Shown here: piece by piece, positions 1 to 64,000 of the stretch
Position numbering within the stretch: position 1 is the first letter of the stretch
How the letters are laid out: every line of letters starts with the position of its first letter
Position numbers and translations under genes: made by a program
Source of the DNA: an uncultured Alphaproteobacteria bacterium
GTDB taxonomy: Bacteria > Pseudomonadota > Alphaproteobacteria > HIMB59
DNA length: 64,000 nucleotides
Direction of reading: 5' to 3'
Assembly: GCA_902610415.1 (NCBI GenBank)
Contig: CACLVL010000002.1
Location: 1 to 64,000, forward strand
The notes under the pieces: model-generated
The model's input: only the letters and a program-made list of their open reading frames with translations
Told to the model about the DNA's origin: nothing
Database searches by the model: none

Positions 1-899
1 CGTAAATATAATTTTGAAATTATAAATCTTAAACATAATAGAAACTTTTTTTTTAATTTTTTTTTTAATTTATTTTTTATAATAAAAATAAAAAAAAAAT
101 TTAAAATTGATTTTATCCGCACAAATCAAACATTTGGATCATTATTTTTTATAATTCTTAAAATAATTTTTAAATCTAAATTAATTGCAAGAATGGGTCA
201 TGAAAGCTTTTATTTTGTATCGACATTTGGAAGAAGTAAGATTAAAAATATTTTTTTTAATTTAAATAATAAGCTTATTTATTTATTCTCTGATTATATC
301 TTTGTTCCAAATAATGAAATAAAGAAATATATAAATAAAACATTTAAGACAGATTTATATAAAATAAGTATTATAGAAAACTATATTTCAAAGGAATTTT
401 TTGTAAATAATAATGCAAAAATAAAAAAATTTAATAGTTTTGTATTAATTATCAAAAGTTAGATAAAGAATTTTTAGAATTAGTAAAAAAAATGAATATT
501 AAAATAGACGTATATGGCAACATGGAAGATGAAAAAGTGATCAAAGAAAATGGCTTTTTAAAATACAAAGGTGTTATTTTAAATGAACATATTCCAAATA
601 TTTTAAAAAATTATAAATACTATATTTTACTGAGTAAAATAGATCAAAATCCAAAATCTGTTCTTGAAGCAATGCGATTTGGATTAATCATTATTTCAAT
701 TCAATTTTTCGGCTCGGATTTTTTGGTTCATAAATACAATAGTTTTGTCTTAAAAAAAGATAATTTTAAGGAAGTTGAAAATTTGATATTTAATGAACAC
801 GCTGAGTTAGAAAAAAATATAATTAAAAATGCTTTGACATACACAAAAAATTTATCATCAAAAGATATTGCAAAAAAAGAAGTGAAAATAATTGGGTAA
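1..899 (+). pseudogene. GT4-like glycosyltransferase, 5'-truncated by window edge and split by an apparent frameshift near 443-462
   Basis: Frame 1 is open from base 1 to TAG at 460-462. The downstream frame is open from ~438 (INYQKLDKEFLELVKKMNIKIDVYGN...SVLEAMRFG) to 899. The two halves read as one glycosyltransferase. Confidence 0.7.
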
Positions 900-1923
900 A
901 AATTTATTTTTATTTAATACATCAAATGAATTTGGCTCAAATACTTATTTTAAAAATATTATTAATCACCTTCCAGATAACGATTATTACGTTATTTATA
1001 AAAGTGATAAAATTTTAATGGGTAAAAAAAAAAATTTAATTATTTCTCCTTCAGGATTAAAGAAACATATTTTTAATCAAGTATATCTACCTATACTAAT
1101 TCATAAGCTAAAAATTAATTTTATCTATACTAATAGTATGATTGCTATTTTTTTAGGTGGTAAAAAGAATATTTTATCTGTAAGAAATGTTGATCCATTT
1201 CTTAATAAATTTAAAATTGGTTTTAAGTATAGAATTAAACTAAATCTAATTAAAAATTTGTTTATATTTTCATTGTTGTTTGCATATAAGATTGTATTTG
1301 TATCAAATTTTTCATTAAGTGCTGTTTCTAAAATAATTAAAGTCCCAAAAAAAAAAATAATAATTTCATATCATGGTGTAGACCATGTAGATAAGAGTGT
1401 TTTTCATAAAGAATATGATTTTTTATTTGTTGGTAAATTTATTCATTATCATAATTTAGATTTTGTATTATCTTTATTATATAAATTAGAAAAAAATTTT
1501 AATATTAATTATAGAATTGTTTTAGGAGACTTTGATATTAGTCTCAAAAAAGAAATCACTAAAAAATATCAACTCTTTAAAAACAAGAATTTCTTAAATA
1601 ATTTAAACAATAATGAGGTCATTACTCTTATGAAAAAATCTAAGATATTATTGTTTCCATCATCCTATGAGGCCTGCCCTTTTACTTTACTAGAAGCTAT
1701 GAGTTGTTCTTGCGCTGTAATAGCATCAGATGCTGGACCAAATAGAGAAATACTTAACAATAAGGGTATTTTTTACAATATCAATTCATTTGAGGATATG
1801 TATCAAAAGACTCTTGAAATTTTTAATAAAAAAACAAAAGTAAAAGAGTTAGGGGAAATTAATTGTTTTAATTCAAAACAATATACCTGGATAAAAACAA
1901 GAGATAATATTATTGATTTATGA
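892..1923 (+). CDS. Glycosyltransferase family 4-like protein
   Basis: ORF with TTG start; C-terminal motif LLFPSSYEACPFTLLEAMSCSCAVIASDAGPNREI typical of GT4. Confidence 0.85.
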   Translation: MGKNLFLFNTSNEFGSNTYFKNIINHLPDNDYYVIYKSDKILMGKKKNLIISPSGLKKHIFNQVYLPILIHKLKINFIYTNSMIAIFLGGKKNILSVRNVDPFLNKFKIGFKYRIKLNLIKNLFIFSLLFAYKIVFVSNFSLSAVSKIIKVPKKKIIISYHGVDHVDKSVFHKEYDFLFVGKFIHYHNLDFVLSLLYKLEKNFNINYRIVLGDFDISLKKEITKKYQLFKNKNFLNNLNNNEVITLMKKSKILLFPSSYEACPFTLLEAMSCSCAVIASDAGPNREILNNKGIFYNINSFEDMYQKTLEIFNKKTKVKELGEINCFNSKQYTWIKTRDNIIDL

Positions 1924-3079
1924 TGTTATAAAAATTATCTAGAATTGTTTTTTTATCATAATTTTTATTCAATTTTTTTACATTTAATCTCATCTTTTTG
2001 TAATCTTTTTTTTTTAATTCAATCAAATTTTTACCAATATTATCAATGTTTTTATTGTAACAAAAAAAGCCAATTTGGTTTTTAATAATTTCATCTTTTT
2101 TAGAATAAATATTAAAAGCTATAACTGGTAAATTATAAGATAAATATAATTGATATTTACCAGGTGTAGTAATTTTAGCAATTGTATTATCTTTAAGGCT
2201 GATAACACCAAAGTGACTTTTTTGCAGTATTTTTGAAAAACTTTTTGGTGACTGATAAGGATAGAATATGACTCTGTCGTTTAAATTAAGTTTATCTACT
2301 TTTTTTTTTATATTATTTAATTCTGTACCATCTCCTACAATACTTAAAAAAAGATTGAGATTACTTTTTATGAAATTAAATAAAATATTAAAATCTTGAG
2401 CTATACCTGTATTACCAAGATATATTAAATTAATTTTTTTATTATCAAATTTAATATTTGTTAATGAATTATTTTCAACAGGTGACCAGTTTGGTAAAAA
2501 AGATATTTTGGAATTAGGAATATTGTATCTTTTAACATAAGGTGTAAATGTTTTATCTTGGATAAATATTTTATTGGCATTTCTATATAAATATTTGATA
2601 TAAAAATTAAAAAATTTGAAGGTTAAAGAATATAACATTCTGCTTTTTACTAATATTGTTTCTGGCCAGATATCATTGATGATTATTACAAAATTTTTTT
2701 TATATATCTTACTCATAATTAATGCTGGTATCGCAGATGTGATAGGACTTGTTAGTGGCGATATTATGACATCTGAATTTTTAACAATTTCTTTATTTTT
2801 TAATAAATAAATATTTGAAAAAAAAATATAGCTTAAATAGTTTAAGACTCTTAAATAACTATTTTTTTTTGATCTTTTTAATATGCTATGACGGTGTATT
2901 TCTAAATTTTTATGTTTGAGGTTTTTAAATTTATTTTGTTCAAAATACTCTTTATTAGGATAATTAGGGAAAGGCGCAACTACATCAATGGTATCTTTTT
3001 TTTTTAATAAATAATCAATAATTTCATTAATTCTAAAATTTTCTGGGTAAAAATACTGAGTTATTACTAAAATTTTCAA
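1910..3079 (-). CDS. Glycosyltransferase family 4 (WbuB-like)
   Basis: N-term MKILVITQYFYPENFRINEI and Rossmann-like GT4 organisation. Confidence 0.85.
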   Translation of the reverse strand: MKILVITQYFYPENFRINEIIDYLLKKKDTIDVVAPFPNYPNKEYFEQNKFKNLKHKNLEIHRHSILKRSKKNSYLRVLNYLSYIFFSNIYLLKNKEIVKNSDVIISPLTSPITSAIPALIMSKIYKKNFVIIINDIWPETILVKSRMLYSLTFKFFNFYIKYLYRNANKIFIQDKTFTPYVKRYNIPNSKISFLPNWSPVENNSLTNIKFDNKKINLIYLGNTGIAQDFNILFNFIKSNLNLFLSIVGDGTELNNIKKKVDKLNLNDRVIFYPYQSPKSFSKILQKSHFGVISLKDNTIAKITTPGKYQLYLSYNLPVIAFNIYSKKDEIIKNQIGFFCYNKNIDNIGKNLIELKKKDYKKMRLNVKKLNKNYDKKTILDNFYNIINQ

Positions 3080-3080
3080 T

Positions 3081-4259
3081 CTATTTAATTAGATCATTAA
3101 TATAATTTTTTTTCATGAAATTATTAATCAACTTGTTTCTTATATTTAAATCATTGTTTTTAACTTTGTTAATAATATCAGTTGCTATTTTTTTTGATGA
3201 TGATCCATCTCCAAAATTATGTTTCCATTTCATATTTTTTAATTTAATTGATTTTTTATAAACATTCTTTAGGTACAAACTTTTATTATTTCTGGGATCA
3301 AACTTTACAGATGATTTCCATATATATACTTCTGGTCTCTCAGTTGACTCTCTGATTTGAACAGAAGGTATCTTAATAATACAGGCCTCCTCCACTACAG
3401 TACCTGAGTCTGTGAGAGTTAAAAAGGAATTATTTAATAAAGTCAAAAATTCTACATATCCAATCGGGTCAATAATCAATACATTTTTTGGTATCTTTAT
3501 TTTAAATTTTTGAATATTTTTTTGAGTCCTATAACTTGCTGCAAAAATAATTTTTTCATCATACAAATTACAAAGCTTAAATATATTTTTAAGGTTTTGA
3601 CTTATTTCAACATTTTCTCTTCTGTGAGCTGTCATTAATATGTATTTTTTATAAGAAACTTTATATTTAAATAATAGATCATTTATATTTTTTTTATTTC
3701 TATTAATTTTTGATAAAATTTTAGTAATAACTTCAACTATTGGGTTTCCTACAACTTTCATTCTATAATTAGGTATGCCCTCTAGCTTTCCTTGATATCT
3801 ATAATTATGAAGATATACATAAATGAAATCTGATAAATGGTCAGTAATTGTTCGGTATTTTTCTTCAGGCATTTTCCAGTTATAAGATCTCATACAACCC
3901 TCAATATGAAAAATTGGTATATTATGATTTGCAACACACATACTTCCTGAAGTTGTATTTGTATCGCCTAAAAATATTACTAGTTTTGGTCTATTTTTTG
4001 ATAGCAGACTATCTAGTTTTTTAAAATATTTTGATATAAATAGATTATCCTCTCCAGAGCAGTTTAACTCAACGTCAGGTTTAGGTAGTTTTAATTCTTT
4101 AAAAAAAGTATCTTTTAAATTTTTCGAATAATGTTGACCCGACCAAATTAATTTAAAATTAATTTTTTTAGATTGTCTAAGATATTTTATTATTATTGAA
4201 GCCCTGATTATATCAGGTCTTATGCCGAGGATCATGTAGATTAATGGTTTTTGATTCAT
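3081..4259 (-). CDS. UDP-N-acetylglucosamine 2-epimerase-like (WecB family)
   Basis: Motifs MTAHRRENV, FHIEGCMRSYNWKMPEE, LTDSGTVVEEA. Confidence 0.85.
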   Translation of the reverse strand: MNQKPLIYMILGIRPDIIRASIIIKYLRQSKKINFKLIWSGQHYSKNLKDTFFKELKLPKPDVELNCSGEDNLFISKYFKKLDSLLSKNRPKLVIFLGDTNTTSGSMCVANHNIPIFHIEGCMRSYNWKMPEEKYRTITDHLSDFIYVYLHNYRYQGKLEGIPNYRMKVVGNPIVEVITKILSKINRNKKNINDLLFKYKVSYKKYILMTAHRRENVEISQNLKNIFKLCNLYDEKIIFAASYRTQKNIQKFKIKIPKNVLIIDPIGYVEFLTLLNNSFLTLTDSGTVVEEACIIKIPSVQIRESTERPEVYIWKSSVKFDPRNNKSLYLKNVYKKSIKLKNMKWKHNFGDGSSSKKIATDIINKVKNNDLNIRNKLINNFMKKNYINDLIK

Positions 4260-4300
4260 TCTAAATAGCTTATATTAAATGCAAAAATTTTTACATCATT

Positions 4301-5518
4301 ATGAAAAAAAAAATTGTTATAGTAGGTATTGGTTATGTAGGCCTACCTTTAGCAATAAGTTTATCTAGATTTTATGAGGTAATTGGTTTTGACACTAATG
4401 TAAACAGAGTTAAACAATTAAAAAATTTCAAAGATATAAATAAACAGATTTTAAGAAACAAACTAAAAGAATCGAAAATTAAATTTACTAATAATATAAA
4501 AGATATTAGACATTCATCAGTTTATATTATCACTGTACCAACACCAGTTTATAAGAAAAATAAGCCAAATTTATCATTATTAAAAGATGCTTCTAAAACT
4601 GTTGCTAAAACGATGAGAAGAAAATCTATAATAATTTATGAGTCAACTGTTTATCCAGGATTGACTAGATTTCTAAGTAAGTCAATCATAGAAAAAATTA
4701 GTAAATTCAAACTTAATAAGGATTTTTTATTAGGCTATTCACCTGAAAGAATTAATCCTGGTGATAAAAAAAATACACTGAATAAAATAGTAAAAATTGT
4801 ATCAGGATCTAATGAGGATGCTGTTTTAAAAATTAAAGAAATTTATTCTAAAATTTGTAGAAAAATTTATGTTGCAAATTCTCTAGAAATAGCAGAGTCA
4901 GCAAAAATAATTGAAAATATACAAAGAGATGTAAATATAGCTTTAGTAAATGAGTTTTATAAAATTTTCTCAGAGTTAAATTTAAACTTTGATGAAATTT
5001 TAAAAGCTGCAGCTACAAAATGGAATTTTCTTAAATTTAATCCTGGATTAGTTGGAGGTCATTGTATTGGTGTAGACCCTTATTATCTCTTACATCTTAC
5101 AAAATTAAAGAAAATTAAAACTGAAATGGTCTCGTCAGGAAGAAATGTAAATGACAATATGCATAAATATGTGGTTCAAAGAATAAATAAATTTGCAAAT
5201 AAATTGAGTAAAAATCCAAAAAATATAAAGATACTTATATATGGGTTGACTTACAAAAAAGACTGCCCAGATATAAGAAACTCACAATCCAAAAGAATAA
5301 GTAACATTTTAGATAAAAAATACGACTTAACAACTTTTGACTCTTTGATCGATAGGTCAGATGAAAAACAATTTCCAAATTTTAAGAAAAATTACTCAAA
5401 AAATAATTATGATATTATTTTTGTTAATCATGTTCACACTAAAGATGGAAAAAAATATAAATTTGAAAAAATACTTAATAAAAACGGATTTCTATACAGT
5501 TTAGAAAATTTTAAATAA
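4301..5518 (+). CDS. UDP-glucose/UDP-ManNAc dehydrogenase family (WecC/Ugd-like)
   Basis: N-term KKKIVIVGIGYVGLPLA; NPGLVGGHCIGVDPYYL active-site motif. Confidence 0.9.
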   Translation: MKKKIVIVGIGYVGLPLAISLSRFYEVIGFDTNVNRVKQLKNFKDINKQILRNKLKESKIKFTNNIKDIRHSSVYIITVPTPVYKKNKPNLSLLKDASKTVAKTMRRKSIIIYESTVYPGLTRFLSKSIIEKISKFKLNKDFLLGYSPERINPGDKKNTLNKIVKIVSGSNEDAVLKIKEIYSKICRKIYVANSLEIAESAKIIENIQRDVNIALVNEFYKIFSELNLNFDEILKAAATKWNFLKFNPGLVGGHCIGVDPYYLLHLTKLKKIKTEMVSSGRNVNDNMHKYVVQRINKFANKLSKNPKNIKILIYGLTYKKDCPDIRNSQSKRISNILDKKYDLTTFDSLIDRSDEKQFPNFKKNYSKNNYDIIFVNHVHTKDGKKYKFEKILNKNGFLYSLENFK

Positions 5519-5520
5519 AT

Positions 5521-7239
5521 ATGTTTAAAGATATTAAAATATTTAAGGATATTGATAAAAAGGGATATTTTAGAGTTTTAACTTTCACTTTTATTGGTGC
5601 TATAGCAGAAATGTTTAGTATAGCTTTACTTGTGTTTTTACTGACTCTGATTAGTGATGAAGTCACACTTTACGAATTGATAGAGAAATTTGAATTTTTT
5701 GAAATAGCAAATTCTTTCTCTAATTTTGAGTTGATGATTACCTTAATTTCAATTTTTGTTTTAATACAAGCATTAAAATCATTATTAGTAATTTTAATGT
5801 ACTATTTCCAAGCTGATTTTATTTATAATTTAAGAACAAAAATTTCATCTTTGCTTCTTAAAAAATATTTATATCTTAACTTAGACAGCCATAGTGATAC
5901 AAACTCAAGCAAATTTATTAGAAATATTATTATTGAAAGTCAGTTGGCATGTACTGGTTTTGTACTACCTGTAATACTAATATTTACTGAAATACTAGTC
6001 TTTATTCTAATACTTATATTAATATTTCTTAATGATAAATATATTGCTACAGCTATTTTAATATCATTATTGATATTTTATTTTTTATATACCAGTCTTT
6101 TGAAAAAAAAATTGGGTATGTGGGGAAAATATCGTCAAGAATATGAAAATAATAGAATTAAATTTGCAAAAGAGTCAATTGGCTTATACAAGTTAATAAA
6201 TTTACATAGCTTACAAAATTCTTTTTATAAATTATTTATAAATATAAATAAAAAATTAGCTAGAGTAGAAAAAATTCAACTAGTTATTAGCCCTATTCCC
6301 AGATTAGTTATTGAGTTTTCGGCGGTTGTATTATTAGCTATTTTGATAGTAATTTATTCCTTTGGTTCAAAAGATATAGCACAGATATTACCCACATTAG
6401 GTCTATTAATTGCTTCAGGGTTAAGATTACTACCCTCTTTTAATAGAATTTTAACTTCATACCAAAAAATAGGCTACAATAAGACTGTTGTAAATTTAAT
6501 ACGTAATGAATTGATAGATATAGATACTATCAGCAAAAAGTTTATCCAGAATAAAAATATTTTTAAAAAAGATATTTCCTTCAAAAATATAGAGTACTCA
6601 TTAAAAGAGTCTGGTAGAAAAATATTCAATATAAATAATTTAAAAATTAAAAAGTATGAGAAAATTGGTATTTGTGGAAAAAGTGGTTCGGGTAAGAGCA
6701 CATTTATTGACTTAATTATGGGTTTTAGAAATCCTGATAAAGGTAATATAATAATTGATAATCAATACGATTTAAGAAGTAAAAAAAACTTAAATTCTTG
6801 GAAGAGCAAAATTGGATACGTACCACAAAAAATGACTTTATTGGATGATACGATAATTAATAATATAACGTTAAATTTTGATAATAAAAAAAATAATAAT
6901 TTAAAAAAGATAAATGAAATTATTGAAATTTGCTGTCTTAAAAATTTTTTAGACAACACAAAAAATGGCTTTAACACAATTATTGGAGAAAATGGCTCGA
7001 AAATATCAGGTGGAGAGATGCAAAGAATATGTATTGCTAGAGCACTCTATAATAATCCAACATTTTTAATTTTAGATGAAGCCACAAGTGCATTAGATAA
7101 AGAAACTGAGATATTGCTTATCAAAAATCTATTTAAACAGAAAAAGACAATTGTTTTTATATCTCATAAGTTATCCTCTTTAAAAGAATGTGGCAGGATT
7201 TTTAAAATAGAAAATAAAAAATTCGTATTGAAAGATTAA
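5521..7239 (+). CDS. ABC transporter, fused permease-ATPase (polysaccharide/lipid flippase type)
   Basis: TM domain followed by Walker A GKSGSGKSTFI, signature ISGGEMQR, Walker B FLILDEATSALD. Confidence 0.9.
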   Translation: MFKDIKIFKDIDKKGYFRVLTFTFIGAIAEMFSIALLVFLLTLISDEVTLYELIEKFEFFEIANSFSNFELMITLISIFVLIQALKSLLVILMYYFQADFIYNLRTKISSLLLKKYLYLNLDSHSDTNSSKFIRNIIIESQLACTGFVLPVILIFTEILVFILILILIFLNDKYIATAILISLLIFYFLYTSLLKKKLGMWGKYRQEYENNRIKFAKESIGLYKLINLHSLQNSFYKLFININKKLARVEKIQLVISPIPRLVIEFSAVVLLAILIVIYSFGSKDIAQILPTLGLLIASGLRLLPSFNRILTSYQKIGYNKTVVNLIRNELIDIDTISKKFIQNKNIFKKDISFKNIEYSLKESGRKIFNINNLKIKKYEKIGICGKSGSGKSTFIDLIMGFRNPDKGNIIIDNQYDLRSKKNLNSWKSKIGYVPQKMTLLDDTIINNITLNFDNKKNNNLKKINEIIEICCLKNFLDNTKNGFNTIIGENGSKISGGEMQRICIARALYNNPTFLILDEATSALDKETEILLIKNLFKQKKTIVFISHKLSSLKECGRIFKIENKKFVLKD

Positions 7240-8153
7240 TTATTTGCCTCTAAGTAAACATATCTCACAACTTTTGGAATTGTATTCACAAGCTGAGTAG
7301 CATCAGAATTATTTATATTTTCATAATACCCTCTTTGTATAAAGTCAGAATTTATTACATTAATAGGATTTAAATTCATAGATTTAAACTCAGAAGGTTG
7401 AGGTTTTTGAGCAGAAATTAATGCTTTTACACTATAACCTAGTTTGAATAAGTAACTTAATTCATTAGAGAAATTTCTATCATCATCATAAAAATGAGGA
7501 TGGATTTCTATTAGAATTCTTGGTTTCATTTTAGATAATGTCGCTTTCATACCTCGTAGAACCTCAACCTCATATCCTTCTATATCCATTCTTATAAAGT
7601 CTATTGAAGTTTCTACCTCTTGGATAAAACTATCAATAGATATACAAGTAATTTTTTTTAACTCATTAACTTTATATTTTGCAAAAAATTTTTCATCATT
7701 TCCTGTGCTTATTGTATTTAGATTACTTTCATCAGTTATAATAATATTTTTTAAATCATTATTCTCTGCAAGTCCTTTTTTATAAATATATGTGTTATTA
7801 GATTTATCAAAGTATTTTATATTTTGTTTAAGTAATTCATAATTTCTATCATCTGGTTCAAAACAAAATATTTTGGAATTGTTCCCAATAATTTTTCTTT
7901 GAAAAATAGGATAAAAACCAATATTAGAGCCACAATCTAAAACATTCATATCTTTTTTTAAATATTTTGAAATTAAAAATTTCATGTCATCCTCTCTTGA
8001 ACCATATATAGCAAGAGTCTTTGAAATGCCTGGCGTAACTAGATCTAGAAAAATTTCAAATTCTTTTATTTTAAATAAGGCAATCTTATTTCTTAAAAAA
8101 TATTTTTGAAATATCCATCTTAATCTTTGAAAGAATCTGAGTTTTTTAAGCAT
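7236..8153 (-). CDS. FkbM family methyltransferase
   Basis: VLDCGSNIGFYPI, IDFIRMDIEGYEVEVLRGM motifs. Confidence 0.85.
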   Translation of the reverse strand: MLKKLRFFQRLRWIFQKYFLRNKIALFKIKEFEIFLDLVTPGISKTLAIYGSREDDMKFLISKYLKKDMNVLDCGSNIGFYPIFQRKIIGNNSKIFCFEPDDRNYELLKQNIKYFDKSNNTYIYKKGLAENNDLKNIIITDESNLNTISTGNDEKFFAKYKVNELKKITCISIDSFIQEVETSIDFIRMDIEGYEVEVLRGMKATLSKMKPRILIEIHPHFYDDDRNFSNELSYLFKLGYSVKALISAQKPQPSEFKSMNLNPINVINSDFIQRGYYENINNSDATQLVNTIPKVVRYVYLEANN

Positions 8154-9696
8154 TTAATATTTTATCTATTTTATTTGAACACTCATCTATATGAAAATTT
8201 TGTTTCGAAATAAAATTTTCTATATATTTTTTTTGGGTATTCACTACTTCCTCATAATATTGAGTATCATTCATTATTAAATCTACTGACTTAGATAGTT
8301 TTTGCAAATTGTTAAAACAGAAAATATTAGTTTCCATTTTATTGAAATAATAAATATCTTGAAATAATGAACTAATATAATCATTCATTGAAATAAAAAA
8401 TACTGGTTTATTTAAAATCATTGCTAAAATGGATGACTCTGATAAATCAGTAATCATTAATTTTGATTTTGATATTATTTTTATGATATTTTCGGATCGA
8501 TTAAATATCTCTATATTTTTCTTTTTTTCTAAAAATAAAAATTGATCAGATGAATCATTTGGATGATATTTGATGTTAATTCTATATTTATGATTAATTT
8601 GTGCTTTATTTATTAATGAATAAATCAATGTTTTACTGTATTTAATGGTGCCACCAGGAATAAAAATACTTTTGTTATCATTTAAATTATCTTTAGAGTT
8701 TAATTTGATTGAGTCAAATAGTGGCGATCCATAAGTGTAAAAGTTAATAATATTAGTATATTTTGATTTTTTAATAGCATTGGATTGAAAATCATTCCAC
8801 ACGAAGGCATTTTTAATATAACCCAAATGTCCCATTTCATTAATGAATTTACTTGTATTACCAACATTGCTATGAAGAAGAATGTAATTTTCTATGTTAA
8901 GTTCATAACTTTTTAAATTTACTGCCCTGTCAAAAATTCTCCTATTTCTAATAGATATTACATTATTAGCATTGATGTTATTAAAGAGATTATCAAGAGC
9001 TTTTAAATAAAGATAAGCTTCAGGAATTAACTTTTCAAAAGTATTCTTAAAACCATAATATGAACATTTGTAAAAATTAAAATTTTCAATATTAAATAAT
9101 GAGTAAAGGAAATCTTGGTTTTCATTAAAACATTTTTTAAAACTTTCTTTAGATTCATTATACTCATCAATAATGTTATTGGATAAAAATTCATCAAAAA
9201 TAATAAAATTTTTCATATTTGAGTTAGGTTTATATAAATCTTTTGTAATAATAATTTTATTATTAGTAAGTTTAGATTTTTCTATATATTTTTGAATAAC
9301 GTAAAGATAACTTCCCATATTTGCAAAAAATAAATTATATTTTTTATTATCTATTTTAAATTTTGTATTTTTAGAAAGATGATCAAAGTTACTCTCAGGT
9401 TTGAGGTTTTGAAAATAGTTTTGTTTTGATTTTTTAAAAATATGATTTAAATAAAATTTGTAAAAATAGTTTAATAAAAAATTATTTTTTTTTTTATAAG
9501 TCAAATAATTTAAATAATTATTATTTATTAAAGTATGAATACTAGTTGCTTTTGGTAAAACTACATATTCAATTTTTAGATCACTATATTTAGGTGGAAA
9601 TATTGTTTTAATTTGTAAAAATTTATTTCTTATTAAATCGTAACCTTGATCTATTTCGGTATCAGATAATATTTTTTTTTGAATTAACTTTATCAT
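8146..9696 (-). CDS. CDP-glycerol glycerophosphotransferase-like / capsule polysaccharide protein
   Basis: C-terminal INIKYHPND...LMITDLSESSILAMILNKPVFF resembles the TagF-like C-terminal domain. Confidence 0.5.
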   Translation of the reverse strand: MIKLIQKKILSDTEIDQGYDLIRNKFLQIKTIFPPKYSDLKIEYVVLPKATSIHTLINNNYLNYLTYKKKNNFLLNYFYKFYLNHIFKKSKQNYFQNLKPESNFDHLSKNTKFKIDNKKYNLFFANMGSYLYVIQKYIEKSKLTNNKIIITKDLYKPNSNMKNFIIFDEFLSNNIIDEYNESKESFKKCFNENQDFLYSLFNIENFNFYKCSYYGFKNTFEKLIPEAYLYLKALDNLFNNINANNVISIRNRRIFDRAVNLKSYELNIENYILLHSNVGNTSKFINEMGHLGYIKNAFVWNDFQSNAIKKSKYTNIINFYTYGSPLFDSIKLNSKDNLNDNKSIFIPGGTIKYSKTLIYSLINKAQINHKYRINIKYHPNDSSDQFLFLEKKKNIEIFNRSENIIKIISKSKLMITDLSESSILAMILNKPVFFISMNDYISSLFQDIYYFNKMETNIFCFNNLQKLSKSVDLIMNDTQYYEEVVNTQKKYIENFISKQNFHIDECSNKIDKILNA

Positions 9697-10291
9697 TAAT
9701 TTTTCTAAAAATTCTATTTATAAGACTTTTTTTAATATGAATTTTCTTTGATGAATAAACATTTTCATCATTAGACATCTTAGGTGTTCGCCAATCATCG
9801 TAAATAAATTCTAAGAGTTCTTCTGTTTGACTAGGTATATAATAGTATCTTGATTTAAAAAATAATTTATCAAATTTTAAAAAATGCTTTTTTGGAAATT
9901 TATAATAAGATCTTTTAAGATATTCTTTATCAAAATACATCCCCCACAATGAATATTTATTATTCTCAAAAAAAACGTTAATTTTATAATTTTGATAAGT
10001 ATCATCTACTAGTTCATAGTCTAAATTATGAATATTTAACTGATCAAAAATTTGATCTTTTTTTTTCATTAATTCTTTTGAAAAACAACCAATTTCTACA
10101 TCCCAATCCCATTTTATAAAATTTTTTTCTCTTACAGCACCAAGTAAAACTCCTAAAAATAAAAAATTATGAATTTCTAGCTTATCAAGAATATCTGAAA
10201 TTTTTATTAAACCTATATTTCGTACATCAAGTTCTTGATCAGTATAGATTTTCATAATGTTGATTGTGGTTGATTCATAGTTCTTTTTCAA
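9662..10291 (-). CDS. LicD family phosphotransferase-like protein
   Basis: HNFLFLGVLLGAVREKNFIKWDWDVEIG matches LicD-type G-x-LLG-x-R...WD-D motif. Confidence 0.6.
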   Translation of the reverse strand: MKKNYESTTINIMKIYTDQELDVRNIGLIKISDILDKLEIHNFLFLGVLLGAVREKNFIKWDWDVEIGCFSKELMKKKDQIFDQLNIHNLDYELVDDTYQNYKINVFFENNKYSLWGMYFDKEYLKRSYYKFPKKHFLKFDKLFFKSRYYYIPSQTEELLEFIYDDWRTPKMSNDENVYSSKKIHIKKSLINRIFRKINDKVNSKKNII

Positions 10292-10461
10292 AAAAGATGT
10301 TTTACTACTTAAAAGTTGAAATTAATAGTTAGTATTGTCTCAATAATATATTTTTAAATATTTAATACAATAATTAGAATAATTAAGGTGTTAAAAATTG
10401 TTTTTGTATTTTACTAAATGTTAAATAATATAAGAAAATTTTTTAATATAAAATTTTCATA

Positions 10462-11715
10462 TTATTTTCTAAAAGAAATTTTATTGAAGACAAATAATAT
10501 CAGTGCCAAATTAGTAAATAAAATTGTACCATACCAGTTATTAAAGAAATCAAAAGTGGGAGCAAGAGGCCATATCATTGAAAACAATGATGCCATAAAA
10601 ACAATTTTAAAATCACTATCAATTTTTTCTAATTGGTTATTAATTTTAAAAAATAGATTTTTAATTAAATATTTTAAAATATAAATAAATAATGCAATAA
10701 GAAACAAAACCCCAACAAGTCCGGTTTCGGCTAAAAGTTGCACATAAAAATTATGTGGATGGGAGGAACAAGAGTATTCATTATAAAAGTTTTTTTTATT
10801 ACATAATTTTTTGAACATTTTTGGCCCTTGACCAAAAATTGGTTTTTCGACAAACATTTTTAAACCTGATTTAATATGTCCTTCATGAACCACTGTAAAT
10901 GGTAATGAAAATTCAGATTCTTTAAAATCATTTAAAGTCTCTTTATATCTATTATTAAGATTATCCGAAAAAAATATTGATGAAATAAAAATACATAAGA
11001 TTGAAACAAAGATAAACGACAATTTCAAAAATGATATTGTCTTAGAGAGAGTAAATATTATGAAAATAAAAATTAAATAATGCAAAGAAGCAGCTCTTTC
11101 TCCTGATAAAATTATGGAACCAAAAGAAACTAATATAAAAAAAATTATAAATTTATTATTTAGATTTAATTTATTAGTTTTTAGATAAAGACCAATCACA
11201 ATTGGACAAAAAGATGATAGGAAAATCCCAATTACCAATTCATCTTTAAAAAAACTAGACAGTCTACCTTGATATCCACTTTCAAAACCAAAAATATTTT
11301 TGCCAAATACAAACTGATAGTATGTATCAAAAATAACAAATATAATTAACAAAAGAGAAAGTTTTCCAAAAATATTAATTAAATTTTTATTGTTTTCAAA
11401 AAGATATACTATGCCCAAAATGTAAAAAAAATATCTAAAGTAAAATATAACTCCGTATTCAAATAAACTATAAATGGGATTAGGAGAAATTAATGAGCTA
11501 AATATTAAATATGCAGAAAAAATTATTAATATTTTAACTATATAAGACTCATAGAAATAAAATAATTTTAATTGAAAAGTTTTAATTAAAAAATATAAAG
11601 CTATTAAGGATAAAATTATATCTGGAATAGCTGGGCCAGTTAAAAGAGCAAATGGCATAAGAATAAAAATCAAGCTAAAAAAATTAAAATCAACTTGACG
11701 ATTAAAAATTAGCAT
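10462..11715 (-). CDS. O-antigen ligase/polymerase (Wzy/WaaL-like) membrane protein
   Basis: Polytopic protein with GQGPKMFKKLC...SCSSHPHNFYVQLLAETGLVGVLFL, typical O-antigen ligase loop. Confidence 0.85.
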   Translation of the reverse strand: MLIFNRQVDFNFFSLIFILMPFALLTGPAIPDIILSLIALYFLIKTFQLKLFYFYESYIVKILIIFSAYLIFSSLISPNPIYSLFEYGVIFYFRYFFYILGIVYLFENNKNLINIFGKLSLLLIIFVIFDTYYQFVFGKNIFGFESGYQGRLSSFFKDELVIGIFLSSFCPIVIGLYLKTNKLNLNNKFIIFFILVSFGSIILSGERAASLHYLIFIFIIFTLSKTISFLKLSFIFVSILCIFISSIFFSDNLNNRYKETLNDFKESEFSLPFTVVHEGHIKSGLKMFVEKPIFGQGPKMFKKLCNKKNFYNEYSCSSHPHNFYVQLLAETGLVGVLFLIALFIYILKYLIKNLFFKINNQLEKIDSDFKIVFMASLFSMIWPLAPTFDFFNNWYGTILFTNLALILFVFNKISFRK

Positions 11716-11730
11716 TTTTGAATATTAATG

Positions 11731-12732
11731 TTATTTATAATAATCTAAATACCAATCAACTAATTTAGAAATGCCTTTATCTAGATTTGTGCTAGGTACA
11801 AAATTTATCCATTCTTTTAATTTATTTGAGTCAGAAAAAGTTTTTTCAACATCTCCAAGTTGTATAGTTTCATATTTCTTTATTGCTTTTCTATTTAATT
11901 TTTTTTCAATTGTGCATATAAAATCATTTAATTTAATTGGCTTTGAATTACCAATATTGAATATCTTGAACTTGCACGAACTTAAACTAGGAATTGGATC
12001 TTCGTGATTAAATTCATAATTTTCCAATGGAATTTTGTCATTAACTTTTATTATTCCATTAACGACATCATCGATAAAAGTAAAGTCTCTAAACATGTTA
12101 CCATTATTAAAAATTTTGATTGGTTCTTCATTTAAAATAGATTTAATAAAAATCATTCCAGCCATATCCGGTCTACCCCATGGACCATACACTGTAAAAA
12201 ACCTTAATCCGGTAGTGGGAATACCATAATTATAACTATAAACGTGAGACATGAGTTCATTAGTTTTTTTTGATGCAGCGTATAGACTAACAGGGTGGTC
12301 AGTTGAAGAGTCTTCATGAAATGGATATGATTTGTTCGCTCCATAAACACTTGAACTACTAGCAAATACTAAGTGTTTAACATTAAATTTCCTACAAGCT
12401 TCAAGTATGTTCAAAAAACCATAAATATTTGAGTCAATGTATGCCTTTGGATTTGATGAAGAAAATCTTACTCCAGCCTGTGCTCCCAAGTTAATAACAT
12501 TATCTATTTTAGAATTTTGAAATATGGAAAAAATTTCATCATTACAAAAATCTAAATGATTGAATTTAAAATTTTTGAAATTACTAAGAATTTTTAGCCT
12601 ATCTTTTTTTAAACTAACATCATAATAATCGTTAATATTATCTATTCCAAATACTTCATCTCCTCTCTCTAAAAGTTTTTTTGCTGTGTGCATTCCTATA
12701 AAACCCGCACAACCTGTAATTAATATTTTCAA
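11731..12732 (-). CDS. NAD-dependent nucleotide-sugar epimerase (UDP-glucuronate 4-epimerase-like)
   Basis: MKILITGCAGFIGMHTAKKLLERGDEVFGIDN, YAASKK, TVYGPWGRPDMA. Confidence 0.9.
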   Translation of the reverse strand: MKILITGCAGFIGMHTAKKLLERGDEVFGIDNINDYYDVSLKKDRLKILSNFKNFKFNHLDFCNDEIFSIFQNSKIDNVINLGAQAGVRFSSSNPKAYIDSNIYGFLNILEACRKFNVKHLVFASSSSVYGANKSYPFHEDSSTDHPVSLYAASKKTNELMSHVYSYNYGIPTTGLRFFTVYGPWGRPDMAGMIFIKSILNEEPIKIFNNGNMFRDFTFIDDVVNGIIKVNDKIPLENYEFNHEDPIPSLSSCKFKIFNIGNSKPIKLNDFICTIEKKLNRKAIKKYETIQLGDVEKTFSDSNKLKEWINFVPSTNLDKGISKLVDWYLDYYK

Positions 12733-12801
12733 TATAAAAAAAGTTCCAATCTCAATTTAAATTTATAGTAATAATATTTGACATAAAAAAATTATACATT
12801 T

Positions 12802-14136
12802 TTAACATTCCTCAATTAAATCTGTTATATACTGTTCTTCTTTGTATATTTCTCCAAGATGGCAAACTATTGATCCATCAATTTGGAGCCTTGGCTTGTA
12901 AAATATTACTTCTACATTTTTGTTAGTTGATTGAATTTTTTTGTTTAATCTTGTGCACAAAATAGGTTGATTTTCTGATTTATAAAATATTTCAAATTTA
13001 TCTAAAACTTTTTTTTTGGATTTTTTTACTCTATTAACTAATTTATTGTAGTTCTTCATCACACCATATAATGAACATATTGCATGATAAGGGCCTGTTG
13101 TTGTTTTATTTTTCATATTATCATAATTCATAGTAAATGAATTATGGATATTATTAGCTTCGATAATTTTTAATGAAGATTTGTGTGCAATAAATGCAGC
13201 TCCAGTAGTACCTAATAAACCTTTACATGAGCTGAAGCCAATTAAATCTGCATTTTCATGGCCTTCTTCTAGTCCTATTGATGCTGTTGAGTCTAAAAAA
13301 AGCTTTGCCCCTAATCTATTTGCTGTTTCTCTCAAAAATCTAATATCAGACTTAAAAGCTTTGGAAGTTTCAACATATGTAGCCATCACCCAATCAACTT
13401 TTGAGGTAAAATTATCCAAATCTTCATAACTACAATGTTTTACAGATACATTTTTTTTGTTTAAAAAAAATTCAAATCTATCACTGTAAACTCCTGTATC
13501 TACGATTAAAACTTTACTACTAATAAATGTCTTAGCTGCTAATTCAAGAGCATTCGTGGCACTACCTTGAAAAGTAATTAAGTTATCCATTTTTGTAAGA
13601 TTTTTAATCCAACTGGTAACCTCATCATAGATTTTATTATATTGGTCATCACCTCTTCCAAAAACTGGATTGAATTCATTGAGATGTTCATTTAAAATTG
13701 CGGCAGGACCGGGGGTTAAAAGTAATTTCGATTGGTTCCTTTTGTCAATAAGTGTCTGAAGACTTTTTTCACGAAGTTCATAACTACTTATACCCTCAGT
13801 TCTACTTACTATAATTAAGTGATCTTTGCTAACATCATTAATATTATCATCTCCATGAAAAAGATAGTCAATTTTATGCTTATTAAGAAATGCTTCATTT
13901 ATCAACCATGGGCACTCAATAACTTCACTTACATATTTAATTGACTCAAGTATCTCTTTTCTATACTCAAATTTTAATTCAGGTTTATATTGTTTCTTTT
14001 GATAGACCTCCTCATCGCTGGTTAAAGCAACAACAACTTTGCCGTGTTCTGCTGCTTTTTTTAACAAACGTATGTGTCCATGATGTATAAGAGTGGCGGA
14101 CATATCAACTAAAATTCTCATCTTAAAAAATTTCAA
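12802..14136 (-). CDS. Bifunctional protein: cytidylyltransferase-like domain fused to class V (AEP-pyruvate transaminase-like) aminotransferase
   Basis: N-term IHHGHIRLLKKAAEHGKVVVALTSDEEV and SRTEGISSYELRE (CTP-transferase motifs); C-term LLLTPGPAAILNEHL, GSATNALELAAKTF, FSSCKGLLGTTGAAF (PLP class V). Confidence 0.75.
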   Translation of the reverse strand: MKFFKMRILVDMSATLIHHGHIRLLKKAAEHGKVVVALTSDEEVYQKKQYKPELKFEYRKEILESIKYVSEVIECPWLINEAFLNKHKIDYLFHGDDNINDVSKDHLIIVSRTEGISSYELREKSLQTLIDKRNQSKLLLTPGPAAILNEHLNEFNPVFGRGDDQYNKIYDEVTSWIKNLTKMDNLITFQGSATNALELAAKTFISSKVLIVDTGVYSDRFEFFLNKKNVSVKHCSYEDLDNFTSKVDWVMATYVETSKAFKSDIRFLRETANRLGAKLFLDSTASIGLEEGHENADLIGFSSCKGLLGTTGAAFIAHKSSLKIIEANNIHNSFTMNYDNMKNKTTTGPYHAICSLYGVMKNYNKLVNRVKKSKKKVLDKFEIFYKSENQPILCTRLNKKIQSTNKNVEVIFYKPRLQIDGSIVCHLGEIYKEEQYITDLIEEC

Positions 14137-14168
14137 TACTCTCTTCTGTTTTATCCTTAAATATCAAA

Positions 14169-15263
14169 TTAATTATTTTTTTCTATGTAAATAGATTGAG
14201 ATGGGAATGCAAAATTTAGTCCAATATTTTCGACATATTCTTTTATTTTCATTGCTAACTCCTCTTTAATTTCAAGATATTTATCCCAGTCTTGGGTCGA
14301 AGTAAAACAAATAATTAATATGTCTATTGAGCTATCATTAAATTTTTCTAGTCTTACGAAAGATTTATAATTTTCATTAATCATGAAATTATCATTATTA
14401 ATAAGATAGTGTGATATTGAATTAGTAAGTTTTTTAATTTGATCTAATGTTGAATTATACTCAAGACCAATAGTCCAGTTTATTCTTCTGTAATTTCTGT
14501 TTGTATAATTTAATATTGGTGCTTCAGCAAAAATATAATTTGGTATTGTAATTGGTGTAGAGTCAAACTTTCTTATTAAAGTTGATCTAAATCCTATATG
14601 TTCCACAGTTCCTTCGGTGTGGCCAGGAACTTTTATTACATCACCTAATTGAAACCTTTTTTCAAGAAGTATCATTATTCCAGAAATCAAATTTTTAAAT
14701 AAATCTTGGGCACCTAACGCAACAGCTACACCAAATAAGCCTAAACCTGCAATTACTGGTCCAATTTTTATACCCCATACCTCAAGTACTGCAACTATAC
14801 CTAAAAAAATAATTAGGTATTTTAGCGATTTTATAATCCAAAGTACTAACCCCTTAGTAAGGATTTTTTCTAATCTGTTAAATAGATTAGAAAAAGGAAT
14901 TAAGGCTTGATGTATGAGCCAAAAAACAAATATTGTTGATAGAGTATTATTAATTTTTTGAAAATATAAACCTAAAGTTGACTCAATATCAAAATATAGT
15001 GTTATAGCTAGAAAGACAATTACTATTGGCAGAAGTCTAAAAGGTGGAACTAAAGCATCGAACAATTTATCATCAATTTTGTTACCAGTTTTGGATACTA
15101 AAGTCTTTACTTTATTTACAAGTATTCTTGCTATAACAGACCTTACTAATAAAGAAAAAATTACAGCAACAAAAATGATTGCTAGATCGACTAGGCTCAG
15201 ACCAAATACACCATCACTAAATACCCTTATAATTTGTGAGTATAAATTTCGAATAAGATCCAT
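14169..15263 (-). CDS. MscS-family mechanosensitive ion channel
   Basis: GLGLFGVAVALGAQDLFKNLISGIMILLEKRFQLGDVI and following beta domain. Confidence 0.9.
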   Translation of the reverse strand: MDLIRNLYSQIIRVFSDGVFGLSLVDLAIIFVAVIFSLLVRSVIARILVNKVKTLVSKTGNKIDDKLFDALVPPFRLLPIVIVFLAITLYFDIESTLGLYFQKINNTLSTIFVFWLIHQALIPFSNLFNRLEKILTKGLVLWIIKSLKYLIIFLGIVAVLEVWGIKIGPVIAGLGLFGVAVALGAQDLFKNLISGIMILLEKRFQLGDVIKVPGHTEGTVEHIGFRSTLIRKFDSTPITIPNYIFAEAPILNYTNRNYRRINWTIGLEYNSTLDQIKKLTNSISHYLINNDNFMINENYKSFVRLEKFNDSSIDILIICFTSTQDWDKYLEIKEELAMKIKEYVENIGLNFAFPSQSIYIEKNN

Positions 15264-15286
15264 AAAATAATATTATAGTAATTTAA

Positions 15287-15318
15287 AAAAAAAGCCGCAC
15301 AAAGCGGCTTTTTTTTTA
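15287..15318. terminator. Rho-independent terminator downstream of groEL
   Basis: AAAAGCCGC-ACAAA-GCGGCTTTTTTTTT perfect stem with flanking A/T runs. Confidence 0.9.
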
Positions 15319-15338
15319 ATATTTAATAATTTAACAGC

Positions 15339-16997
<1,659 letters not shown>

Positions 16998-17014
16998 TTA
17001 TAAATTCCTCTCAA

Positions 17015-17305
17015 TTACTTCTCAATAATACCCATGATGTCTGACTCCTTCATAATTAGAAGCTCTTTACCATCAATTTTAACTTCTGTACCAGACCATT
17101 TTCCAAACAAAATTCGATCACCTTTTTTTACATCTAAGGCAACAACTTGTCCGTTTTCGTTTCTAGCACCACCACCTACAGAAATAACTTTACCTTCCAT
17201 TGGTTTTTCTTGAGCAGTATCAGGAATAATGATACCGCCTTTAGTACGATCTTCTTGTTCAACTCTTTCTACCAAGACTCTATCGTGTAAGGGTTTTAAA
17301 TTCAT
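17015..17305 (-). CDS. groES: Co-chaperonin GroES
   Basis: [35 protein letters not shown]. Confidence 0.99.
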
Positions 17306-17335
17306 TTTTTTACCTCTATATCTAAAATTTAGTTT

Positions 17336-17362
17336 TTAGCACTCACTTTTATAGAGTGCTAA
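17336..17362. promoter_or_regulatory. CIRCE element (HrcA operator) upstream of groESL
   Basis: Exact TTAGCACTC-N9-GAGTGCTAA, 31 bp upstream of the groES start. Confidence 0.95.
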
Positions 17363-17541
17363 ACCATAATAGTAAATGGTTAATATATTCTTAGTTTCAA
17401 GCTACAATATTTAAAATAATGAAAAACATTGAAATTTATTGCTAATTAAATGATTATCCCTATGTGCAAAATTGCTAAGATTATAAAATATCTATTAAAT
17501 TTATGATAATTTATAGGCTTTTTTAAGATCGGATATGACAA

Positions 17542-19698
17542 TTGGTTGAGAATAATTTCACTAAACAATTAGTATTGATAGGTGGAGGCCATGCAAATGT
17601 GCAAGTTCTTAAAAAATTATGTATGAATAGAATTAAAGGACTTCATACAGTTCTAATTAGTGAGCGTTATGAGGCTACTTATTCAGGTATGACTCCTGGA
17701 TATATTCACAAGGATTTTAATAAAGAGGAAATAAGTATAGATCTTCAAAGATTGTGTTTTAATGCTGGAGCCACTTTTATTATGGATAAGGTAGTTAAGA
17801 TAGAAACTAAAAATCAAAAACTAGAATTACAGAATTTTCACTCAATTAATTATGATTTACTTTCAATTAATACCGGTTCAATTTCGAATTCAAAAAAAAT
17901 TAATATAGAAAATACATCAAAATATTTTTTTGTGAAGCCAATAAGTTCGCTAGTCAAAAATCTAAAAAAAATTGATCAAATTGTAAAAAATAAAAAAAAT
18001 AAGCTTATTATTATTGGAGGAGGAGTAGCATCTTATGAATTAGCCTTTAGTCTTGTAAAAAGATATGAAGAACCTTTAGAGATCGCAATTTTAGGAAAAA
18101 AAATACTAGGGGAAAAAAATTTAAATCAAAAAACAAAAAATAAACTTAGAGCAATAGCTAAAAGTTTAAATATTAAAGAGTATTCAGGAGAAGTTGTTTC
18201 AATATCAGAAACAAATTTAACTTTAAAAGACGGTAAAAAGATAAATTGTAATTTAAGTTTACTTTCTACAGGTGCAAATATTGAAAGGTGGTTGTTAGAT
18301 AGCGATCTAGGTAAAGATGAAAATGGATTTATCACTGTAGATTATAATCTTTTATCTACTAATAAAAAAAATATTTTTGTTACAGGAGATGCATGCAGCA
18401 TTGAAAATAATACTAGAGCAAAATCAGGAGTGATGGCGGTACGCCAAGGTGAAATATTAAAAGAAAATATTTTTCTTAAATTGACTGGTAAAAAGCTAAT
18501 TAAATTTAGGCCACAAAGAAACTGGCTATACTTGATTGGTACCTATGAAAACTATGCATTATTAAATTATTTTTTCTTATCTTTTCATGCCAAGTGGTGC
18601 TGGAAACTTAAAGTATGGATTGACAAAAATTTTATTAATAAATTTAAATTTGCTGAAAATCAAAAAATGACTAGAAAAAATTTTGAGTTAGAAAATTCAA
18701 GGGATATTAAAATGTATTGTCAAGGTTGTGGCTCTAAAGTTTCAAAAAGCACCTTAGTTGACTATATAAGAAAAATTAATGATAATGTTGATTTAAAAGA
18801 CTCTGCTATTATTAATAATAATTCCTCCAAGATATTGCAAACAATAGATCATATAAAACTTTTTTCATCTCTTAATCCTTTTGATTTTGGCAAAATTAGT
18901 TATTTACATTCCCAAAACGATATCTTATCAGCAGGTGGAGTTGTTAAATCACTTAGTGTTTCAATAGGTGTGCCATTCTCTGAAAATTTTATTGAAAAGT
19001 TTTATTTAGAATATTTTATGGAAGGAATTAAATCTGAAGCGGACAAAGATAAATGTCTCATTTCATCTGGTCATAGCTATCAATCTAAAGAGTCAGGTAT
19101 AACTCTCACTTTGAATGGTGAAATAGAGAGTATTGCTGCAAAAAATTCTGCCAGAGAGGGTGATCTTATATACTTGTCTAAGCCTCTTGGAACTGGTTAC
19201 TTGCTAGCTGCATACTTTAAAAACTCTGAAATGCTATCAAGTAATGATTTTGAAAAGATTATCAAAAATCTTAAGATGGGGAATCTATTTGCTGTAAATT
19301 CTGCAAGAAGTTCTGGCTGTCAAACTATGACTGATATCAGTGGTTATGGATTATCATCTCATCTTATTGACATATGTTCTTCATCTAATTTGTCTAGTAA
19401 ATTAATAATTAATAAAAATATTTTGATAAATTCTAATCTCGACCTATTAAAGATATTTCAAAGCACAGGGTTTGAAAATAATTATAAATCTACAAATGAA
19501 TTCATCGAAATTTCAGAAAACCATCCTTTGAAAAATATACTTTATGATCCACAAACAAATGGTCCAATATTAATGGCTATTGAAAAGAACAATAAAGAAA
19601 AATTTGAAAATTTTTTTTCAAATAAATTAGATAATAAACCAATCTTAATTGGTAAATTTGTAAATAAATCAAAAAAGATTATATATGTTGATGAATAA
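17542..19698 (+). CDS. selD: Selenide, water dikinase SelD with N-terminal FAD/NAD(P)-oxidoreductase domain
   Basis: N-term VLIGGGHANVQVLKKL (NDH-like); C-term MYCQGCGSKVSKSTLVDYI and ATP-binding AIR-synthase-like region. Confidence 0.85.
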   Translation: MVENNFTKQLVLIGGGHANVQVLKKLCMNRIKGLHTVLISERYEATYSGMTPGYIHKDFNKEEISIDLQRLCFNAGATFIMDKVVKIETKNQKLELQNFHSINYDLLSINTGSISNSKKINIENTSKYFFVKPISSLVKNLKKIDQIVKNKKNKLIIIGGGVASYELAFSLVKRYEEPLEIAILGKKILGEKNLNQKTKNKLRAIAKSLNIKEYSGEVVSISETNLTLKDGKKINCNLSLLSTGANIERWLLDSDLGKDENGFITVDYNLLSTNKKNIFVTGDACSIENNTRAKSGVMAVRQGEILKENIFLKLTGKKLIKFRPQRNWLYLIGTYENYALLNYFFLSFHAKWCWKLKVWIDKNFINKFKFAENQKMTRKNFELENSRDIKMYCQGCGSKVSKSTLVDYIRKINDNVDLKDSAIINNNSSKILQTIDHIKLFSSLNPFDFGKISYLHSQNDILSAGGVVKSLSVSIGVPFSENFIEKFYLEYFMEGIKSEADKDKCLISSGHSYQSKESGITLTLNGEIESIAAKNSAREGDLIYLSKPLGTGYLLAAYFKNSEMLSSNDFEKIIKNLKMGNLFAVNSARSSGCQTMTDISGYGLSSHLIDICSSSNLSSKLIINKNILINSNLDLLKIFQSTGFENNYKSTNEFIEISENHPLKNILYDPQTNGPILMAIEKNNKEKFENFFSNKLDNKPILIGKFVNKSKKIIYVDE

Positions 19699-19737
19699 AT
19701 TTAATTAAAATTTTAAAATGATATAAAAAGTTTTAAA

Positions 19738-20787
19738 ATGATTAACCATGATGAATTACTTTTCTTTATACTAATATCTTTTATTGTTCAAATAACTCTT
19801 TATATTTTCGTAAAATTTTTAGGCAATAAAGGCATTAAATCCAATTATTTTGCAAAACAAAAAATTCATGAAGGAGAGGTTCCTAGAATTGGAGGACTAT
19901 TATTTCTATCATCTTTTTTTGTTACTTTTATATTTATAAAAATAAGTTATTTGTCATTAATATTACCTTTGTTAATTGGCAGTTTGATAATTTTCTTATT
20001 TTCATTCTATGAGGATCTTAAACAATCTTTGAGCCCTTATTTTCGATTAATAATTTTATTTGTAGGGTCATTTGTATTTGTATTTTTTTCTGAACTTCCT
20101 GACATAAATATTTCAATACTTCTATTAATTAAAGATTATCAAATAATTAAAATATTATTATTTATTCTCAGCCTAATGCTTTTAATGAATGGTTTTAATT
20201 TTATAGATGGTCTTAATGGATTAAGTTCATTTAATTTTATATCTATAATGTCTAGTATTCTTTATATAGGATATTCTTATAATGATGATTTTATTGTTGA
20301 GCTAACAACACTTATAATTGTAATTGCTATTTTTATTTTTCTTTTAAATTTTCCTTTTGGAAAGATATTTTTAGGAGATAGTGGGTCATATGCTTACGCA
20401 CTTTTTGCAGGTGCGTTAATCATTTATTTATTTGAAAGGCATAGTCAATTACCTACTTTATTGGCGATGGTTATATTATCTTATCCAATTACTGAGATGC
20501 TTTTTTCAATATTCAGGAAATTATACCTAAAATATTCACCTCTCAGTCCAGACGTAAATCATTTACATCACCTTGTTTTTAAAAAACTCCAAGGAAATTT
20601 GAAAACAAGAAATAATATAGCTAGTATAATTATGTTACCCTTTTGTATCATACCTTTTGTATTAACATACTTTTCAGTTAACTATCATTTGAATGATAAT
20701 TTTTTAAAATTTATAATTTATTTTATACTTTATTCATTGAGCTATTTATTATTAAATAAATCAAATAAGATTAGGTCTATTTCTTAA
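19738..20787 (+). CDS. UDP-GlcNAc:undecaprenyl-phosphate GlcNAc-1-phosphate transferase-like (WecA/MraY family)
   Basis: NGFNFIDGLNGLSS, FPFGKIFLGDSGSYAYAL, DVNHLHHLVF. Confidence 0.85.
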   Translation: MINHDELLFFILISFIVQITLYIFVKFLGNKGIKSNYFAKQKIHEGEVPRIGGLLFLSSFFVTFIFIKISYLSLILPLLIGSLIIFLFSFYEDLKQSLSPYFRLIILFVGSFVFVFFSELPDINISILLLIKDYQIIKILLFILSLMLLMNGFNFIDGLNGLSSFNFISIMSSILYIGYSYNDDFIVELTTLIIVIAIFIFLLNFPFGKIFLGDSGSYAYALFAGALIIYLFERHSQLPTLLAMVILSYPITEMLFSIFRKLYLKYSPLSPDVNHLHHLVFKKLQGNLKTRNNIASIIMLPFCIIPFVLTYFSVNYHLNDNFLKFIIYFILYSLSYLLLNKSNKIRSIS

Positions 20788-21472
20788 ATTTTTTTTTAAA
20801 AATTAAAATAAATATTATCAATACCACTATTATTGATAATGGAACCATGTACTCTGGTTGAGTTATAAGAGAAAAAGTCAATTGAGTTTTATTGATAAAA
20901 ATATCCTCTAATCCTTGTCCTATGCTTCCAAAAATAAAAGACCATGGTGCTAACCCAATTAAAGTAGTAAAAAAGAATTTTTTATTCTTAGCTCCAACAC
21001 TTGCTAAAATTAAATTTTGTAAAAAAAATGGAATTGCTGGGATAATTCGAATTAATAACATTAACTCTAAATCATTTTTATTAAAGTAATTTTCTATATA
21101 TGAATATTTATTTAAGAATTTATTTTTAATAAAATCTAAAAAAAAAAATTTAGCAATTAAAAAAACACCAAAGGCTCCTAGTGTTCCTCCAACTATAGAT
21201 ATAGTACCCCCTATCCATGTTCCAAATAGAAAACCATTAATCATTGATAATAAAGAAGCAAGTGGAAAATTACACATTATTAAAAAACTATATGAAAGAA
21301 TAAATATAAATATTGAAACAAAGAAATTCTGTAATATGAAATTTTGTATAATTTCTAAATTAGAAAAAAATGTTTGAAGTTGAAAAAAATCTTTATTTAA
21401 AAAATATATCGTCCATAAAATTAATATTATTGTTAATAAAAAAAAAATTAATAATTTTTTTGATAAATTCAC
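20777..21472 (-). CDS. TVP38/TMEM64 (SNARE-associated/DedA-like) membrane protein
   Basis: INGFLFGTWIGGTISIVGGTLGAFGVFLIAKFF, RIIPAIPFFLQNLILA. Confidence 0.8.
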   Translation of the reverse strand: MNLSKKLLIFFLLTIILILWTIYFLNKDFFQLQTFFSNLEIIQNFILQNFFVSIFIFILSYSFLIMCNFPLASLLSMINGFLFGTWIGGTISIVGGTLGAFGVFLIAKFFFLDFIKNKFLNKYSYIENYFNKNDLELMLLIRIIPAIPFFLQNLILASVGAKNKKFFFTTLIGLAPWSFIFGSIGQGLEDIFINKTQLTFSLITQPEYMVPLSIIVVLIIFILIFKKKFKK

Positions 21473-22200
21473 TAGATTAGAAGCATTTCTAATGAGGGTA
21501 AAATTGAATTAAGTTGAAAACCTAAAGATTGAATTGACCCATTAAAAATTAACACACCTGTAATGAGTAGAATTATACCAGTGATGAATTGAAAATAACG
21601 AATATATCTATTTAAAAAACTAGTCATTATTAATAATTTACTCATCATAAGACCGACAATTATGAAAGGTATTGCTAAACCCATTGAATAAAAAGATAAC
21701 AATATGACTCCATTCACACTATCTTTAATAGCAACAGCCAATACTGATCCTAAAATTGGTCCTATACATGGGCTCCAACCAAAAGCAAATGCAACTCCTA
21801 TTAAAAAAGGAAAAAAATGGTTATTTTGAAAACCTTGTAACTTCAATTTACGTTCAAAATCCAAAAAAGGGATTTTAATTATTCCAATAAAGTAAAGTCC
21901 TAAACTAATAATTAATATACCTGATATAAAATTTAACTGCCTTTTAAAATCAAAAAAAATATCACTTAAAAAATCGATTGAAGCTCCCATAATTATAAAA
22001 ACAGAGGAAAAACCTAGTGTAAATAACAAGACATAGGGGAGCAACTTAAGACTGTTCACACTTGATGCATTTTGTAAATCAGCAAAAGATTTACCAACTA
22101 TGTATGATATAAATCCTGGAACAATAGGTAGGACACAAGGAGAAAGAAAGCTTAAAATACCAGCTAAAAAAGCAATAGTTAGTGGAATATCTTGAACCAT
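21472..22200 (-). CDS. ccdA: Cytochrome c biogenesis protein CcdA-like
   Basis: AGILSFLSPCVLPIVPGFISYI and FGWSPCIGPILGSVL. Confidence 0.9.
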   Translation of the reverse strand: MVQDIPLTIAFLAGILSFLSPCVLPIVPGFISYIVGKSFADLQNASSVNSLKLLPYVLLFTLGFSSVFIIMGASIDFLSDIFFDFKRQLNFISGILIISLGLYFIGIIKIPFLDFERKLKLQGFQNNHFFPFLIGVAFAFGWSPCIGPILGSVLAVAIKDSVNGVILLSFYSMGLAIPFIIVGLMMSKLLIMTSFLNRYIRYFQFITGIILLITGVLIFNGSIQSLGFQLNSILPSLEMLLI

Positions 22201-22240
22201 GTAAATATAGTAACATTATACTAGCCTCACAATAACACAG

Positions 22241-22855
22241 ATGTTTGATCGACAAATTCAAAAATTCACTCAAAAACCACTAGCAGTTATAGCAAAAATT
22301 TTTACAAAACTAATAAAACCAAATCATATGACCATATTAGGTTTCATATTTGGTCTATTTATGTGCGTTCTCGTATTTTTTCAATTTTATTTTCCTGCTC
22401 TTATACTCTTAATACTAAATAGATTATGTGATGGCCTGGATGGAACAATGGCTAGACTTACTATCCCAACACCTTTGGGAGGGTACTTAGATATTGTTTT
22501 TGATTTTACTATCTACTCAGGATTTGTTTTATCTTTTGGATTGAGTAACAGTAATTACACAGTCGTATCCATGGTTTTACTTTTTTTATATATAGGCACA
22601 GGTACAACATTTCTTGCGCAAGCAGCACTACAAACGCAATTAGATAAAGTTCCTGCTAGATCAGAGTCGAATCAAAAATTAGCTAAAAGTTTTTATTACT
22701 CATCTGGTTTAATTGAAGGCACTGAAACATTTATTTTTATGGTTTTGTGTCTGTTATTACCTAATTTTTATATTTTTATATCAATTATATTTGGAATTTT
22801 ATGTTTAATAACTTTCATCTCTAGAGTTGTTGTTTGTTACAAAGAGTTTATTTGA
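22241..22855 (+). CDS. CDP-alcohol phosphatidyltransferase family protein
   Basis: RLCDGLDGTMARLTIPTPLGGYLDIVFDF matches DG-x2-AR-x8-G-x3-D signature. Confidence 0.85.
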   Translation: MFDRQIQKFTQKPLAVIAKIFTKLIKPNHMTILGFIFGLFMCVLVFFQFYFPALILLILNRLCDGLDGTMARLTIPTPLGGYLDIVFDFTIYSGFVLSFGLSNSNYTVVSMVLLFLYIGTGTTFLAQAALQTQLDKVPARSESNQKLAKSFYYSSGLIEGTETFIFMVLCLLLPNFYIFISIIFGILCLITFISRVVVCYKEFI

Positions 22856-23204
22856 TAAAGGCTAAGTAACCTTCCATAAATATTTTTGCTATAACTAATG
22901 TAATAAAAAAGAATATTAACTTTAGAATTATTCTTGCTATTCTTCCTGGCTCAAAACCAGCATAATAAGCTTCAAAAATATTAAATCCGTCAAATAAATA
23001 TTTGATAACAATTATTTTTGATTTATGAAGAACGTAGGCTAAGGGTTTGCAAACTAAATGATATCCTAGAAAACCGAATAAAATAACTATAATGAGGCTT
23101 ATATTCATCATAAAAGACCAAATAATTAAAGAGAGTATCCAGTACCCAAGAAATGTCATGCGTTCAACTTGATCTGGCCGAGGAAATATTTGAAAGTAAT
23201 TCAA
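22848..23204 (-). CDS. Uncharacterised small membrane protein
   Basis: 118-aa ORF with several hydrophobic segments, tightly packed next to the amino-acid dehydrogenase gene. Confidence 0.6.
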   Translation of the reverse strand: MNYFQIFPRPDQVERMTFLGYWILSLIIWSFMMNISLIIVILFGFLGYHLVCKPLAYVLHKSKIIVIKYLFDGFNIFEAYYAGFEPGRIARIILKLIFFFITLVIAKIFMEGYLAFIK

Positions 23205-24239
23205 CTATTGAAATCCTGCCTCAGCTAGTTCATTTGAAGAAATAGTTGTGAGTTGGTTTTTTTCTTTTGAAAGGTTTAAAATTTTAATTAGTTGGTCTTT
23301 GATACCAATAAGTTTGTTTTTTGCTTCGGTATCTAAATATTCCATATCCTCTTTTATGCTTGAACGTAAAGCTAAAATAATTACCCCTCCAGCATTTACA
23401 CAATAATCAGGACAAAAAGTAATACCCATATCAAATAAAATTTTCTCAATAATGTTATTTTCTAATTGGTTATTTGCAGCGCCAATAACACAATCTATTT
23501 TAACAGAATTTGCAAACTCTATAAATTCTCTATTTAAATCTCCTCCTGTTGCACAAGGGGAGAATATGTCTATGTTATTGAACGATGTATCTTGATATTT
23601 TGAAATGAATTTAAACCCTTCACTCTCAATAAGACTTTTATTAGTTTCAAAATCAACGACTTCTACGTCAGCACCTGCCTCTTTACAAAAATGAGCTAGT
23701 CTCGATCCAACCTTTCCAAAGCCTTTAAGAACAATTTTTTTATTTTCAATTGAACTTGAATCATATTTAAATTCATTATAACCCAATATTGCATTAAAAA
23801 CACCGTATGCTGTGCTTTGACCTGAATCTGTACCTTTAGTGCTACAGACATAATTAGAGTATTTTTTTAGTTCCACTAAATCTTGATCTACTATGCCTAT
23901 ATCTCCAGCTGTAATGTAGGAGCCATCAAGATGATCTAGTGTTTTTCCATAAAGTTCATACATTTTATTTTTAGAAACCCTTGAGTTAATTGTAGCTTTC
24001 CCACCTCCAAAATCTAAGTCAGCTAAAGAATTTTTATAGGTCATAGCCTTTGAAAGTTTCAAAACATCTTTTTTTTGATCATCTTCTCCTTGATAATCAA
24101 AAAAACGACATCCCCCAAGAGCAGGACCTCTTTTTGTATTATGTATGGCTATTATAGAATAAAAACCACTTACACTCTCTTCAGCTAGTAATACTCTTTC
24201 GTATCCTTCTTGTTTAACGTCAGTAAATTTTAAGTTCAT
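23205..24239 (-). CDS. Leu/Phe/Val (Glu) dehydrogenase family protein
   Basis: GPALGGCRFFDY, LSKAMTYKNSLADLDFGGGKATI, VLKGFGKVGSRLA. Confidence 0.9.
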   Translation of the reverse strand: MNLKFTDVKQEGYERVLLAEESVSGFYSIIAIHNTKRGPALGGCRFFDYQGEDDQKKDVLKLSKAMTYKNSLADLDFGGGKATINSRVSKNKMYELYGKTLDHLDGSYITAGDIGIVDQDLVELKKYSNYVCSTKGTDSGQSTAYGVFNAILGYNEFKYDSSSIENKKIVLKGFGKVGSRLAHFCKEAGADVEVVDFETNKSLIESEGFKFISKYQDTSFNNIDIFSPCATGGDLNREFIEFANSVKIDCVIGAANNQLENNIIEKILFDMGITFCPDYCVNAGGVIILALRSSIKEDMEYLDTEAKNKLIGIKDQLIKILNLSKEKNQLTTISSNELAEAGFQ

Positions 24240-24648
24240 TATTGATTATTTGATCTATGATTTCTTTATCACCATCAAGAAAATCATAGCTAGGTAAGTC
24301 CTCTTTTTCAATCCAATTCAGATTATTATGCAAATTATTTTTAATTTCACCTTTATACTTTGAAATCAAATAGAAATTTAAATGAATTTGCTTATCTAAG
24401 TCTTTGTAGGTGTAAAAATAGTCTATCAAAAAACTATAATTTTGAATAGTTATTGATAGTTCCTCTTGTATTTCTCTAATTAGGGCTATTTCCTTTGTTT
24501 CTTTATCCTCAATTTTACCTCCAGGAAATTCCCATTTTAAACCATGATCTTTATTCTTTGTCCTCTGACAAATTAATAATTTTTGATTCTTAATAATCAA
24601 ACCTCCTACAACATTTATAGTTTTATTTCTCATATTTTGATCTAGCAA
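24220..24648 (-). CDS. NUDIX hydrolase, MutT-like
   Basis: GGKIEDKETKEIALIREIQEEL NUDIX box. Confidence 0.9.
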   Translation of the reverse strand: MLDQNMRNKTINVVGGLIIKNQKLLICQRTKNKDHGLKWEFPGGKIEDKETKEIALIREIQEELSITIQNYSFLIDYFYTYKDLDKQIHLNFYLISKYKGEIKNNLHNNLNWIEKEDLPSYDFLDGDKEIIDQIINNELKIY

Positions 24649-25492
24649 TATAAATTCCTATTAATATTAATGCACTTCCAAAAAACTGAATTGTTGTCAG
24701 TTTTTCTTGAAAAAAGAAGTAGGCTAGAACTGTTGCGGCGATGGGTTGAATTAAAAGACATAGAGATGAGAGAGATGCAGATAAATATGCCAAAGAATAC
24801 GTAATAAATGACTGTCCCATAAATTGGCAAATAAGTCCTAAAAGAAATATTATCGTAATTGTAAATAGGGACTGTGGAATCAAACTTTGCTCAAAAAGTA
24901 TTGAAACAATTAAAAGAATTATTGCTGTCACTATTCCTGAAAGAAACATAATAGAAGTTGAGTTATATTTTTTTCTTAATTGACTAATTGTAACTATGTA
25001 GCTTCCATACCAGACTGCTGTTAACACTCCTAAAAGATCTCCTATAAATTGTGATTTATTAAATTGGAAGCTCTCACCAAGTAACATTAACATTCCCACC
25101 ATAGACAGTAATGCTGCTAAATAAAAAAATTTAGAAAATCTCTCTTTTAAAAAAATTAAGGAAAAGATAATAACTACTATTGGAGCGAGGTTTGATAAAA
25201 AGGTAGCTTTCGAGACAGTGGTAAGTTTTATTGACCAATGCCAACAAATCAAGTCTAGAGCAAAAAAAATACCTGAAACTAGAAAAATTACGTAACTATT
25301 ATTAAATTGAGGAAATTTAATTTTCTCAATTATATTGAAAGATGAAAAAAATAAAAAAAAGGGCAAGCTTATAAAAATTCTATAAAAAGCAGTCATTATT
25401 GGATCTACATCAGAAAATCTTACAAAGATTGGGGAGAAAGCAATCGCAATAGCACCTATTATTAAAATAAAGAATGGGTTTATTTTAGGCAA
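24623..25492 (-). CDS. EamA/DMT family transporter
   Basis: 10-TM EamA pattern. Confidence 0.85.
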   Translation of the reverse strand: MPKINPFFILIIGAIAIAFSPIFVRFSDVDPIMTAFYRIFISLPFFLFFSSFNIIEKIKFPQFNNSYVIFLVSGIFFALDLICWHWSIKLTTVSKATFLSNLAPIVVIIFSLIFLKERFSKFFYLAALLSMVGMLMLLGESFQFNKSQFIGDLLGVLTAVWYGSYIVTISQLRKKYNSTSIMFLSGIVTAIILLIVSILFEQSLIPQSLFTITIIFLLGLICQFMGQSFITYSLAYLSASLSSLCLLIQPIAATVLAYFFFQEKLTTIQFFGSALILIGIYIARSKYEK

Positions 25493-26687
25493 AAACTTCT
25501 TCTGATTTTTCTTTTTCTACAATAGGTAGGTGAATAAAAGCAGAAAATAATGAGATTACTATTGCCATGATCCATGCTAAGTCAAGAGAACCATATGCAT
25601 CTATTACTAAGCCACCCACAAAAGATCCAAAAAAAGCACCTGCTTGATGAGAAACCATAACAATACCAAAAAGAGTTGATAGGTATCGTGTTCCAAATCT
25701 ATTTGCAACAATACCTGAAGTTGGAGGAACTGTTGAGAGCCAGAGTAAGCCAATTAAACAGCTAAAGCCAATGACAACAAAATTATTAGTAGGTAATATT
25801 AACAGGAAGAAGATTACTATGCTCCTTGAAAAATAAATAAAAGAAAGGACATATTTTTTTTTTATAATTCCAGAAATCTTTCCTGATATTAAAGTACCCA
25901 TCATGTTAAATATTCCAATTAATGTTAATCCCGTTGCGGCAATAGTAGTTTCAAGTCCTTTTAATTTTGTAAAAACTGGAAGATAATTTGAGATTAAAGC
26001 TACATGTAAGCCGCAAACAAAAAATCCTAAGATTAAATATTTATAACTTTTATCTTTAAAAGCCTCTTGAAGAACATCTGAGATTTTTCTTTTGGTAAAT
26101 TCTTTTTTATTTTTCTTTTCAGGTTTAGGTAGTAAAAAAATTAAGGATAAAGGTATCATAAATAAGAAAAAAATAGATGTTATTTGAAATGATAAACTCC
26201 ATTGATATGTAGATACTAAAAATTGATTTATCGGTGTAAATATGAACATACCAGAGGCAGCAATAGACATTAATATCCCTGTTACAGTACTTTGTGTTTT
26301 ATCATCTGCGTAAAACTTTGACACGCCTCCAATAATAACTGGTACAGAAATTACTCCAGCAGAAAGTCCACCTATAACACCAATGCCAAATAAGAAATGA
26401 ATCGGGTCAACTGCGGATGATGCTACATAAAATGATAAAGAGACACCGATAAATCCAACGCAGAGAGTTTTTACATACCCTTTTTGTTCAGCAAATGCTC
26501 CTGCTATAGGTGACATGGACCCCCACAGCAGATTAAAAATTCCATATGTTAGTCCAATTAATGAAGCACTAAAAACAGTTGAACCTAATAAATCAGGAAC
26601 GTAAATACCTAAAGACATTCTAAAACCATTCCCTACGCATAGTATTAATCCACTGATTAATATGAGGAAAAACGATTTCATCCGCAT
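25485..26687 (-). CDS. Major facilitator superfamily transporter
   Basis: 12-TM MFS pattern, ~400 aa. Confidence 0.85.
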   Translation of the reverse strand: MRMKSFFLILISGLILCVGNGFRMSLGIYVPDLLGSTVFSASLIGLTYGIFNLLWGSMSPIAGAFAEQKGYVKTLCVGFIGVSLSFYVASSAVDPIHFLFGIGVIGGLSAGVISVPVIIGGVSKFYADDKTQSTVTGILMSIAASGMFIFTPINQFLVSTYQWSLSFQITSIFFLFMIPLSLIFLLPKPEKKNKKEFTKRKISDVLQEAFKDKSYKYLILGFFVCGLHVALISNYLPVFTKLKGLETTIAATGLTLIGIFNMMGTLISGKISGIIKKKYVLSFIYFSRSIVIFFLLILPTNNFVVIGFSCLIGLLWLSTVPPTSGIVANRFGTRYLSTLFGIVMVSHQAGAFFGSFVGGLVIDAYGSLDLAWIMAIVISLFSAFIHLPIVEKEKSEEVFA

Positions 26688-26753
26688 AAATTATATTAAT
26701 GATAGAAAAAAAATATGTTTATTTTTTAAGTATAATATCTATTATACGCCGTC

Positions 26754-26837
26754 ATGGGTTATCCTAAAAAACATCGTGGCAGACGTAAAATCGGTTCTCG
26801 AAAACGTCGCGCCAAACGAAGAGCAAAAAAGAAATAA
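26754..26837 (+). CDS. 27-aa hyperbasic small protein (possible small ribosomal/RNA-binding protein)
   Basis: ATG ORF translates to MGYPKKHRGRRKIGSRKRRAKRRAKKK; 16 of 27 residues K/R; TATAAT at 26731-26736; CGN-rich arginine codons. Confidence 0.65.
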   Translation: MGYPKKHRGRRKIGSRKRRAKRRAKKK

Positions 26838-26882
26838 TTTTATTCATTTTTAATTTTTTATTCTTAAAATAGCACTAATATT

Positions 26883-27341
26883 TTGAATAGAAGATTTTTT
26901 TTAACTTTTACTTTAGGAGGGTGTTTAGTTGGGTTGAAACCTTTATTATCAATGGAAAAATTAGTGTTAACAGAAACAGAATGGAAAGCAAAACTCACAG
27001 AAGAGGAATATTACATACTTAGACAGTCAGGAACAGAGCGCCCTGGTACAAGTGTCTTAAATAACGAAAAGAGGAACGGTGTCTATCAGTGTGCTGGATG
27101 TGATCTTCCTTTATTTACTTCTGATATGAAATTTGATAGTGGAACTGGTTGGCCATCATTTTTTGATTACATTCCAAATTCACTAGGGTTTAAAACAGAT
27201 TTTAAAATTGTAATACCAAGAAAAGAATATCATTGCTCCAAATGTGGCGGTCATCATGGCCATGTCTTCAAAGATGGTCCGGAACCAACTGGACTAAGAT
27301 ACTGTAATAACGGTTTTGCTTTAAAGTTTATTCCAAGCTAA
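26883..27341 (+). CDS. msrB: Peptide-methionine (R)-S-oxide reductase MsrB
   Basis: NGVYQCAGCDLPLF, GTGWPSF, HCSKCGGHHGHVF, RYCNNGFALKF. Confidence 0.95.
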   Translation: MNRRFFLTFTLGGCLVGLKPLLSMEKLVLTETEWKAKLTEEEYYILRQSGTERPGTSVLNNEKRNGVYQCAGCDLPLFTSDMKFDSGTGWPSFFDYIPNSLGFKTDFKIVIPRKEYHCSKCGGHHGHVFKDGPEPTGLRYCNNGFALKFIPS

Positions 27342-27886
27342 TTTTTTTTTATTAACAAATATGAAATTGAGATAGCCAATGCTATTTTTAAAAGTTCACT
27401 ATAAACAAAAGGATATAAACCTGCTTTAATTGATTTTTCAAAACCAATAAAACCAGCAAGATGAGATAATCCACAAACAAAAATTATAGCCGCCCCAATA
27501 AATATTGAAAAAGTAATCTTTAGCAAATTTTTATTAAATAAATTTTTCGAAAAATAAGCGATTACAAAAGAAGCTAAAACCATGCCATACAAAAAGCCAA
27601 AAGTTGGTGACATCATATAACCAAATCCTCCACCAGTAGCAAAAATAGGCAGTCCTGTTAACCCGAGAATAACATAGGATAAAGTTGAGTAGAACCCAAC
27701 TATGCCCATAGAGGCGGCAATAAAATAAACCACAAAGGTTTGAAGAGTCATAGGAACTGGGTAAAATGGAATACTTATTTTACTAGATACAGACAAAAGG
27801 ATAATACCTAATAAGAAAAAACCTAATTTAGAAATATTGCTTGATAAATATTGACTGAGAATTGTGATATTTTTTCTATTTTGCAT
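27338..27886 (-). CDS. bioY: Biotin transporter BioY
   Basis: SIPFYPVPMTLQTFVVYF...LGLTGLPIFATGGG. Confidence 0.9.
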   Translation of the reverse strand: MQNRKNITILSQYLSSNISKLGFFLLGIILLSVSSKISIPFYPVPMTLQTFVVYFIAASMGIVGFYSTLSYVILGLTGLPIFATGGGFGYMMSPTFGFLYGMVLASFVIAYFSKNLFNKNLLKITFSIFIGAAIIFVCGLSHLAGFIGFEKSIKAGLYPFVYSELLKIALAISISYLLIKKN

Positions 27887-27924
27887 AGATATTATTTATA
27901 ATTTTGTTTGAAGTTTGGCAATAA

Positions 27925-28884
27925 TTATAATCGTTCTCTAATAGTTTCCTTGAGTTTTAGTAGGTCTTTGTTGAATAATCTAATTCCCTCAGCAAGCTTA
28001 TAAGAAGCCATTTGATTCTCATTTAAATGCCAACGAAAAGAACTTTCGTTTACATTTATTCTATCAATATCTATTTGGCTAGACTGATTTTGTGATAGTT
28101 TTTGATCCAAATCCCCTTGTGATTTATTTAATTCTTCAAGCAGAGATGGGCTTATTGTTAATTTATCACATCCTGCTAAATTAATTATTTCCTCTTTGTT
28201 TCTGAAAGATGCAGCCATTACAATCGTATTGTAATTGTACTTCTTAAAATAATTATAAATTTTCTCAACACTTTCTACACCAGGATCGTTAGTTATATCA
28301 TAGTTTTTTGAGCTGTTTGCTTTAAACCAGTCAAGAATCCTTCCAACAAAAGGTGATATCAAAAAAGCACCCGCCTCTGCACACGCTACAGCTTGGGTTA
28401 AAGAAAATATTAATGTGCAATTACATGATATACCTTGTGCTTCCAATTTTTTTACAGCTTGAATGCCTTCCCAAGTACCAGCTATTTTTATTAAAATTCT
28501 ATTTCTAGAAACTCCAGATTGTTCGTAACTATTGATTATTTGTTTAGCTTTTTCAACAGTTGCCTCTGTATTAAATGATAAATTAGAGTCCACCTCGGTT
28601 GAAACGTAACCTGGCACTATTTTCGTCAATTCTATTCCAAAGGCTATTGCAAGTTGATCTGCAATATAATCAACTTGATCATTTAATTGATTAAATTTTC
28701 TACTTTTTGAATTAGCTAATACTTCATCAAAAAGTTTTTTATATTTATTGGATTGAACTGCTTTAAATATTAAAGATGGATTTGTAGTGCAATCATCAGG
28801 ACTAAATTTTTGTATACTATCTATATCTCCGGTGTCCGCGACAACTGAAGAAAATTTTTTTAGACTTTCTAATTGAGATATCAT
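27925..28884 (-). CDS. tal: Transaldolase
   Basis: DDCTTNPSLIFKA, RILIKIAGTWEGIQA, CNCTLIFSLTQAVACAEAG. Confidence 0.95.
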   Translation of the reverse strand: MISQLESLKKFSSVVADTGDIDSIQKFSPDDCTTNPSLIFKAVQSNKYKKLFDEVLANSKSRKFNQLNDQVDYIADQLAIAFGIELTKIVPGYVSTEVDSNLSFNTEATVEKAKQIINSYEQSGVSRNRILIKIAGTWEGIQAVKKLEAQGISCNCTLIFSLTQAVACAEAGAFLISPFVGRILDWFKANSSKNYDITNDPGVESVEKIYNYFKKYNYNTIVMAASFRNKEEIINLAGCDKLTISPSLLEELNKSQGDLDQKLSQNQSSQIDIDRINVNESSFRWHLNENQMASYKLAEGIRLFNKDLLKLKETIRERL

Positions 28885-28940
28885 GAAAATAAATATTGTT
28901 TCTTAATAGTTATTAAAGCTATATATTAATAAAACTTCTT

Positions 28941-29447
28941 ATGCAAAAAAAAATAATTATATGTGGATTAGCAGATATTCAATATTGTGTTGACAAATAC
29001 ATTCCGGATAAAATGCTAACCATCATTAATAAAAACTTTGAACCTGAGACACCCCTAGGTATGGATAAAAATAGACATCTTAAAATGTTAATTGATGATA
29101 TATCTGAGCCCAGAGATGGATTTATATTACCTGAAAAACATCATGCTCAAGAACTATTAGATTTCACTGATGACTGGGATAAGACCAAACCTATATTAAT
29201 TCATTGCCATATGGGTATAAGTCGCTCTACCGCAACAAGTTTAGGGGTTGCAGGAAAATTTGCACCTGAAAGCATTGAATTAATCGTTGAAAATCTCAAA
29301 GAAATAGCACCACACGCTAGTCCTAATAAAATTATGATGAAGTATTATGATGAAATATTGGACTTAAACAACAGACTTTATGGGTCTGTCCCTTATTTTA
29401 ACCCTGAACCAATTGAAGAAAGTAGAATTGTAGAATTAAAATTTTAA
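28941..29447 (+). CDS. Tyrosine/dual-specificity phosphatase-like protein
   Basis: ILIHCHMGISRSTA matches HCxxGxxRS/T loop. Confidence 0.8.
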   Translation: MQKKIIICGLADIQYCVDKYIPDKMLTIINKNFEPETPLGMDKNRHLKMLIDDISEPRDGFILPEKHHAQELLDFTDDWDKTKPILIHCHMGISRSTATSLGVAGKFAPESIELIVENLKEIAPHASPNKIMMKYYDEILDLNNRLYGSVPYFNPEPIEESRIVELKF

Positions 29448-29456
29448 GATAATTTT

Positions 29457-29615
29457 ATGAATAATAATTGTGAAGTATGCAAAAAGAAAATTATTGAACC
29501 ACTATATTGGGCCGATCCAAAATTTTATAACATCCCAAAAAAGGTATTTTTTTGTGGTGCTGATTGCTCACTAATTTATTATAAGAAAATTAAAAAATTA
29601 TTTAAAATTCAATAG
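29457..29615 (+). CDS. 52-aa putative zinc-binding protein
   Basis: MNNNCEVCKKKIIEPLYWADPKFYNIPKKVFFCGADCSLIYYKKIKKLFKIQ; C-x2-C...C-x3-C pairs. Confidence 0.6.
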   Translation: MNNNCEVCKKKIIEPLYWADPKFYNIPKKVFFCGADCSLIYYKKIKKLFKIQ

Positions 29616-29627
29616 AATCAATATTTA

Positions 29628-29660
29628 TAGCTATGCATATTTTGCACAGCTACTTTTTAA
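29628..29660 (+). terminator. Probable rho-independent terminator
   Basis: TAGCTaTGCA-TATTT-TGCAcAGCTA stem with one mismatch, followed by CTTTTTAA. Confidence 0.5.
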
Positions 29661-29706
29661 TTTCTGCAATTTAATATTGAGCAGATTATTAGTAAGTTTT
29701 TGTTAT

Positions 29707-29770
29707 TCAAGAAACTAGCTCCAACCTTATTCCTATCCTTACTTATTCCTCCGGAGCTAGTTTTATTTAA
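29707..29770 (+). ncRNA. Candidate small RNA: 11-bp hairpin with 30-nt pyrimidine-rich, G-less loop
   Basis: AAACTAGCTCC (29712-29722) pairs perfectly with GGAGCTAGTTT (29753-29763); loop contains TTATTCCT twice and CCTCC; possible weak -35 TTGAGC at 29677 and -10 TGTTAT at 29701; T-rich 3' end. Confidence 0.45.
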
Positions 29771-29839
29771 ATTTCCAAAATATTAAATTTTTTAAGTAGA
29801 ACTTTATTATGCAAATTGAATGCATATAATTTTTAAAAT

Positions 29840-31267
29840 ATGAGTGATCGTTTTATTTTTTGGGATTTGGAGACAACTGGGCGAAATGATAAATTTAATC
29901 AAATCACTCAAGTGGGCGCCGTATTAACAGATCATAACTTTGAAGTTAAAGATAAATTAGAAATACATAGCAAATTAAGAGAGGGAAAATGGTTTGAGCC
30001 AGGTGCTTTAATCACAACTGGTGTTGATCCAAGAAGTTTAATACAAAATAATTATCCAAATTATTACGAAGCAAGCTCTCAATTGTATGAAACTTTTCAA
30101 GAGTGGTCATCCTCATCTGCAATATTTGTAGGTTTTAACAATATAAACTTTGATGAGCCCTTTTTAAGGCAGGCACTCTATCAAAATTTGTTACCTGAAA
30201 TTTATATGACAGTGACAAACAATAATGTCCGTATGGACGTTTTTGATATATTAAGATTAGTTTCAGTATACAGCCCAGAACACATAAAATTTAATATTGA
30301 TGATCAAGGCTATCCTATACTTAAATTAGAGGAGATTTTTAAGCTCAACAAGATTTCAATAAGCTATGAAGCAGGGCCACACGATGCTGTTTTTGATAGC
30401 CTTGTAACCTTAGAGCTTAATAAAATACTAAATGTAAGATGTCCAAAAATTTGGAATGCAGCTTATGAATTTCGTCATAGAGATACTCCAAAAAAGTTCA
30501 TGTTAGAAAATTTAGTATTTACCAATACTACTTTTTGGGGAAGAAGACCGACAATTAAATCTCAAACTCTCATAGGTGGTATTCCAGGAAGAAATCATCA
30601 CTATCTGGTTTATAATTTACATACCGATCCAACTAAGTTAATTGAGTTGAATGACAAAGATCTAATTAAAAAGATGAATGAAGGTGCTTTAAGAATATGT
30701 GAGGTTTTTGATGGCTCAAAATCAAAAACACTTTTAAATGAAAGTTATTCTTTCAAAGATACTAAATATGCAGAATTAGGAGTGGATGAATTAAGAAACA
30801 GAGCAAATTTTATAAAAAAAAATGAAGAGTTTTGTTCAAGGTTGATCAAACTCCATCTATCTAATCAAAAAGAATGGCCTGAGCCTTTTAATGTTGAAGA
30901 TAGAATTTTTGAGAACTTTCCATCGCATCAAGATAAAAAACTAATGATTGATTTTCATACTGCTCCAAACGAAAAGAAGTATGAAATTGCAAAACACTTT
31001 AAAGACGACCGATACAAAGAAATAGCAATAAGAATTTTATATGAAATAGCTCCTCATACTCTCCCTGAAAACGATAAGAGAAACTATGAATTTGAAATAA
31101 AAGAACGTTTTAATGATGATGAGAAATCTAAGTGGAATTCTAAAAACAAAATACTTTCTAGCTTAGACGCTGACTTAGATAGGATAGTAATAGATGAAAA
31201 TGAGAAAATTCAGTTTAAGCAAAAAGTTATAACCTTTTTAAACAATGAGTCAGCAAAATGGGATTGA
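29840..31267 (+). CDS. sbcB: Exonuclease I (SbcB-like)
   Basis: FIFWDLETTGRNDKFNQITQVGAVLTD; NNINFDEPFLRQALY; ExoI C-terminal domain. Confidence 0.9.
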   Translation: MSDRFIFWDLETTGRNDKFNQITQVGAVLTDHNFEVKDKLEIHSKLREGKWFEPGALITTGVDPRSLIQNNYPNYYEASSQLYETFQEWSSSSAIFVGFNNINFDEPFLRQALYQNLLPEIYMTVTNNNVRMDVFDILRLVSVYSPEHIKFNIDDQGYPILKLEEIFKLNKISISYEAGPHDAVFDSLVTLELNKILNVRCPKIWNAAYEFRHRDTPKKFMLENLVFTNTTFWGRRPTIKSQTLIGGIPGRNHHYLVYNLHTDPTKLIELNDKDLIKKMNEGALRICEVFDGSKSKTLLNESYSFKDTKYAELGVDELRNRANFIKKNEEFCSRLIKLHLSNQKEWPEPFNVEDRIFENFPSHQDKKLMIDFHTAPNEKKYEIAKHFKDDRYKEIAIRILYEIAPHTLPENDKRNYEFEIKERFNDDEKSKWNSKNKILSSLDADLDRIVIDENEKIQFKQKVITFLNNESAKWD

Positions 31268-31269
31268 AA

Positions 31270-32151
31270 TTACACTTTAGTTAAATATTCCTTAATATAA
31301 TTTCCGTAATCAGATTTTATTAATTTTTCTGCTATATTATTTAATTGATTTTTGTTAATAAACCCCTTTTCATATGAAGCAATTTCATAAGAACCAATTT
31401 TTAAATCATTATTTTCTTCATATAATTTTACTTTTTGCGCTGCTTCTAATAAAGCATTTGCATTTCCAGCATCATGCCAGACAATAGAGTTATCTAAAAT
31501 TTCTAAAGCTAGTTTTTTTTTGGATAAATAAATCTCAATTAAATCAGTAATCTCTAACTCGCCTCTGTTCGACGGTTTAAGTGTCTTGGCATACTCTGAA
31601 GCATTGGAGTCAAAAAAATAAAACCCTGGAATGATCAAATTACTTTTAGGCTTCGATGGCTTTTCTTCTATGCCAACAATATTATTATTTTCATCTAATT
31701 CTAAGACACCAAATTTTTCTGGATCTGGAACTGGTAATCCAAATATACTTCCACCTGCATCTTGCATCTTAAGAAGAGCTGAATTGGCATAATCAAAATA
31801 TTTTTTGCCAAGAAAGATATTATCGCTCAATGCTAAAACTGAGGGGTTCCCATCTAAAAATTTTTCCGCAATAAAATATGCATCGGCTATACCTCTTTGT
31901 ACATTTTGTATTTCGTAAGAAAAATTAAGACCAACATCAGAACCAGAGCCAAATGTTTTTTTAAATATTAAAAGGTCATTGTCTTGAACAATAAATAAAA
32001 TATCCTTAATACCTAATCTAATTAATGTCTCCAAAGGATAATATATCATTGGCTTATCATACAATGGTAACAATGGCTTTGAGGCAGGAATTGTTGCAGG
32101 CATTAATCTTGTACCCTTACCGGCGGCAAGAATAATCCCTTTAGTTCTCAT
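31270..32151 (-). CDS. Glucose-1-phosphate thymidylyltransferase (RmlA-like)
   Basis: MRTKGIILAAGKGTRLMPATIPASKPLLPLYDKPMIYYPLETL. Confidence 0.9.
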   Translation of the reverse strand: MRTKGIILAAGKGTRLMPATIPASKPLLPLYDKPMIYYPLETLIRLGIKDILFIVQDNDLLIFKKTFGSGSDVGLNFSYEIQNVQRGIADAYFIAEKFLDGNPSVLALSDNIFLGKKYFDYANSALLKMQDAGGSIFGLPVPDPEKFGVLELDENNNIVGIEEKPSKPKSNLIIPGFYFFDSNASEYAKTLKPSNRGELEITDLIEIYLSKKKLALEILDNSIVWHDAGNANALLEAAQKVKLYEENNDLKIGSYEIASYEKGFINKNQLNNIAEKLIKSDYGNYIKEYLTKV

Positions 32152-32624
32152 ATCCAGCCAAATGATTTAGTTAAAAATACTATTGGGATAATCATACAAA
32201 TAAATGTAATCAAAATTATATTAAGCTTAGTGCTCCCTCTTACAGAACTAATTAAATCTCTGTGAGATATAAAATTAATTAATTTATTTTGGTCATCAAC
32301 AACCGGAAGATGTCTAATATTATTTTCACCCATAATTTTAATTGCTATTTCTGAGGACATTTTTAAGTCTACAGTTATAATTTCAGTGGTCATAATGTCT
32401 GAAGCTGATACTAAATCTGGATCTCTTCCATCTTTAACACATTTTCGAACTATATCCCTCTCTGATACGACACCTAATAATATTTTCTGATCGTCTAATA
32501 TTGGAACTGCTCCGATGTTCTTTAAATCCATACTGTCAGCTATTTCACTAACAATTGACTCAGGACCAAAATATATATACTCATCATTTTGTTTAATTTT
32601 TTTAATATCATTAATACTAGGCAT
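32148..32624 (-). CDS. CBS-domain protein with C-terminal TM helix
   Basis: Two CBS repeats (GVVSERDIVRKC; ...HLPVVDDQNKLINFISHRDLI) and hydrophobic tail. Confidence 0.85.
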   Translation of the reverse strand: MPSINDIKKIKQNDEYIYFGPESIVSEIADSMDLKNIGAVPILDDQKILLGVVSERDIVRKCVKDGRDPDLVSASDIMTTEIITVDLKMSSEIAIKIMGENNIRHLPVVDDQNKLINFISHRDLISSVRGSTKLNIILITFICMIIPIVFLTKSFGWI

Positions 32625-32724
32625 CGTCTTATTATATAAGTAATCAGGTATTAAAATAAATTAAGCGTATTGAAGCACTTAACTCTTCAAAAAATGTAAT
32701 TTTTCGCATATTGTTGCAAATTAA

Positions 32725-33720
32725 ATGTTCAGATTTTTTAATTCAAAAAAATGGTTTTTATGGGCTTGGGCTGGATCAGCTGCGATTTTAGGAAGCCTAT
32801 GGGTTCAGGTAGAAATCGATGTCAAAATCAATGAGTGGTTTGGAACTTTTTACGATATGATTCAAAAAGCTCTTGCTGAGCCTAATTCGATTACTATTGA
32901 GGAGTATTGGGCTGGCTTAATGTCTTTTATTACTCTTGCTGGTATTTATGTTGCTATTGCTGTATTAGTGAGTTTCTTCACTGCCCATTTCTTATTTAGA
33001 TGGAGGACTGCCATGGTAGAATGGTATCACAGCGTTTACAACTATGCTCGTACCATTGAAGGAGCAGCTCAAAGAGTTCAAGAAGACACTATAAAATTTG
33101 GAAGAATTATGGAAGGTCTTGGAACTAGTTTAATTGAGTCTGTTATGATTATTGTTCAATTCTTACCAATTTTATTAGGACTCAGCGCTGGTATTCCAAT
33201 ATTCTTTTTTGGTGATTGGGAATATGGTTTAGTTGTTGGTGCATTAATATGGTCAGTTGGTGGAACTATTTTTTTAATTCTTCTTGGAATTATCCTTCGC
33301 CTTGTAGGTGTAGAGTATGATTTACAAAAACAAGAGGCAGCTTACAGGAAAGTGTTAGTGATTGCTGAAGATGATGAAACTGTTCGTCCTAAAACAATTG
33401 AAGAATTATTTGACGACGTAAGAAAAATTCATTTTGTATCATATATTCGTTACCTGTACTTTAATATTGGCAGAATTGCCTATTTACAAGCTAATGTTTT
33501 AAGTGCTTATGTATTCTTAGCACCAGCAATTGTTGCAGGAGTAATTACTCTTGGTGTAATGCAACAAATTATCCGTGCCTTTGGAAGAGTTGAAGGATCA
33601 ATGCAATATTTATTAAAATCTTGGCCAACGATTATTGAGTTAGCAAGTGTTTATAAAAGACTAAGAGAATTTGAGAGAAAACTTAAAGCTACTGCAGGTA
33701 CTGCCAAGGTGTCTGAATAA
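32725..33720 (+). CDS. sbmA: SbmA/BacA-like peptide transporter
   Basis: W-rich N-terminus, VQEDTIKFGRIMEGLGTSLIESVM, ABC-transporter-like TM domain without ATPase. Confidence 0.85.
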   Translation: MFRFFNSKKWFLWAWAGSAAILGSLWVQVEIDVKINEWFGTFYDMIQKALAEPNSITIEEYWAGLMSFITLAGIYVAIAVLVSFFTAHFLFRWRTAMVEWYHSVYNYARTIEGAAQRVQEDTIKFGRIMEGLGTSLIESVMIIVQFLPILLGLSAGIPIFFFGDWEYGLVVGALIWSVGGTIFLILLGIILRLVGVEYDLQKQEAAYRKVLVIAEDDETVRPKTIEELFDDVRKIHFVSYIRYLYFNIGRIAYLQANVLSAYVFLAPAIVAGVITLGVMQQIIRAFGRVEGSMQYLLKSWPTIIELASVYKRLREFERKLKATAGTAKVSE

Positions 33721-33830
33721 ATATTTTTGACATTACATAAACTGAGCTCAAAGTAATTAAAACAATAATAATCCATACCCATCTATTTTTCTTATCATAA
33801 TTTTCACCATTTTTATCGGGATCAGCCATA
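33690..33830 (-). CDS. 46-aa single-TM small protein
   Basis: MADPDKNGENYDKKNRWVWIIIVLITLSSVYVMSKIFIQTPWQYLQ; charged N-terminus plus one TM; overlaps the sbmA 3' end by 31 nt. Confidence 0.4.
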
Positions 33831-33860
33831 ATATTTAAATATAATATAAATTAATAAGAA

Positions 33861-34289
33861 TCAATTATGCTTTTTTAGATATCTCGTCCTATTAATTACA
33901 GTATAATTTTTAAAAAGCTTCTGTGCGAGTAAATTACTTTTTTCTACTCCTTTAATAATTAGATCAAGTTTTTGATCTTTCGCTATTTCTTCTATTTTGT
34001 TCATTAAAGATCTTGCGACACCAATTTTTCTAAAATCTTGCAACACGTATAGAACATCTAAAACAATATTCTTTTCATAATAAGTCTCATTAATTTTAGC
34101 CACAACAATTCCCATAAATTTATCTTCATTTTTTGCCGCAAAAGCAAAATAATCATCCTGAAATATACACTGCCAGAATAAACTGAAATTAACTTCATCA
34201 AATTGAAAAGAATTTGATGAGGCACTCTCATTGATTATATCTTTCCAACTCTTGAGGTGTATTTCTTTTGGTTTTTCTATTGTGAACAT
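33861..34289 (-). CDS. GNAT family N-acetyltransferase
   Basis: LDVLYVLQDFRKIGVARSLMNKIEEIA acetyl-CoA-binding motif. Confidence 0.85.
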   Translation of the reverse strand: MFTIEKPKEIHLKSWKDIINESASSNSFQFDEVNFSLFWQCIFQDDYFAFAAKNEDKFMGIVVAKINETYYEKNIVLDVLYVLQDFRKIGVARSLMNKIEEIAKDQKLDLIIKGVEKSNLLAQKLFKNYTVINRTRYLKKHN

Positions 34290-34384
34290 TTATCCATCAA
34301 TCTAACAATAAATTGCTATTATTTATATGAATTATTGATTAATAACTTGATCTTAAAACTATAAGCCTTATTTGTATAATATAC

Positions 34385-34969
34385 ATGTTTGAGAATTTAA
34401 AAAAATATATTGAATCCATTAAAGCCAGAGATCCTGCAGCGACCTCGTTATTACTTGTTATTTTAACATACCCGGGAGTTAAAGCAGTGTTCTTTCATCG
34501 TATAGCAAATTTTATCTGGGAACTAAATTTAAAAATTCTAGGAAGAATGATCTCACAATTATCTAGATTTTTGACTGGAATAGAAATTCACCCTGCTGCA
34601 AAAATTGGAAAAAATTTTTTTATTGATCATGGAATGGGTGTAGTGATTGGAGAGACAGCTGAAATAGGCAACAACGTCACTATTTATCATGGAGTAACTT
34701 TAGGTGGAATATCTCCTGCAATTAAATCCTCAGAACAAATAGGCATGAAAAGACACCCTACTCTTGAAGATGATGTGATTGTGGGATCTGGTGCTCAAAT
34801 ATTGGGCCCTGTTTTAGTAAAGAGTTGTGCACGTATTGGCTCAAATGCTGTTGTTACTAAAGACGTACCTAAAGGTGGAATAATGATTGGTATACCTGCT
34901 AAAAATATTAGTTCAGGAACTAAAAAAACTGATACTACGTTTGCTCCATATGCTGTTACAAAAAAATAA
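34385..34969 (+). CDS. cysE: Serine O-acetyltransferase
   Basis: Hexapeptide repeats; [24 protein letters not shown]. Confidence 0.93.
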
Positions 34970-35959
34970 TTAAATTTGATCGATGCGACTCATAAGTTCT
35001 TCTGAAATAAAAATATCTTTATTTATATTTTCTTCAAATGCTTTCAATCGCTTTGAACCAGGTGTTCTGGAGCCTTCTTGGGATGAAATAGAAATAAGAA
35101 GTTGCTCTAAACGAGGCTCAAAATCTTGATTAAATTTTTTTGGATTAATAGCTATAAAAAATTGACCTGTAGAGGGAGGGCCACCATCATCACCTGCAAA
35201 TGATGAGGCTTGTGTGCCTAAGTTTCCTCCAGCTACACATGTAGTTAAGATTTCAACTAATAATCCTGTGCTAAAACCTTTGTAACCACCACTAGGAGCC
35301 ATTGTTCCTTTAAGAGCCTCTTTTGCATTTGTTGTGACTTTACCATCTTTATCATATGCCCATCCCTTTGGTATTGGCTCATCAGTTTTTGCTCTCACAG
35401 AAATTTCACTTTTTGCTATAACGCTAGCTGATTGATCGATAATTATTGAAGCCTTACCATTTAAGGGTGCAGCCATTGAATAAGGGTTAGTTCCTATTAC
35501 TGGCTTAGTACCTCCAATGGGAGCTATTGAAGCTGGTGCATTTGTAAAACCTAATCCTATTAAATTTTGTTCAGCAATTCTTTTGGTGTGAAAACCAAGA
35601 ACTCCACAGTTATATGAATTGTAAATAGACATGCAGGAAATTCCCTCGTTGGAACTCATTTTAATTAAATGCTTTAAACCGATATCAATTGCTGTATGTG
35701 CAAAACCATTATCTGCATCAATTTTGATTGATGAACTAGAAATTTGTTCAAATGTTGGATAAGCGTTACCTTTTATCTTACCTATTTTAAGATGATTGCA
35801 ATATATTGGTAAATAGTGAAAACCGTGACTTTTGATGCCACAATACTCGGCGTCAATTATACCATCAATTATACCCTCAGAGTTTTTGAGAGAGCATCCA
35901 GATTTTAATAGCTTTTCAGAAGCTAAATTTTTGGCCAGAGTTTTTTTAAGATAAGGCAA
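34970..35959 (-). CDS. Malate/lactate dehydrogenase (Ldh2/YiaK family)
   Basis: GVLGFHTKRIAEQNLIGLGFTNAPASIAPIGGTKPVIGTNP. Confidence 0.9.
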   Translation of the reverse strand: MPYLKKTLAKNLASEKLLKSGCSLKNSEGIIDGIIDAEYCGIKSHGFHYLPIYCNHLKIGKIKGNAYPTFEQISSSSIKIDADNGFAHTAIDIGLKHLIKMSSNEGISCMSIYNSYNCGVLGFHTKRIAEQNLIGLGFTNAPASIAPIGGTKPVIGTNPYSMAAPLNGKASIIIDQSASVIAKSEISVRAKTDEPIPKGWAYDKDGKVTTNAKEALKGTMAPSGGYKGFSTGLLVEILTTCVAGGNLGTQASSFAGDDGGPPSTGQFFIAINPKKFNQDFEPRLEQLLISISSQEGSRTPGSKRLKAFEENINKDIFISEELMSRIDQI

Positions 35960-36096
35960 TATGATTAATTAAATTGCTTTTATTGAATGAATCAAGACAA
36001 ATAGAGTAAATAAGACAATTTAGACTCAAATACTATTTGCATGATTATGCCCTAAATGTTTATATATCATCAGATATATCTACATAAGGAGGAAAT

Positions 36097-37095
36097 ATGT
36101 CAATTTTACGTTTATTTACCGCGCTCTTCCTTGCATTAGGGATAACCTCCATTTCTTCTAATGTTAAAGCTGGGGCACACTGCAGTAATGTTACAATTGC
36201 AGAAATGAACTGGGCTTCTGCTCAGGTCATCGCACACATCGACGCTGTTCTCTTAAGAGGACTTGGATGTGAAGTGGAATTAATTCCTGGAGATACTATG
36301 CCAACAGCAACATCTCTGGTTGAAAAAGGTGAGCCTTCAATAGCTCCTGAATTATGGTCTCAAAATATTAAGCCAATCTTAGATCCTGCTGAAGCTGAGG
36401 GTTTAATCAAAAACGTTGGTAAAGTGTTTGAGGATGGTGGTGAAGAAGCAATTTGGATACCAACATACATAGCTCAAGAACATGGTATTGTTACTATCGA
36501 TGATGCTCTTGCAAGACCTGATTTATTCCCACACCCTGAAGATTCAAGTGTAGCTGGTTTCTACGGATGTCCTGCTGGTTGGAACTGTCAGATTACTACA
36601 ACTCAAATGTTTAAAGCATTTGGCATGGCTGATGCTGGATTTGAATTTATTGATCCAGGCTCAGGTGGAGCTCTTTCAGGTGCAATGGGTGAGGCATACA
36701 ACAAAGGTGAAGGTTGGATGGGTTACTATTGGGGCCCTACAGCTATCCTTGGTAAGTATGATATGACAAAACTTGATGAAGGTGTTGAACATGACAAAGA
36801 AACCTGGCTTTCAGAAATCAATGATCTCAATGTAGAAGCTCCAGGCAGAAATAAATATCCTGCCTCAGTTGTGGAGACTTATGTTGGTAAAGATATGCTT
36901 GGAAACGCTGAAGTTATGGGTTACTTGGAGAAAAGAAGCTTTAACAATACTCTTCTAAGTCAAATACTTGCATGGAAAGAAGAAAATCAAGCTGAGGCTG
37001 AAGAGACAGCCTACTATTTCTTAGAGAATTTTTCTAATGTTTGGGGAGAATGGGTACCATTTGACCAAAAACTAGATATACAAAACTCTCTATAA
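36097..37095 (+). CDS. Glycine betaine/proline-type ABC transporter substrate-binding protein (OpuAC/ProX family)
   Basis: Signal peptide; IAEMNWASAQVIAHIDAVLLRGLGCEVELIPGDT; strong SD AAGGAGG at 36085-36091. Confidence 0.9.
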   Translation: MSILRLFTALFLALGITSISSNVKAGAHCSNVTIAEMNWASAQVIAHIDAVLLRGLGCEVELIPGDTMPTATSLVEKGEPSIAPELWSQNIKPILDPAEAEGLIKNVGKVFEDGGEEAIWIPTYIAQEHGIVTIDDALARPDLFPHPEDSSVAGFYGCPAGWNCQITTTQMFKAFGMADAGFEFIDPGSGGALSGAMGEAYNKGEGWMGYYWGPTAILGKYDMTKLDEGVEHDKETWLSEINDLNVEAPGRNKYPASVVETYVGKDMLGNAEVMGYLEKRSFNNTLLSQILAWKEENQAEAEETAYYFLENFSNVWGEWVPFDQKLDIQNSL

Positions 37096-37110
37096 AAGCT
37101 TTATACTATT

Positions 37111-37142
37111 TACCTGGGGACTATGTCCCCAGGTTTTTTTTA
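37111..37142 (+). terminator. Intercistronic hairpin between substrate-binding protein and permease genes
   Basis: ACCTGGGGA-CTATG-TCCCCAGGT followed by a T run. Confidence 0.85.
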
Positions 37143-37160
37143 AAATGAATTTTAATATAT

Positions 37161-38051
37161 ATGTCTAATTTCCTAACAGATTTTCCAGAAATGCCTAACA
37201 AACAGTTTCGCGAATTCAAAAAAGGTGTTGATGCTAGTTATAAAGATTTTGCTCGTGAATGGGGTGATTTAATTGATGCAATGTTTGATCCTCTTCTAAA
37301 AATGCTAGTTTTTTTTGAAAAAACTCTCATTGCTACACCCTGGCCGATATTTATGATTGTTCTTTTAGGTCTTACTTATTGGGGAAGTAGAAGTATTAAG
37401 TTAGTGATTGGAACTTTTTTAGCTTTTGTGTTTATAGGATACTTTAGGATGTGGGATGAAACAATGAGCACTATTGCTATCATACTTACATCTGTAATAA
37501 TGTCCGTTGTAATAGGTCTACCAACAGGAATAGCAATGTCTAGATCTGATCGTACGCAAAGTATAGTTACCCCAATTTTAGATGTCATGCAAACAATGCC
37601 ACCATTTGTGTATTTGATACCTATCGTAATGTTAATGGGCATTGGAAAGATACCAGGATTGATTGCTGTTGTAATATATGCAATACCTCCTTTAATTAGA
37701 TTAACTAATTTAGGTATTCGAGAAGTGGATAAAGAGGCTTTAGAAGCTGCAGATGCATTTGGTGCTACCAAAAAACAAAAGCTATATCAAGTTCAACTCC
37801 CTTTGGCTTTACCAACAATTTTTGCTGGCATTAATCAGACTATCATGATGGCTTTAGCGATGGTTATTATTGCTTCAATGATAGGTGTGAAAGGCTTAGG
37901 ACAACCAGTTTTACAATCTATATATAATCAATATTTTACCAAAGGCGTATTATATGGACTTGCCATAGTAATCGTTGCTATTGTTTTTGATAGAGTATCT
38001 CAGTCTTATGGTCAACGTATTCAAAAACATCGCTCCGGTAAAATAGTATAA
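37161..38051 (+). CDS. Glycine betaine/proline-type ABC transporter permease (ProW-like)
   Basis: Binding-protein-dependent permease EAADAFGATKKQKLYQVQLPLALPTI. Confidence 0.9.
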   Translation: MSNFLTDFPEMPNKQFREFKKGVDASYKDFAREWGDLIDAMFDPLLKMLVFFEKTLIATPWPIFMIVLLGLTYWGSRSIKLVIGTFLAFVFIGYFRMWDETMSTIAIILTSVIMSVVIGLPTGIAMSRSDRTQSIVTPILDVMQTMPPFVYLIPIVMLMGIGKIPGLIAVVIYAIPPLIRLTNLGIREVDKEALEAADAFGATKKQKLYQVQLPLALPTIFAGINQTIMMALAMVIIASMIGVKGLGQPVLQSIYNQYFTKGVLYGLAIVIVAIVFDRVSQSYGQRIQKHRSGKIV

Positions 38052-39074
38052 ATGTCAGAAGCAAAAATACAGATTAAAAATCTTTATAAAATCTTTGGAA
38101 AAAATCCCAAAGGTGCAATGGAGCACGTCAAAAATGGAGTTGGAAAAGATGAATTGCTGGAAAAACATAATCATGTTCTTGGACTAAAAGATATCAACCT
38201 AGATATTCACGCTCAATCAGTTCAGGTTGTTATGGGATTATCTGGATCTGGAAAATCAACTTTAATTAGGCATATCAATAGATTAATTGAACCCACAGAT
38301 GGCAGTGTAACTGTTGATGGTGACGAAGTTTTAAAAATGAATGAAGAGGAACTTCGAAGTTTTAGAAGAGGCAAAACCGCAATGGTCTTTCAACGTTTTG
38401 CCTTACTTCCCCATAAAACTGTTTTGCAAAATACCATATTTGGTCTTCATATACAGAATATTAGTGAAGAAGATGCAAACAAAAGTGCTCTTCGTTGGAT
38501 TGAAAGAGTCGGTTTATCAGGCTATGAGGACAAATATCCTCAACATTTATCAGGTGGAATGCAACAACGCGTGGGTTTAGCGAGGGCCTTAACTAATGAC
38601 GGTGATATTCTTTTAATGGATGAAGCTTTTAGTGCACTGGATCCTCTAATCCGTAAAGATATGCAAGATATACTTTTAGAACTTCAAGACGAACTTCATA
38701 AAACAGTTGTTTTTATTACACATGACCTTGACGAGGCTTTAAAAATTGGAGACCGTATTGCTATTTTAAAAGATGGAATTATGGATCAAGAAGGAATACC
38801 TGCAGAGATTTTGCTAAATCCAAAAACAAAGTATGTAAAAGATTTCGTAGAAGATGTAAATAGAGCAAGAGTGATTAAAGCAAAACATATAATGAGTGAA
38901 ATTAATGGCCAAGATCTCAGTGGGGCTATGCCAATAGACCAGGATGATTTTATTGATCGTTTTATTGATAAAGTTATTTCAGATAAACCCGATAACTTAG
39001 TCATTCAAGACAAAGACAAAAAAAATGTAGGTTTTTTATCTACAAAAAAACTTTCTGAGATCTTAAAAAGATAA
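38052..39074 (+). CDS. Glycine betaine/proline-type ABC transporter ATP-binding protein (ProV-like)
   Basis: GLSGSGKSTLIRHINRLIEPT, LSGGMQQRVGLARAL, two C-terminal CBS-like segments. Confidence 0.92.
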   Translation: MSEAKIQIKNLYKIFGKNPKGAMEHVKNGVGKDELLEKHNHVLGLKDINLDIHAQSVQVVMGLSGSGKSTLIRHINRLIEPTDGSVTVDGDEVLKMNEEELRSFRRGKTAMVFQRFALLPHKTVLQNTIFGLHIQNISEEDANKSALRWIERVGLSGYEDKYPQHLSGGMQQRVGLARALTNDGDILLMDEAFSALDPLIRKDMQDILLELQDELHKTVVFITHDLDEALKIGDRIAILKDGIMDQEGIPAEILLNPKTKYVKDFVEDVNRARVIKAKHIMSEINGQDLSGAMPIDQDDFIDRFIDKVISDKPDNLVIQDKDKKNVGFLSTKKLSEILKR

Positions 39075-39077
39075 CTT

Positions 39078-40517
39078 ATGAAAAAATCTAACTATATTGC
39101 TGGCCAGTGGGTCGAGGGTACCAGTTCAATTAAAAATATTAACCCTTCTGACACTTCCGAAATAATCGATAAGTATACTACTTGTACTGATGAACAATTT
39201 GAACAATCTATTCGTTCTGCCGCTATTGCTCAAAAAGAGTGGGAGACCGTAGGAATTGAAAAGAAATCACAGATACTAATAAATATAGGTGATGAACTAA
39301 TACAAAAATCTCAACAAATCGGAGAATTATTATCTCGTGAAGAGGGAAAACCATTAAACGAGGGTATTGGTGAAGTATCGAGAGCTGGTCAACAATTTCA
39401 GTTTTACGGGTCAGAGTGTTTACGTTTATATGGTGAGAAAATTCCCTCAACTAGACCAGGTTTTCAAGTTGAAATATCAAGAGAGCCTTTAGGAATAGTT
39501 GGTATTATTTCACCATGGAATTTTCCAATAGCAATTCCGGCATGGAAAGCAGCACCCGCAATGATGTGTGGTAATGCCGTGATTTTAAAACCAGCCTCTC
39601 TAACAGTAGGGAGTGCTATCGCTTTAACTGAGATAATTTCTAAGCAAGATATACCTGCTGGTTTATTTAATTTAGTCTTGGGTTCTGGAAGTGATGTCGG
39701 CCACAAAATAGCAACCCATCCAGAGATTGCAGCAATAACTTTTACTGGTTCTGTAGAAGTAGGAAAACAGCTTTATCAAAATTCCTCATCTTCCATGAAA
39801 AAAATGCAAATGGAAATGGGCTCTAAAAACCCATTAGTTGTGATGGATGATGCAGATTTAAAAACAGCCATTACATGTGCGGTTAATGGAGCGTATGGTG
39901 GAACAGGCCAAAAGTGTACTGCTTCCTCAAGATTGATAGTTCATGAAAATATTTATAAAAATTTTGTAAAAGGCTTATTAGAGAGTATTAAAAACTTAAA
40001 AGTAGGACATGCTTTAGATGAAGGGACACAAATGGGACCTGCCTCAAATCTATCTCAGTTTGAGTCAAACTTAAATTATATCGAAGTTGGTAAAAGAGAA
40101 GCTAAACTTGCTTTTGGAGGAAACCCAATGAACATGAGAACCCCAGGATATTATATGGAACCAACCTTGTTCATTGATGGAGATAATAAATCTCGCATTA
40201 ACCAAGAAGAAATGTTTGGACCAATCGCATGTGTAATACCTGCAAAGAACTTAGATCATGCACTTGAAATTGCTAATGCTACAGATTTTGGACTATCCAG
40301 TGGTATTATCACTAATTCTTTGGCAAAAGCTGAGTATTTTAAACAAAATATTAAAACTGGAGTAACGACTATCAATTTACCAACTGCTGGCTTAGATTAT
40401 CATGTGCCATTTGGAGGAAGAAAAGCCTCAAGTTTTGGTCCTCGAGAACAGGGAACATATGCCAGAGACTTTTACTCACAAGTAAAGACTTCCTACATTA
40501 ATTCTGGATCCGTATAA
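39078..40517 (+). CDS. NAD(P)-dependent aldehyde dehydrogenase (ketoglutarate-semialdehyde/succinate-semialdehyde/betaine-aldehyde-type)
   Basis: GSKNPLVVMDDADL, GGTGQKCTASSRLI catalytic Cys region. Confidence 0.9.
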   Translation: MKKSNYIAGQWVEGTSSIKNINPSDTSEIIDKYTTCTDEQFEQSIRSAAIAQKEWETVGIEKKSQILINIGDELIQKSQQIGELLSREEGKPLNEGIGEVSRAGQQFQFYGSECLRLYGEKIPSTRPGFQVEISREPLGIVGIISPWNFPIAIPAWKAAPAMMCGNAVILKPASLTVGSAIALTEIISKQDIPAGLFNLVLGSGSDVGHKIATHPEIAAITFTGSVEVGKQLYQNSSSSMKKMQMEMGSKNPLVVMDDADLKTAITCAVNGAYGGTGQKCTASSRLIVHENIYKNFVKGLLESIKNLKVGHALDEGTQMGPASNLSQFESNLNYIEVGKREAKLAFGGNPMNMRTPGYYMEPTLFIDGDNKSRINQEEMFGPIACVIPAKNLDHALEIANATDFGLSSGIITNSLAKAEYFKQNIKTGVTTINLPTAGLDYHVPFGGRKASSFGPREQGTYARDFYSQVKTSYINSGSV

Positions 40518-40524
40518 TTCTCGG

Positions 40525-41493
40525 ATGAATTTTCGAGTTGACAATCTTCAGTATTGTAACTGGTCTAGAGAAATATTTGAAATAAATCGTGAGGCTAAAT
40601 TAGATGCAGTTCATGCTACGATCTGTTATCACGAAGACTACGACGAAGTTCTCTGTAATATAAAGACTTGGAATACTTATTTTGAAAAAAACAAAGATTT
40701 AATCTTTCAAGGCAAAAGTTCAAAAGATATTGCTAAAGCGAAGCTCGAGAATAAGACTGCTATATTTTATGGTTTACAAAATTGCTCTCCTGTTGAAGAT
40801 AATATTGATTATGTAGAGTCTCTAAAAGAATTGGGCGTACTATTCATGCAACTTACTTACAATAATCAATCATTACTAGCCACCGGGTGTTATGAAAAAC
40901 GTGATAGTGGTATTACTCGAATGGGAAAAGAGGTTATTAAAGAGATGAATCGGGTAAATATGATTATTGATATGTCCCACTCAGCAGAATTTTCAACATT
41001 AGAAGCAATTGAAATTTCAATTCAGCCAATTGTTGTAAGTCATGCCAATCCTTTGTTCTGGCATAAGGGGCTTCGAAATAAATCTGATGAAGTATTAAAA
41101 GCATTAAACGATAGTGGTGGAATGATAGGGTTCTCGTTATATCCTCACCATCTTAAAGATACTTCAAATTGCACTCTTCAATCATTTTGTGAGATGATTG
41201 CAGAAAGTACAAAAAAAATATCTGTTAAGCAAATTGGTATTGGCTCAGATCTTTGTATTAATCATCCAGATAGTATAGTTGAATGGATGAGAAATGGTAC
41301 TTGGACAAAAACAAAAGATTTTGGTGAAGGAACAGCTGATAATGCAGGTTTTCCTCCTCAGCCCTCATGGTTTAAAGATGCCAGAGGTTTTGATAATCTC
41401 CATAAAGGTTTAAAAGATGTTGGTTTCAGCGAAGATGAGACGCACGACATCTTGGGTAATAATTGGTACAATTTTTATAAGAAATTTGATTGA
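40525..41493 (+). CDS. M19 membrane dipeptidase family
   Basis: LDAVHATICYHEDYDEV, MIIDMSHSAEFSTLEAIEISIQPIVVSHANP, IGIGSDLC. Confidence 0.85.
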   Translation: MNFRVDNLQYCNWSREIFEINREAKLDAVHATICYHEDYDEVLCNIKTWNTYFEKNKDLIFQGKSSKDIAKAKLENKTAIFYGLQNCSPVEDNIDYVESLKELGVLFMQLTYNNQSLLATGCYEKRDSGITRMGKEVIKEMNRVNMIIDMSHSAEFSTLEAIEISIQPIVVSHANPLFWHKGLRNKSDEVLKALNDSGGMIGFSLYPHHLKDTSNCTLQSFCEMIAESTKKISVKQIGIGSDLCINHPDSIVEWMRNGTWTKTKDFGEGTADNAGFPPQPSWFKDARGFDNLHKGLKDVGFSEDETHDILGNNWYNFYKKFD

Positions 41494-43148
41494 TGCAAAT
41501 AGATTTAAGAAAACCAGAATTTGTTATGAAATTAGACCGATTAGGGTCTTTTCATCAATCTAAATTGTCTTTTCTAAGAAGCTTTATAAGAGAATTTAAG
41601 AATTGGGAATTTAAAACTAAAGAATTCAACTTAGATAATCGAGGCTTTGGTCATATTGTTTATGTTGTAAATAATGGGCAAAAACAATACTCCCTAATTT
41701 GCTTTTCAAATCATATTGAAGATAGTGAAAGATCTGATCGAGTTATAGCTACGAAATGGGATGCATCTTTTGTTTTATTTGATGGAGTTCCAGCTAAAGA
41801 GGATATTGAAAGGCTTAAAGCTAATGTTCCCCTCCAAGAGCAGGGAAGAGTGAGTGAAAAGGAACTTTGCCTATCTCGAGCTAACAAATCAGTACGTGTT
41901 TTTGAACATGTGGTAGATAAACTGTCTAAAGGTATACAACCTGATACTAAGCTTCTATACAGTGTGGGTTATCTTTATAGAACTACTGCAGTTTATGGCT
42001 CTGGAAAATTTGGATTAGCTGATCGAGTTAAAATTCAAGATAGAGAAGAGCTTAAAGGGCCATTTAGATTGGAGATGATGCTTGTATACCTTGCAAGACA
42101 ATTTACTTTCGATGTCGTCAACCATGTGGCTCACTTTCGCTCTCCAAATAAGGCAATTAAACTTAGCGAAGATATTGCTAGAAATTTAGGTATTGGTAAT
42201 TCTACAGGTTTGGGAATGGCACCCTTTATAGTAAATCATCCAGCTTTATTAAATCAGTGGATCATTGCAAAAGAAAAAGCATTAAAAGCCATTCGATCAA
42301 TTTTATCTGTGAGTCAAAAAGATAAAGATATTTTTGAGTCATATCTTTCTGCTATTCAAGAGAATATTAAATATTGGAAAACGGAGAGTGATTACCAAAA
42401 GAAAAAAAATAAACAGCTTTTAAAGGACTTAGATAGTTTTCAAAATTTTTATTCAACATATTCCTTGAAAAATTATTTTTGGAATTCTATTTACGAGTGG
42501 ACAGAAGCAAATACTCAATCTGAATGCTGTGAGTTTATTGTTTCATTAATGATGGAGGTTTATCCAGATATTGTAGAACCTCTCAGTTATGAAATGTCTA
42601 TAAATGAAGATAAGTACTTTGATATTGATACATCAAAGACAATTTATGAGGTGTGTAAATTAATTGAAAATCAATATACCTGGTTGCTAAATATTGATTT
42701 TGATAACAAAGAAAATATTTTTAATTTTTGGTATTACTCAAAAAATAAACAAGAGCCTCGGATGTCAGATAGATTTTCTGAGGAAGGCTCAGAATTAGAG
42801 CTGCCCCTAGCTATAGCAAGAGATATAAGTGCACTTTATGGTGATTTAAAATCTTATGATTTAAAAAGAGACTTAGGCTATTATTTGTTAAAAAGTCAAG
42901 AATATCGACATATATTAAGAAGAGTCCTGGTATGTGAAAAACTGCCCTACTCAGAAATTCAAGATAACACTATCTCAAAAACTTTAATCCCAGTTGATAT
43001 GATACGACTAAAGTTATCCTTTTTTGGTGCAACACGATTTGATCCTCGTTCTGATCGATGGGTAAGAATTACTATGTATCAAGGTGCTCCCTTAATGAAA
43101 GAAATAAGTACATCTAACGATACGTGGTCTTACAAAAAGATAGCTTAA
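41493..43148 (+). CDS. Uncharacterised ~551-aa protein
   Basis: Long ORF starting within the TGA of the upstream gene (TGATG); no motif recognised. Confidence 0.85.
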   Translation: MQIDLRKPEFVMKLDRLGSFHQSKLSFLRSFIREFKNWEFKTKEFNLDNRGFGHIVYVVNNGQKQYSLICFSNHIEDSERSDRVIATKWDASFVLFDGVPAKEDIERLKANVPLQEQGRVSEKELCLSRANKSVRVFEHVVDKLSKGIQPDTKLLYSVGYLYRTTAVYGSGKFGLADRVKIQDREELKGPFRLEMMLVYLARQFTFDVVNHVAHFRSPNKAIKLSEDIARNLGIGNSTGLGMAPFIVNHPALLNQWIIAKEKALKAIRSILSVSQKDKDIFESYLSAIQENIKYWKTESDYQKKKNKQLLKDLDSFQNFYSTYSLKNYFWNSIYEWTEANTQSECCEFIVSLMMEVYPDIVEPLSYEMSINEDKYFDIDTSKTIYEVCKLIENQYTWLLNIDFDNKENIFNFWYYSKNKQEPRMSDRFSEEGSELELPLAIARDISALYGDLKSYDLKRDLGYYLLKSQEYRHILRRVLVCEKLPYSEIQDNTISKTLIPVDMIRLKLSFFGATRFDPRSDRWVRITMYQGAPLMKEISTSNDTWSYKKIA

Positions 43149-43744
43149 TGCACTCCTTATATGAAATTGAAACAACAATTAAGAGATCATCGCGTGCTAA
43201 GGGCTTAAGTTGGGGCGTTTCTGAGGAGGCTGGAAAAGCAGTAAGAGTATTAGAGCAATCTAAATTTCAAGGATTAGAAAGTTTTAAAAGACTAGTTGAT
43301 TTAGATCTAACTAAGCTTAATAAACTTTTGGATGTAGATCAATCTGATACCAGCAACCTTTGCCCCATACATTTTGGAATTTTTTTTCTTGACCAATCTC
43401 ATAATAAAGACTTACATCGTATTCATCAATTCAAGAATATAAATGAGCCACTATTAATTTTTCCTTTCTTATCTAAGTCAGCAAAAAATAATTTACTCTA
43501 TTTTGATTTAAAGTCATCAGTTTTAAATTTTACAATAAGTCCTGGGGATATTTTTTTTATAGATCAAAATGTGGTTCCTAATAATTTATCAGATTTTTCT
43601 TTAACCATTTCAACTCAAAGGAAAAGCCTATATGACCAAAGTTCTTGGGATTATCTATATAAACTATCACTTGAAACTTTTGTTGAAGAGACAGAAGAGA
43701 AGAAAATTTCTGGAGCTGGTGCTGGTTTAACAGATAATGATTAG
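43148..43744 (+). CDS. DUF3726-like protein of unknown function
   Basis: Start MHSLYEIETTIKRSSRAKGLSWGVSEEAGKAVR overlaps the upstream stop (TAATG); C-terminal GAGAGLTDND. Confidence 0.65.
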   Translation: MHSLYEIETTIKRSSRAKGLSWGVSEEAGKAVRVLEQSKFQGLESFKRLVDLDLTKLNKLLDVDQSDTSNLCPIHFGIFFLDQSHNKDLHRIHQFKNINEPLLIFPFLSKSAKNNLLYFDLKSSVLNFTISPGDIFFIDQNVVPNNLSDFSLTISTQRKSLYDQSSWDYLYKLSLETFVEETEEKKISGAGAGLTDND

Positions 43745-44792
43745 TAGAAATATATCAGGAATTACAGTTATTTGTCTTATTTACATATTTGCAATTTTTT
43801 TAAGACAACCCTTTAGTTATATTTTAAATATATCGGTTCTGCCATTAAGTTTACTATGTCTTATTTTGGGAATATTGTTCTTCAATTTATTTCAATTTTC
43901 AGAAAAAATTCTAGAAGGACGTGATTTTATAAAAAAAAATATTCTTCAATTAGCGATAGTATTGTTGGGTATAAAAATAAGTTTTACACAACTTGCTAGC
44001 GTTAGTGTTCAATCATTAGGGATAATAATAATCACAATTTTGTTGATATTATTGACATATTTAGCCCTCTCAAAGTTATGGCCTGTTCAAAAAGAGATCT
44101 CAAAATTATTGGCAATTGGGACGTCAATTTGCGGTGTTACAGCAATAATGATCTCATCTAATGTTTTAAAATCTAAAGATTATGATGTTGTTACAGCAGT
44201 ATTGATTGTTGTTCTTTGGGGCAGCTTAGCTGTATTGGCTTATCCTTTTTTTATAGAGTGGTATTTTATATCAGATCTAGCTAAGGGGATTTTTTTAGGT
44301 GTAGGTATCCATGATACAAGTCAGGTATTGGCTGCTGCAATGGTGCATAATGATTTATACCAAAATAATAAAGTTCTTGAAATCGCTACTATTACTAAAC
44401 TACTCAGAAATTTATTTCTAGTAATATTAATTCCATGTTTAGTTATTTTAAAAAATAGTGCAGAAAAAACCCCTTCTAAAAATTTATCAATTTTGGATAA
44501 AATTAAAAATTCAATACCACTATTTGTAATAGGGTTTATTGTTTTAATTATTATTCGTGCAGTTATAGATAGTTATTATTTAAGTTCTGTGACTTGGATA
44601 AATATTTTAGAAATTTTAGAAAATGTATTTACTATTTTTTTTGGTTTGGCATTAACTGCTCTTGGAGCTTCAATTAATTTGAAAAAAATATTCAGTCAAA
44701 GCTTTGTCCCAATAGCAATTGGAATGATTTATAGTCTTGTAAGTTTTTTCACCATATGTATTTTAATTTTTATTTTAGGACTAAACATCTAA
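43737..44792 (+). CDS. YeiH-type putative sulfate/sulfite exporter family transporter
   Basis: LAIGTSICGVTAIMISSNVLKSKDYDVVTAVLIVVLWGSLAVLAYPF, GIHDTSQVLAAAMVHN. Confidence 0.85.
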   Translation: MISRNISGITVICLIYIFAIFLRQPFSYILNISVLPLSLLCLILGILFFNLFQFSEKILEGRDFIKKNILQLAIVLLGIKISFTQLASVSVQSLGIIIITILLILLTYLALSKLWPVQKEISKLLAIGTSICGVTAIMISSNVLKSKDYDVVTAVLIVVLWGSLAVLAYPFFIEWYFISDLAKGIFLGVGIHDTSQVLAAAMVHNDLYQNNKVLEIATITKLLRNLFLVILIPCLVILKNSAEKTPSKNLSILDKIKNSIPLFVIGFIVLIIIRAVIDSYYLSSVTWINILEILENVFTIFFGLALTALGASINLKKIFSQSFVPIAIGMIYSLVSFFTICILIFILGLNI

Positions 44793-45344
44793 TTAAATTA
44801 AATTTTCTAAAGATTTTAATTTACTTCTTACATTTTCATCGTGGGGAAGTATTTTTTCAAGCTCTTTATATGTATAGTAAGCCTTACTTTTTTTATTTTG
44901 TTTCTCATAAACTAAAGCCAAAACTCTTAATGCATCAAAATGTCTTGGCTCAAAAGACAAAACACTTAGGAGATCTACACGTGCCTCGTTGATTTCTCCC
45001 TGATAATAATGAACGATCGCTCTTTGGTAATAAGCATCCATAAAATCTTCTTGTTCAAGAATTATGAGAGATAAGTAATCTTCCGCCTCTTGGTATTGCC
45101 TAAACCTTATAAAATGCCCGATATTACTCATTTTTTGTTGTATTTCTTCACTTTTTGAAATTTTCCAAATTCTCATAATAGCGCCCTTAATTTCTTCTTG
45201 GGACTCCTCATCTAGTGGTTCTTTTAATAATTCTATTAAATAGTCCACACGATCTGAATCGCTGTTTGCATATACCTGAGATATACAAATTTGGTATGAT
45301 AATAATACTAAAATAATAAAAAAATATCGTTTGCTTTGTATCAA
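44793..45344 (-). CDS. Exported TPR-repeat protein
   Basis: N-terminal signal-like segment; AYYQRAIVHYYQGEINEARVDLLSVLSFEPRHFDALRVLALVYEKQ. Confidence 0.75.
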   Translation of the reverse strand: MIQSKRYFFIILVLLSYQICISQVYANSDSDRVDYLIELLKEPLDEESQEEIKGAIMRIWKISKSEEIQQKMSNIGHFIRFRQYQEAEDYLSLIILEQEDFMDAYYQRAIVHYYQGEINEARVDLLSVLSFEPRHFDALRVLALVYEKQNKKSKAYYTYKELEKILPHDENVRSKLKSLENLI

Positions 45345-45373
45345 GAATACATATTAACTAAATTCGAAATTTT

Positions 45374-46480
45374 ATGAACCATTTAATCGCTAAAAGTGCT
45401 CGACTTCGCTCCACACCCTATACCAAAAGAATAGAAAAGTATGGAGTTCAATCCTACACAGTTTACAATCATATGATTTTACCAGCATCTTTTAAAGGGA
45501 TAGAGGAAGACTGTCTTCATCTTAAAAACAATGTTCAAGTTTGGGATGTGTCTGTAGAAAGGCAAGTCCAATTTAAAGGCCCTGATGCTGCAAAGCTTAC
45601 ACAGCTTATTACTTGTAGAGATCTATCTAATGCAAAAGATTATCTTTGTTACTATGCTCCAATTATTGATGAAAAAGGAAAAATTCTTAATGATCCTTTA
45701 ATTATGAAGGTTGGTGATGATACTTGGTGGTTATCTATAGCCGATTCAGATATCTTATTATATGCAAAGGGTATTACCATTGGTATGAATTTAGATGTAG
45801 AAATTTCAGAGCCCAATGTCAATATATTAGCTGTACAAGGTCCTAAATCTTTTGATTTGATGGAGAGAGTCTTTGGAGAAGAAATAAAAAAATTAAAATT
45901 TTTTAATTTCAAAAGATATGAATTTCAAGGCCATAAATTGTTAATCGCAAGATCAGGTTGGTCGAAACAGGGTGGATTTGAAATTTATGTTGATGATGAT
46001 GAAGTTGGTCTAAATCTTTATGATAGCTTGATTAATAATGGAGAAGATTTAAATGTAAGACCAGGCTGTCCAAATTTAATTGAAAGGATTGAGGGAGGTC
46101 TGCTTTCTTTTGGAAATGATATGACTATGGAAGATACTCCCCTAGAATGTAGCCTAAATCCTTTTGTATCTTTTAATCCAGATATAAATTATTTAGGAAA
46201 ATCAATACTAGAAAAACAAAATCGAGAAGGAGTACAAAGATCATTAATTGGTTTAAAACTCAAGCTTGATAATTTAACTATAACAAAATACTTACCTATT
46301 CAATTAGATGGTCAGTTTATTGGCGAATTAAGATCTGGTTGTTTTAGCCCTGATTTTGGGTGTTGTCTTGGTATCGCAATGATACAAACCAAGTTTCAAA
46401 ATTTTAATGAAGTTAAGACACTATTGATTGATAATCTAGAAGTGCAATCACAGATGACGTCATTACCTTTTTCAAAATAG
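45374..46480 (+). CDS. dmdA: Dimethylsulfoniopropionate demethylase DmdA
   Basis: RLRSTPYTKRIEKYGVQSYTVYNHMILPASFKGIEED...LIARSGWSKQGGFEIYVDD...RPGCPNLIERIEGGLLSFGNDM; very close to the Pelagibacter-type DmdA as recalled. Confidence 0.88.
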   Translation: MNHLIAKSARLRSTPYTKRIEKYGVQSYTVYNHMILPASFKGIEEDCLHLKNNVQVWDVSVERQVQFKGPDAAKLTQLITCRDLSNAKDYLCYYAPIIDEKGKILNDPLIMKVGDDTWWLSIADSDILLYAKGITIGMNLDVEISEPNVNILAVQGPKSFDLMERVFGEEIKKLKFFNFKRYEFQGHKLLIARSGWSKQGGFEIYVDDDEVGLNLYDSLINNGEDLNVRPGCPNLIERIEGGLLSFGNDMTMEDTPLECSLNPFVSFNPDINYLGKSILEKQNREGVQRSLIGLKLKLDNLTITKYLPIQLDGQFIGELRSGCFSPDFGCCLGIAMIQTKFQNFNEVKTLLIDNLEVQSQMTSLPFSK

Positions 46481-46518
46481 CTATTGCATTCTTAAACTAA
46501 AAGTTTATCAATTCGCGG

Positions 46519-47784
46519 GTGTTTGGAACTATTTTAAATTCATGGGCACTTTTTAGTGGCTTTGGGCTAATAATGATTGCTCATACACTTCAAGGAACTT
46601 TACTAAACATCAATTCTGTTTTTTTTAATTTTACAGACTTTGAGATTGGCTATGTATTTACAGGATATTTCATAGGATTTCTGTTTAGCTCAATTCAATG
46701 TCCTAAACTTATTAAAAATGTTGGGCATATAAGAGTATTTGCAGCATTTGCATCTTTAGGATCAATAGCTATCTTATTGCATTGGATTTTTGTTGATCCA
46801 GTTCTTTGGTTAATCTTTAGAGTAATTACTGGTTTCTCATATGCTGCCATTTATATAGTTTGTGAGAGCTGGTTGAATGATCGAGCAGATAACCAAACAA
46901 GAGGCCAGTTGATTGGTTTCTATATGATTGTTTTATATATTTCTACAAGTATCGGGGTAATGTTAATAAATATAGGGACAACTACAGAAGCGCATCTTTA
47001 TATTCTATCATCTTTGTTGATATCCCTTGCATTGGTTCCTATATTGCTTACTAAGAAACCTGCTCCTGAATTCACAACACCTAAATTTTTAAGTCTTAAA
47101 GACTTATATAATAAATCACCTATGGCTTTTGTCGGCTCTTTTTCAATTGGAATGATTTATAGTGCTTTATTCGGTTTAATTGCAGTTTTTGGTGCTAAAA
47201 TTGGTTTTAGTATATTTCAAATTTCAATTTTAGTTTTTGTAAACATGTTTATTGGAGCTGTTTTTCAGTATCCTATTGGAAAAATCTCAGATCGTTATGA
47301 TCGAAGAACTATTTTATTTGTACTAAATTTGATAGCTATTGGCTCTTTATTACTGGCCTTGATATTTGGTTCATTCTCATTTTATGTTCTATTATTGTTT
47401 ATTGGTTTTCATTCTGCTGTTTCATTACCTTATTACGCTGTCGTTATTTCACATATGAACGATTTTTTGGAAAAAGACGAGATTGTTTCAGCAAGTTCAA
47501 CATTAACACTTGTTAATGCTTTAGGTATGGTAGCAGGTCCTATGTTAGCCTCAGGTTTTATGGCTTATTTTGGACCCTATGGTTTTTTTATTTATATGAT
47601 AGTAGTGTATTCTTTAGTGGCTCCTTATAATTATTTTAGAATTAGAGTGGGAAGAACTAGTGATATCTATTATGAAAATACACCTTCAATGATTGTTCCT
47701 AGAAATACATCTTCAATTGGGATGCAATTAGCAACAGAACAGATTATAAATAAAATTGAAGAGGGAGAGGAAATCTCACAGTGA
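46519..47784 (+). CDS. MFS transporter (YcaD-like)
   Basis: 12-TM; FRVITGFSYAAIYIVCESWLNDRADNQTRGQLIGFYM. Confidence 0.85.
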   Translation: MFGTILNSWALFSGFGLIMIAHTLQGTLLNINSVFFNFTDFEIGYVFTGYFIGFLFSSIQCPKLIKNVGHIRVFAAFASLGSIAILLHWIFVDPVLWLIFRVITGFSYAAIYIVCESWLNDRADNQTRGQLIGFYMIVLYISTSIGVMLINIGTTTEAHLYILSSLLISLALVPILLTKKPAPEFTTPKFLSLKDLYNKSPMAFVGSFSIGMIYSALFGLIAVFGAKIGFSIFQISILVFVNMFIGAVFQYPIGKISDRYDRRTILFVLNLIAIGSLLLALIFGSFSFYVLLLFIGFHSAVSLPYYAVVISHMNDFLEKDEIVSASSTLTLVNALGMVAGPMLASGFMAYFGPYGFFIYMIVVYSLVAPYNYFRIRVGRTSDIYYENTPSMIVPRNTSSIGMQLATEQIINKIEEGEEISQ

Positions 47785-48242
47785 TTATAGAGGATAAATT
47801 ACAAGAGTTAGGAATTGTTTTACCCAATCCCGCAAAACCAGCTGGAAGTTACAAACCTTGTGTAATAGTTGATAATACTGCATATATTTCAGGCCAAGGT
47901 CCTCTCCTTGAGGATGGAAGTTTTGCAAAAGGTGTTGTTGGTAAAGATTTGAGTTTGGAACTAGCTCAAGAACATGCACAAAAGTGTGGTTTGGCAATAT
48001 TATCTGCCTTAAAAAATGAAATCAAAGATCTAGATAGAGTAGAACAATTAATAAAGTTGACAGGTTTTGTGAACTGTTTAGATAATTTTACTCAACAACC
48101 TCAGGTTATTAATGGTTGTTCAGATTTAATGCAAAAGATCTTTGGCGAAAAGGGTATTCATGCTCGTGCAGCAGTTGGAGTGAATTCTCTTCCTTTAGGC
48201 TTCTCAGTTGAAATTGAAGCTATATTTAAAGTAACTCCTTAA
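47781..48242 (+). CDS. RidA/YjgF family protein
   Basis: AYISGQGPLLEDGSFAKGVVGKDLSLELAQEHAQKCGLAILSAL. Confidence 0.9.
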   Translation: MIIEDKLQELGIVLPNPAKPAGSYKPCVIVDNTAYISGQGPLLEDGSFAKGVVGKDLSLELAQEHAQKCGLAILSALKNEIKDLDRVEQLIKLTGFVNCLDNFTQQPQVINGCSDLMQKIFGEKGIHARAAVGVNSLPLGFSVEIEAIFKVTP

Positions 48243-48310
48243 TTTCTTAATTGACAAATATCATTAATTAACAAAAAATCTTTTTAAGAATTAATTTTGA
48301 GAGTAGCGCC

Positions 48311-49441
48311 ATGAAGGTTCAGTTTTCAAGTGACTCATTAAAAGTGACACACCAAAATCATGATTATGAATTACATCCTATTTGGCTAAGAGAAAGATTA
48401 CCAGGTCGTGAGTATGTCGACAAAGATACAAATCAAAGGCTCTACGAACCCTCTTCTATCAAATTAGATTTGCAAATTAAAACAGCAAAAATTTTAGAGG
48501 AAAAACTTGATATTGAATTCAATGATGGGGCTAAAGGGAAGTATAATATTAAAGATCTTCTAACAGAATTTGATAACGATAAAAACAAACGTGGCCCTTT
48601 ACCTAAAAGACTACTTTGGAACTCAGATTTAAAAGTATTTCCAAGTGTAGAATTTGAAGAAAATATGGTTGAGAGAGAGTCAATGTATAGACTTTTAGAG
48701 GAATTTTATAAATATGGTTTTGTAATTATTAAAAACGTACCAACAAAAAATCAGTATTTACTCAAATTTGTGAGATCTATAGGTCCTATTAAAGTGACTA
48801 ACTTTGGAGAGTATTTTGATGTAATGTCAAAACCTAACCCTAATGATTTAGCTTATAAGCCTATTGCTCTTCCTCCACATACGGACAATCCCTATAGAAA
48901 GCCAGCTGCGCCTGGCATTCAATTTTTACATTGTATTAAAAATGAGGTCAGTGGTGGTTTTTCGACTCTAGTAGATGGTTTTGCAGTTGCTGATTATATT
49001 AAGATCAATTACCCTGAAGCTTTCGAGTCTTTGACTAAAACTAATCTTAGATATCAATTTCAAGATAAAGATATTATTTTAGAAAACTGGGGAGAGCTTA
49101 TTGAGTTGGATAAAGAGGGAGACTATAAACAAGTAAGGTATAGTACAAGAGTTGATTATGTTCCGCCAATTAATCGAAAAAAACTTACAAATTTCTATAA
49201 AGCAAGAAAACTACTAAGTGATTTATATTCTTCATCAGATTTTGAGATTAAGTTTAAACTTAAAACCGGTGACATTATGATGTTTGATAATCATAGACTG
49301 CTTCATGGAAGAACTTCATACAATGCTAATGAAGGTGCTAGACACCTCCAGGGTTGTTATCTAGATTTTGACTCAACAGATGGCAAATTTAGACATTTGC
49401 ATAGAAAACACATTCAAAATGGATCTAAAAATTTTGGTTGA
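48311..49441 (+). CDS. Fe(II)/2-oxoglutarate dioxygenase, gamma-butyrobetaine-hydroxylase-like; probable TmpA
   Basis: N-term HPIWLRERLPGREYVD; Fe/2OG ligands HTD (PPHTDNPYR) and distal H (FDNHRLLHGR); overlaps an HD-domain gene. Confidence 0.85.
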   Translation: MKVQFSSDSLKVTHQNHDYELHPIWLRERLPGREYVDKDTNQRLYEPSSIKLDLQIKTAKILEEKLDIEFNDGAKGKYNIKDLLTEFDNDKNKRGPLPKRLLWNSDLKVFPSVEFEENMVERESMYRLLEEFYKYGFVIIKNVPTKNQYLLKFVRSIGPIKVTNFGEYFDVMSKPNPNDLAYKPIALPPHTDNPYRKPAAPGIQFLHCIKNEVSGGFSTLVDGFAVADYIKINYPEAFESLTKTNLRYQFQDKDIILENWGELIELDKEGDYKQVRYSTRVDYVPPINRKKLTNFYKARKLLSDLYSSSDFEIKFKLKTGDIMMFDNHRLLHGRTSYNANEGARHLQGCYLDFDSTDGKFRHLHRKHIQNGSKNFG

Positions 49442-50039
49442 TAAGTATGTAAAATTTAAACATATGAAAGAAGGTGATAAAAATGATTATTTATTACTTC
49501 AAGAGTATGAAGAAAAATATGTCTCTTTAACTTATGAGAGAATTATCGAAGAACTATCAAGACAAGGAAAAAATACTATGGAGGGCTATAAAATTTCCAG
49601 ACTGGATCATGGACTTCAATCAGCAACAAGAGCTTATAACGATGGGGCTGATATTGATTGGATTGTTGGAACATTACTTCACGATATTGGCGATGGACTT
49701 GCTCCTCAAAATCACGATAGATTTTCTGCTGAGGTCATAAGACCTTATGTTAGAGAAGAAGTAACTTGGGTGGTTGAGCATCATGGAATTTTTCAAATGA
49801 TTTACTACGCCCATCATTATGGTTGGGATAAAAATGCTAGGGATAAATTTAAAGATAATATTTATTTTCAAACATGCGCGGACTTCTGCGAAAGATGGGA
49901 TCAAAAATCTTTTGATCCAGAATATGAGAACAAAGATCTAGATTTTTTTAAACCCATGATAAAAGAGATTTTTAATAGACCTCCATACAAAGAGGAATTC
50001 ATTAAAAAAAGAGAAGTTTTGGGATTACCAAAAATTTAA
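49419..50039 (+). CDS. HD-domain mixed-valent diiron oxygenase-like protein; probable TmpB (PhnZ family)
   Basis: ISRLDHGLQSA, LLHDIGDGLAPQNHDRF, VVEHHGIFQ, ERWDQKSFD: H..HD..H..H..D array; overlaps upstream dioxygenase by 23 nt. Confidence 0.8.
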   Translation: MDLKILVDKYVKFKHMKEGDKNDYLLLQEYEEKYVSLTYERIIEELSRQGKNTMEGYKISRLDHGLQSATRAYNDGADIDWIVGTLLHDIGDGLAPQNHDRFSAEVIRPYVREEVTWVVEHHGIFQMIYYAHHYGWDKNARDKFKDNIYFQTCADFCERWDQKSFDPEYENKDLDFFKPMIKEIFNRPPYKEEFIKKREVLGLPKI

Positions 50040-50080
50040 GATTTGCAAATCTAGATTACTTAAAGTCAGTATAAAATCAC

Positions 50081-50605
50081 ATGAGAATTCTCTTGATAAC
50101 CTTAAGTGTATTACTCACAAATATAGGAAGTGTTATGGCGCAAAACTTACATAATTTTAGTATTCAAGATATTGATGGTAATCAAATTAGTTTGGATAAA
50201 TTTAAAGGAAAACCTGTTCTTCTTGTGAATACTGCTAGCAGATGTGGTTTTACTAAGCAGTATGCTAACTTGTCCAATCTTCATCGTGAATATTTAGATA
50301 AAAATTTAGTAATTATTGGAACTCCCTCTAACAGCTTTCGACAAGAGTTAGATGATGAAAAGGATGTTAAAGAGTTTTGTTTAGTTAACTATGATACAAA
50401 ATTTATCATTTCTGAAATCATTGATGTGAACGGTGAGGACGCCCATCCATTATACAGCTGGATGATGTCAACATATAATGAAACTCCAAAATGGAATTTT
50501 TATAAATATCTTTTTGATGGTGAGGGAAATTTAGTTAAAAGTTGGTCTTCAATGACTAAGCCTGATAGTTCGAAAATTACAGATTTAATAGATGACTTAA
50601 TATAA
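50081..50605 (+). CDS. Glutathione peroxidase family (Cys type)
   Basis: LLVNTASRCGFTKQYANL; WNFYKYLFD. Confidence 0.92.
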   Translation: MRILLITLSVLLTNIGSVMAQNLHNFSIQDIDGNQISLDKFKGKPVLLVNTASRCGFTKQYANLSNLHREYLDKNLVIIGTPSNSFRQELDDEKDVKEFCLVNYDTKFIISEIIDVNGEDAHPLYSWMMSTYNETPKWNFYKYLFDGEGNLVKSWSSMTKPDSSKITDLIDDLI

Positions 50606-50635
50606 TAAAAAGGGCGCGATAAGCGCCCTTTTTTA
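50606..50635. terminator. Bidirectional rho-independent terminator between convergent gpx and amt
   Basis: AAAAGGGCGC-GATAA-GCGCCCTTTTTT. Confidence 0.92.
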
Positions 50636-50654
50636 GGAGTACTATAAATAAGAA

Positions 50655-51935
50655 TTATTTAAATTCTGGGTAAGCTTCTGTGGTAAGTTCAGCTTTATCA
50701 AGACCTGAAGCTTCAGTTTCTTCAGATACTCTTAAACCAACTGTTCCCTTTAGGATGTAGAAGAATACACCACTTAAAGGCACAACTAATACAGCAGCTG
50801 CGATTATGCCAATCAATTGTACTAAGAAGTCACCTGCACCGAAGATACCTACAGCTAACGTTCCCCAAATACCTGCAACTAAGTGAGCAGAAATAGCTCC
50901 CACAACATCATCGATTTTCATTTTATCGAGCATTGGGATAGCAATTGTACAAAGAATACCACCTATCGCACCAACAATCATAGATAAGAAATGATTGGTC
51001 AAGTCAGGGCCAGCAGTAATAGCAACAAGACCAGCAATAGCACCATTAAGTGCGATTGATAAATCAATCTTCTTATACAATAATTGAGATAAAATAATTG
51101 CTGCAACAACACCACCACATGCAGCGATGTTAGTATTTACAACAACGATTGACATTGCAGATGCGTCTGCGGCACTACCTAAAGCTAGTTGTGATCCGCC
51201 ATTAAATCCAAACCATCCAAACCATAGGATAAAGGTACCTAGACATGCTAATGGCATATTTGCACCAGCAATTGGAGTTATTTTTCCATCAGAGCCGTAT
51301 TTTCCAGCTCTCGGGCCGAGGATTAAACATCCAGTTAGAGCCGCCCATCCACCAACTGAGTGAACAATTGTTGAACCTGCAAAATCAGAGAAGCCCATTT
51401 CTGTAAGCCATCCACCGCCCCAAGTCCATGCACCATAAATTGGATAAATAATTCCTGTCATAAACGCAGCAAATATCATAAAAGGCCACACTTTTATTCT
51501 CTCAGCACAAGCACCAGATACAATTGAAATAGCAGTTGCACAAAATACCATCTGGAAGAACCAATCCGATGCTAATGAGTAGCCACCCTCTTCTGCGGCA
51601 ACAGTCAAGTCGTCAGCTGTGTCGTAAAAAGCACCACCTAATGATCCTATATATCCTGAAACATCTACATACATTAGGCTGTATCCGATCAGATAAAACA
51701 TTATTCCTGCAATAGAGTATAATGCTATATTTTTTAATAAAATAGCCGATGTGTTTTTTTTACGAACAAATCCAGCTTCTAACATGGAAAAACCTAATGC
51801 CATGAACATCACTAAGACTCCACTAAAAACAAATAAAAATGTATTAAATACAAAAGCTGTTTCAGCAGAAACCTCTGCACTTGCTACTCCGGAGAGGAAC
51901 AAGGTAGGAATTAAAAAAGTTAATATTTTTTTCAT
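50655..51935 (-). CDS. amt: Ammonium transporter Amt
   Basis: Ammonium transporter signature region DFAGSTIVHSVGGWAALTGCLILGPR. Confidence 0.95.
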   Translation of the reverse strand: MKKILTFLIPTLFLSGVASAEVSAETAFVFNTFLFVFSGVLVMFMALGFSMLEAGFVRKKNTSAILLKNIALYSIAGIMFYLIGYSLMYVDVSGYIGSLGGAFYDTADDLTVAAEEGGYSLASDWFFQMVFCATAISIVSGACAERIKVWPFMIFAAFMTGIIYPIYGAWTWGGGWLTEMGFSDFAGSTIVHSVGGWAALTGCLILGPRAGKYGSDGKITPIAGANMPLACLGTFILWFGWFGFNGGSQLALGSAADASAMSIVVVNTNIAACGGVVAAIILSQLLYKKIDLSIALNGAIAGLVAITAGPDLTNHFLSMIVGAIGGILCTIAIPMLDKMKIDDVVGAISAHLVAGIWGTLAVGIFGAGDFLVQLIGIIAAAVLVVPLSGVFFYILKGTVGLRVSEETEASGLDKAELTTEAYPEFK

Positions 51936-51944
51936 ACGATCTCC

Positions 51945-52286
51945 TTATTTAATAGCCTCAGCGCCTCGTTCTCCAGTACGTATTCGGACAACATCCTGCA
52001 CTTCAGTTACATAAATTTTACCATCACCAATTTTTCCTGATTTAACTGCCTCAGAAATTGTAGTAATGACCTTTTCGGCGTCAGCAGAATCTACTAAAAC
52101 CTCTGCTCGAGATTTAGGAAGAAAATGTACCTCATATTCTGCGCCTCGGTACAGTTCGGTATGACCCTTTTGGCGCCCATATCCTTTTGCCTCAACAATA
52201 GTTAAACCTTGAATATCAACACCTGTAAGTGCCTGTCTCAAAGCTTCGACTTTGTCTGGCTTGATAATTGCTGTTATTAGTTTCAT
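51945..52286 (-). CDS. glnK: P-II family nitrogen regulatory protein (GlnK/GlnB)
   Basis: MKLITAIIKPDKVEALRQAL, YGRQKGHTELYRGAEY (T-loop Tyr). Confidence 0.95.
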   Translation of the reverse strand: MKLITAIIKPDKVEALRQALTGVDIQGLTIVEAKGYGRQKGHTELYRGAEYEVHFLPKSRAEVLVDSADAEKVITTISEAVKSGKIGDGKIYVTEVQDVVRIRTGERGAEAIK

Positions 52287-52423
52287 AAATACCTCTCTAT
52301 ATTTTGAGTAATAAAATATATAAATTCTGAATCAAAAAAAAAATAATGCTAAGAAGTTAACGAAACTATGCATCTAGTGAATATCAAAAGAAATTCAATA
52401 ATATCAACGATATTTCAATTTTA

Positions 52424-53593
52424 TCAAGAACTTGGAAGCGCTTTTTTAGGATCAAAGAAAGGCTTTTCTACTATTATTGCATCTCTGAGAACCCCATAAA
52501 TTTCAACTAATAATTTCATTCCTATTTCAGTGTAATTTTTATCAACCATAGCCAATGCTATATTTTTTTCTAATCGTGGTGAAAATACTGCGGAAGTTAC
52601 TTTTCCAATGCTTTTATCATCACAGAATATTTCCCAAAATATTGTGTTTGGTCCTGTCAAAGAATCTCCCTCTATTTCCAAGCCAATTTGCTTACGTTTT
52701 ATACCTTTTTTTTGAATTTCAATAAGTGCTTTTTTACCAATGAAATTAATGTCACTATCCAAAGATACTAATCTTTCAAGTCCCATTTCAAATGGGTTAG
52801 TATGTATATCTGCATCTGCGTGATATGACAACATACCTCCTTCGATACGGCGAATGCTTGATGTGTGACCAGGCTGAAGACCATATTCATTCCCTGCTAT
52901 CATGATCATTTCCCATAATTTATCTCCCTGAGATCCGTCTCGTAAAAATAATTCATATCCAAGTTCTGTAGACCATCCAGTACGAGATACAACTAAGGGA
53001 ATACCATCTAATTCTAGTTCTTTGAGCCAGTAATATTTTAAATCTCTTATGCTTTCTCCAAATAATTTCACCATAATCTCTCTTGACTTTGGTCCCTGTA
53101 GCTGAAGAGGTGAAACATCTGGTTCATTGATGCTAACATTTAGCCCTGAATTTACTGCAACACCTTGAGCCCAAAGTAAAATATCGCTATCAGATAGAGA
53201 TAACCAAAAATGATTTTCATCTAAACAAAGTAAGACAGGGTCATTGAGTATACCCCCTTTTTCGTTGGTAATTAGAACATATTTACACTGCCCTATAGAT
53301 AATTTGCTAAGATCACGAGGTGTAAGTAATTGAATAAACTGAAATGCATCAGGACCAGTTATCTCAACTTGTCTTTCAACTGCTACATCACATAAAATTG
53401 CATCATTAACTAAATTCCAAAAATTTTTCTCAGGGTCGCCAAAATCCCTTGGGATATACATGTGATTATAAACTGAAAAGCCAGTGGCCCCCCATCGAAC
53501 TGTAGCATCAAAAAATGGAGATTTTCTAATTTGAGTGCCAAATCCAAAATGTTTATTTGTATTTTTACTTTGCATCATAGTGGCTCCTTCCAT
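52424..53593 (-). CDS. GcvT-fold, DmdA-like aminomethyltransferase/demethylase paralog
   Basis: FSVYNHMYIPRDFGDPEKNFWNLVNDAILCDVAVERQVEITGPDAFQFIQLLTPRDL; homologous in layout to the dmdA product at 45374. Confidence 0.8.
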   Translation of the reverse strand: MEGATMMQSKNTNKHFGFGTQIRKSPFFDATVRWGATGFSVYNHMYIPRDFGDPEKNFWNLVNDAILCDVAVERQVEITGPDAFQFIQLLTPRDLSKLSIGQCKYVLITNEKGGILNDPVLLCLDENHFWLSLSDSDILLWAQGVAVNSGLNVSINEPDVSPLQLQGPKSREIMVKLFGESIRDLKYYWLKELELDGIPLVVSRTGWSTELGYELFLRDGSQGDKLWEMIMIAGNEYGLQPGHTSSIRRIEGGMLSYHADADIHTNPFEMGLERLVSLDSDINFIGKKALIEIQKKGIKRKQIGLEIEGDSLTGPNTIFWEIFCDDKSIGKVTSAVFSPRLEKNIALAMVDKNYTEIGMKLLVEIYGVLRDAIIVEKPFFDPKKALPSS

Positions 53594-54129
53594 TCGACTA
53601 AAAAAATTGCTTCATTTCTTCGAAGATTAGGAAGTGTAAAAGGACCATCATATGTAGCTTTAACAGCGGAACCTAGGACTTTTACATCATCGGCATTTAA
53701 TTTGTTTTTTAAAATTTCTCTATGTTTGTAAAAATTTTTATCAGAGGCAAAACCTGAGTATCTAATTACTGCAAAATACCCTGGTTCTATTGTCGAAATT
53801 TTTACTGATTTGTCTGAGGGTAAAGGTATCTCATTTTGTTGAAATCTATTGGGTAAGTAAAATTGCATAACAAACTTATTTTCAATTTCTGTAACATTAA
53901 CTGGTGTAGTCATTTCAATTTTTTGACTTTGTTTATTATTGCCTGATATATATTCAAAGAGTTTCTGAAATCCATTATTTTGATTAGAGTATTGTGTTTC
54001 TACTATTAAACGTTCCTCATAATATCGAATTTCATAAGTATCCGTTTGATAAACAACTCTATAGGGAGACTCACTGTAGGCCATCAAGTTTTGTACCATG
54101 AGTAACAACAATAGTAAGTATTTAATCAT
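53575..54129 (-). CDS. SOUL heme-binding family protein, exported
   Basis: MIKYLLLLLLMVQNLMAYSESPYRVVYQTDTYEIRYYEERLIVETQ...IEMTTPVNV. Confidence 0.85.
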   Translation of the reverse strand: MIKYLLLLLLMVQNLMAYSESPYRVVYQTDTYEIRYYEERLIVETQYSNQNNGFQKLFEYISGNNKQSQKIEMTTPVNVTEIENKFVMQFYLPNRFQQNEIPLPSDKSVKISTIEPGYFAVIRYSGFASDKNFYKHREILKNKLNADDVKVLGSAVKATYDGPFTLPNLRRNEAIFLVEWKEPL

Positions 54130-54658
54130 TGATAGATTGTGTTTCTGAATTAGAAACACCCCACAGTCTCTTATCTATAGGTATCCAACCTTTAACAGAG
54201 GATTTTTTACCATCTGGAATACTTATCTTTACCATTGTCTCATTTACCTCTAATAAGTTTACAATTTTTGGTGCAAGAATTAATCCTTTTTGAATAGTTA
54301 AGAGAGACTCAGGATCATAAGATCTCAGAGCGTATAATTCAGTATCCTCTAAGACTAACAAAGTTCTTTTTTTAGATAACTGATTATGTGCAATCCAACC
54401 CTGTATTCCATTAAATAACTCTATACGATACCAGTCAGTATATGAACTCCAACTATTCTGAAACTCTTCAATAACCCTCACTGGCATATTTTCTTCTGTG
54501 AGAAGAAATTTCTCTGTTTGCTTACTCAAATCTTGATTTTCTGGATAATGACGAAGCCAAGACTCATCATGAGCTAAAGACTTATAATAAGGGATGTGTT
54601 TATCTGTATAAGCAATTAATGGGATTATCAAAAAAAAGAGAATGAGTCTGATCATCAA
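54122..54658 (-). CDS. Exported bacterial SH3-domain protein
   Basis: Signal peptide; NMPVRVIEEFQNSWSSYTDWYRIELFNGIQGWIAHNQLSKKRTLLV. Confidence 0.75.
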   Translation of the reverse strand: MMIRLILFFLIIPLIAYTDKHIPYYKSLAHDESWLRHYPENQDLSKQTEKFLLTEENMPVRVIEEFQNSWSSYTDWYRIELFNGIQGWIAHNQLSKKRTLLVLEDTELYALRSYDPESLLTIQKGLILAPKIVNLLEVNETMVKISIPDGKKSSVKGWIPIDKRLWGVSNSETQSIND

Positions 54659-54660
54659 TT

Positions 54661-56319
54661 TTATCTTTGAGAATTCTGCCAGTTTGGATGAATATAGGGT
54701 TGTAGATTAGATGGAGCTAAAAGAGGTTTTCCTAAAATATGATCTGATGCTTTTTCACCAGTCATTATGGATGGTGCATTGAGATTTCCATTACAAATTT
54801 GAGGAAAAATTGAGGAGTCTGCTAGATATAAATTTGAAAAACCCTTAACTTTACAGTCATTTTGAACAACTGATGAAGGGTCATTTTCTGCTCCTATCTT
54901 ACAAGTGCCACATGGATGGTAAGCACTTTCACAGTTATTTTTTATAAATTCATCAAGTCCCTCATCTGATACAACATCATCTCCAGGTTGAATTTCACTT
55001 CCTTTATAAAGAGCTAATGCATCTTGGTTAAGAATTTCTCTGGAAAGCCTGAGTGATTTTCTAAAGTTTGGAAAATCCTCTTCATGAGACATATAATTAA
55101 ATTTTATTAAAGGTGCCTCAAAAGGGTTGCCAGACTTTAATTTCACAAATCCTCGAGATTTTGAGCGCATGGGTCCTACATGTAGTTGAAAACCATGTCC
55201 TTTACTTGGTGCTTTGCCATCATATCGTATTGCAACGGGAAGAAAATGGAATTGGATATCAGGATACGGGATATTTTTATCTGAACGAATAAATCCAAGT
55301 GTTTCAAATTGGTTTGTCGAGCCTGGTCCACTTTTAAGAAACATCCATTGCATACCGATTAGCAATTTAGAAAATGGGTTTAAGTACTTGTTAAGTGTTA
55401 CTGGTTGTAAACACTTCACTTGAAAATAAACTTCTAGATGATCTTGTAAATTTTTACCAACTCCAGGTAAATTTTTAATTACCTTAACTCCTATGCTTTT
55501 TAAATCATTAGCCTCTCCAATTCCTGACCTTTGGAGAATAGTTGGACTATTTATAGCGCCAGCTGATAAAACAACTCCGATATTGGCGTTAAAAATTTTT
55601 TTTTGGCCTTGATGAAATACTTCCACCCCTTTAGCCTTGTCTTCACTAAATATTATTTTATCGACTAAAACTTTAGTAATAAGTTCTACATTTTTCTTTG
55701 CTAATGCGGGTTTCAAATAAGCTTTAGCTGTTGAAAAACGTGAACCTTTCCAAACATTCATGTCAGCAGGCCCAAAGCCCTCCTGTCGAAAACCATTATA
55801 ATCTTCAGTATATGTATACCCTGCTTGTTCAGTTGCTTTTACAAACGCGTCATGTAAAGGATTATCTCTTTTGCCATGAGTTATATTTAAAGGACCTGAT
55901 TTCCCTCTAAATTCAGAATTTCCTCCATGGCTTGCTTCCATTCTTTGAAAATATGGAAGAACATCTGGATAATCCCAACCTTTCGCTCCGCTTTCTGCCC
56001 ATTGATTATAATCACCAGCATTTCCTCTTACATAAATCATTCCATTAATTGAGGAAGATCCTCCGATAACTTTACCTCGAGGACAGGCTAAAGACCTTCC
56101 GTTTAATGCTTGCTCTGGTTCAGCTTTATAACCCCAATCGAACTTATCCATGTTCATAGGGTAAGAGAGAGCAGCAGGCATTTGAATAAATGGACTTTTG
56201 TCTAGTCCACCAAATTCCAAAACTAGAATTTTTAACTTTGGGTTTTCCCCAAGCCTGTATGCTATTGTAGATCCTGCCGATCCAGAACCAATTACAATAT
56301 AATCAGGATTTTCAAACAT
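54661..56319 (-). CDS. GMC oxidoreductase, choline dehydrogenase-like
   Basis: DYIVIGSGSAGSTIAYRLGE, CPRGKVIGGSSSINGMIYVRGNAGDYNQWAE, AYHPCGTCKIG. Confidence 0.9.
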   Translation of the reverse strand: MFENPDYIVIGSGSAGSTIAYRLGENPKLKILVLEFGGLDKSPFIQMPAALSYPMNMDKFDWGYKAEPEQALNGRSLACPRGKVIGGSSSINGMIYVRGNAGDYNQWAESGAKGWDYPDVLPYFQRMEASHGGNSEFRGKSGPLNITHGKRDNPLHDAFVKATEQAGYTYTEDYNGFRQEGFGPADMNVWKGSRFSTAKAYLKPALAKKNVELITKVLVDKIIFSEDKAKGVEVFHQGQKKIFNANIGVVLSAGAINSPTILQRSGIGEANDLKSIGVKVIKNLPGVGKNLQDHLEVYFQVKCLQPVTLNKYLNPFSKLLIGMQWMFLKSGPGSTNQFETLGFIRSDKNIPYPDIQFHFLPVAIRYDGKAPSKGHGFQLHVGPMRSKSRGFVKLKSGNPFEAPLIKFNYMSHEEDFPNFRKSLRLSREILNQDALALYKGSEIQPGDDVVSDEGLDEFIKNNCESAYHPCGTCKIGAENDPSSVVQNDCKVKGFSNLYLADSSIFPQICNGNLNAPSIMTGEKASDHILGKPLLAPSNLQPYIHPNWQNSQR

Positions 56320-56377
56320 CTAAAATGAGTTAATAGGTTGTTTTAAAAAAAGTAAACTTCAAAAATCTATTTAAATT

Positions 56378-57811
56378 TTATCTATTCTGTCTGCTACCAT
56401 GTCTGATAAAAACATTTTTGGCCATCTTTTGATGCTCTGGGAGCTTCCTGATACTAAAAATTTTATCTCTTGCAAACTTTGCTGTTTTAGTGACATCTAC
56501 TATTGTTTCAAGGTTAGAGTCGTTAAATAAATTTTCATTATTAGATAGTTCAGGGGGTTTGAAAAAAAAGCTGGGTGGAAAATTATTATATTCAGGTAAT
56601 TGTGATTTTATAAATTTTGCCTCAGGGTCTTGATCTAAGGCTTGTTTATATGGATTATACATTCTGATTGTATTAATTCCGGTCGTTCCTGATTGCATTT
56701 GTAGCTGGCTGTAATGTATTCCCGGTTCAAAGTCAGTAAATAAGGCTGCAAGGCGTGGACCGAAATATCTCCAATCTAGCCAAAGATTATAGGACGCAAA
56801 AGAGGCTAGCATTGCCCTCATTCTAAAATTAATCCATCCATGATTTCGAAGATAAATCATACATGCATCTATAAAATGCACGCCTGTTTTTCCCTCTATC
56901 CAAGCATCTAATTTTCTAGAATCTTTCTCACGTATTTGGTCATAAACTGGAATAAAACTCTCGTGCTCGATTGATGGTTGGTCCTCTAATTTTTGGATAA
57001 AATGTGATCTCCAATGTAAACGAGATAAAAAAGAATTTATAGAATTAGAGAAATTTTTATTAGTCAATTGTATGTTTTCTTTTTTTTGATTAGCCTCTTG
57101 GAAGACTGAACGATGCGATATCGTCCCGTACGTCAAATGAGTCGATAATCTTGAGCAACTTTTTTCTGCACTTATAGGACTAGACATCTCAAATTGATAG
57201 TTTTCACCTCTTCTGTTGAGAAAAGTGCTTAATAATTTTTCTGCCTCTTCTGAGCCACCTTTCTGTCTATTAGGGCAAGGAGTCGAGTCGTAGAAATTTT
57301 TTGGTAAATCGTAATTTTTTAATCCTAAATTAATCGATTGTTTAATGATGGGTAAATTTGGATATCTAAGTATATCCTTTCTGAAAAATTTCGCCCATTG
57401 ATTTCTATCATGACGTCCACGTCTTACACCCGGATAGGCACACTCAATCCAATGAATATCATTTTGGAGAAAAAAAGATTTTAATTTTTTATCTCTTTCA
57501 AAAGTCCATTTGATTCCTGTTTCTTGTTCGCTTATAACACTATCAAAATTATATTTATCCTTTAAAAACTTAAATATCTCTAAGGCATCTCCATATAAAA
57601 TATTTAAATGTAAATTATTTTTTGTTAATTGGTATTGAAGATCTTTTAAGCTGTCTAGAGTAAATTGCCATTGTCTTAAAGACATATCCTTTTGTTTCCA
57701 GAGCTCAGGTTCAATTATATAAATTAAGATCGATTTTTTATCCTCATCGATTAAGATTTCGTTATCCTTATACCTTAAATTTTTTTTAAACCAGACAACT
57801 CTATTTGACAT
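56378..57811 (-). CDS. Cryptochrome/DNA photolyase family protein
   Basis: VVWFKKNLRYKDNEIL; HGWINFRMRAMLASFASYNLWLDWR; GTTGINTIRMYNPYKQA. Confidence 0.9.
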   Translation of the reverse strand: MSNRVVWFKKNLRYKDNEILIDEDKKSILIYIIEPELWKQKDMSLRQWQFTLDSLKDLQYQLTKNNLHLNILYGDALEIFKFLKDKYNFDSVISEQETGIKWTFERDKKLKSFFLQNDIHWIECAYPGVRRGRHDRNQWAKFFRKDILRYPNLPIIKQSINLGLKNYDLPKNFYDSTPCPNRQKGGSEEAEKLLSTFLNRRGENYQFEMSSPISAEKSCSRLSTHLTYGTISHRSVFQEANQKKENIQLTNKNFSNSINSFLSRLHWRSHFIQKLEDQPSIEHESFIPVYDQIREKDSRKLDAWIEGKTGVHFIDACMIYLRNHGWINFRMRAMLASFASYNLWLDWRYFGPRLAALFTDFEPGIHYSQLQMQSGTTGINTIRMYNPYKQALDQDPEAKFIKSQLPEYNNFPPSFFFKPPELSNNENLFNDSNLETIVDVTKTAKFARDKIFSIRKLPEHQKMAKNVFIRHGSRQNR

Positions 57812-57817
57812 CTGTAA

Positions 57818-58579
57818 TTAATCTTTGATTTTAAAACCCTTAGAAAAAATATAAATAATTGCAGTGATATTAAGTATTAGGAATGTAAATATCATAATTA
57901 GACTTGTGGTAATGCTTACGTCAGCCATTTCATAAAAGCTCCATCGAAAGCCACTCACTAAATAAAGCACGGGATTTACAAGGGACACATTCTGCCAAAA
58001 TTCTGGTAACCAATTTATGGAGTATAATGAACCACCAAGAAAAACAAGTGGGGATAAAATAAGAGTAGGAAATATTGAGAGTTCTTCCCAATTAGTTGAC
58101 AACATTCCAATTAAAAAACCAAGTAAACTAAAAGTTAAAGATGTTAAAACAAGCATCAGGATCATCGCAAATGGGTGCATAATATAAATTTCAACAAAAA
58201 ATAAACCTGTTGCCAAAATTAAGCTCCCCAGAATTATAGATTTAGTGGTAGCTGCTCCGACAAAACCAATAACGATTTCTGTAGTTGATAAAGGTGCGGC
58301 ATAAATTTCATTAATAGTGCCTAAAAATTTAGGAAAAAAAATTCCAGACGAAGCGTTTGAAACACTCTGTGTAAGTAAGGCTAACATTATCATACCTGGA
58401 ACTATGAAAGATCCATATGAAATATCCTCAATTACAGGTATTCGGCTACCAATTGCTGCACCAAATACAACAAAATATAAAGAGGAGGAGATAACAGGAG
58501 AAAATATACTTTGAACTGTTGTCCTTCTCATACGGTCCATTTCATGCAAGTAAATTGCTATGATACCTGTCCAATTCAT
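57818..58579 (-). CDS. ABC-2 type transporter permease
   Basis: IYLHEMDRMRRTTVQSIFSPVISSSLYFVVFGAAIG. Confidence 0.88.
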   Translation of the reverse strand: MNWTGIIAIYLHEMDRMRRTTVQSIFSPVISSSLYFVVFGAAIGSRIPVIEDISYGSFIVPGMIMLALLTQSVSNASSGIFFPKFLGTINEIYAAPLSTTEIVIGFVGAATTKSIILGSLILATGLFFVEIYIMHPFAMILMLVLTSLTFSLLGFLIGMLSTNWEELSIFPTLILSPLVFLGGSLYSINWLPEFWQNVSLVNPVLYLVSGFRWSFYEMADVSITTSLIMIFTFLILNITAIIYIFSKGFKIKD

Positions 58580-59505
58580 GCGCTTTCCTCCAATAATTTT
58601 TCAAATATTGTCTCTAAAGATGTCTGGGAGGAATTTAAATCTTTTAGTTTAAGCCCAGCTGATTTTATATCTTGAAGCAGTGCGGTAATACCTGTTGAGG
58701 ACCCCTGAGAGTCATAAGTATAGGTTAATGAAATATTATTATTCATCTTAAGATTGTACGTTCCAAGAGAAGATGGGATTTCATTAAAGGGCTCTTGAAA
58801 TTCTATGGTTAAATTCTTTTGGCCCATTTTCTGCATTAAATCATTTTTATTATCTGTAATTATTATTTCACCATTATTTATCACAGAAACTCTATCAGAA
58901 ATTGCCTCTGCCTCTTCGATGTAATGTGTTGTAAGGATTATTGTTACGCCCTTTTCTTTTAATTCTCTAACTGCTCTCCACATGTCTCTTCGCAAATTAA
59001 TATCAACACCTGCAGTGGGTTCATCTAAAAATAATATTTTTGGTTCATGACTTAGGGCTTTGGCGATCAAAGCTCTTTTCTTCATACCCCCAGAAAGCTC
59101 TCGAAGTTTACTATCTTTTTTATCCCAAAGACTGAGGTCTCTTAAAATTTTTTCAATAAAAGCAGGATCTTTTTTCTTGCCATAAAGGCCTCTAGTGTAA
59201 GATACGTTTTGAAAAACTTTTTCAAAAGCCTCTAAATGAAGTTCTTGGGGCACAAGTCCAATCATAGACCTTGTTCTTCTATAGTCTTTTACTACATCGT
59301 AACCATCAACTGTAATGCTACCAGAGGTTGGCAAGACTATACCACATATTGCATTAATGAGTGTAGTTTTTCCAGCACCATTGGGGCCCAAGAGTGCTAA
59401 AATTTCACCTCTTTGAATTTCCAAATTAACTCCCTTGAGAGCCTCTAGGCCTCCATGAAATGATTTTTTTAAATTCTCAATTTTAATTAGAATATCTGCT
59501 GACAT
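58576..59505 (-). CDS. ABC transporter ATP-binding protein (ABC-2 exporter)
   Basis: LLGPNGAGKTTLINAICGI, LSGGMKKRALIAKAL, ILFLDEPTAGVD. Confidence 0.93.
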   Translation of the reverse strand: MSADILIKIENLKKSFHGGLEALKGVNLEIQRGEILALLGPNGAGKTTLINAICGIVLPTSGSITVDGYDVVKDYRRTRSMIGLVPQELHLEAFEKVFQNVSYTRGLYGKKKDPAFIEKILRDLSLWDKKDSKLRELSGGMKKRALIAKALSHEPKILFLDEPTAGVDINLRRDMWRAVRELKEKGVTIILTTHYIEEAEAISDRVSVINNGEIIITDNKNDLMQKMGQKNLTIEFQEPFNEIPSSLGTYNLKMNNNISLTYTYDSQGSSTGITALLQDIKSAGLKLKDLNSSQTSLETIFEKLLEESA

Positions 59506-59542
59506 AATTAGATTGCGTACAGTATATTATAAGTCAATAACA

Positions 59543-60442
59543 TCAAGATAGTTTATCTGTAACTTTTATTTTTTTACTTTTTTCAATTAAGTACGTACTG
59601 ATCAAAACAGCAATCAATGCCACTATTATTTTATAAGTTATTTTTTCATTTAAAAAGAGATAGCCAAATATTAGGCCAAATATTGGGATGATGTAGGCAA
59701 CTTGAGATTGAAATACTAACCCATTATTTTTAAGAATATAAAATCTCATTAGCCACGCAATCGCAGTAGCAACAATTCCCAGATAAATAAGAGAAATTGT
59801 AGCGTTCAAAGAGGGTCTTAATTCTGTTGGATTTTCGAAGATAAACATAATAGGGAGTAAGATAATTACAGCCCATATTAGAATACTAGAGGTGAGTACT
59901 TCATTTTTTATATGTTTTAGCTTAAGTGAAAACAAACCGCCAATGGTGTAACAAACTGGGCCTAAAATTACCATAAATGCATAGAAGATATTTGATTGAT
60001 TAATTAAAATATTATCTGAGAACAGATAAACAATCCCTAGAAAGCCAATTAGGATTCCAAGGAATTTTAAAAGATTAATTTTTTCATTTTGAATAAACAA
60101 ATGACCCAATATTGTTGCTGCGATAGGAGCTGTGGACATCAAGATAGCAGCTAGATTACTTTGAACTTTTACTATTCCAAATGAGATAAAAAAAAAAGGT
60201 AGAACTAAATTTACAAATCCTATAGTTGCATACCATAGCCAGTTTTCTCCAAATGCTTCAATAGAAATTTTTCTAATCCAACAGTAAATAAGCATTACGA
60301 TTGCAGCAAAAAAAATTCTACCAAAAGCAAGGGCCATTGGAGTATAACTCTCTGAGGCGATTTTAATATTAAAGAAGGCGCTACCCCATATACCAGCTAA
60401 TACAAATAATAGTATAAAATCTTTAAGAGACGCTTTATGCAT
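59543..60442 (-). CDS. EamA/DMT family transporter
   Basis: 10-TM EamA repeat organisation. Confidence 0.85.
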   Translation of the reverse strand: MHKASLKDFILLFVLAGIWGSAFFNIKIASESYTPMALAFGRIFFAAIVMLIYCWIRKISIEAFGENWLWYATIGFVNLVLPFFFISFGIVKVQSNLAAILMSTAPIAATILGHLFIQNEKINLLKFLGILIGFLGIVYLFSDNILINQSNIFYAFMVILGPVCYTIGGLFSLKLKHIKNEVLTSSILIWAVIILLPIMFIFENPTELRPSLNATISLIYLGIVATAIAWLMRFYILKNNGLVFQSQVAYIIPIFGLIFGYLFLNEKITYKIIVALIAVLISTYLIEKSKKIKVTDKLS

Positions 60443-61125
60443 TATATAAGAGTAAACTGAACACGCTTATTCATTTTTCCTTTACTCTCATATTTAATAA
60501 ATTTAAATTCTCCAATCTCACTAGTATTAGCTACATGAGTCCCCCCACATGGCTGTAAATCAATATCACCAATTTTAACTAAACGAATTTTATCATTTGT
60601 TCTTGGAGGTTTGACAGAAAGTGTGCGAACCAATTCAGGTTTTTGATCAAGCTCTTCATTTGTAATCCACTGATACGTAATCGAGTGAGATTGTTGAATA
60701 AATTCATTAATAATTTTGTTTAACATTTCAAATTCAAATGTTTCCTCTCCTAAATCAAAATCCAATCGGCTTTTTTCTAAACCAATTGAACCTCCAGTAA
60801 CATAATAAGGTAATGCTGCGCACAAAAGATGCATAGTGGTGTGCATCTTCATTAAACGATAACGATGATCCCAATCGATATGCCCTTTGATATCCCCCGA
60901 AAGATCACTAATTTCAGTTTCAACAACATGAGCTATACCTAATTCATGCTTAATTGTATTGATAACATTGAATTTTTGATCATTGATTTCCAATATTCCT
61001 TTATCTCCAGGTTGCCCACCGCTTTGGGCATAAAAAGAGCTATCTTGAGTGATGATTTTGTCTTCCTCAACTAATACAATTTTCTCTTCAAAATTCTTGA
61101 TGTAACTATTTTTAAGGTAAATCAT
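60442..61125 (-). CDS. AlaX-like alanyl-tRNA editing protein
   Basis: FYAQSGGQPGDKG, MKMHTTMHLLCAAL, QPCGGTHVANTSEIG. Confidence 0.88.
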   Translation of the reverse strand: MIYLKNSYIKNFEEKIVLVEEDKIITQDSSFYAQSGGQPGDKGILEINDQKFNVINTIKHELGIAHVVETEISDLSGDIKGHIDWDHRYRLMKMHTTMHLLCAALPYYVTGGSIGLEKSRLDFDLGEETFEFEMLNKIINEFIQQSHSITYQWITNEELDQKPELVRTLSVKPPRTNDKIRLVKIGDIDLQPCGGTHVANTSEIGEFKFIKYESKGKMNKRVQFTLI

Positions 61126-61295
61126 TTTTTTGCTTCTTTTATCTTATAATCAACACAGGACTCAATTCCTCCTTGGGTATTACTTTGTTTTTCACATTCC
61201 TCATAGTACTCGTGGTATTCAAAAGTTGAGGAAATATATAGACCAATACCGATAATGCTAAAAACTGCAATACTATATAAAATTTTCTTACTCAT
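61122..61295 (-). CDS. 57-aa membrane-anchored small protein
   Basis: MSKKILYSIAVFSIIGIGLYISSTFEYHEYYEECEKQSNTQGGIESCVDYKIKEAKK; stop overlaps the AlaX start (ATGA). Confidence 0.6.
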   Translation of the reverse strand: MSKKILYSIAVFSIIGIGLYISSTFEYHEYYEECEKQSNTQGGIESCVDYKIKEAKK

Positions 61296-61296
61296 C

Positions 61297-62598
61297 TTAA
61301 ATTAATCTATCCTGGAAACCTATCAACTGATTGTTAACAATGATATCAGATTTTTTGATGGGTCTTAGAAGTTCTATACCCTCTAAACTTATACATCTAC
61401 TTAATGCAACATAAAGCTGTCCTGGAGCAAAGGAACCTTGGCTCATGTCTATTATTACTTTTTCAAAGGTTTGTCCTTGGCTTTTGTGAATAGTAATTGC
61501 CCAAGCTAATCGCATTGGATACTGTTTAAAAGATCCCGTTATCTCTTCTTGAACTTCTTGTTGATCATCATCATAAGTATACTGAATGCGATCCCATTTT
61601 TCTTTTTTGACTTCAAAGATTTTGTTATCGATTTTTACTTTGATTTTTTTTTGTGCAATATCGTGAATAATACCTATGGATCCATTAACCCATCTTTTTT
61701 CAGGATCATTTTTGATCATAATTACTTGAGCCCCTTTTTTTAATTTCAAAATTTCATCAGTGGGAAATAATTCTTTATAAAACTGACCTGTCGCCTGTCC
61801 TCGGTAGGAAAACTCTTCTTCATTCAACTGACTTAAGTATTTTTGATTAATACTACTTGCTCGAGCGTTGGTAGTAGTAAGTATTATTTTTCCCTCGTAC
61901 ATCTCAATATGATCAATTAAAGAGTCATTGATATTATCTATTTGAGAGTGGGTTATAGAGCCATCTCGAACAGAGTTAAGTAAATGAATAAAGTGATCAT
62001 CTTTTTGACGATATATACTATATAATTCAAGGGTTTTAAATTGAGCATCCTGAAAAATATTTGAGTGAAAGAAGAAATATCCTTTGGAATAAATTCGCTG
62101 AAGAAGACCAGACTCATCCATGTTGACAACTGGTGGGAGTTGAAATAAGTCTCCAAATACTACCAACTGAACTCCTCCAAAAGGCTGCGTAAGTTTTTTT
62201 CGATGAACACGAAGACTATAATCAATTGCATCAAAAACATCAGCACGCACCATTGATACTTCATCTATAATGAGAGTTTCTAAATTTTGGAGCACTTCAA
62301 TTTGTCTCACTTTCTTAATGTGCCTTGTCTGAATAACCTTGGGAGGGAAGCCAAAAAATGAATGAATAGTTTGTCCCTTGACACGGATTGCAGCGACACC
62401 TGTAGGAGCAAGAACAGCAGTATTTTTTTTTGTGATGGATCGAAAATATGCTAACAAAGTCGACTTACCACTTCCTGCTTTTCCTGTAATATAAAAATGA
62501 TCTTTTGTATTTTCTAACTGTTCGATAATTGTCTCAAATTCCTCACTTAACACAAAATCATCAGGTAGCAAACTATTATAATTTCGCTTATAGCCCAT
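61297..62598 (-). CDS. AAA-family DNA helicase (Pif1/RecD-like)
   Basis: YITGKAGSGKSTLLAYF, TAVLAPTGVAAIRVKGQTIHSFFGFPP, LIIDEVSMVRADVFD, AWAITIHKSQGQTF. Confidence 0.92.
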   Translation of the reverse strand: MGYKRNYNSLLPDDFVLSEEFETIIEQLENTKDHFYITGKAGSGKSTLLAYFRSITKKNTAVLAPTGVAAIRVKGQTIHSFFGFPPKVIQTRHIKKVRQIEVLQNLETLIIDEVSMVRADVFDAIDYSLRVHRKKLTQPFGGVQLVVFGDLFQLPPVVNMDESGLLQRIYSKGYFFFHSNIFQDAQFKTLELYSIYRQKDDHFIHLLNSVRDGSITHSQIDNINDSLIDHIEMYEGKIILTTTNARASSINQKYLSQLNEEEFSYRGQATGQFYKELFPTDEILKLKKGAQVIMIKNDPEKRWVNGSIGIIHDIAQKKIKVKIDNKIFEVKKEKWDRIQYTYDDDQQEVQEEITGSFKQYPMRLAWAITIHKSQGQTFEKVIIDMSQGSFAPGQLYVALSRCISLEGIELLRPIKKSDIIVNNQLIGFQDRLI

Positions 62599-63070
62599 TT
62601 AGTATCTCGCTTACCATTTGAAAACATTCGTTAACTGTACCCTTTTGAATTTGTGCTCTTGAGAGTCTTGGACTAAACTTTAATTGTTCAACATAAATTT
62701 TTTTTTTAAAATATATTCCTATGAAAACTGAACCTACTGGTTTTAATTTAGTTCCGCCATCTGGGCCAGCCACACCTGTTGTCGAAAATGTTAGTTGGCT
62801 TTTTGTTATTTTATGTAATTGAAAACACATCTGAGCACAGACTTGGCGACTGACAGCACCATACCTTTTGAGAGTATGGGGGGAGATTTTTAGATGTTTA
62901 ATTTTTGAGTCATTTGAATATGTAATAAATCCGCTCTTATAAATTTTAGATATTCCTGGCTTAGATGTAAATTTCGCTGCCAACAAACCACCCGTACAAG
63001 ACTCCGCTGTAGATAGGGTAATATTTTCATTTAAGAGATATTTAATTATCTTTGATTCTACTGTCATCAA
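62588..63070 (-). CDS. CinA C-terminal domain / nicotinamide-nucleotide amidase
   Basis: LSTAESCTGGLLAAKFTSKPGISKIYKSGFITYSNDSKIKHL; GVAGPDGG. Confidence 0.92.
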   Translation of the reverse strand: MMTVESKIIKYLLNENITLSTAESCTGGLLAAKFTSKPGISKIYKSGFITYSNDSKIKHLKISPHTLKRYGAVSRQVCAQMCFQLHKITKSQLTFSTTGVAGPDGGTKLKPVGSVFIGIYFKKKIYVEQLKFSPRLSRAQIQKGTVNECFQMVSEILNGL

Positions 63071-63194
63071 CTAGATATACTTATTATAAGGACTACAAAA
63101 TAACAATGGTACTTATAGGTATCTAAAAATTGCATAAAAAAATGATTTTTACTCAGATTATCAACAGAAAAATCAACAATTTTGAAAATAATGT

Positions 63195-63209
63195 ATGCAA
63201 TAATTGCAT
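63195..63209. promoter_or_regulatory. Perfect 7-bp inverted repeat, candidate operator
   Basis: ATGCAAT-A-ATTGCAT, 49 bp upstream of a small ORF. Confidence 0.4.
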
Positions 63210-63258
63210 ATTAATCATAAACCTTTAATCTTATTCCATGGAATCTAGGAGGTTTTAA

Positions 63259-63342
63259 ATGGCTGACATGTTCACAGGACACTACCCTTTTATAATAATG
63301 ATTATTTGGTTGATAGCCGGGATCGTGGGTTCAAAATTATAA
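63259..63342 (+). CDS. 27-aa single-TM small protein
   Basis: MADMFTGHYPFIIMIIWLIAGIVGSKL preceded by strong SD TAGGAGG; followed by a GC-rich hairpin. Confidence 0.6.
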   Translation: MADMFTGHYPFIIMIIWLIAGIVGSKL

Positions 63343-63350
63343 GTTTTTTT

Positions 63351-63372
63351 GGGGGTGGTGAGAGCCACCCTC
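63351..63372. terminator. GC-rich hairpin between convergent small ORF and acyl-CoA synthetase gene
   Basis: GGGTGG-TGAGAG-CCACCC (63353-63358 / 63365-63370), extendable by two outer pairs; weak U tract. Confidence 0.5.
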
Positions 63373-64000
63373 AATTTGTTTTAGTAAGCCTCTTTCCTTT
63401 TTCTCTCAATACAAATTTTTGAATTTTGCCAGTTGAAGTTCGAGGAATGTTCTCAAAAAAATAATATTTAGGAACTTTAAATGATGCCAAGTTTTCTTCG
63501 CACCACTGTTTTGCATTTATCTCATTCCAATTTTGATCTTTCTTTAGTTCAATAAAAGCACAGGGGACTTCGCCCCACTTTTGATCAGGAATAGCAATGA
63601 CTGCTGCAGCACTGACACAATCATTTTTTAAGAATACTTCCTCAATTTCAATCGATGAAATATTTTCTCCACCAGATATTATAATATCTTTTGATCGATC
63701 TTTTAGCTGGAGATAACCATCAGGGTGCATTACTGCTAAATCTCCTGAGTGAAACCAACCACCTTCAAAAGCTTTTTGATTTGCAGATTTATTTTTTAAA
63801 TAACCCTTCATAACAATATTTCCTTGAAACATAACTTCACCAATTGTTTTGCCATCGGCAGGAACCTGCTTCATAGTATCTGGGTCAAGAACTTTGAGAT
63901 GTTCTAGAGGAAGGTATCGTACACCCTGCCTTGCTTTAAGTGATGCCTGTGCATTCATGTCTAATGAATTCCATTCTTGATGCCAATCATTGATGACAGC
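63371..64000 (-). CDS. AMP-dependent acyl-CoA synthetase, C-terminal part (start lies beyond window)
   Basis: GWFHSGDLAVMHPDGYLQLKDRSKDIIISGGENISSIEIEEVFL; IPRTSTGKIQKFVLR. Confidence 0.9.
   Translation of the reverse strand, partial: AVINDWHQEWNSLDMNAQASLKARQGVRYLPLEHLKVLDPDTMKQVPADGKTIGEVMFQGNIVMKGYLKNKSANQKAFEGGWFHSGDLAVMHPDGYLQLKDRSKDIIISGGENISSIEIEEVFLKNDCVSAAAVIAIPDQKWGEVPCAFIELKKDQNWNEINAKQWCEENLASFKVPKYYFFENIPRTSTGKIQKFVLREKGKRLTKTN

Follow-up and report, generated by a model that had tools for sequence, protein, structure and literature searches.

Within the window, as we call the whole 64,000-nucleotide stretch analyzed here, a sequence-only reading had singled out a 27-residue hyperbasic open reading frame with 16 Lys and Arg residues and one His, which raises the question of whether so short a frame is a real gene and, if it is, what its product does. 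The translation at 26754-26837 matches that description exactly, with 8 Lys, 8 Arg and 1 His. Its fraction of basic residues (Lys plus Arg, 0.59) is the highest among the 555 window ORFs of 20-60 amino acids, the runner-up reaching 0.36, and 40 first-order Markov copies of the window never exceeded 0.43. Two checks proposed with the original description, loss of the frame in relatives and the ratio of synonymous to nonsynonymous change, were then carried through. At 28 of the 29 loci from the same genus (HIMB59/AEGEAN-169 clade; the window is included) all 27 residues are identical, the sole deviating locus carries R16S, and ATG, stop codon and length are kept in all 29. Behind this peptide stand 16 distinct DNA sequences, whose pairwise differences amount to 11.6 synonymous versus 0.24 nonsynonymous (pN/pS ~0.006). 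These data show that 26754-26837 is a genuine protein-coding gene under very strong purifying selection. A chance ORF, or a feature acting at the RNA level without a protein, is virtually out of the question: this explanation is refuted by change that is synonymous only in 28 of 29 loci and by the retained start and stop, and nothing was found in its favor. Rfam gave zero matches within window positions 26000-27600.

The features around the gene are collected in Table 1. As promoter, the sequence-only reading had named a TATAAT with an expected start site about 10 nt before the ATG. That string is real but, given its distribution among relatives, an unlikely -10 element; a conserved TATNNT lies 9 nt nearer the ATG, appearing as TATTAT, TATAGT or TATGAT at -14 to -9, with its final base 9 nt before the start codon. 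Farther upstream, columns -47 to -42, -36/-35 and -32 to -30 are identical in all 21 distinct sequences from the genus. From the position of the TATNNT element, transcription is predicted to start at about -2 to +1, so that the mRNA of the peptide gene would be leaderless in this genus. A Shine-Dalgarno-like string is absent from all 29 same-genus loci and is present upstream of the peptide in 54 of 56 Pelagibacteraceae copies. A generic sigma-70 scan leaves the putative leaderless promoter uncalled. The original description had also pointed to Arg codons of the CGN type in a genome that prefers AGA, and had taken this as a sign of selection for expression. The codon bias itself was borne out (CGN in 6 of 8 Arg codons of the window peptide, against AGA, which makes up 63% of the Arg codons across 56 long window ORFs), but many orthologues encode the identical protein with AGA for 7 of the 8 Arg residues; the CGN choice is therefore lineage-specific and provides no evidence for expression selection.

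Table 1. Features at and near the peptide gene (window coordinates)
Feature	Position	Strand	Basis or remark
MFS-type transporter gene, divergent	25485-26687	-	named by ORF translation, no search
AAAAAA...TTTATTTTT block, possible -35/upstream promoter region (inferred)	26707-26725	+	conserved columns
TATAAT of the sequence-only reading	26731-26736	+	found in 1/21 distinct same-genus sequences
Conserved -10, TATTAT	26740-26745	+	TATNNT in 21/21 distinct same-genus upstream sequences
27-codon ORF plus stop, translation MGYPKKHRGRRKIGSRKRRAKRRAKKK	26754-26837	+	substitution pattern; protein identical in 28/29 same-genus loci
MsrB-type gene	26883-27341	+	named by ORF translation, no search; TTG start as listed, signal-like hydrophobic stretch at beginning
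Transporter-like ORF	32725-33720		~6 kb downstream of the peptide gene

After establishing that the gene is real, we examined how far it extends among bacteria. Of 60 relatives searched across their whole genomes, 50 have the peptide, all 17 high-quality genomes among them, as a single copy; the 10 without a match are all less than 90% complete. Homologues of 27 residues occur in the Pelagibacteraceae (SAR11), in a sister family and in a third, small order (the order of family f25, where 6 of 6 genomes have the peptide), and every host copy that was read is exactly 27 residues long. The same length was found for all 80 loci listed from the 364 confirmed in a scan of named genomes; these 80 are named Pelagibacteraceae, Pelagibacterales, Pelagibacter, HIMB59, or uncultured Alphaproteobacteria or Proteobacteria, and other phyla are possible beyond those listed. 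Among the matches listed there are 12 distinct peptide sequences. A sample of the class yielded 13 of 385 genomes at E <1e-5, in families f1, f2, f25 and f99, with the remainder of that sample lacking a clear homologue; the next match stood at E 0.019, and the weak matches across the class (E 0.02-1) were taken as chance basic stretches. In a sample of the phylum, 2 of 398 genomes (G000 and G156) matched clearly and one more partially (E 0.005).

The order Pelagibacterales was sampled separately and contained the peptide in 85 of 147 genomes. All 85 fall in family f99 among the 105 genomes listed, and the equation of f99 with Pelagibacteraceae rests on the matching sequences and on the names of the database entries. 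A second family, f238, is without the peptide in 18 of 18 listed genomes, and the 42 further genomes without a match lie outside the listing and have no family attached. Six Pelagibacterales genomes without a match were searched again at E up to 10, which gave nothing. Two of the genomes without a match, G812 and G817, are near-complete members of f99; a true loss was rejected for them since the mnmA-like gene that neighbors the peptide elsewhere has no match in either genome, and the entire locus is probably absent from these assemblies. The f238 genomes G801 and G803 do have the mnmA-like gene, but without the peptide next to it.

The peptide is conserved between families and its gene neighborhood varies; around the f2 and f25 genes the neighbors are unrelated. 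Immediately after the peptide gene of the sister family comes a relative (L031:1634-2635) of the transporter-like ORF that lies about 6 kb downstream in the window, an arrangement that appears to be a remnant of a shared gene order. In Pelagibacteraceae, a membrane-protein-like ORF, which gave zero Pfam matches above the cut-off, begins 15 nt downstream in the same direction (L086:6100-6414, L087:6100-6801), and beyond it lies the mnmA-like gene on the opposite strand. At the two f238 loci that were read, neither this membrane-protein-like ORF nor the peptide adjoins mnmA. Ribosomal protein genes stand beside none of the host copies whose neighbors were read.

What the protein might be was approached by comparison with known families. 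Forms of the peptide gave zero matches in Pfam, NCBIfam and PHROG, and none of 177,635 distinct PDB sequences matched at E up to 10 when searched with a single sequence and two profiles, while bS22 and bTHX as control queries matched their own relatives. Literature searches on leaderless microproteins, proteogenomics, small proteins of SAR11 and the structure of the Pelagibacter ribosome found nothing on the peptide, and no structure of a ribosome from the bacteria that carry it turned up. The sequence-only reading had likened it to tiny ribosomal proteins of the bTHX or mS38/COX24 kind, a likeness that holds for size and composition but not for membership. The peptide shares with bTHX a length of 27 residues including Met, an MG start and a basic tail, but the bTHX family (PF17070) gave 0 matches for it against 64.6 bits for a control bTHX; the alignment scored z -0.12, with 200 of 400 shuffles doing as well, and PF17070 had no match over its cut-off in 142 alphaproteobacterial genomes. 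With bS22, mS38 and eL41 it has in common a length of about 24-33 amino acids, a Lys plus Arg content of ~60% and a history of being overlooked by annotation; the bS22 of Borrelia is described as genetically non-annotated, 61% Lys plus Arg and seated in an rRNA pocket (PMC10618245). Unlike these proteins, the peptide has an invariant Y-P, H, G and G-S, so that the similarity is one of composition alone. The bS22/mS38 family (PF08213, COX24_C) gave 0 matches for the peptide (control Msm bS22, 46.2 bits) and was over the cut-off in 0 of 40 relatives, and bS22 aligned no better with it than with shuffled peptides. Alignments to eL41, bL34 and bL35 were likewise at shuffle level. The best ribosomal comparison was Thermus bL32, slightly above shuffles (71 of 1000 reached its score). 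Replacement of bL35 or bL36 was rejected, as bL35 is still present in 17 of 17 panel genomes and bL36 in 16 of 17. That the peptide belongs, in divergent form, to one of the known families of tiny ribosomal proteins (bTHX, bS22/mS38, bL35-like or the bL32 N-arm), as its length and charge class and the bL32 comparison might suggest, is already disfavored by these alignments and by the presence of bL35 and bL36 in addition, and we consider it very unlikely.

The core YPKKH[RK]GRRKxGS is invariant in every aligned copy, and the non-basic residues Y3, P4, H7, G9, G14 and S15 are invariant in an alignment of 17 rows from hosts and phages and again in a separate alignment of 18 host rows; position 2 holds G, A or S and in a single case P. 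Each of the 17 rows has RGRR or KGRR, the first Arg being Lys in many phage copies. Invariant non-basic residues at set positions speak for a fixed binding site over charge alone. The peptide could well be a new tiny ribosome-binding protein common to host and phage, the reading that we tentatively prefer. After removal of Met, a free N-terminus, [GAS]YPKKH[RK]GRRKxGS, would insert into one fixed RNA pocket of the ribosome, with the K/R-rich C-terminus lying along rRNA; the peptide would then work in the manner of bS22, eL41 or bTHX, as a clamp added late that stabilizes rRNA. By analogy with such proteins, the exact host length, the single copy, the translation signals and the invariant non-basic residues are as would be expected for an RNA-pocket peptide. 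Against this reading stand the lack of a PDB match and of ribosomal gene neighbors, and the absence of the peptide from the listed f238 genomes, which suggests that a SAR11-like ribosome can do without it.

Copies in phages bear on the same question. These copies, which lay beyond the reach of the sequence-only reading, are the larger finding. A profile scan of IMG/VR returned 31 loci with the peptide, a scan with a degenerate DNA pattern returned 37 contigs, and a third scan recovered 35 of those 37; all are uncultured viruses as classed by IMG/VR. Every one of the 37 contigs has YPKKH[RK]GRRKxGS followed by a basic tail. In 34 of them the peptide is a free protein of 28-40 amino acids, slightly longer than the host peptide, which starts at ATG, or at GTG in L224 and L236. 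Sorted by neighboring sequence, the 37 contigs fall into about six gene contexts. The first (20 contigs) has a common upstream sequence and, in L147 and L168, its two fully read contigs, is a head module in which the peptide lies upstream of GroES and the capsid gene; here the phage copies sit between head genes (portal, GroES, major capsid), and the capsid of the L147-type phage is 65-67% identical to those of pelagiphages HTVC027P and HTVC023P. The second (9 contigs) is a replication-type module with an HNH nuclease and an ORF that reads as DnaA-like. A single contig each represents a polA phage (L217) and a pelagimyophage-like genome (L236) whose baseplate protein is 57% identical to that of HTVC008M. 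Three contigs carry the free peptide among tRNA genes (L216, 10 tRNAs and a tmRNA; L231, 13 tRNAs and a tmRNA; L224, 2 tRNAs), a point for the ribosome-binding reading, although they have neighbors in common and are probably one phage group, not independent cases. In the last three (L229, L246 and L240) a larger protein carries the motif as its C-terminal tail.

A precedent is offered by bS21 encoded by pelagiphage HTVC008M, which, like the peptide, is small, basic and common to SAR11-type hosts and marine phages, and which is reported to enter ribosomes (PMC6375957); unlike the peptide, bS21 is a widespread bacterial family recognized by profiles, and HTVC008M itself lacks the peptide. During infection the phage copy may supply or replace the host peptide in the same way. 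The related phages count against ribosome binding, as the peptide was found in 0 of 12 related cultivated or complete phages in a whole-record scan that re-found it in 8 of 8 IMG/VR records. In HTVC023P and HTVC027P other small proteins occupy the corresponding place. A tblastn search of the peptide against phages gave no match with the low-complexity filter on, and is hence uninformative.

The fused tails raise a further possibility. In L229 the tail closes a 380-amino-acid protein; in the L240 contig it closes another one, of 398 amino acids and with DUF3008, so the module has moved between head-module proteins. Besides a T4-type capsid protein, L229 also encodes a head maturation protease (phrog_207, E 1.8e-48). 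Cleavage by T4-type head proteases takes place after Glu, and the tails in L229 and L240 follow Glu-Gly; a cut at this junction would leave a GYPKK N-terminus, the same as that of the host protein without Met, although L229 has Lys three residues before the junction, a misfit to the T4 cleavage rule. Core proteins are reported to be cleaved into short fragments by the T4-type head protease (PMC5694885). Under the ribosome-binding reading, one group of large phages would carry the peptide inside the head as a cleavable tail, delivered with the DNA. A bolder version, in which the peptide is a standard part of translation in Pelagibacteraceae and HIMB59-clade bacteria and phages of several lineages both encode it beside tRNAs and tmRNA and pack it as a protease-released tail of head proteins, refitting host ribosomes at DNA entry, is decidedly unlikely in our estimate. 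Alternatively, the host gene may be a captured and domesticated phage gene, at first a virion-delivered or early factor, which hosts keep for the same target (RNA polymerase, RNase, or tmRNA or tRNA machinery being candidates). The greater variety of contexts and lengths in phages than in hosts is consistent with such a capture, as is the junction described above, with its misfitting Lys as a caveat; near-fixation and strong conservation within host families speak against it, 27 residues are too few to read the direction of transfer, and we regard it as unlikely.

The main rival of the ribosome-binding reading is a DNA-condensing, AT-hook-like microprotein. Its RGR core, flanked by PKK and K-x-GSKKRR as in AT-hook peptides with their basic flanks, would clip into the minor groove and condense AT-rich host DNA or packaged or replicating phage DNA. 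Host loci have a G+C content of 23-33%, and a local alignment to HMGA1 AT-hook 2 scores above shuffled peptides (z 3.4; its score is reached by 4 of 1000 shuffles in one comparison and 5 of 1000 in another), a marginal result and one of about 20 comparisons. The placement of phage copies between head genes, or, next to a head maturation protease, as tails of T4-like head-module proteins, fits DNA packaging at least as well as ribosome binding. However, the R-G-R-P core of the AT-hook family (PF02178) is absent, Arg replacing Pro after RGR in every copy, and the Lys in place of the first Arg in many phage copies departs from the core further. HMGA1 hooks 1 and 3 gave z ~0, and the Pfam AT_hook model matches HMGA controls weakly (HMGA1 hook 2 alone, E 0.08) and the peptide not at all. 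Moreover, most phage copies read have 36-48% G+C (L236, 31%), and f238 genomes, with 31-35% at the loci read, do without the peptide. Taken with these points, DNA condensation seems somewhat unlikely.

SAR11 and the HIMB59 clade rank among the most abundant marine cells (PMC10308909), and none of the family libraries searched contains this protein, which they conserve at nearly every residue. Should it be ribosomal, phages have copied an unrecognized part of the ribosome of these bacteria; should it be a DNA clip, these very AT-rich genomes would have an unusual nucleoid protein. The relationship between HIMB59 and Pelagibacteraceae is disputed (PMC10308909; PMC3815206), and a phage-mobile gene common to both bears on that dispute; its presence in both may reflect descent or phage transfer, between which 27 residues cannot tell.

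Inspection of the phage head modules yielded two additional observations. In the T4-like modules (L229:8203-11110 on the minus strand, L246 and L240/L277) there are long polyprotein-like ORFs of repeated segments with EGGPGSGP-type junctions, and the peptide is the last segment of one of them. These ORFs are a possible source of several head peptides. In pelagiphage-type head modules (L179:3653-4501, HTVC027P; L180:3041-4455), several other very basic small proteins lie near the site that the peptide occupies in L147-type phages.

Follow-up and report, generated by a model that had tools for sequence, protein, structure and literature searches.

Introduction

In Alphaproteobacteria, small RNAs (sRNAs) with anti-Shine-Dalgarno (anti-SD) loops silence the mRNAs of solute-binding proteins and ntrB (PMC10746234, PMC8844928). 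NfeR1, of the alpha-r14 ("cuckoo") family of the Rhizobiales, is an RNA with anti-SD hairpin loops and variable stems that has its own sigma-70 promoter, is Hfq-independent and has ABC solute-binding proteins and nitrogen regulation among its predicted or tested targets (PMC10746234, PMC3927594). The sRNAs AbcR1 and AbcR2 (alpha-r15) silence transporter mRNAs at the ribosome-binding site by means of two anti-SD motifs in single-stranded stretches (PMC8844928), and CcsR1-4 of Rhodobacter, associated with DUF1127 and located at the CIN1 locus, modulate C1 metabolism (PMC10253847). In streamlined marine Alphaproteobacteria, comparative genomics of the intergenic regions of Ca. Pelagibacter has yielded a further set of structured RNAs, the rpsB, ffh, rhtB, pntA and SAR11_0636 motifs (PMC2704228).

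Bacteria of the HIMB59/AEGEAN-169 group, whose genomes are small, abound in the surface waters of the ocean. In this work, we analysed a hairpin within a window of 64,000 nucleotides (the whole stretch of DNA under study) that belongs to an incomplete genome (0.99 Mb) of the HIMB59 genus of marine Alphaproteobacteria, and that an initial annotation, made from the letters alone, had singled out as a candidate small RNA. The hairpin is very probably a real and new structured RNA, specific to its lineage and uncatalogued in Rfam.

Results

A hairpin conserved in its pairing and in its loop

Direct reading confirmed every element of the hairpin as first described: the perfect 11-bp stem, the 30-nt loop devoid of G, the motif TTATTCCT occurring twice in the loop with a 16-nt period, and the CCTCC at its end (Table 1). 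The predicted RNA fold has -16.3 kcal/mol and z = -5.0, a stability equalled in none of 200 shuffles, and the hairpins of five relatives gave z values from -4.1 to -6.6. Among the perfect inverted repeats of the window (at least 10 bp, loops of 15-44 nt), this is the only one with a loop longer than 20 nt that contains C and no G. Across the genus, the stem measures 11-12 bp (up to 16 in one relative) and the G-less loop 25-32 nt.

Table 1 Features of the hairpin locus, in window coordinates
Feature	Position	Strand	Basis
Upstream hairpin TAGCT.TGCA/TGCA.AGCTA	29628..29652	+	Fold -12 kcal/mol, z -2.5; partly conserved in genus; role putative
Putative promoter block of the RNA, relatives' consensus TGCAATTTGACT - 16 nt - TATAAA	29664..29706	+	Alignment, 26 relatives
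Stem 5' arm AAACTAGCTCC	29712..29722	+	Read directly; compensatory changes in relatives
G-free 30-nt loop AACCTTATTCCTATCCTTACTTATTCCTCC	29723..29752	+	G in 0/29 aligned copies
Loop module 1, UUCCUAU (complement AUAGGAA)	29730..29736	+	28/29 copies
Loop module 2, CCUUA (complement UAAGG)	29737..29741	+	29/29 copies, one-base shift in some
Loop module 3, UUCCUCC (complement GGAGGAA), anti-SD-like	29746..29752	+	29/29 copies
Stem 3' arm GGAGCTAGTTT	29753..29763	+	Read directly; compensatory changes in relatives
U-rich tail TATTT, likely RNA 3' end, hairpin doubling as terminator	29764..29768	+	Sequence; 3' end predicted

The hairpins of the main clade are 92-100% identical to the window copy, and the 60-nt flanks 33-67% beyond the closest relatives. 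Stem letters are largely conserved in this clade, where only G-U changes occur. In three deep relatives (G013, G015 and G024), hairpin and flanks have diverged and every stem pair is retained, with changes from A-U to G-C, from C-G to U-A and from U-A to C-G, and with G-U pairs common; their loops are altered in length, keep the three modules and contain no G. The alignment of stem and loop (29 copies) was fitted to a covariance model; as the stem is ungapped, the pairing result is independent of this fitting. Both partners had changed in four pairs, and pairing held in 100% of the cells; neither of these values was reached in any of 500 shuffles, and slid controls gave pairing values far below those of the true stem. 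The one copy that departs from module 1 is L003, with UUUCUAU. At the level of sequence comparison, these results show that selection acts both on the pairing of the stem and on the letters of the loop, and that the RNA is orthologous across the HIMB59 genus. The initial annotation had held that its candidate would fall if relatives displayed neither compensatory stem changes nor loop conservation; since they display four two-sided pair changes, complete pairing and three preserved loop modules, the candidate small RNA is well supported as far as sequence goes.

Distribution

A covariance model (E <= 1e-6) detected the RNA in 43 of the 52 genomes of the genus, in one copy each, among them every one of the ten with a completeness of 90% or more; the nine genomes with no match are 50-78% complete. 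The single copy per genome rules out a repeat element. The exact loop sequence is present in 38 genomes of the genus, and among the GTDB species genomes it was matched on 36 contigs, all labelled as uncultured Alphaproteobacteria, Pelagibacteraceae or HIMB59. In the sister family f2 (111 genomes; 10 with laxer filters) and in 286 other Alphaproteobacteria, neither of two covariance models (R1 and R2) gave a match that rose above noise; the exact loop pattern was not found in viral contigs; and no Rfam 15 family reached its gathering score in the window, the matches at 29600-29850 being only weak (E >= 4.4).

Some candidate copies were discarded. Loop-only matches in G001 and G003 are located inside protein genes, and TTCCTCCAGTCACTAG in G007 and G155 was not accepted as the RNA, G018 having the same site elsewhere, beside its true copy. 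The contig of G007 that carries the phosphatase gene (G007:C27:3165-3632) has neither a match to the RNA nor exonuclease I, a possible loss.

Loop complementarity to Shine-Dalgarno sequences

Candidate targets were sought in a complete relative (G030; one contig, 1,410,127 bases), with the starts for the ranking of 6-mers chosen blind to the SD sequence. Upstream of its ATGs, GGAGGA is the most enriched 6-mer (16-fold), TAAGGA the fourth (8.6-fold) and ATAGGA the sixth (7.6-fold). The loop carries the complements of all three, which bears out the initial wording "anti-Shine-Dalgarno-like", and a conserved SD-complementary motif in a predicted single-stranded loop is what characterizes anti-SD sRNAs. 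The count of strongly enriched 6-mers matched by the loop had a p of about 0.01 against shuffled loops; it is only suggestive, because the reversed loop scores equally.

The proteins of G030 whose genes have a GGAGG SD number 66, and at least 23 of them are solute-binding (periplasmic) proteins when non-overlapping Pfam families are counted, compared with no solute-binding family having two members among 130 other proteins. An ammonium transporter and a glutamine-synthetase-family protein are also among the 66. A first enrichment of substrate-binding proteins, obtained with phmmer, was dropped because its seeds had been drawn from the GGAGG list itself, which biases the result. The best conserved duplex is that of the loop with a gmaS-like gene (Gln-synt_C, PF00120), whose leader reads GGAGGAAUA in 31 of the 32 matched genomes and GGAGGAGUA in the other, the search pattern itself having required GGAGGA. 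A UA insertion, present in some loops, gives a 12-bp perfect match with the gmaS-like SD in G030; covariation of the two was rejected, as the gmaS-like leaders of G026 and G149 do not mirror the insertion. In G030, the gmaS-like gene lies in a cluster (G030:C1:1200000-1220000, L219) with mgsABC-like proteins, FAD oxidoreductases, another gene of the glutamine-synthetase family and an ammonium transporter, several of them with strong SDs, which we take to resemble an N-methylglutamate (methylamine) pathway island.

The further proposal of a global translational regulator gained no support from two comparisons. Over up to 754 ortholog pairs, conserved complementarity to start regions (-8 kcal/mol, two genomes) was found for 15 genes, compared with 11 ± 6 for shuffled loops and with 19 ± 8 for shuffled loops that keep CCUCC; it does not exceed the level of shuffled loops, above all when CCUCC is kept. 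Likewise, the ratio of GGAGGAA to GGAGG start sites amounts to about 19% for the genus, against 24% for the sister family, which lacks the RNA, and therefore no target adaptation is visible.

Taking these data together, we consider a trans-acting anti-SD sRNA the best explanation of the feature, and probably, though by no means securely, the right one. Chemically, pairing of the loop with SD sequences is plausible, and there are good precedents for it; the targets remain candidates. The closest rival is a pyrimidine loop that binds protein. The G-free loop might be the landing site of a cold-shock-domain protein, of ribosomal protein S1 or of a similar single-strand binder; the RNA would then act on that protein, as a decoy or a regulator, instead of pairing as an antisense molecule. 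Loop letters are strongly conserved although specific mRNA partners do not emerge, and the three deep relatives vary the length of the loop yet keep the three UUCCU/CCUUA modules, as repeated protein sites would. HIMB59 moreover encodes a homologue of CspA, and Hfq was not detected: with E. coli queries, RpoB and the CspA homologue were recovered in G030 and no Hfq or ProQ homologue was (Hfq by single-sequence tblastn and phmmer, which is not proof of absence), so that sRNA control in this genome may lack the usual chaperone. Csp proteins have been proposed as post-transcriptional regulators in Pelagibacter (PMC2864753). However, a protein site would not need loop letters that match the SD complements preferred by the genome, and we regard this explanation as unlikely, if still worth serious consideration.

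Promoter, neighbours and gene order

The anti-SD sRNA reading supposes a gene of its own, and the surroundings of the hairpin bear on this point. In most of the 26 aligned relatives, a sigma-70-like -10 box, GTATAAA, stands at a fixed position upstream of the stem, and ahead of it come a -35 resembling TTGACT and the conserved block TTGCACA...TGCAATTT. The window genome itself has degenerate boxes (TTTAAT/TAAGTT, or the initially annotated TTGAGC/TGTTAT), and a consensus promoter scan of the region upstream of the RNA found none. Of the promoter first proposed, TTGAGC (29677-29682) and TGTTAT (29701-29706) are present, and weak; the -10 of the relatives is placed about 11 nt further upstream than TGTTAT. 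We infer from the aligned block that the RNA is transcribed from its own promoter. A second conserved element, at 29628-29675, comprises a hairpin or palindrome, TAGCTGTGCAAAnTTTGCACAGCTA, and then the TGCAATTT block, which touches the -35; in several relatives the palindrome is a perfect inverted repeat of 25 bases. This hairpin lies shortly 3' of the stop codon of a small CxxC-protein ORF, and is possibly the operator of a regulator or a terminator-like 3' hairpin of the upstream gene.

The neighbours in the window are a phosphatase-like gene, the CxxC ORF (52 aa, with no Pfam match) and exonuclease I (ExoI, PF08411). Even in genomes with another downstream gene, the hairpin is accompanied by the upstream order of transaldolase, phosphatase-like gene and small CxxC ORF. 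This constancy, and the U-rich tail directly after the stem, would suit a 3'-end element of the CxxC gene, be it a terminator, a stability hairpin or a 3'-UTR-derived sRNA, with its loop conserved for processing. We nevertheless consider such an origin improbable, given that a separate hairpin lies just past the CxxC stop codon and is followed by the conserved promoter-like GTATAAA block before the stem, and that 30-nt loops are not conserved in terminators. Intrinsic terminators have a GC-rich stem, a short loop and a U run; here the loop has 30 nt and the tail is TATTT, the terminator scan returned none, and because of the loop length a standard short-loop terminator was not called.

In the main clade, 76 nt separate the RNA from the start codon of the downstream ExoI gene, and both have the same orientation, as would be expected of a cis-acting leader or attenuator of this gene. 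In the three deep relatives, however, the RNA is again preceded by the phosphatase-like gene and, on contigs that extend so far, by transaldolase, but an ABC-transporter operon follows it, and ExoI is found about 4-5 kb beyond the RNA with no adjoining hairpin (G013 and G015) or on a separate contig with no hairpin before the gene (G024). The leader reading was rejected on this ground and appears very improbable. Pairing of the loop with the ExoI start region reaches only -6 kcal/mol, and a TATAAT at 29825-29830, 10 nt before the ExoI ATG and conserved in close relatives, suggests a separate promoter and a nearly leaderless ExoI mRNA. As the downstream gene differs in the deep relatives, the RNA is, judged by gene order, an independent gene and not a leader or cis element of one gene. 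The ABC-transporter operon (L147, L148 and L150) comprises, by eye, an ATPase, a permease and two GldG/DUF4340-like proteins, and is missing from this place in the main clade (window 29763-29840).

Least credible of all is a DNA-level element (a protein-binding inverted repeat) or a chance hairpin, for which the largely conserved main-clade stem letters, with G-U changes only, might speak, but which the compensatory changes of the deep relatives appear largely to refute, as do the common G-U pairs, disfavoured in a DNA palindrome, and the conserved, strand-asymmetric loop.

Discussion

If the hairpin acts as a trans-acting anti-SD sRNA, its gene would produce an independent non-coding RNA of about 60-70 nt, transcribed from a sigma-70-type promoter of its own, from a start a few nucleotides ahead of the stem to a 3' end at the U-rich tail beyond it. 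The single-stranded loop would present UUCCUAU, CCUUA and UUCCUCC as three tandem anti-SD modules, and these would pair with the purine-rich ribosome-binding sites AUAGGA, UAAGGA and GGAGGA of several mRNAs and block ribosome entry. The most likely targets would be the genes with the strongest SDs, largely those of periplasmic substrate-binding proteins, together with the gmaS-like glutamine synthetase and the ammonium transporter, and the outcome would be a tuning of nutrient uptake, as with NfeR1 and AbcR in rhizobia. It is tempting to go further and to see in it a minimal one-hairpin sRNA, its three anti-SD modules matched to the common SD contexts, that serves throughout the genus as a translation brake on genes with strong SDs (those of nutrient-binding proteins and of gmaS/methylamine and ammonium uptake) in an apparently Hfq-less, streamlined ocean bacterium; in this full form the proposal is tentative and rather doubtful.

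Among the described systems, NfeR1, AbcR1/2 and the CcsRs are nearest in mode, and the HIMB59 RNA likely works like them. It is not a member of their families, since none of the defining motifs, arrays or neighbours looked for was found. The motifs of Ca. Pelagibacter are other elements, several of them cis leaders before genes, and the window matches no Rfam family. The CcsRs form a four-member tandem array processed from a ccaF1 (DUF1127) transcript, whereas the HIMB59 RNA is present in one copy between its phosphatase-like, CxxC and exonuclease I neighbours, with no DUF1127 gene recognised alongside; the likeness lies in the link to C1 metabolism, the best candidate target being the gmaS-like C1/methylamine gene. 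AbcR, which binds Hfq, is a multi-hairpin RNA of 114-121 nt that carries the motifs CUCCUCCC and UUCCCCUC and lies beside lsrB; none of these traits of sequence and locus was found for the HIMB59 RNA, whose loop contains neither octamer.

The resemblance to NfeR1 consists in an anti-SD motif exposed in a hairpin loop and in a stem that varies while the loop is kept; a putative sigma-70 promoter of its own, and candidate targets among solute-binding proteins and nitrogen genes, are further parallels. NfeR1 has about 115 nt and three hairpins, each with CCUCCUCCC; the HIMB59 RNA has a predicted 60-70 nt and a single hairpin with CCUCC, CCUUA and UUCCUAU. The 9-mer CCUCCUCCC of alpha-r14 occurs in none of the 29 loop copies, which share CCUCC only, and the hairpin upstream of the promoter block is devoid of CCUCC. 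The two RNAs have no detectable sequence homology and occupy different loci. Should the anti-SD reading be true, the HIMB59 RNA would represent, in a bacterium with no detectable Hfq, a convergent and stripped-down counterpart of the rhizobial regulators of nutrient uptake NfeR1 and AbcR.

Follow-up and report, generated by a model that had tools for sequence, protein, structure and literature searches.

A gene cassette that probably imports and degrades homarine in an uncultured alphaproteobacterium

We find, in a window of 64,000 nucleotides (the whole stretch of DNA that was analysed; all positions below are counted from its first letter), a cassette of genes that probably imports homarine (N-methylpyridinium-2-carboxylate, or N-methylpicolinate) and degrades it to N-methylglutamate. 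Three observations underlie this reading: the genes are kept or lost as a block, betaine-type transporters of several kinds accompany their homologues, and in SAR11 a triad of them lies near predicted N-methylglutamate dehydrogenase genes. Gene content is what was observed, and from it we infer homarine as the substrate, the order of the steps and their chemistry.

The gene run and its junctions

Eight open reading frames run along the plus strand from 36097 to 44792 with tight junctions, as the first-pass annotation had stated, and the names it gave them agree with Pfam and NCBIfam (the orphan belonging to no family). These genes and their neighbours are as follows:

34970..35959, minus strand: Ldh_2-family NAD(P)H reductase, divergent from proX (Pfam Ldh_2, 292 bits)
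36097..37095, plus strand: proX, DmpX-like periplasmic substrate-binding protein of a betaine-type ABC importer (OpuAC, 166 bits)
37112..37134, plus strand: terminator-like hairpin between proX and proW (10-pair stem, then a T run)
37161..38051, plus strand: proW, importer permease (BPD_transp_1, 98 bits)
38052..39074, plus strand: proV, importer ATPase (TIGR01186 proV, 339 bits against a cut-off of 326.6; Pfam ABC_tran)
39078..40517, plus strand: aldehyde dehydrogenase, ALDH (Aldedh, 508 bits)
40525..41493, plus strand: M19-fold protein (Peptidase_M19, 233 bits)
41493..43148, plus strand: ORF552, a 551-aa orphan (without a Pfam or NCBIfam match)
43148..43744, plus strand: DUF3726 protein (DUF3726, 56 bits)
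43737..44792, plus strand: YeiH-type transporter (Cons_hypoth698, 185 bits)
45374..46480, plus strand: dmdA, DMSP demethylase (NF009133, 500.5 bits against a cut-off of 410)

The junctions on either side of ORF552 are TGATG at 41491 and TAATG at 43146, so the most likely starts are ATG 41493 for ORF552 (551 aa) and ATG 43148 for DUF3726 (198 aa); the DUF3726 and YeiH genes overlap by 8 bases (43737-43744). The hairpin, judged by its match to the consensus, perhaps lets the operon yield more binding protein than permease.

Presence and absence within the genus

Comparison across the genus defines a cassette made up of ProXWV, the ALDH, the M19-fold protein, ORF552, DUF3726 and the divergent Ldh_2 gene, the last of which is present or absent together with the rest. 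Of the 37 genus genomes, 13 retain the block and the others lack it as a whole, all at one site, so the co-occurrence of its genes exceeds chance. Four apparent exceptions to the co-occurrence (G010, G024, G032 and G033) are consistent with a locus cut by contig ends. The fixed edge of the cassette site is dmdA, which is found there with and without the cassette. In 9 sister genomes the cassette is gone and YeiH still lies beside dmdA, and 5 cassette-bearing genomes have no YeiH at that site; because YeiH stays with dmdA where the cassette is missing, we judge that it goes with dmdA and is not part of the catabolic pathway. The eight-gene unit first proposed thus holds from proX through DUF3726 and loses YeiH, and it had omitted the divergent Ldh_2 gene. 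The first-pass annotation had offered a non-conserved neighbourhood as grounds for abandoning its idea; the neighbourhood analysis found conservation, and a conserved cassette for the uptake and catabolism of a zwitterionic, betaine-like compound is supported.

The first-pass annotation had also suggested that an N-acyl or peptide-like organosulfur compound is imported, hydrolysed at an amide bond and oxidised, with sulfite or sulfate leaving through YeiH. The overlap of YeiH with DUF3726 and the position of dmdA next door fit such a model, but YeiH and the cassette part in both directions, the M19 protein lacks the active site of a dipeptidase (below), and in the class-level loci neither dmdA nor YeiH homologues are regularly found nearby. 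The cassette-free sister loci that keep YeiH contradict the model, which we regard as extremely unlikely, and sulfite or sulfate export is rejected as a part of the pathway. The transporter itself matches Pfam Cons_hypoth698 and, at 114.6 bits, falls below the cut-off of 232.6 bits for the YeiH sulfate exporter subfamily TIGR00698.

Distribution in other bacteria

The M19-ORF552-DUF3726 core (the triad) recurs across the Alphaproteobacteria, and almost all of the loci examined retain it; among SAR11-type loci the M19 gene is present in 80/80 and DUF3726 in 78/80. The SAR11 synteny may represent a single ancestral arrangement and not many independent ones. The ALDH and Ldh_2 genes are rarely beside the triad in these SAR11-type loci (3/80 and 2/80, respectively), which counts against the homarine reading. 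In the class sample, the cognate ALDH, Ldh_2 and LysR genes lie within 8 kb in 11, 11 and 9 of the 32 loci, respectively, and a betaine transporter is near the core in about 10 of the 32 (BCCT in 6, ProXWV in 4). In many bacteria the core stays together as one unit, accompanied by betaine-type importers of several kinds. The order in Ruegeria, Phaeobacter and Aminobacter is LysR, ALDH, M19, (BCCT), ORF552, DUF3726, Ldh_2, (ProXWV), a unit of five structural genes and one regulator. The homarine operon is reportedly named homABCDER, a name that the five Roseobacter genes plus LysR would presumably match, and Ruegeria pomeroyi is a documented homarine consumer.

A distant ORF552 homologue (25%) on pSymB of Sinorhizobium meliloti has as its neighbours an M19 gene (41%) and an ABC transporter of a different kind. 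The family may therefore act on more than one ring compound, and the cassette might degrade, by similar chemistry, a different N-methylpyridinium or betaine compound such as trigonelline. We consider this unlikely: the cassette-type ORF552, which is 37-46% identical among marine and soil bacteria, is clearly separate from the S. meliloti form, and the 2-carboxylate isomer is the one that agrees best with the N-methylglutamate dehydrogenase link.

The link to N-methylglutamate dehydrogenase

A SoxBDAG-type operon is present no more than 8 kb from the triad in 48 of the 80 SAR11-type loci. Four SAR11 large subunits were sampled and share 68-69% identity with the copy that the window's genome carries; that copy is followed by mgsABC-type genes. 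Because this 68-69% identical relative adjoins mgsABC, the SAR11 neighbour is predicted to be N-methylglutamate dehydrogenase; its reading as sarcosine oxidase was dropped after mgsABC was found beside the relative. For the TM1040 copy, the tree groups long branches together, so any assignment would be tentative. The genomic link of the triad to N-methylglutamate dehydrogenase that is expected of a homarine operon is therefore seen in SAR11-type loci, and in the window genome the cassette and the dehydrogenase genes are on different contigs.

Degradation of proline betaine or N-methylproline would also end at N-methylglutamate, with N-methyl-pyrroline carboxylate oxidised and opened to N-methylglutamate semialdehyde and the latter converted to N-methylglutamate by the ALDH, and would account for a semialdehyde dehydrogenase together with a betaine importer. 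However, the genus block contains no Rieske enzyme, other demethylase or proline-oxidising enzyme, and such a route gives no role to the Ldh_2 reductase or to ORF552, large and conserved as it is; we think it very improbable.

A possible route from homarine to N-methylglutamate

How might the cassette proteins degrade homarine? ProXWV would import the zwitterion, and ORF552, perhaps with DUF3726 as a partner subunit, would open the pyridinium ring at the C5-C6 bond, which would yield a C5 aldehyde and an N-formyl-N-methyl group. The formyl group would be taken off by the repurposed M19 enzyme acting as a deformylase, the semialdehyde dehydrogenase would convert the C5 aldehyde to the acid, and the Ldh_2 reductase, in the last cassette step, would reduce the remaining C=N (an N-methyl imine) to give N-methylglutamate. 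The genome carries N-methylglutamate dehydrogenase at another location, and this enzyme would then convert the product to glutamate plus a C1 unit.

The gene families agree with such a route because loss of C6 gives the equivalent of a C5 alpha-keto-acid semialdehyde, and the families nearest to the ALDH are alpha-ketoglutaric semialdehyde (2,5-dioxovalerate) dehydrogenases. Its best NCBIfam scores (484 and 482 bits) are below the equivalog cut-offs (750 and 770, respectively), so that the alpha-ketoglutaric semialdehyde dehydrogenase equivalog (482 against 770 bits) is its nearest family and not one of which it is a member. The gene at 34970-35959 is a member of the Ldh_2 family (YiaK, AllD, delta1-piperideine-2-carboxylate reductase), and among solved structures it comes closest to delta1-piperideine-2-carboxylate reductase (E 2.6e-41), in a near tie with sulfolactate dehydrogenase (E 1.9e-39). 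The proposed role fits because the nearest structure reduces cyclic imino acids; the near tie with sulfolactate dehydrogenase counts against the homarine reading.

The M19 membrane (renal) dipeptidases belong to the same fold family as the cassette protein, which keeps their two histidines and aspartate (SH, SH and GxGSD motifs). However, the cassette protein, which was also aligned to 3id7, has lost the HxD metal motif and carries Gln for Glu125 and Tyr for His152. HxD is found in 0/127 full-length M19 homologues, the metal-bridging Glu is Gln in 124/127 and the catalytic His is Tyr in 127/127. The nearest structure, 2i5g, a bacterial 'amidohydrolase', also has Gln and Tyr at the latter two positions. 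A canonical dipeptidase is rejected on these residues, and with it the earlier proposal that a normal M19 dipeptidase hydrolyses a peptide or an amide; the residues indicate a repurposed enzyme, and any hydrolysis by its altered site would be a guess.

ORF552 is a highly conserved family in which Pfam and NCBIfam recognise no named domain, and a fold search with its AlphaFold2 model (pLDDT 83) gave no significant PDB match. A profile match to V-ATPase subunit C (E 0.001) covers a helical stretch and was taken as chance; neither a cofactor-binding motif nor a fold supports an oxygenase. The family appeared new to us, as a conserved one of no recognised fold and a candidate ring-opening enzyme. 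The DUF3726 model resembles Ldh_2 well above background: its VIA Z values are 8.2-10.5 to 15 Ldh_2 structures (4.6 for the next fold), and the top 22 Foldseek matches are all Ldh_2, although at E 0.03 or worse. It superposes on the Ldh_2 fold over 155-158 residues but lacks about 110 residues of it, and no sequence similarity to Ldh_2 is detectable: hhalign gives a probability of 0.3% over 36 columns, though it aligns the N-terminus in the same way as the fold comparison does. The model suggests a shortened Ldh_2 fold, which also looked new; a literature search on DUF3726 found no papers. The DUF3726 tail, GAGAGLTDND, is almost invariant. We suggest, tentatively, that ORF552 might be a new enzyme class with an unseen fold that opens the N-methylpyridinium ring with DUF3726, a cut-down Ldh_2 whose tail would enter the active site of its partner.

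The ProXWV importer

The closest solved structure to ProX is 7yle, which we take to be the DMSP-binding protein RnDmpX. DmpXWV is a DMSP importer, and the residues of its binding cage are given in PMC10030565. Alignment to 7yle shows that ProX keeps 7 of the 8 cage residues (equivalents of Trp35, Thr64, Trp84, Glu113, Trp152, Tyr200 and Trp202), the sole change being Ala153 to Asn. ProW scores 263-265 bits with the NCBIfam choXWV/ProW models, under their cut-offs. Each genome searched has one close ProX only; in cassette-free genomes it lies beside YeiH-dmdA and is closer to 7yle (250 bits, against 199 for the cassette ProX). ProX, with its DMSP-binder residues and its place near dmdA, may therefore serve DMSP, which counts against the homarine reading; ProXWV would then be a DMSP importer for dmdA, and the catabolic substrate would enter otherwise. 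This concerns transport only and is compatible with homarine catabolism, and we consider it somewhat unlikely, given that ProXWV adjoins the catabolic genes with no dmdA nearby in loci L034, L192, L199, L200 and L215.

Relation to the published pathway and significance

Diatoms contain abundant homarine, and a Roseobacter takes it up rapidly as a consumer (PMC12817926). Ferrer-Gonzalez et al. (2026, Nat Microbiol 11:1531, doi 10.1038/s41564-026-02313-7) are cited in PMC13390433 for a conserved homarine pathway, and the citing paper has N-methylglutamate dehydrogenase taking part in it. On the strength of that citation, the earlier statement that no described pathway has this gene set has been overtaken: the genomic links point to the homarine pathway, and the cassette is probably a member of it, not a pathway without description. 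Both are conserved in environmental bacteria and involve N-methylglutamate dehydrogenase, as far as the published pathway is known here through its citation; the cassette has its own layout, with LysR not adjacent, Ldh_2 divergent and ProXWV as importer.

If the homarine reading is correct, SAR11 and its relatives, which are among the commonest bacteria of the sea, would carry genes to eat homarine, which marine algae contain as one of their abundant nitrogenous solutes. The patchy, all-or-none distribution of the cassette would mark the lineages able to use homarine, and ORF552 and DUF3726 would become defined enzymes and marker genes with which to trace nitrogen flow in ocean data.

The locus and its junctions

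All eight ORFs that the first-pass annotation had described as an uptake and catabolic operon at 36097-44792 on the + strand are present, its family names for them agree with our assignments, and its junctions hold when read at single-base level, with TGATG at 41491, TAATG at 43146, and an overlap at 43737 (43737-43744, 8 bases). Because of these junctions, the start of the orphan (ORF552) is most likely at 41493, predicting 551 aa, and that of the DUF3726 gene most likely at 43148, predicting 198 aa. A strong terminator-like hairpin lies at 37112-37134, between proX and proW. The window has a GC content of 29.8%, and its genome (0.99 Mb, 66% complete) has the SAR11-type marine Alphaproteobacteria as its nearest named relatives. 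The relevant features are as follows:

34970-35959, - strand, Ldh_2 gene, divergent
36097-44792, + strand, ProXWV, ALDH, M19, orphan, DUF3726, YeiH
45374-46480, dmdA (DMSP demethylase), 500.5 bits (cut-off 410)
48311-56319, past dmdA, island of methylated-solute genes, including the next four
48311, TauD/gamma-butyrobetaine-hydroxylase-like dioxygenase
50655, AmtB
52424, DmdA-like GcvT protein (380 bits, under the DmdA cut-off)
54661, choline dehydrogenase

Extent of the catabolic unit

The orphan is carried by 13 of the 37 genomes of the genus, and a close M19 homologue, DUF3726 and the Ldh_2 gene are found in the same genomes, apparent exceptions being consistent with contig ends; a Fisher test on the block gave about 1e-7 or better, which, as the genomes are related, is not an independent-sample probability. 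The same site in nine orphan-free genomes, read from a cysE-like gene to dmdA, holds only ProV-ProX-ProW-YeiH, with Ldh_2, ALDH, M19, orphan and DUF3726 jointly absent. Because these cassette-free sites keep YeiH and five cassette-bearing genomes lack it there, the catabolic unit is Ldh_2 / ProXWV-ALDH-M19-orphan-DUF3726; YeiH, which had been counted as a member, separates from the cassette both ways and goes with dmdA. At this site in sister genomes (loci L145-L153) ProV-ProX-ProW stands directly before YeiH and dmdA, with a different ProX allele (49-51% identical), so that importer and cassette are exchanged together as a block.

More widely, 57 of the 387 genomes sampled from the class have the orphan, and matches to it occur at over 500 sites in bacterial genomes and on 168 plasmids, Vibrio and Caballeronia among them. 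M19 is nearby in 80/80 SAR11-type loci and DUF3726 in 78/80, and a second family of the order has both at 7/7. In the class sample M19 is present at 27 of 32 loci, DUF3726 is immediately adjacent at 26, the cognate ALDH and Ldh_2 are each present at 11, and a betaine transporter at about 10 (BCCT 6, ProXWV 4); the order in Ruegeria TM1040, Phaeobacter and Aminobacter is LysR, ALDH, M19, (BCCT), orphan, DUF3726, Ldh_2, (ProXWV). The neighbourhood analysis that had been proposed thus found conservation, and not the lack of it that was to count against the operon. In Phaeobacter inhibens DSM 17395 (L032, 11971-15979) the cassette adjoins dmdA and methylthioacryloyl-CoA hydratase genes, so that, with the window, the genes for two nutrients are neighbours in distant lineages. 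Sinorhizobium meliloti pSymB (L033, 8716-12390) has a distant orphan homologue (25%) with an M19 gene and an ABC importer of unrelated type, which may be a related route for a different ring compound.

The cassette proteins

The structure closest to ProX is 7yle, identified from matching residue numbers as RnDmpX, the DMSP-binding protein (PMC10030565), and ProX retains 7 of the 8 DmpX binding residues. Each of five genomes searched has only one close ProX, of which cassette-bearing and cassette-free genomes carry different alleles. ProX may work in the uptake of DMSP, of the cassette substrate, or of both.

None of the 127 full-length M19 homologues examined has HxD; the catalytic His is Tyr in all 127 and the bridging Glu is Gln in 124, while both SH motifs are kept and 118 have the GxGSD motif (residue roles we take to be those of human renal dipeptidase).

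Among 14 diverse members of the orphan family, more than 90 positions are invariant. Pfam gave no family for the orphan, not even with the threshold at E 0.01, and its model (pLDDT 83) had no significant fold match in the PDB, which is no proof of a new fold. The DUF3726 model (pLDDT 84) matched 15 Ldh_2-family structures with VIA Z of 8.2-10.5 (next unrelated fold 4.6), superposing up to 158 of 198 residues (3.3-3.7 Å in tight alignments); sequence profiles did not detect this resemblance. The model thus points to a shortened Ldh_2 fold, and since about 110 residues of that fold are missing, DUF3726 probably does not act as a dehydrogenase by itself. Its nearly invariant GAGAGLTDND-type C-terminal tail is kept in 105/130 and modelled with low confidence, which suggests that it docks elsewhere.

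A proposed homarine route

At 48 of 80 SAR11-type loci the M19-orphan-DUF3726 core has, no more than 8 kb away, an operon of sarcosine-oxidase type with four subunits. Large subunits from four sampled loci are 68-69% identical to a copy present in the window's genome, where the genes that follow encode a glutamine amidotransferase, a GXGXG protein and a glutamate-synthase domain protein, the layout of mgdABCD-mgsABC (N-methylglutamate dehydrogenase and synthase). This operon of N-methylglutamate metabolism is complete at L234, 7487-15501 (contig C10).

The cassette is most likely one for catabolism of homarine (N-methylpyridinium-2-carboxylate). Leaving the N-methyl group aside, homarine counts six carbons and N-methylglutamate five; if the alpha carbon derives from C2, which bears the carboxylate and the nitrogen, the carbon lost has to be C6 of the ring. 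The orphan would open the ring between C5 and C6, giving an N-formyl group and a C5 aldehyde, an opening of the type known for trigonelline in Acinetobacter; the M19 protein, with its altered site, would deformylate; the 2,5-dioxovalerate-type aldehyde dehydrogenase would oxidise the C5 aldehyde; and the Ldh_2 protein, as imino-acid reductase, would reduce the C=N to N-methylglutamate. Every cassette gene would find a place in this putative mechanism, whose weakest steps are ring opening (no cofactor motif is recognised in the orphan) and deformylation. The nearest structures to the Ldh_2 protein, delta1-piperideine-2-carboxylate reductase and sulfolactate dehydrogenase, are almost tied, so similarity alone does not fix its substrate. 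A published homarine operon is reportedly named homABCDER, a name that would suit a set of five structural genes plus a regulator.

The cassette is real, conserved and functional-looking; as, most likely, a homarine cassette it would belong to a recently described kind of pathway, and two of its proteins are of real structural interest.

Follow-up and report, generated by a model that had tools for sequence, protein, structure and literature searches.

The question raised by this locus is whether two overlapping genes encode a phosphonate-cleaving TmpA/TmpB pair or an oxidative pair acting on a different substrate. The window, that is, the whole stretch of 64,000 nt that was analyzed, belongs to a genome assembled to 66% completeness (50 contigs, 988 kb), and the nearest named genome records are single cells of marine alphaproteobacteria; the group is probably HIMB59/AEGEAN-169. 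The first gene (48311–49441, + strand; 376 aa) is assigned by its ORF, profile and PDB matches, tree and alignment to the Fe(II)/2OG hydroxylases of the TauD/TmpA/BBOX superfamily. The second (49419–50039, + strand; 206 aa from the ATG at 49419) encodes an HD-domain protein of PhnZ/TmpB/MIOX fold with an HDIGD motif and without the YxxE loop; a longer alternative frame of this gene starts at a TTG at 49368. The preliminary description had read the two as probable TmpA and TmpB, which hydroxylate 2-trimethylaminoethylphosphonate (TMAEP) and then cleave it to glycine betaine and phosphate. Its structural observations were confirmed. The genes overlap by 23 nt according to the ORF coordinates (49419–49441, + strand), the hydroxylase has intact Fe ligands in the HTD...H arrangement (H190, D192, H332), and the HD ligand set H..HD..H..H..D (H64, H88, D89, H99, H122, D161) is invariant in 112 of 112 relatives. 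The N-terminal domain of the hydroxylase indeed lacks Cys zinc ligands, with no Cys in the first 90 residues. However, this absence does not discriminate, because the N-terminus of Labrenzia TmpA is equally devoid of Cys. At the superfamily level, the reading is also correct: the first protein is a TmpA/BBOX-type Fe/2OG hydroxylase, and the second has the HD oxygenase fold of PhnZ, TmpB and MIOX.

The identity of the hydroxylase as TmpA was not upheld. Against the TmpA model (NCBIfam NF049936) it scored 339.3 bits, below the curated cut-off of 400, compared with 577.5 bits for Labrenzia TmpA. The scores against the BBOX model (TIGR02409; 259.8 bits, cut-off 414.75) and the TMLD model (TIGR02410; 190.7 bits, cut-off 268.3) were also too low, and the N-terminus matched GBBH-like_N weakly (20.6 bits, cut-off 22.8). 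TmpA is the top single model and the top PDB match of the hydroxylase (TmpA 164 bits, BBOX 153), which counts against a non-TmpA reading. In a tree of 67 rows with two support values per node, the hydroxylase falls in its own clade of 26 rows (support 100/100), apart from TmpA and from the BBOX-like rows. This clade comprises all 11 rows with an HD neighbor of the window type, 4 rows with an enolase-superfamily neighbor and 11 others. The TmpA rows form a separate set of 18 (95/69), and the BBOX-like rows a third group. Two rows with a TmpB neighbor (L168, L169) were placed among the BBOX-like rows, and L124 stood apart with weak support.

The residues around the substrate point in the same direction. 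The phosphonate ligands of TmpA, as given in passages of PMC9296572, are N187, N287 and R288. In our alignment, the N187 site is D179 in the window (25 Asp and 1 Asn among the 26 clade rows; Asn in 18/18 TmpA rows), and the N287 site is T279 (Asn in 2/26 clade rows vs 14/18 TmpA rows). The R288 site is retained as R280 (24 Arg and 2 Lys in the clade; Arg in 18/18 TmpA rows). Thus, one of the three reported ligands is kept, and its retention counts against a non-phosphonate reading. The two sites that correspond to the carboxylate-binding Asn191 and Asn292 of BBOX (PMC4497603, in part) are Asp and Ser/Thr in the hydroxylase clade. TMLH has Asp231 in the place of BBOX Asn191, where it is thought to bind the α-ammonium group (passages of PMC7764450); D179 is homologous to it, and Asp is also found in two TMLD-like rows. 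Aromatic positions are conserved in the clade: Phe169 and Tyr182 in 24/26 rows each, Tyr195 and Tyr350 in 26/26. These statements on the pocket rest on the alignment, because the predicted model of the hydroxylase is poor (mean pLDDT 38.9). A role as BBOX in carnitine biosynthesis, against which the preliminary description had warned, was set aside on account of the model cut-off, the residues and the position outside the BBOX-like rows of the tree. Neither of the two findings that would have overturned the preliminary description by its own account was made: the dioxygenase does not cluster with the BBOX-like rows, and the HD protein has its diiron ligands.

The HD protein, likewise, could not be identified as TmpB. 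It scored 23.4 bits against the TmpB model (NCBIfam NF049941), for which the cut-off is 300 and Labrenzia TmpB reaches 351.8, and 37.9 bits against the Phn-HD model (cut-off 214.6). Its predicted structure (pLDDT 84.9, pTM 0.80, built from 38 aligned sequences) matched PhnZ (Z 17.7) and TmpB (17.0) best in the PDB, followed by MIOX (11.4), with all further rows at 8.6 or less. In PhnZ, according to passages of PMC7916636 and PMC8177086, the amino group of the substrate is bound by Glu27 from the YxxE loop and its hydroxyl group by His62 of HDxGH. We counted the equivalent residues in 112 relatives and 21 TmpB-type rows, after removal of nine duplicates by name. HDxGD occurs in 112/112 relatives, and HDxGH in 19/21 TmpB-type rows. 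The YxxE positions are M54 and Y57 in the window; Tyr54 and Glu57 are each found in 0/112 relatives, whereas all 21 TmpB-type rows have both the Tyr and the Glu. Position 126 is Gln in 112/112 relatives and Lys in 21/21 TmpB-type rows. The Lys of PhnZ that aligns with Gln126 presumably binds the phosphonate. In a tree of 64 rows, the 21 TmpB rows split from the HD family at 100/100 support on very long branches.

Judged by these sequence comparisons, the hydroxylase and the HD protein belong to separate, uncharacterized families and are not TmpA/TmpB. Residues to which phosphonate or amine binding has been ascribed in TmpA, PhnZ and TmpB are missing, and TMAEP is unlikely to be the substrate of the pair. 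A literature search, with limited coverage of the subscription journals, returned no description of this HD family.

The distribution of the families was surveyed in 385 alphaproteobacterial genomes. The HD family was found in 109 of them (E ≤ 1e-20), and the TmpA cut-off was passed in 27. A TmpB gene lies beside TmpA in 17 of the 18 examined among these 27, and the HD family is present in 20 of the 27. Therefore, the HD family, coexisting with TmpA, is not a substitute for TmpB. The co-occurrence may simply follow phylogeny.

Related loci were compared in named genome records (the best 80 of 258 relatives). A TauD-type gene lies directly 5' of the HD gene in 28 of these 80, which are the closest relatives of the window (HD identity 88–96%), and other genes flank the HD gene in 46, so that the coupling is not obligatory; in the remaining 6, the HD gene was not recovered by ORF calling. 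The pair and its gene order nevertheless recur beyond chance, in these 28 loci and in 7 outside the genus (Pseudomonas plasmid L083, G106, G230, G411, G395, G319 and G163). In nine further loci (L054, L059, L061, L067, L074, L077, L128, L134, L135), the HD gene is paired with a PhyH-type gene. TauD-paired and PhyH-paired rows interleave on the 64-row HD tree, with four changes each, and the sister HD proteins L116 and L135 have a TauD and a PhyH partner, respectively. The pairing of the HD family with Fe/2OG partners thus arose more than once. Because it is repeatedly paired with TauD-clade or PhyH-type Fe/2OG enzymes, the HD protein is probably a second-step oxygenase. Plasmid-borne HD relatives (35–38% identity) occur in scattered contexts that do not narrow the function. 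A further context of the HD family is a conserved trio of M24 peptidase, HD and alpha/beta hydrolase genes in other Alphaproteobacteria (L033, L035–L042).

Within the genus (G000 and 36 other sampled members; hydroxylase counted at ≥68% identity), the hydroxylase is found in 28 genomes. The HD gene accompanies it in 22, and the HD gene in the genus is always accompanied by the hydroxylase (22/22). In the other six (G002, G013, G019, G022, G026, G030; loci L100–L104 and L191), an enolase-superfamily (MR/MLE-type) gene of 380–401 aa sits instead between the hydroxylase and a glutathione-peroxidase-like (GPX) gene. The G022 locus is 94% identical to the HD-bearing L012 over 4,066 nt, ending 34 nt before the hydroxylase stop; the partner gene has no match, GPX is 74% identical, and the sequences are then 95% identical again. 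The HD gene and the enolase-superfamily gene are therefore allelic replacements of each other, and the breakpoints in G022 suggest homologous recombination. It follows that the hydroxylase does not always need the HD protein. Such an exchange behind a near-identical hydroxylase makes the shared intermediate directly accessible to study. The best PDB match of the MR-type protein is 4jhm, a structure without a stated function. In G180, an enolase-superfamily gene lies near, not adjacent to, a TauD gene of the clade.

The pair is part of a unit on the + strand. A DmdA-type GcvT-family gene (45374–46480, +; 500 bits on the NCBIfam DMSP demethylase model, cut-off 410) is likely its first gene. It is followed by an MFS transporter gene (46519–47784, +), which adjoins the hydroxylase/HD pair throughout the genus and may encode the importer, and by a Rid/YjgF-family gene (47781–48242, +) that overlaps the MFS gene by 4 nt. 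The GPX gene (50081–50605, +) closes the unit, and a GC-rich, terminator-like inverted repeat (50607–50633), flanked on either side by A and T runs, separates it from the convergently oriented Amt gene. Promoter-like sites were as numerous as expected by chance. Pho-box regulation, which the preliminary description had proposed to look for, found no support: TGTCA-N6-TGTCA with up to two mismatches occurs at 40 sites in the window vs 56.9 expected, and the gaps in front of 48311 and 45374 contain none. The Rid protein was considered as a supporting imine hydrolase, set aside and given no weight; judged from the motif, it presumably lacks the catalytic Arg of RidA. Upstream of the unit, a gene for a 552-aa protein without a Pfam match (41490–43148, +) and a DUF3726 gene (43124–43744, +) are conserved in the genus. 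On the opposite strand, a second GcvT/DmdA-like gene (52424–53593, −) stays below the DMSP demethylase cut-off of 410 with 380 bits; it is shared with the closest relatives and absent from most L012-type loci. A choline dehydrogenase gene (54661–56319, −; 769 bits on the betA model, cut-off 732) lies 4.6 kb from the pair.

In other genomes, the gene neighborhoods suggest a link with the metabolism of choline, carnitine and betaine. On the Pseudomonas plasmid (L083), the genes behind the pair encode a choline-binding protein (457.7 bits; the cut-off is 379), a choline dehydrogenase that passes the cut-off of the PRK02106 subfamily (755.8 bits) but not that of betA, and an aldehyde dehydrogenase. 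A GMC oxidoreductase gene adjoins the pair in G106, and a similar gene was recognized by eye in G230. In G411, choline-dehydrogenase-like and glycine-betaine-monooxygenase-like genes are nearby, each under its equivalog cut-off. Carnitine-dehydrogenase-, BKACE- and thioesterase-like genes, none above its equivalog cut-off, adjoin the HD gene of a sister family, in which the hydroxylase and HD genes are unlinked, and likewise the basal clade TauD gene in G217. In this sister family, the hydroxylase orthologue (47–51% identity; L105, L107, L110) adjoins or lies near an agmatinase-type ureohydrolase gene, with demethylase-like genes also nearby in L110. Sister-family genomes also encode a second, different HD protein (e.g., G037:C1:153104-153637), which scores 150–162 bits against the TmpB model (cut-off 300) and is probably an enzyme similar to PhnZ. 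It was not found in the genus of the window.

Signs of a phosphorus role were also sought. No phosphonate-degradation genes were recognized beside the seven pairs outside the genus. In G395 and G319, from one genus, a PstS-like gene directly follows the pair (157 and 160 bits on TIGR02136, cut-off 206); this would fit a phosphorus role and counts against a non-phosphonate reading. The absence of C–P lyase, on which the preliminary description had remarked, is not general. PhnJ was not found in the 66% complete genome of the window, but it occurs in 5 of 60 relatives, including the pair-bearing G017 and G029. Passages of PMC10734472 on C–P lyase islands and of PMC10308909 on phosphonate consumption in HIMB59/AEGEAN-169 make no mention of the pair.

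We propose, with slightly better than even confidence, that the two proteins form a two-step oxidative catabolic pair that follows the logic of PhnY/PhnZ and TmpA/TmpB on a different, onium substrate. In the first step, the TauD-clade enzyme would bind a quaternary ammonium (or sulfonium) group in its aromatic pocket and hydroxylate a carbon near it by means of Fe(II) and 2-oxoglutarate. In the second, the diiron centre of the HD protein would take a hydrogen from the carbinol carbon, and O2-dependent cleavage of the adjacent bond would leave a betaine-type carboxylate. Tandem action is suggested by the gene overlap, its recurrence and the fold, and a non-phosphonate substrate by the residues and the gene context; we infer the oxygenase activity of the HD protein, the onium substrate and the product. 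At its other end, the substrate probably carries something other than a phosphonate. The replacement of a phosphonate-binding Asn by Asp, with the neighboring Arg kept, would fit a head group that resembles an amino acid or bears a cation in another form. More tentatively, the pathway may cleave a C–C rather than a C–P bond: the β-carbon of an onium amino acid (e.g., a trimethylated diamino acid or S-methylmethionine) would be hydroxylated, and the product either cut oxidatively to a betaine by the HD protein or passed on to the enolase-superfamily enzyme, with ocean strains carrying one or the other as interchangeable alleles. If so, this would be a third type of pathway in which a hydroxylase is joined with an HD oxygenase. 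S-Methylmethionine or another sulfonium, prompted by the adjacent DmdA-type gene, is retained merely as an example.

The evidence was weighed against three other readings. It is unlikely that the proteins merely share a pathway, with the HD protein acting on another intermediate or as a general oxygenase or hydrolase and the overlap serving co-regulation only. The many HD genes without a TauD partner, the six of 28 genus members with the enolase-superfamily gene beside the hydroxylase and the unlinked genes of the sister family would agree with it. However, repeated independent pairing with two Fe/2OG families, the constant company of the hydroxylase in the genus and the oxygenase-type fold argue for tandem action.

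The two remaining readings keep a phosphonate as the substrate. That the pair serves another phosphonate, with altered recognition of the group opposite the C–P bond, we consider quite unlikely. It is favored by the PhnZ/TmpB fold, by the PstS-like neighbor in one genus and by the PhyH-HD pairs, whose design resembles PhnY/PhnZ, PhnY being PhyH-type. It is weakened by the loss of two of the three reported phosphonate ligands and of the Lys common to all 21 TmpB-type rows, by the failure to recognize phosphonate-degradation genes beside the seven outside pairs and by the enolase-superfamily swap. A divergent yet functional TmpA/TmpB that converts TMAEP is very doubtful. The best NCBIfam and PDB matches of the hydroxylase, the best folds of the HD protein, the pair architecture, the retained R288 and the PstS-like gene speak for it, but both proteins fail the NCBIfam cut-offs and lie outside the respective clades. 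Moreover, the N187 and N287 sites, the YxxE loop, the HDxGH motif and the Lys are altered almost throughout the two families, and the coexistence with TmpA leaves no place for the HD family as a TmpB substitute. We therefore retain the two-step onium pathway as our preferred reading.

Only a handful of reactions are known for HD-domain oxygenases: a 2020 review covers MIOX, PhnZ and TmpB, and a 2023 review adds methylphosphonate- and fungal AEP-type enzymes. The HD family described here is a large sister family with an altered substrate site and intact oxygenase ligands, and surveys of phosphonate use in the sea could easily take it for TmpB or PhnZ.

Among the known systems, TmpA/TmpB (Leisingera caerulea; PDB IDs: 6npb, 6npa) has the same succession of a BBOX-superfamily Fe/2OG hydroxylase and an HD diiron oxygenase and shares the Fe and diiron ligands, the HTDNPYR motif, the Arg288 equivalent and the HD fold. 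The window pair differs in the scores under both curated cut-offs, the separate clades, the change of Asn187 to Asp and the loss of Asn287 in most rows. Its HD protein is extended at the N-terminus by about 30 residues, lacks the YxxE lid, and has HDxGD in place of HDxGH and Gln in place of Lys. PhnY/PhnZ, which acts on 2-aminoethylphosphonate, has the same two-step logic and the closest HD fold, and HD proteins related to that of the window have PhyH-type partners. However, identity is about 22%, the window HD protein lacks YxxE and HDxGH, and its hydroxylase is TauD-type. TMLH/TMLD belongs to the same superfamily and has the Asp at the site of BBOX Asn191, whereas the window hydroxylase falls below the TMLD cut-off, in another clade and without the FNN motif of the TMLD-like rows. 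BBOX shares the superfamily and the aromatic pocket positions, but both of its carboxylate-binding Asn residues are replaced in the window hydroxylase, which scores below the BBOX cut-off and belongs to a separate clade. Finally, MIOX has the HD diiron oxygenase fold and offers a precedent for C–C cleavage, although it is a weaker structural match than PhnZ or TmpB and has no paired hydroxylase.
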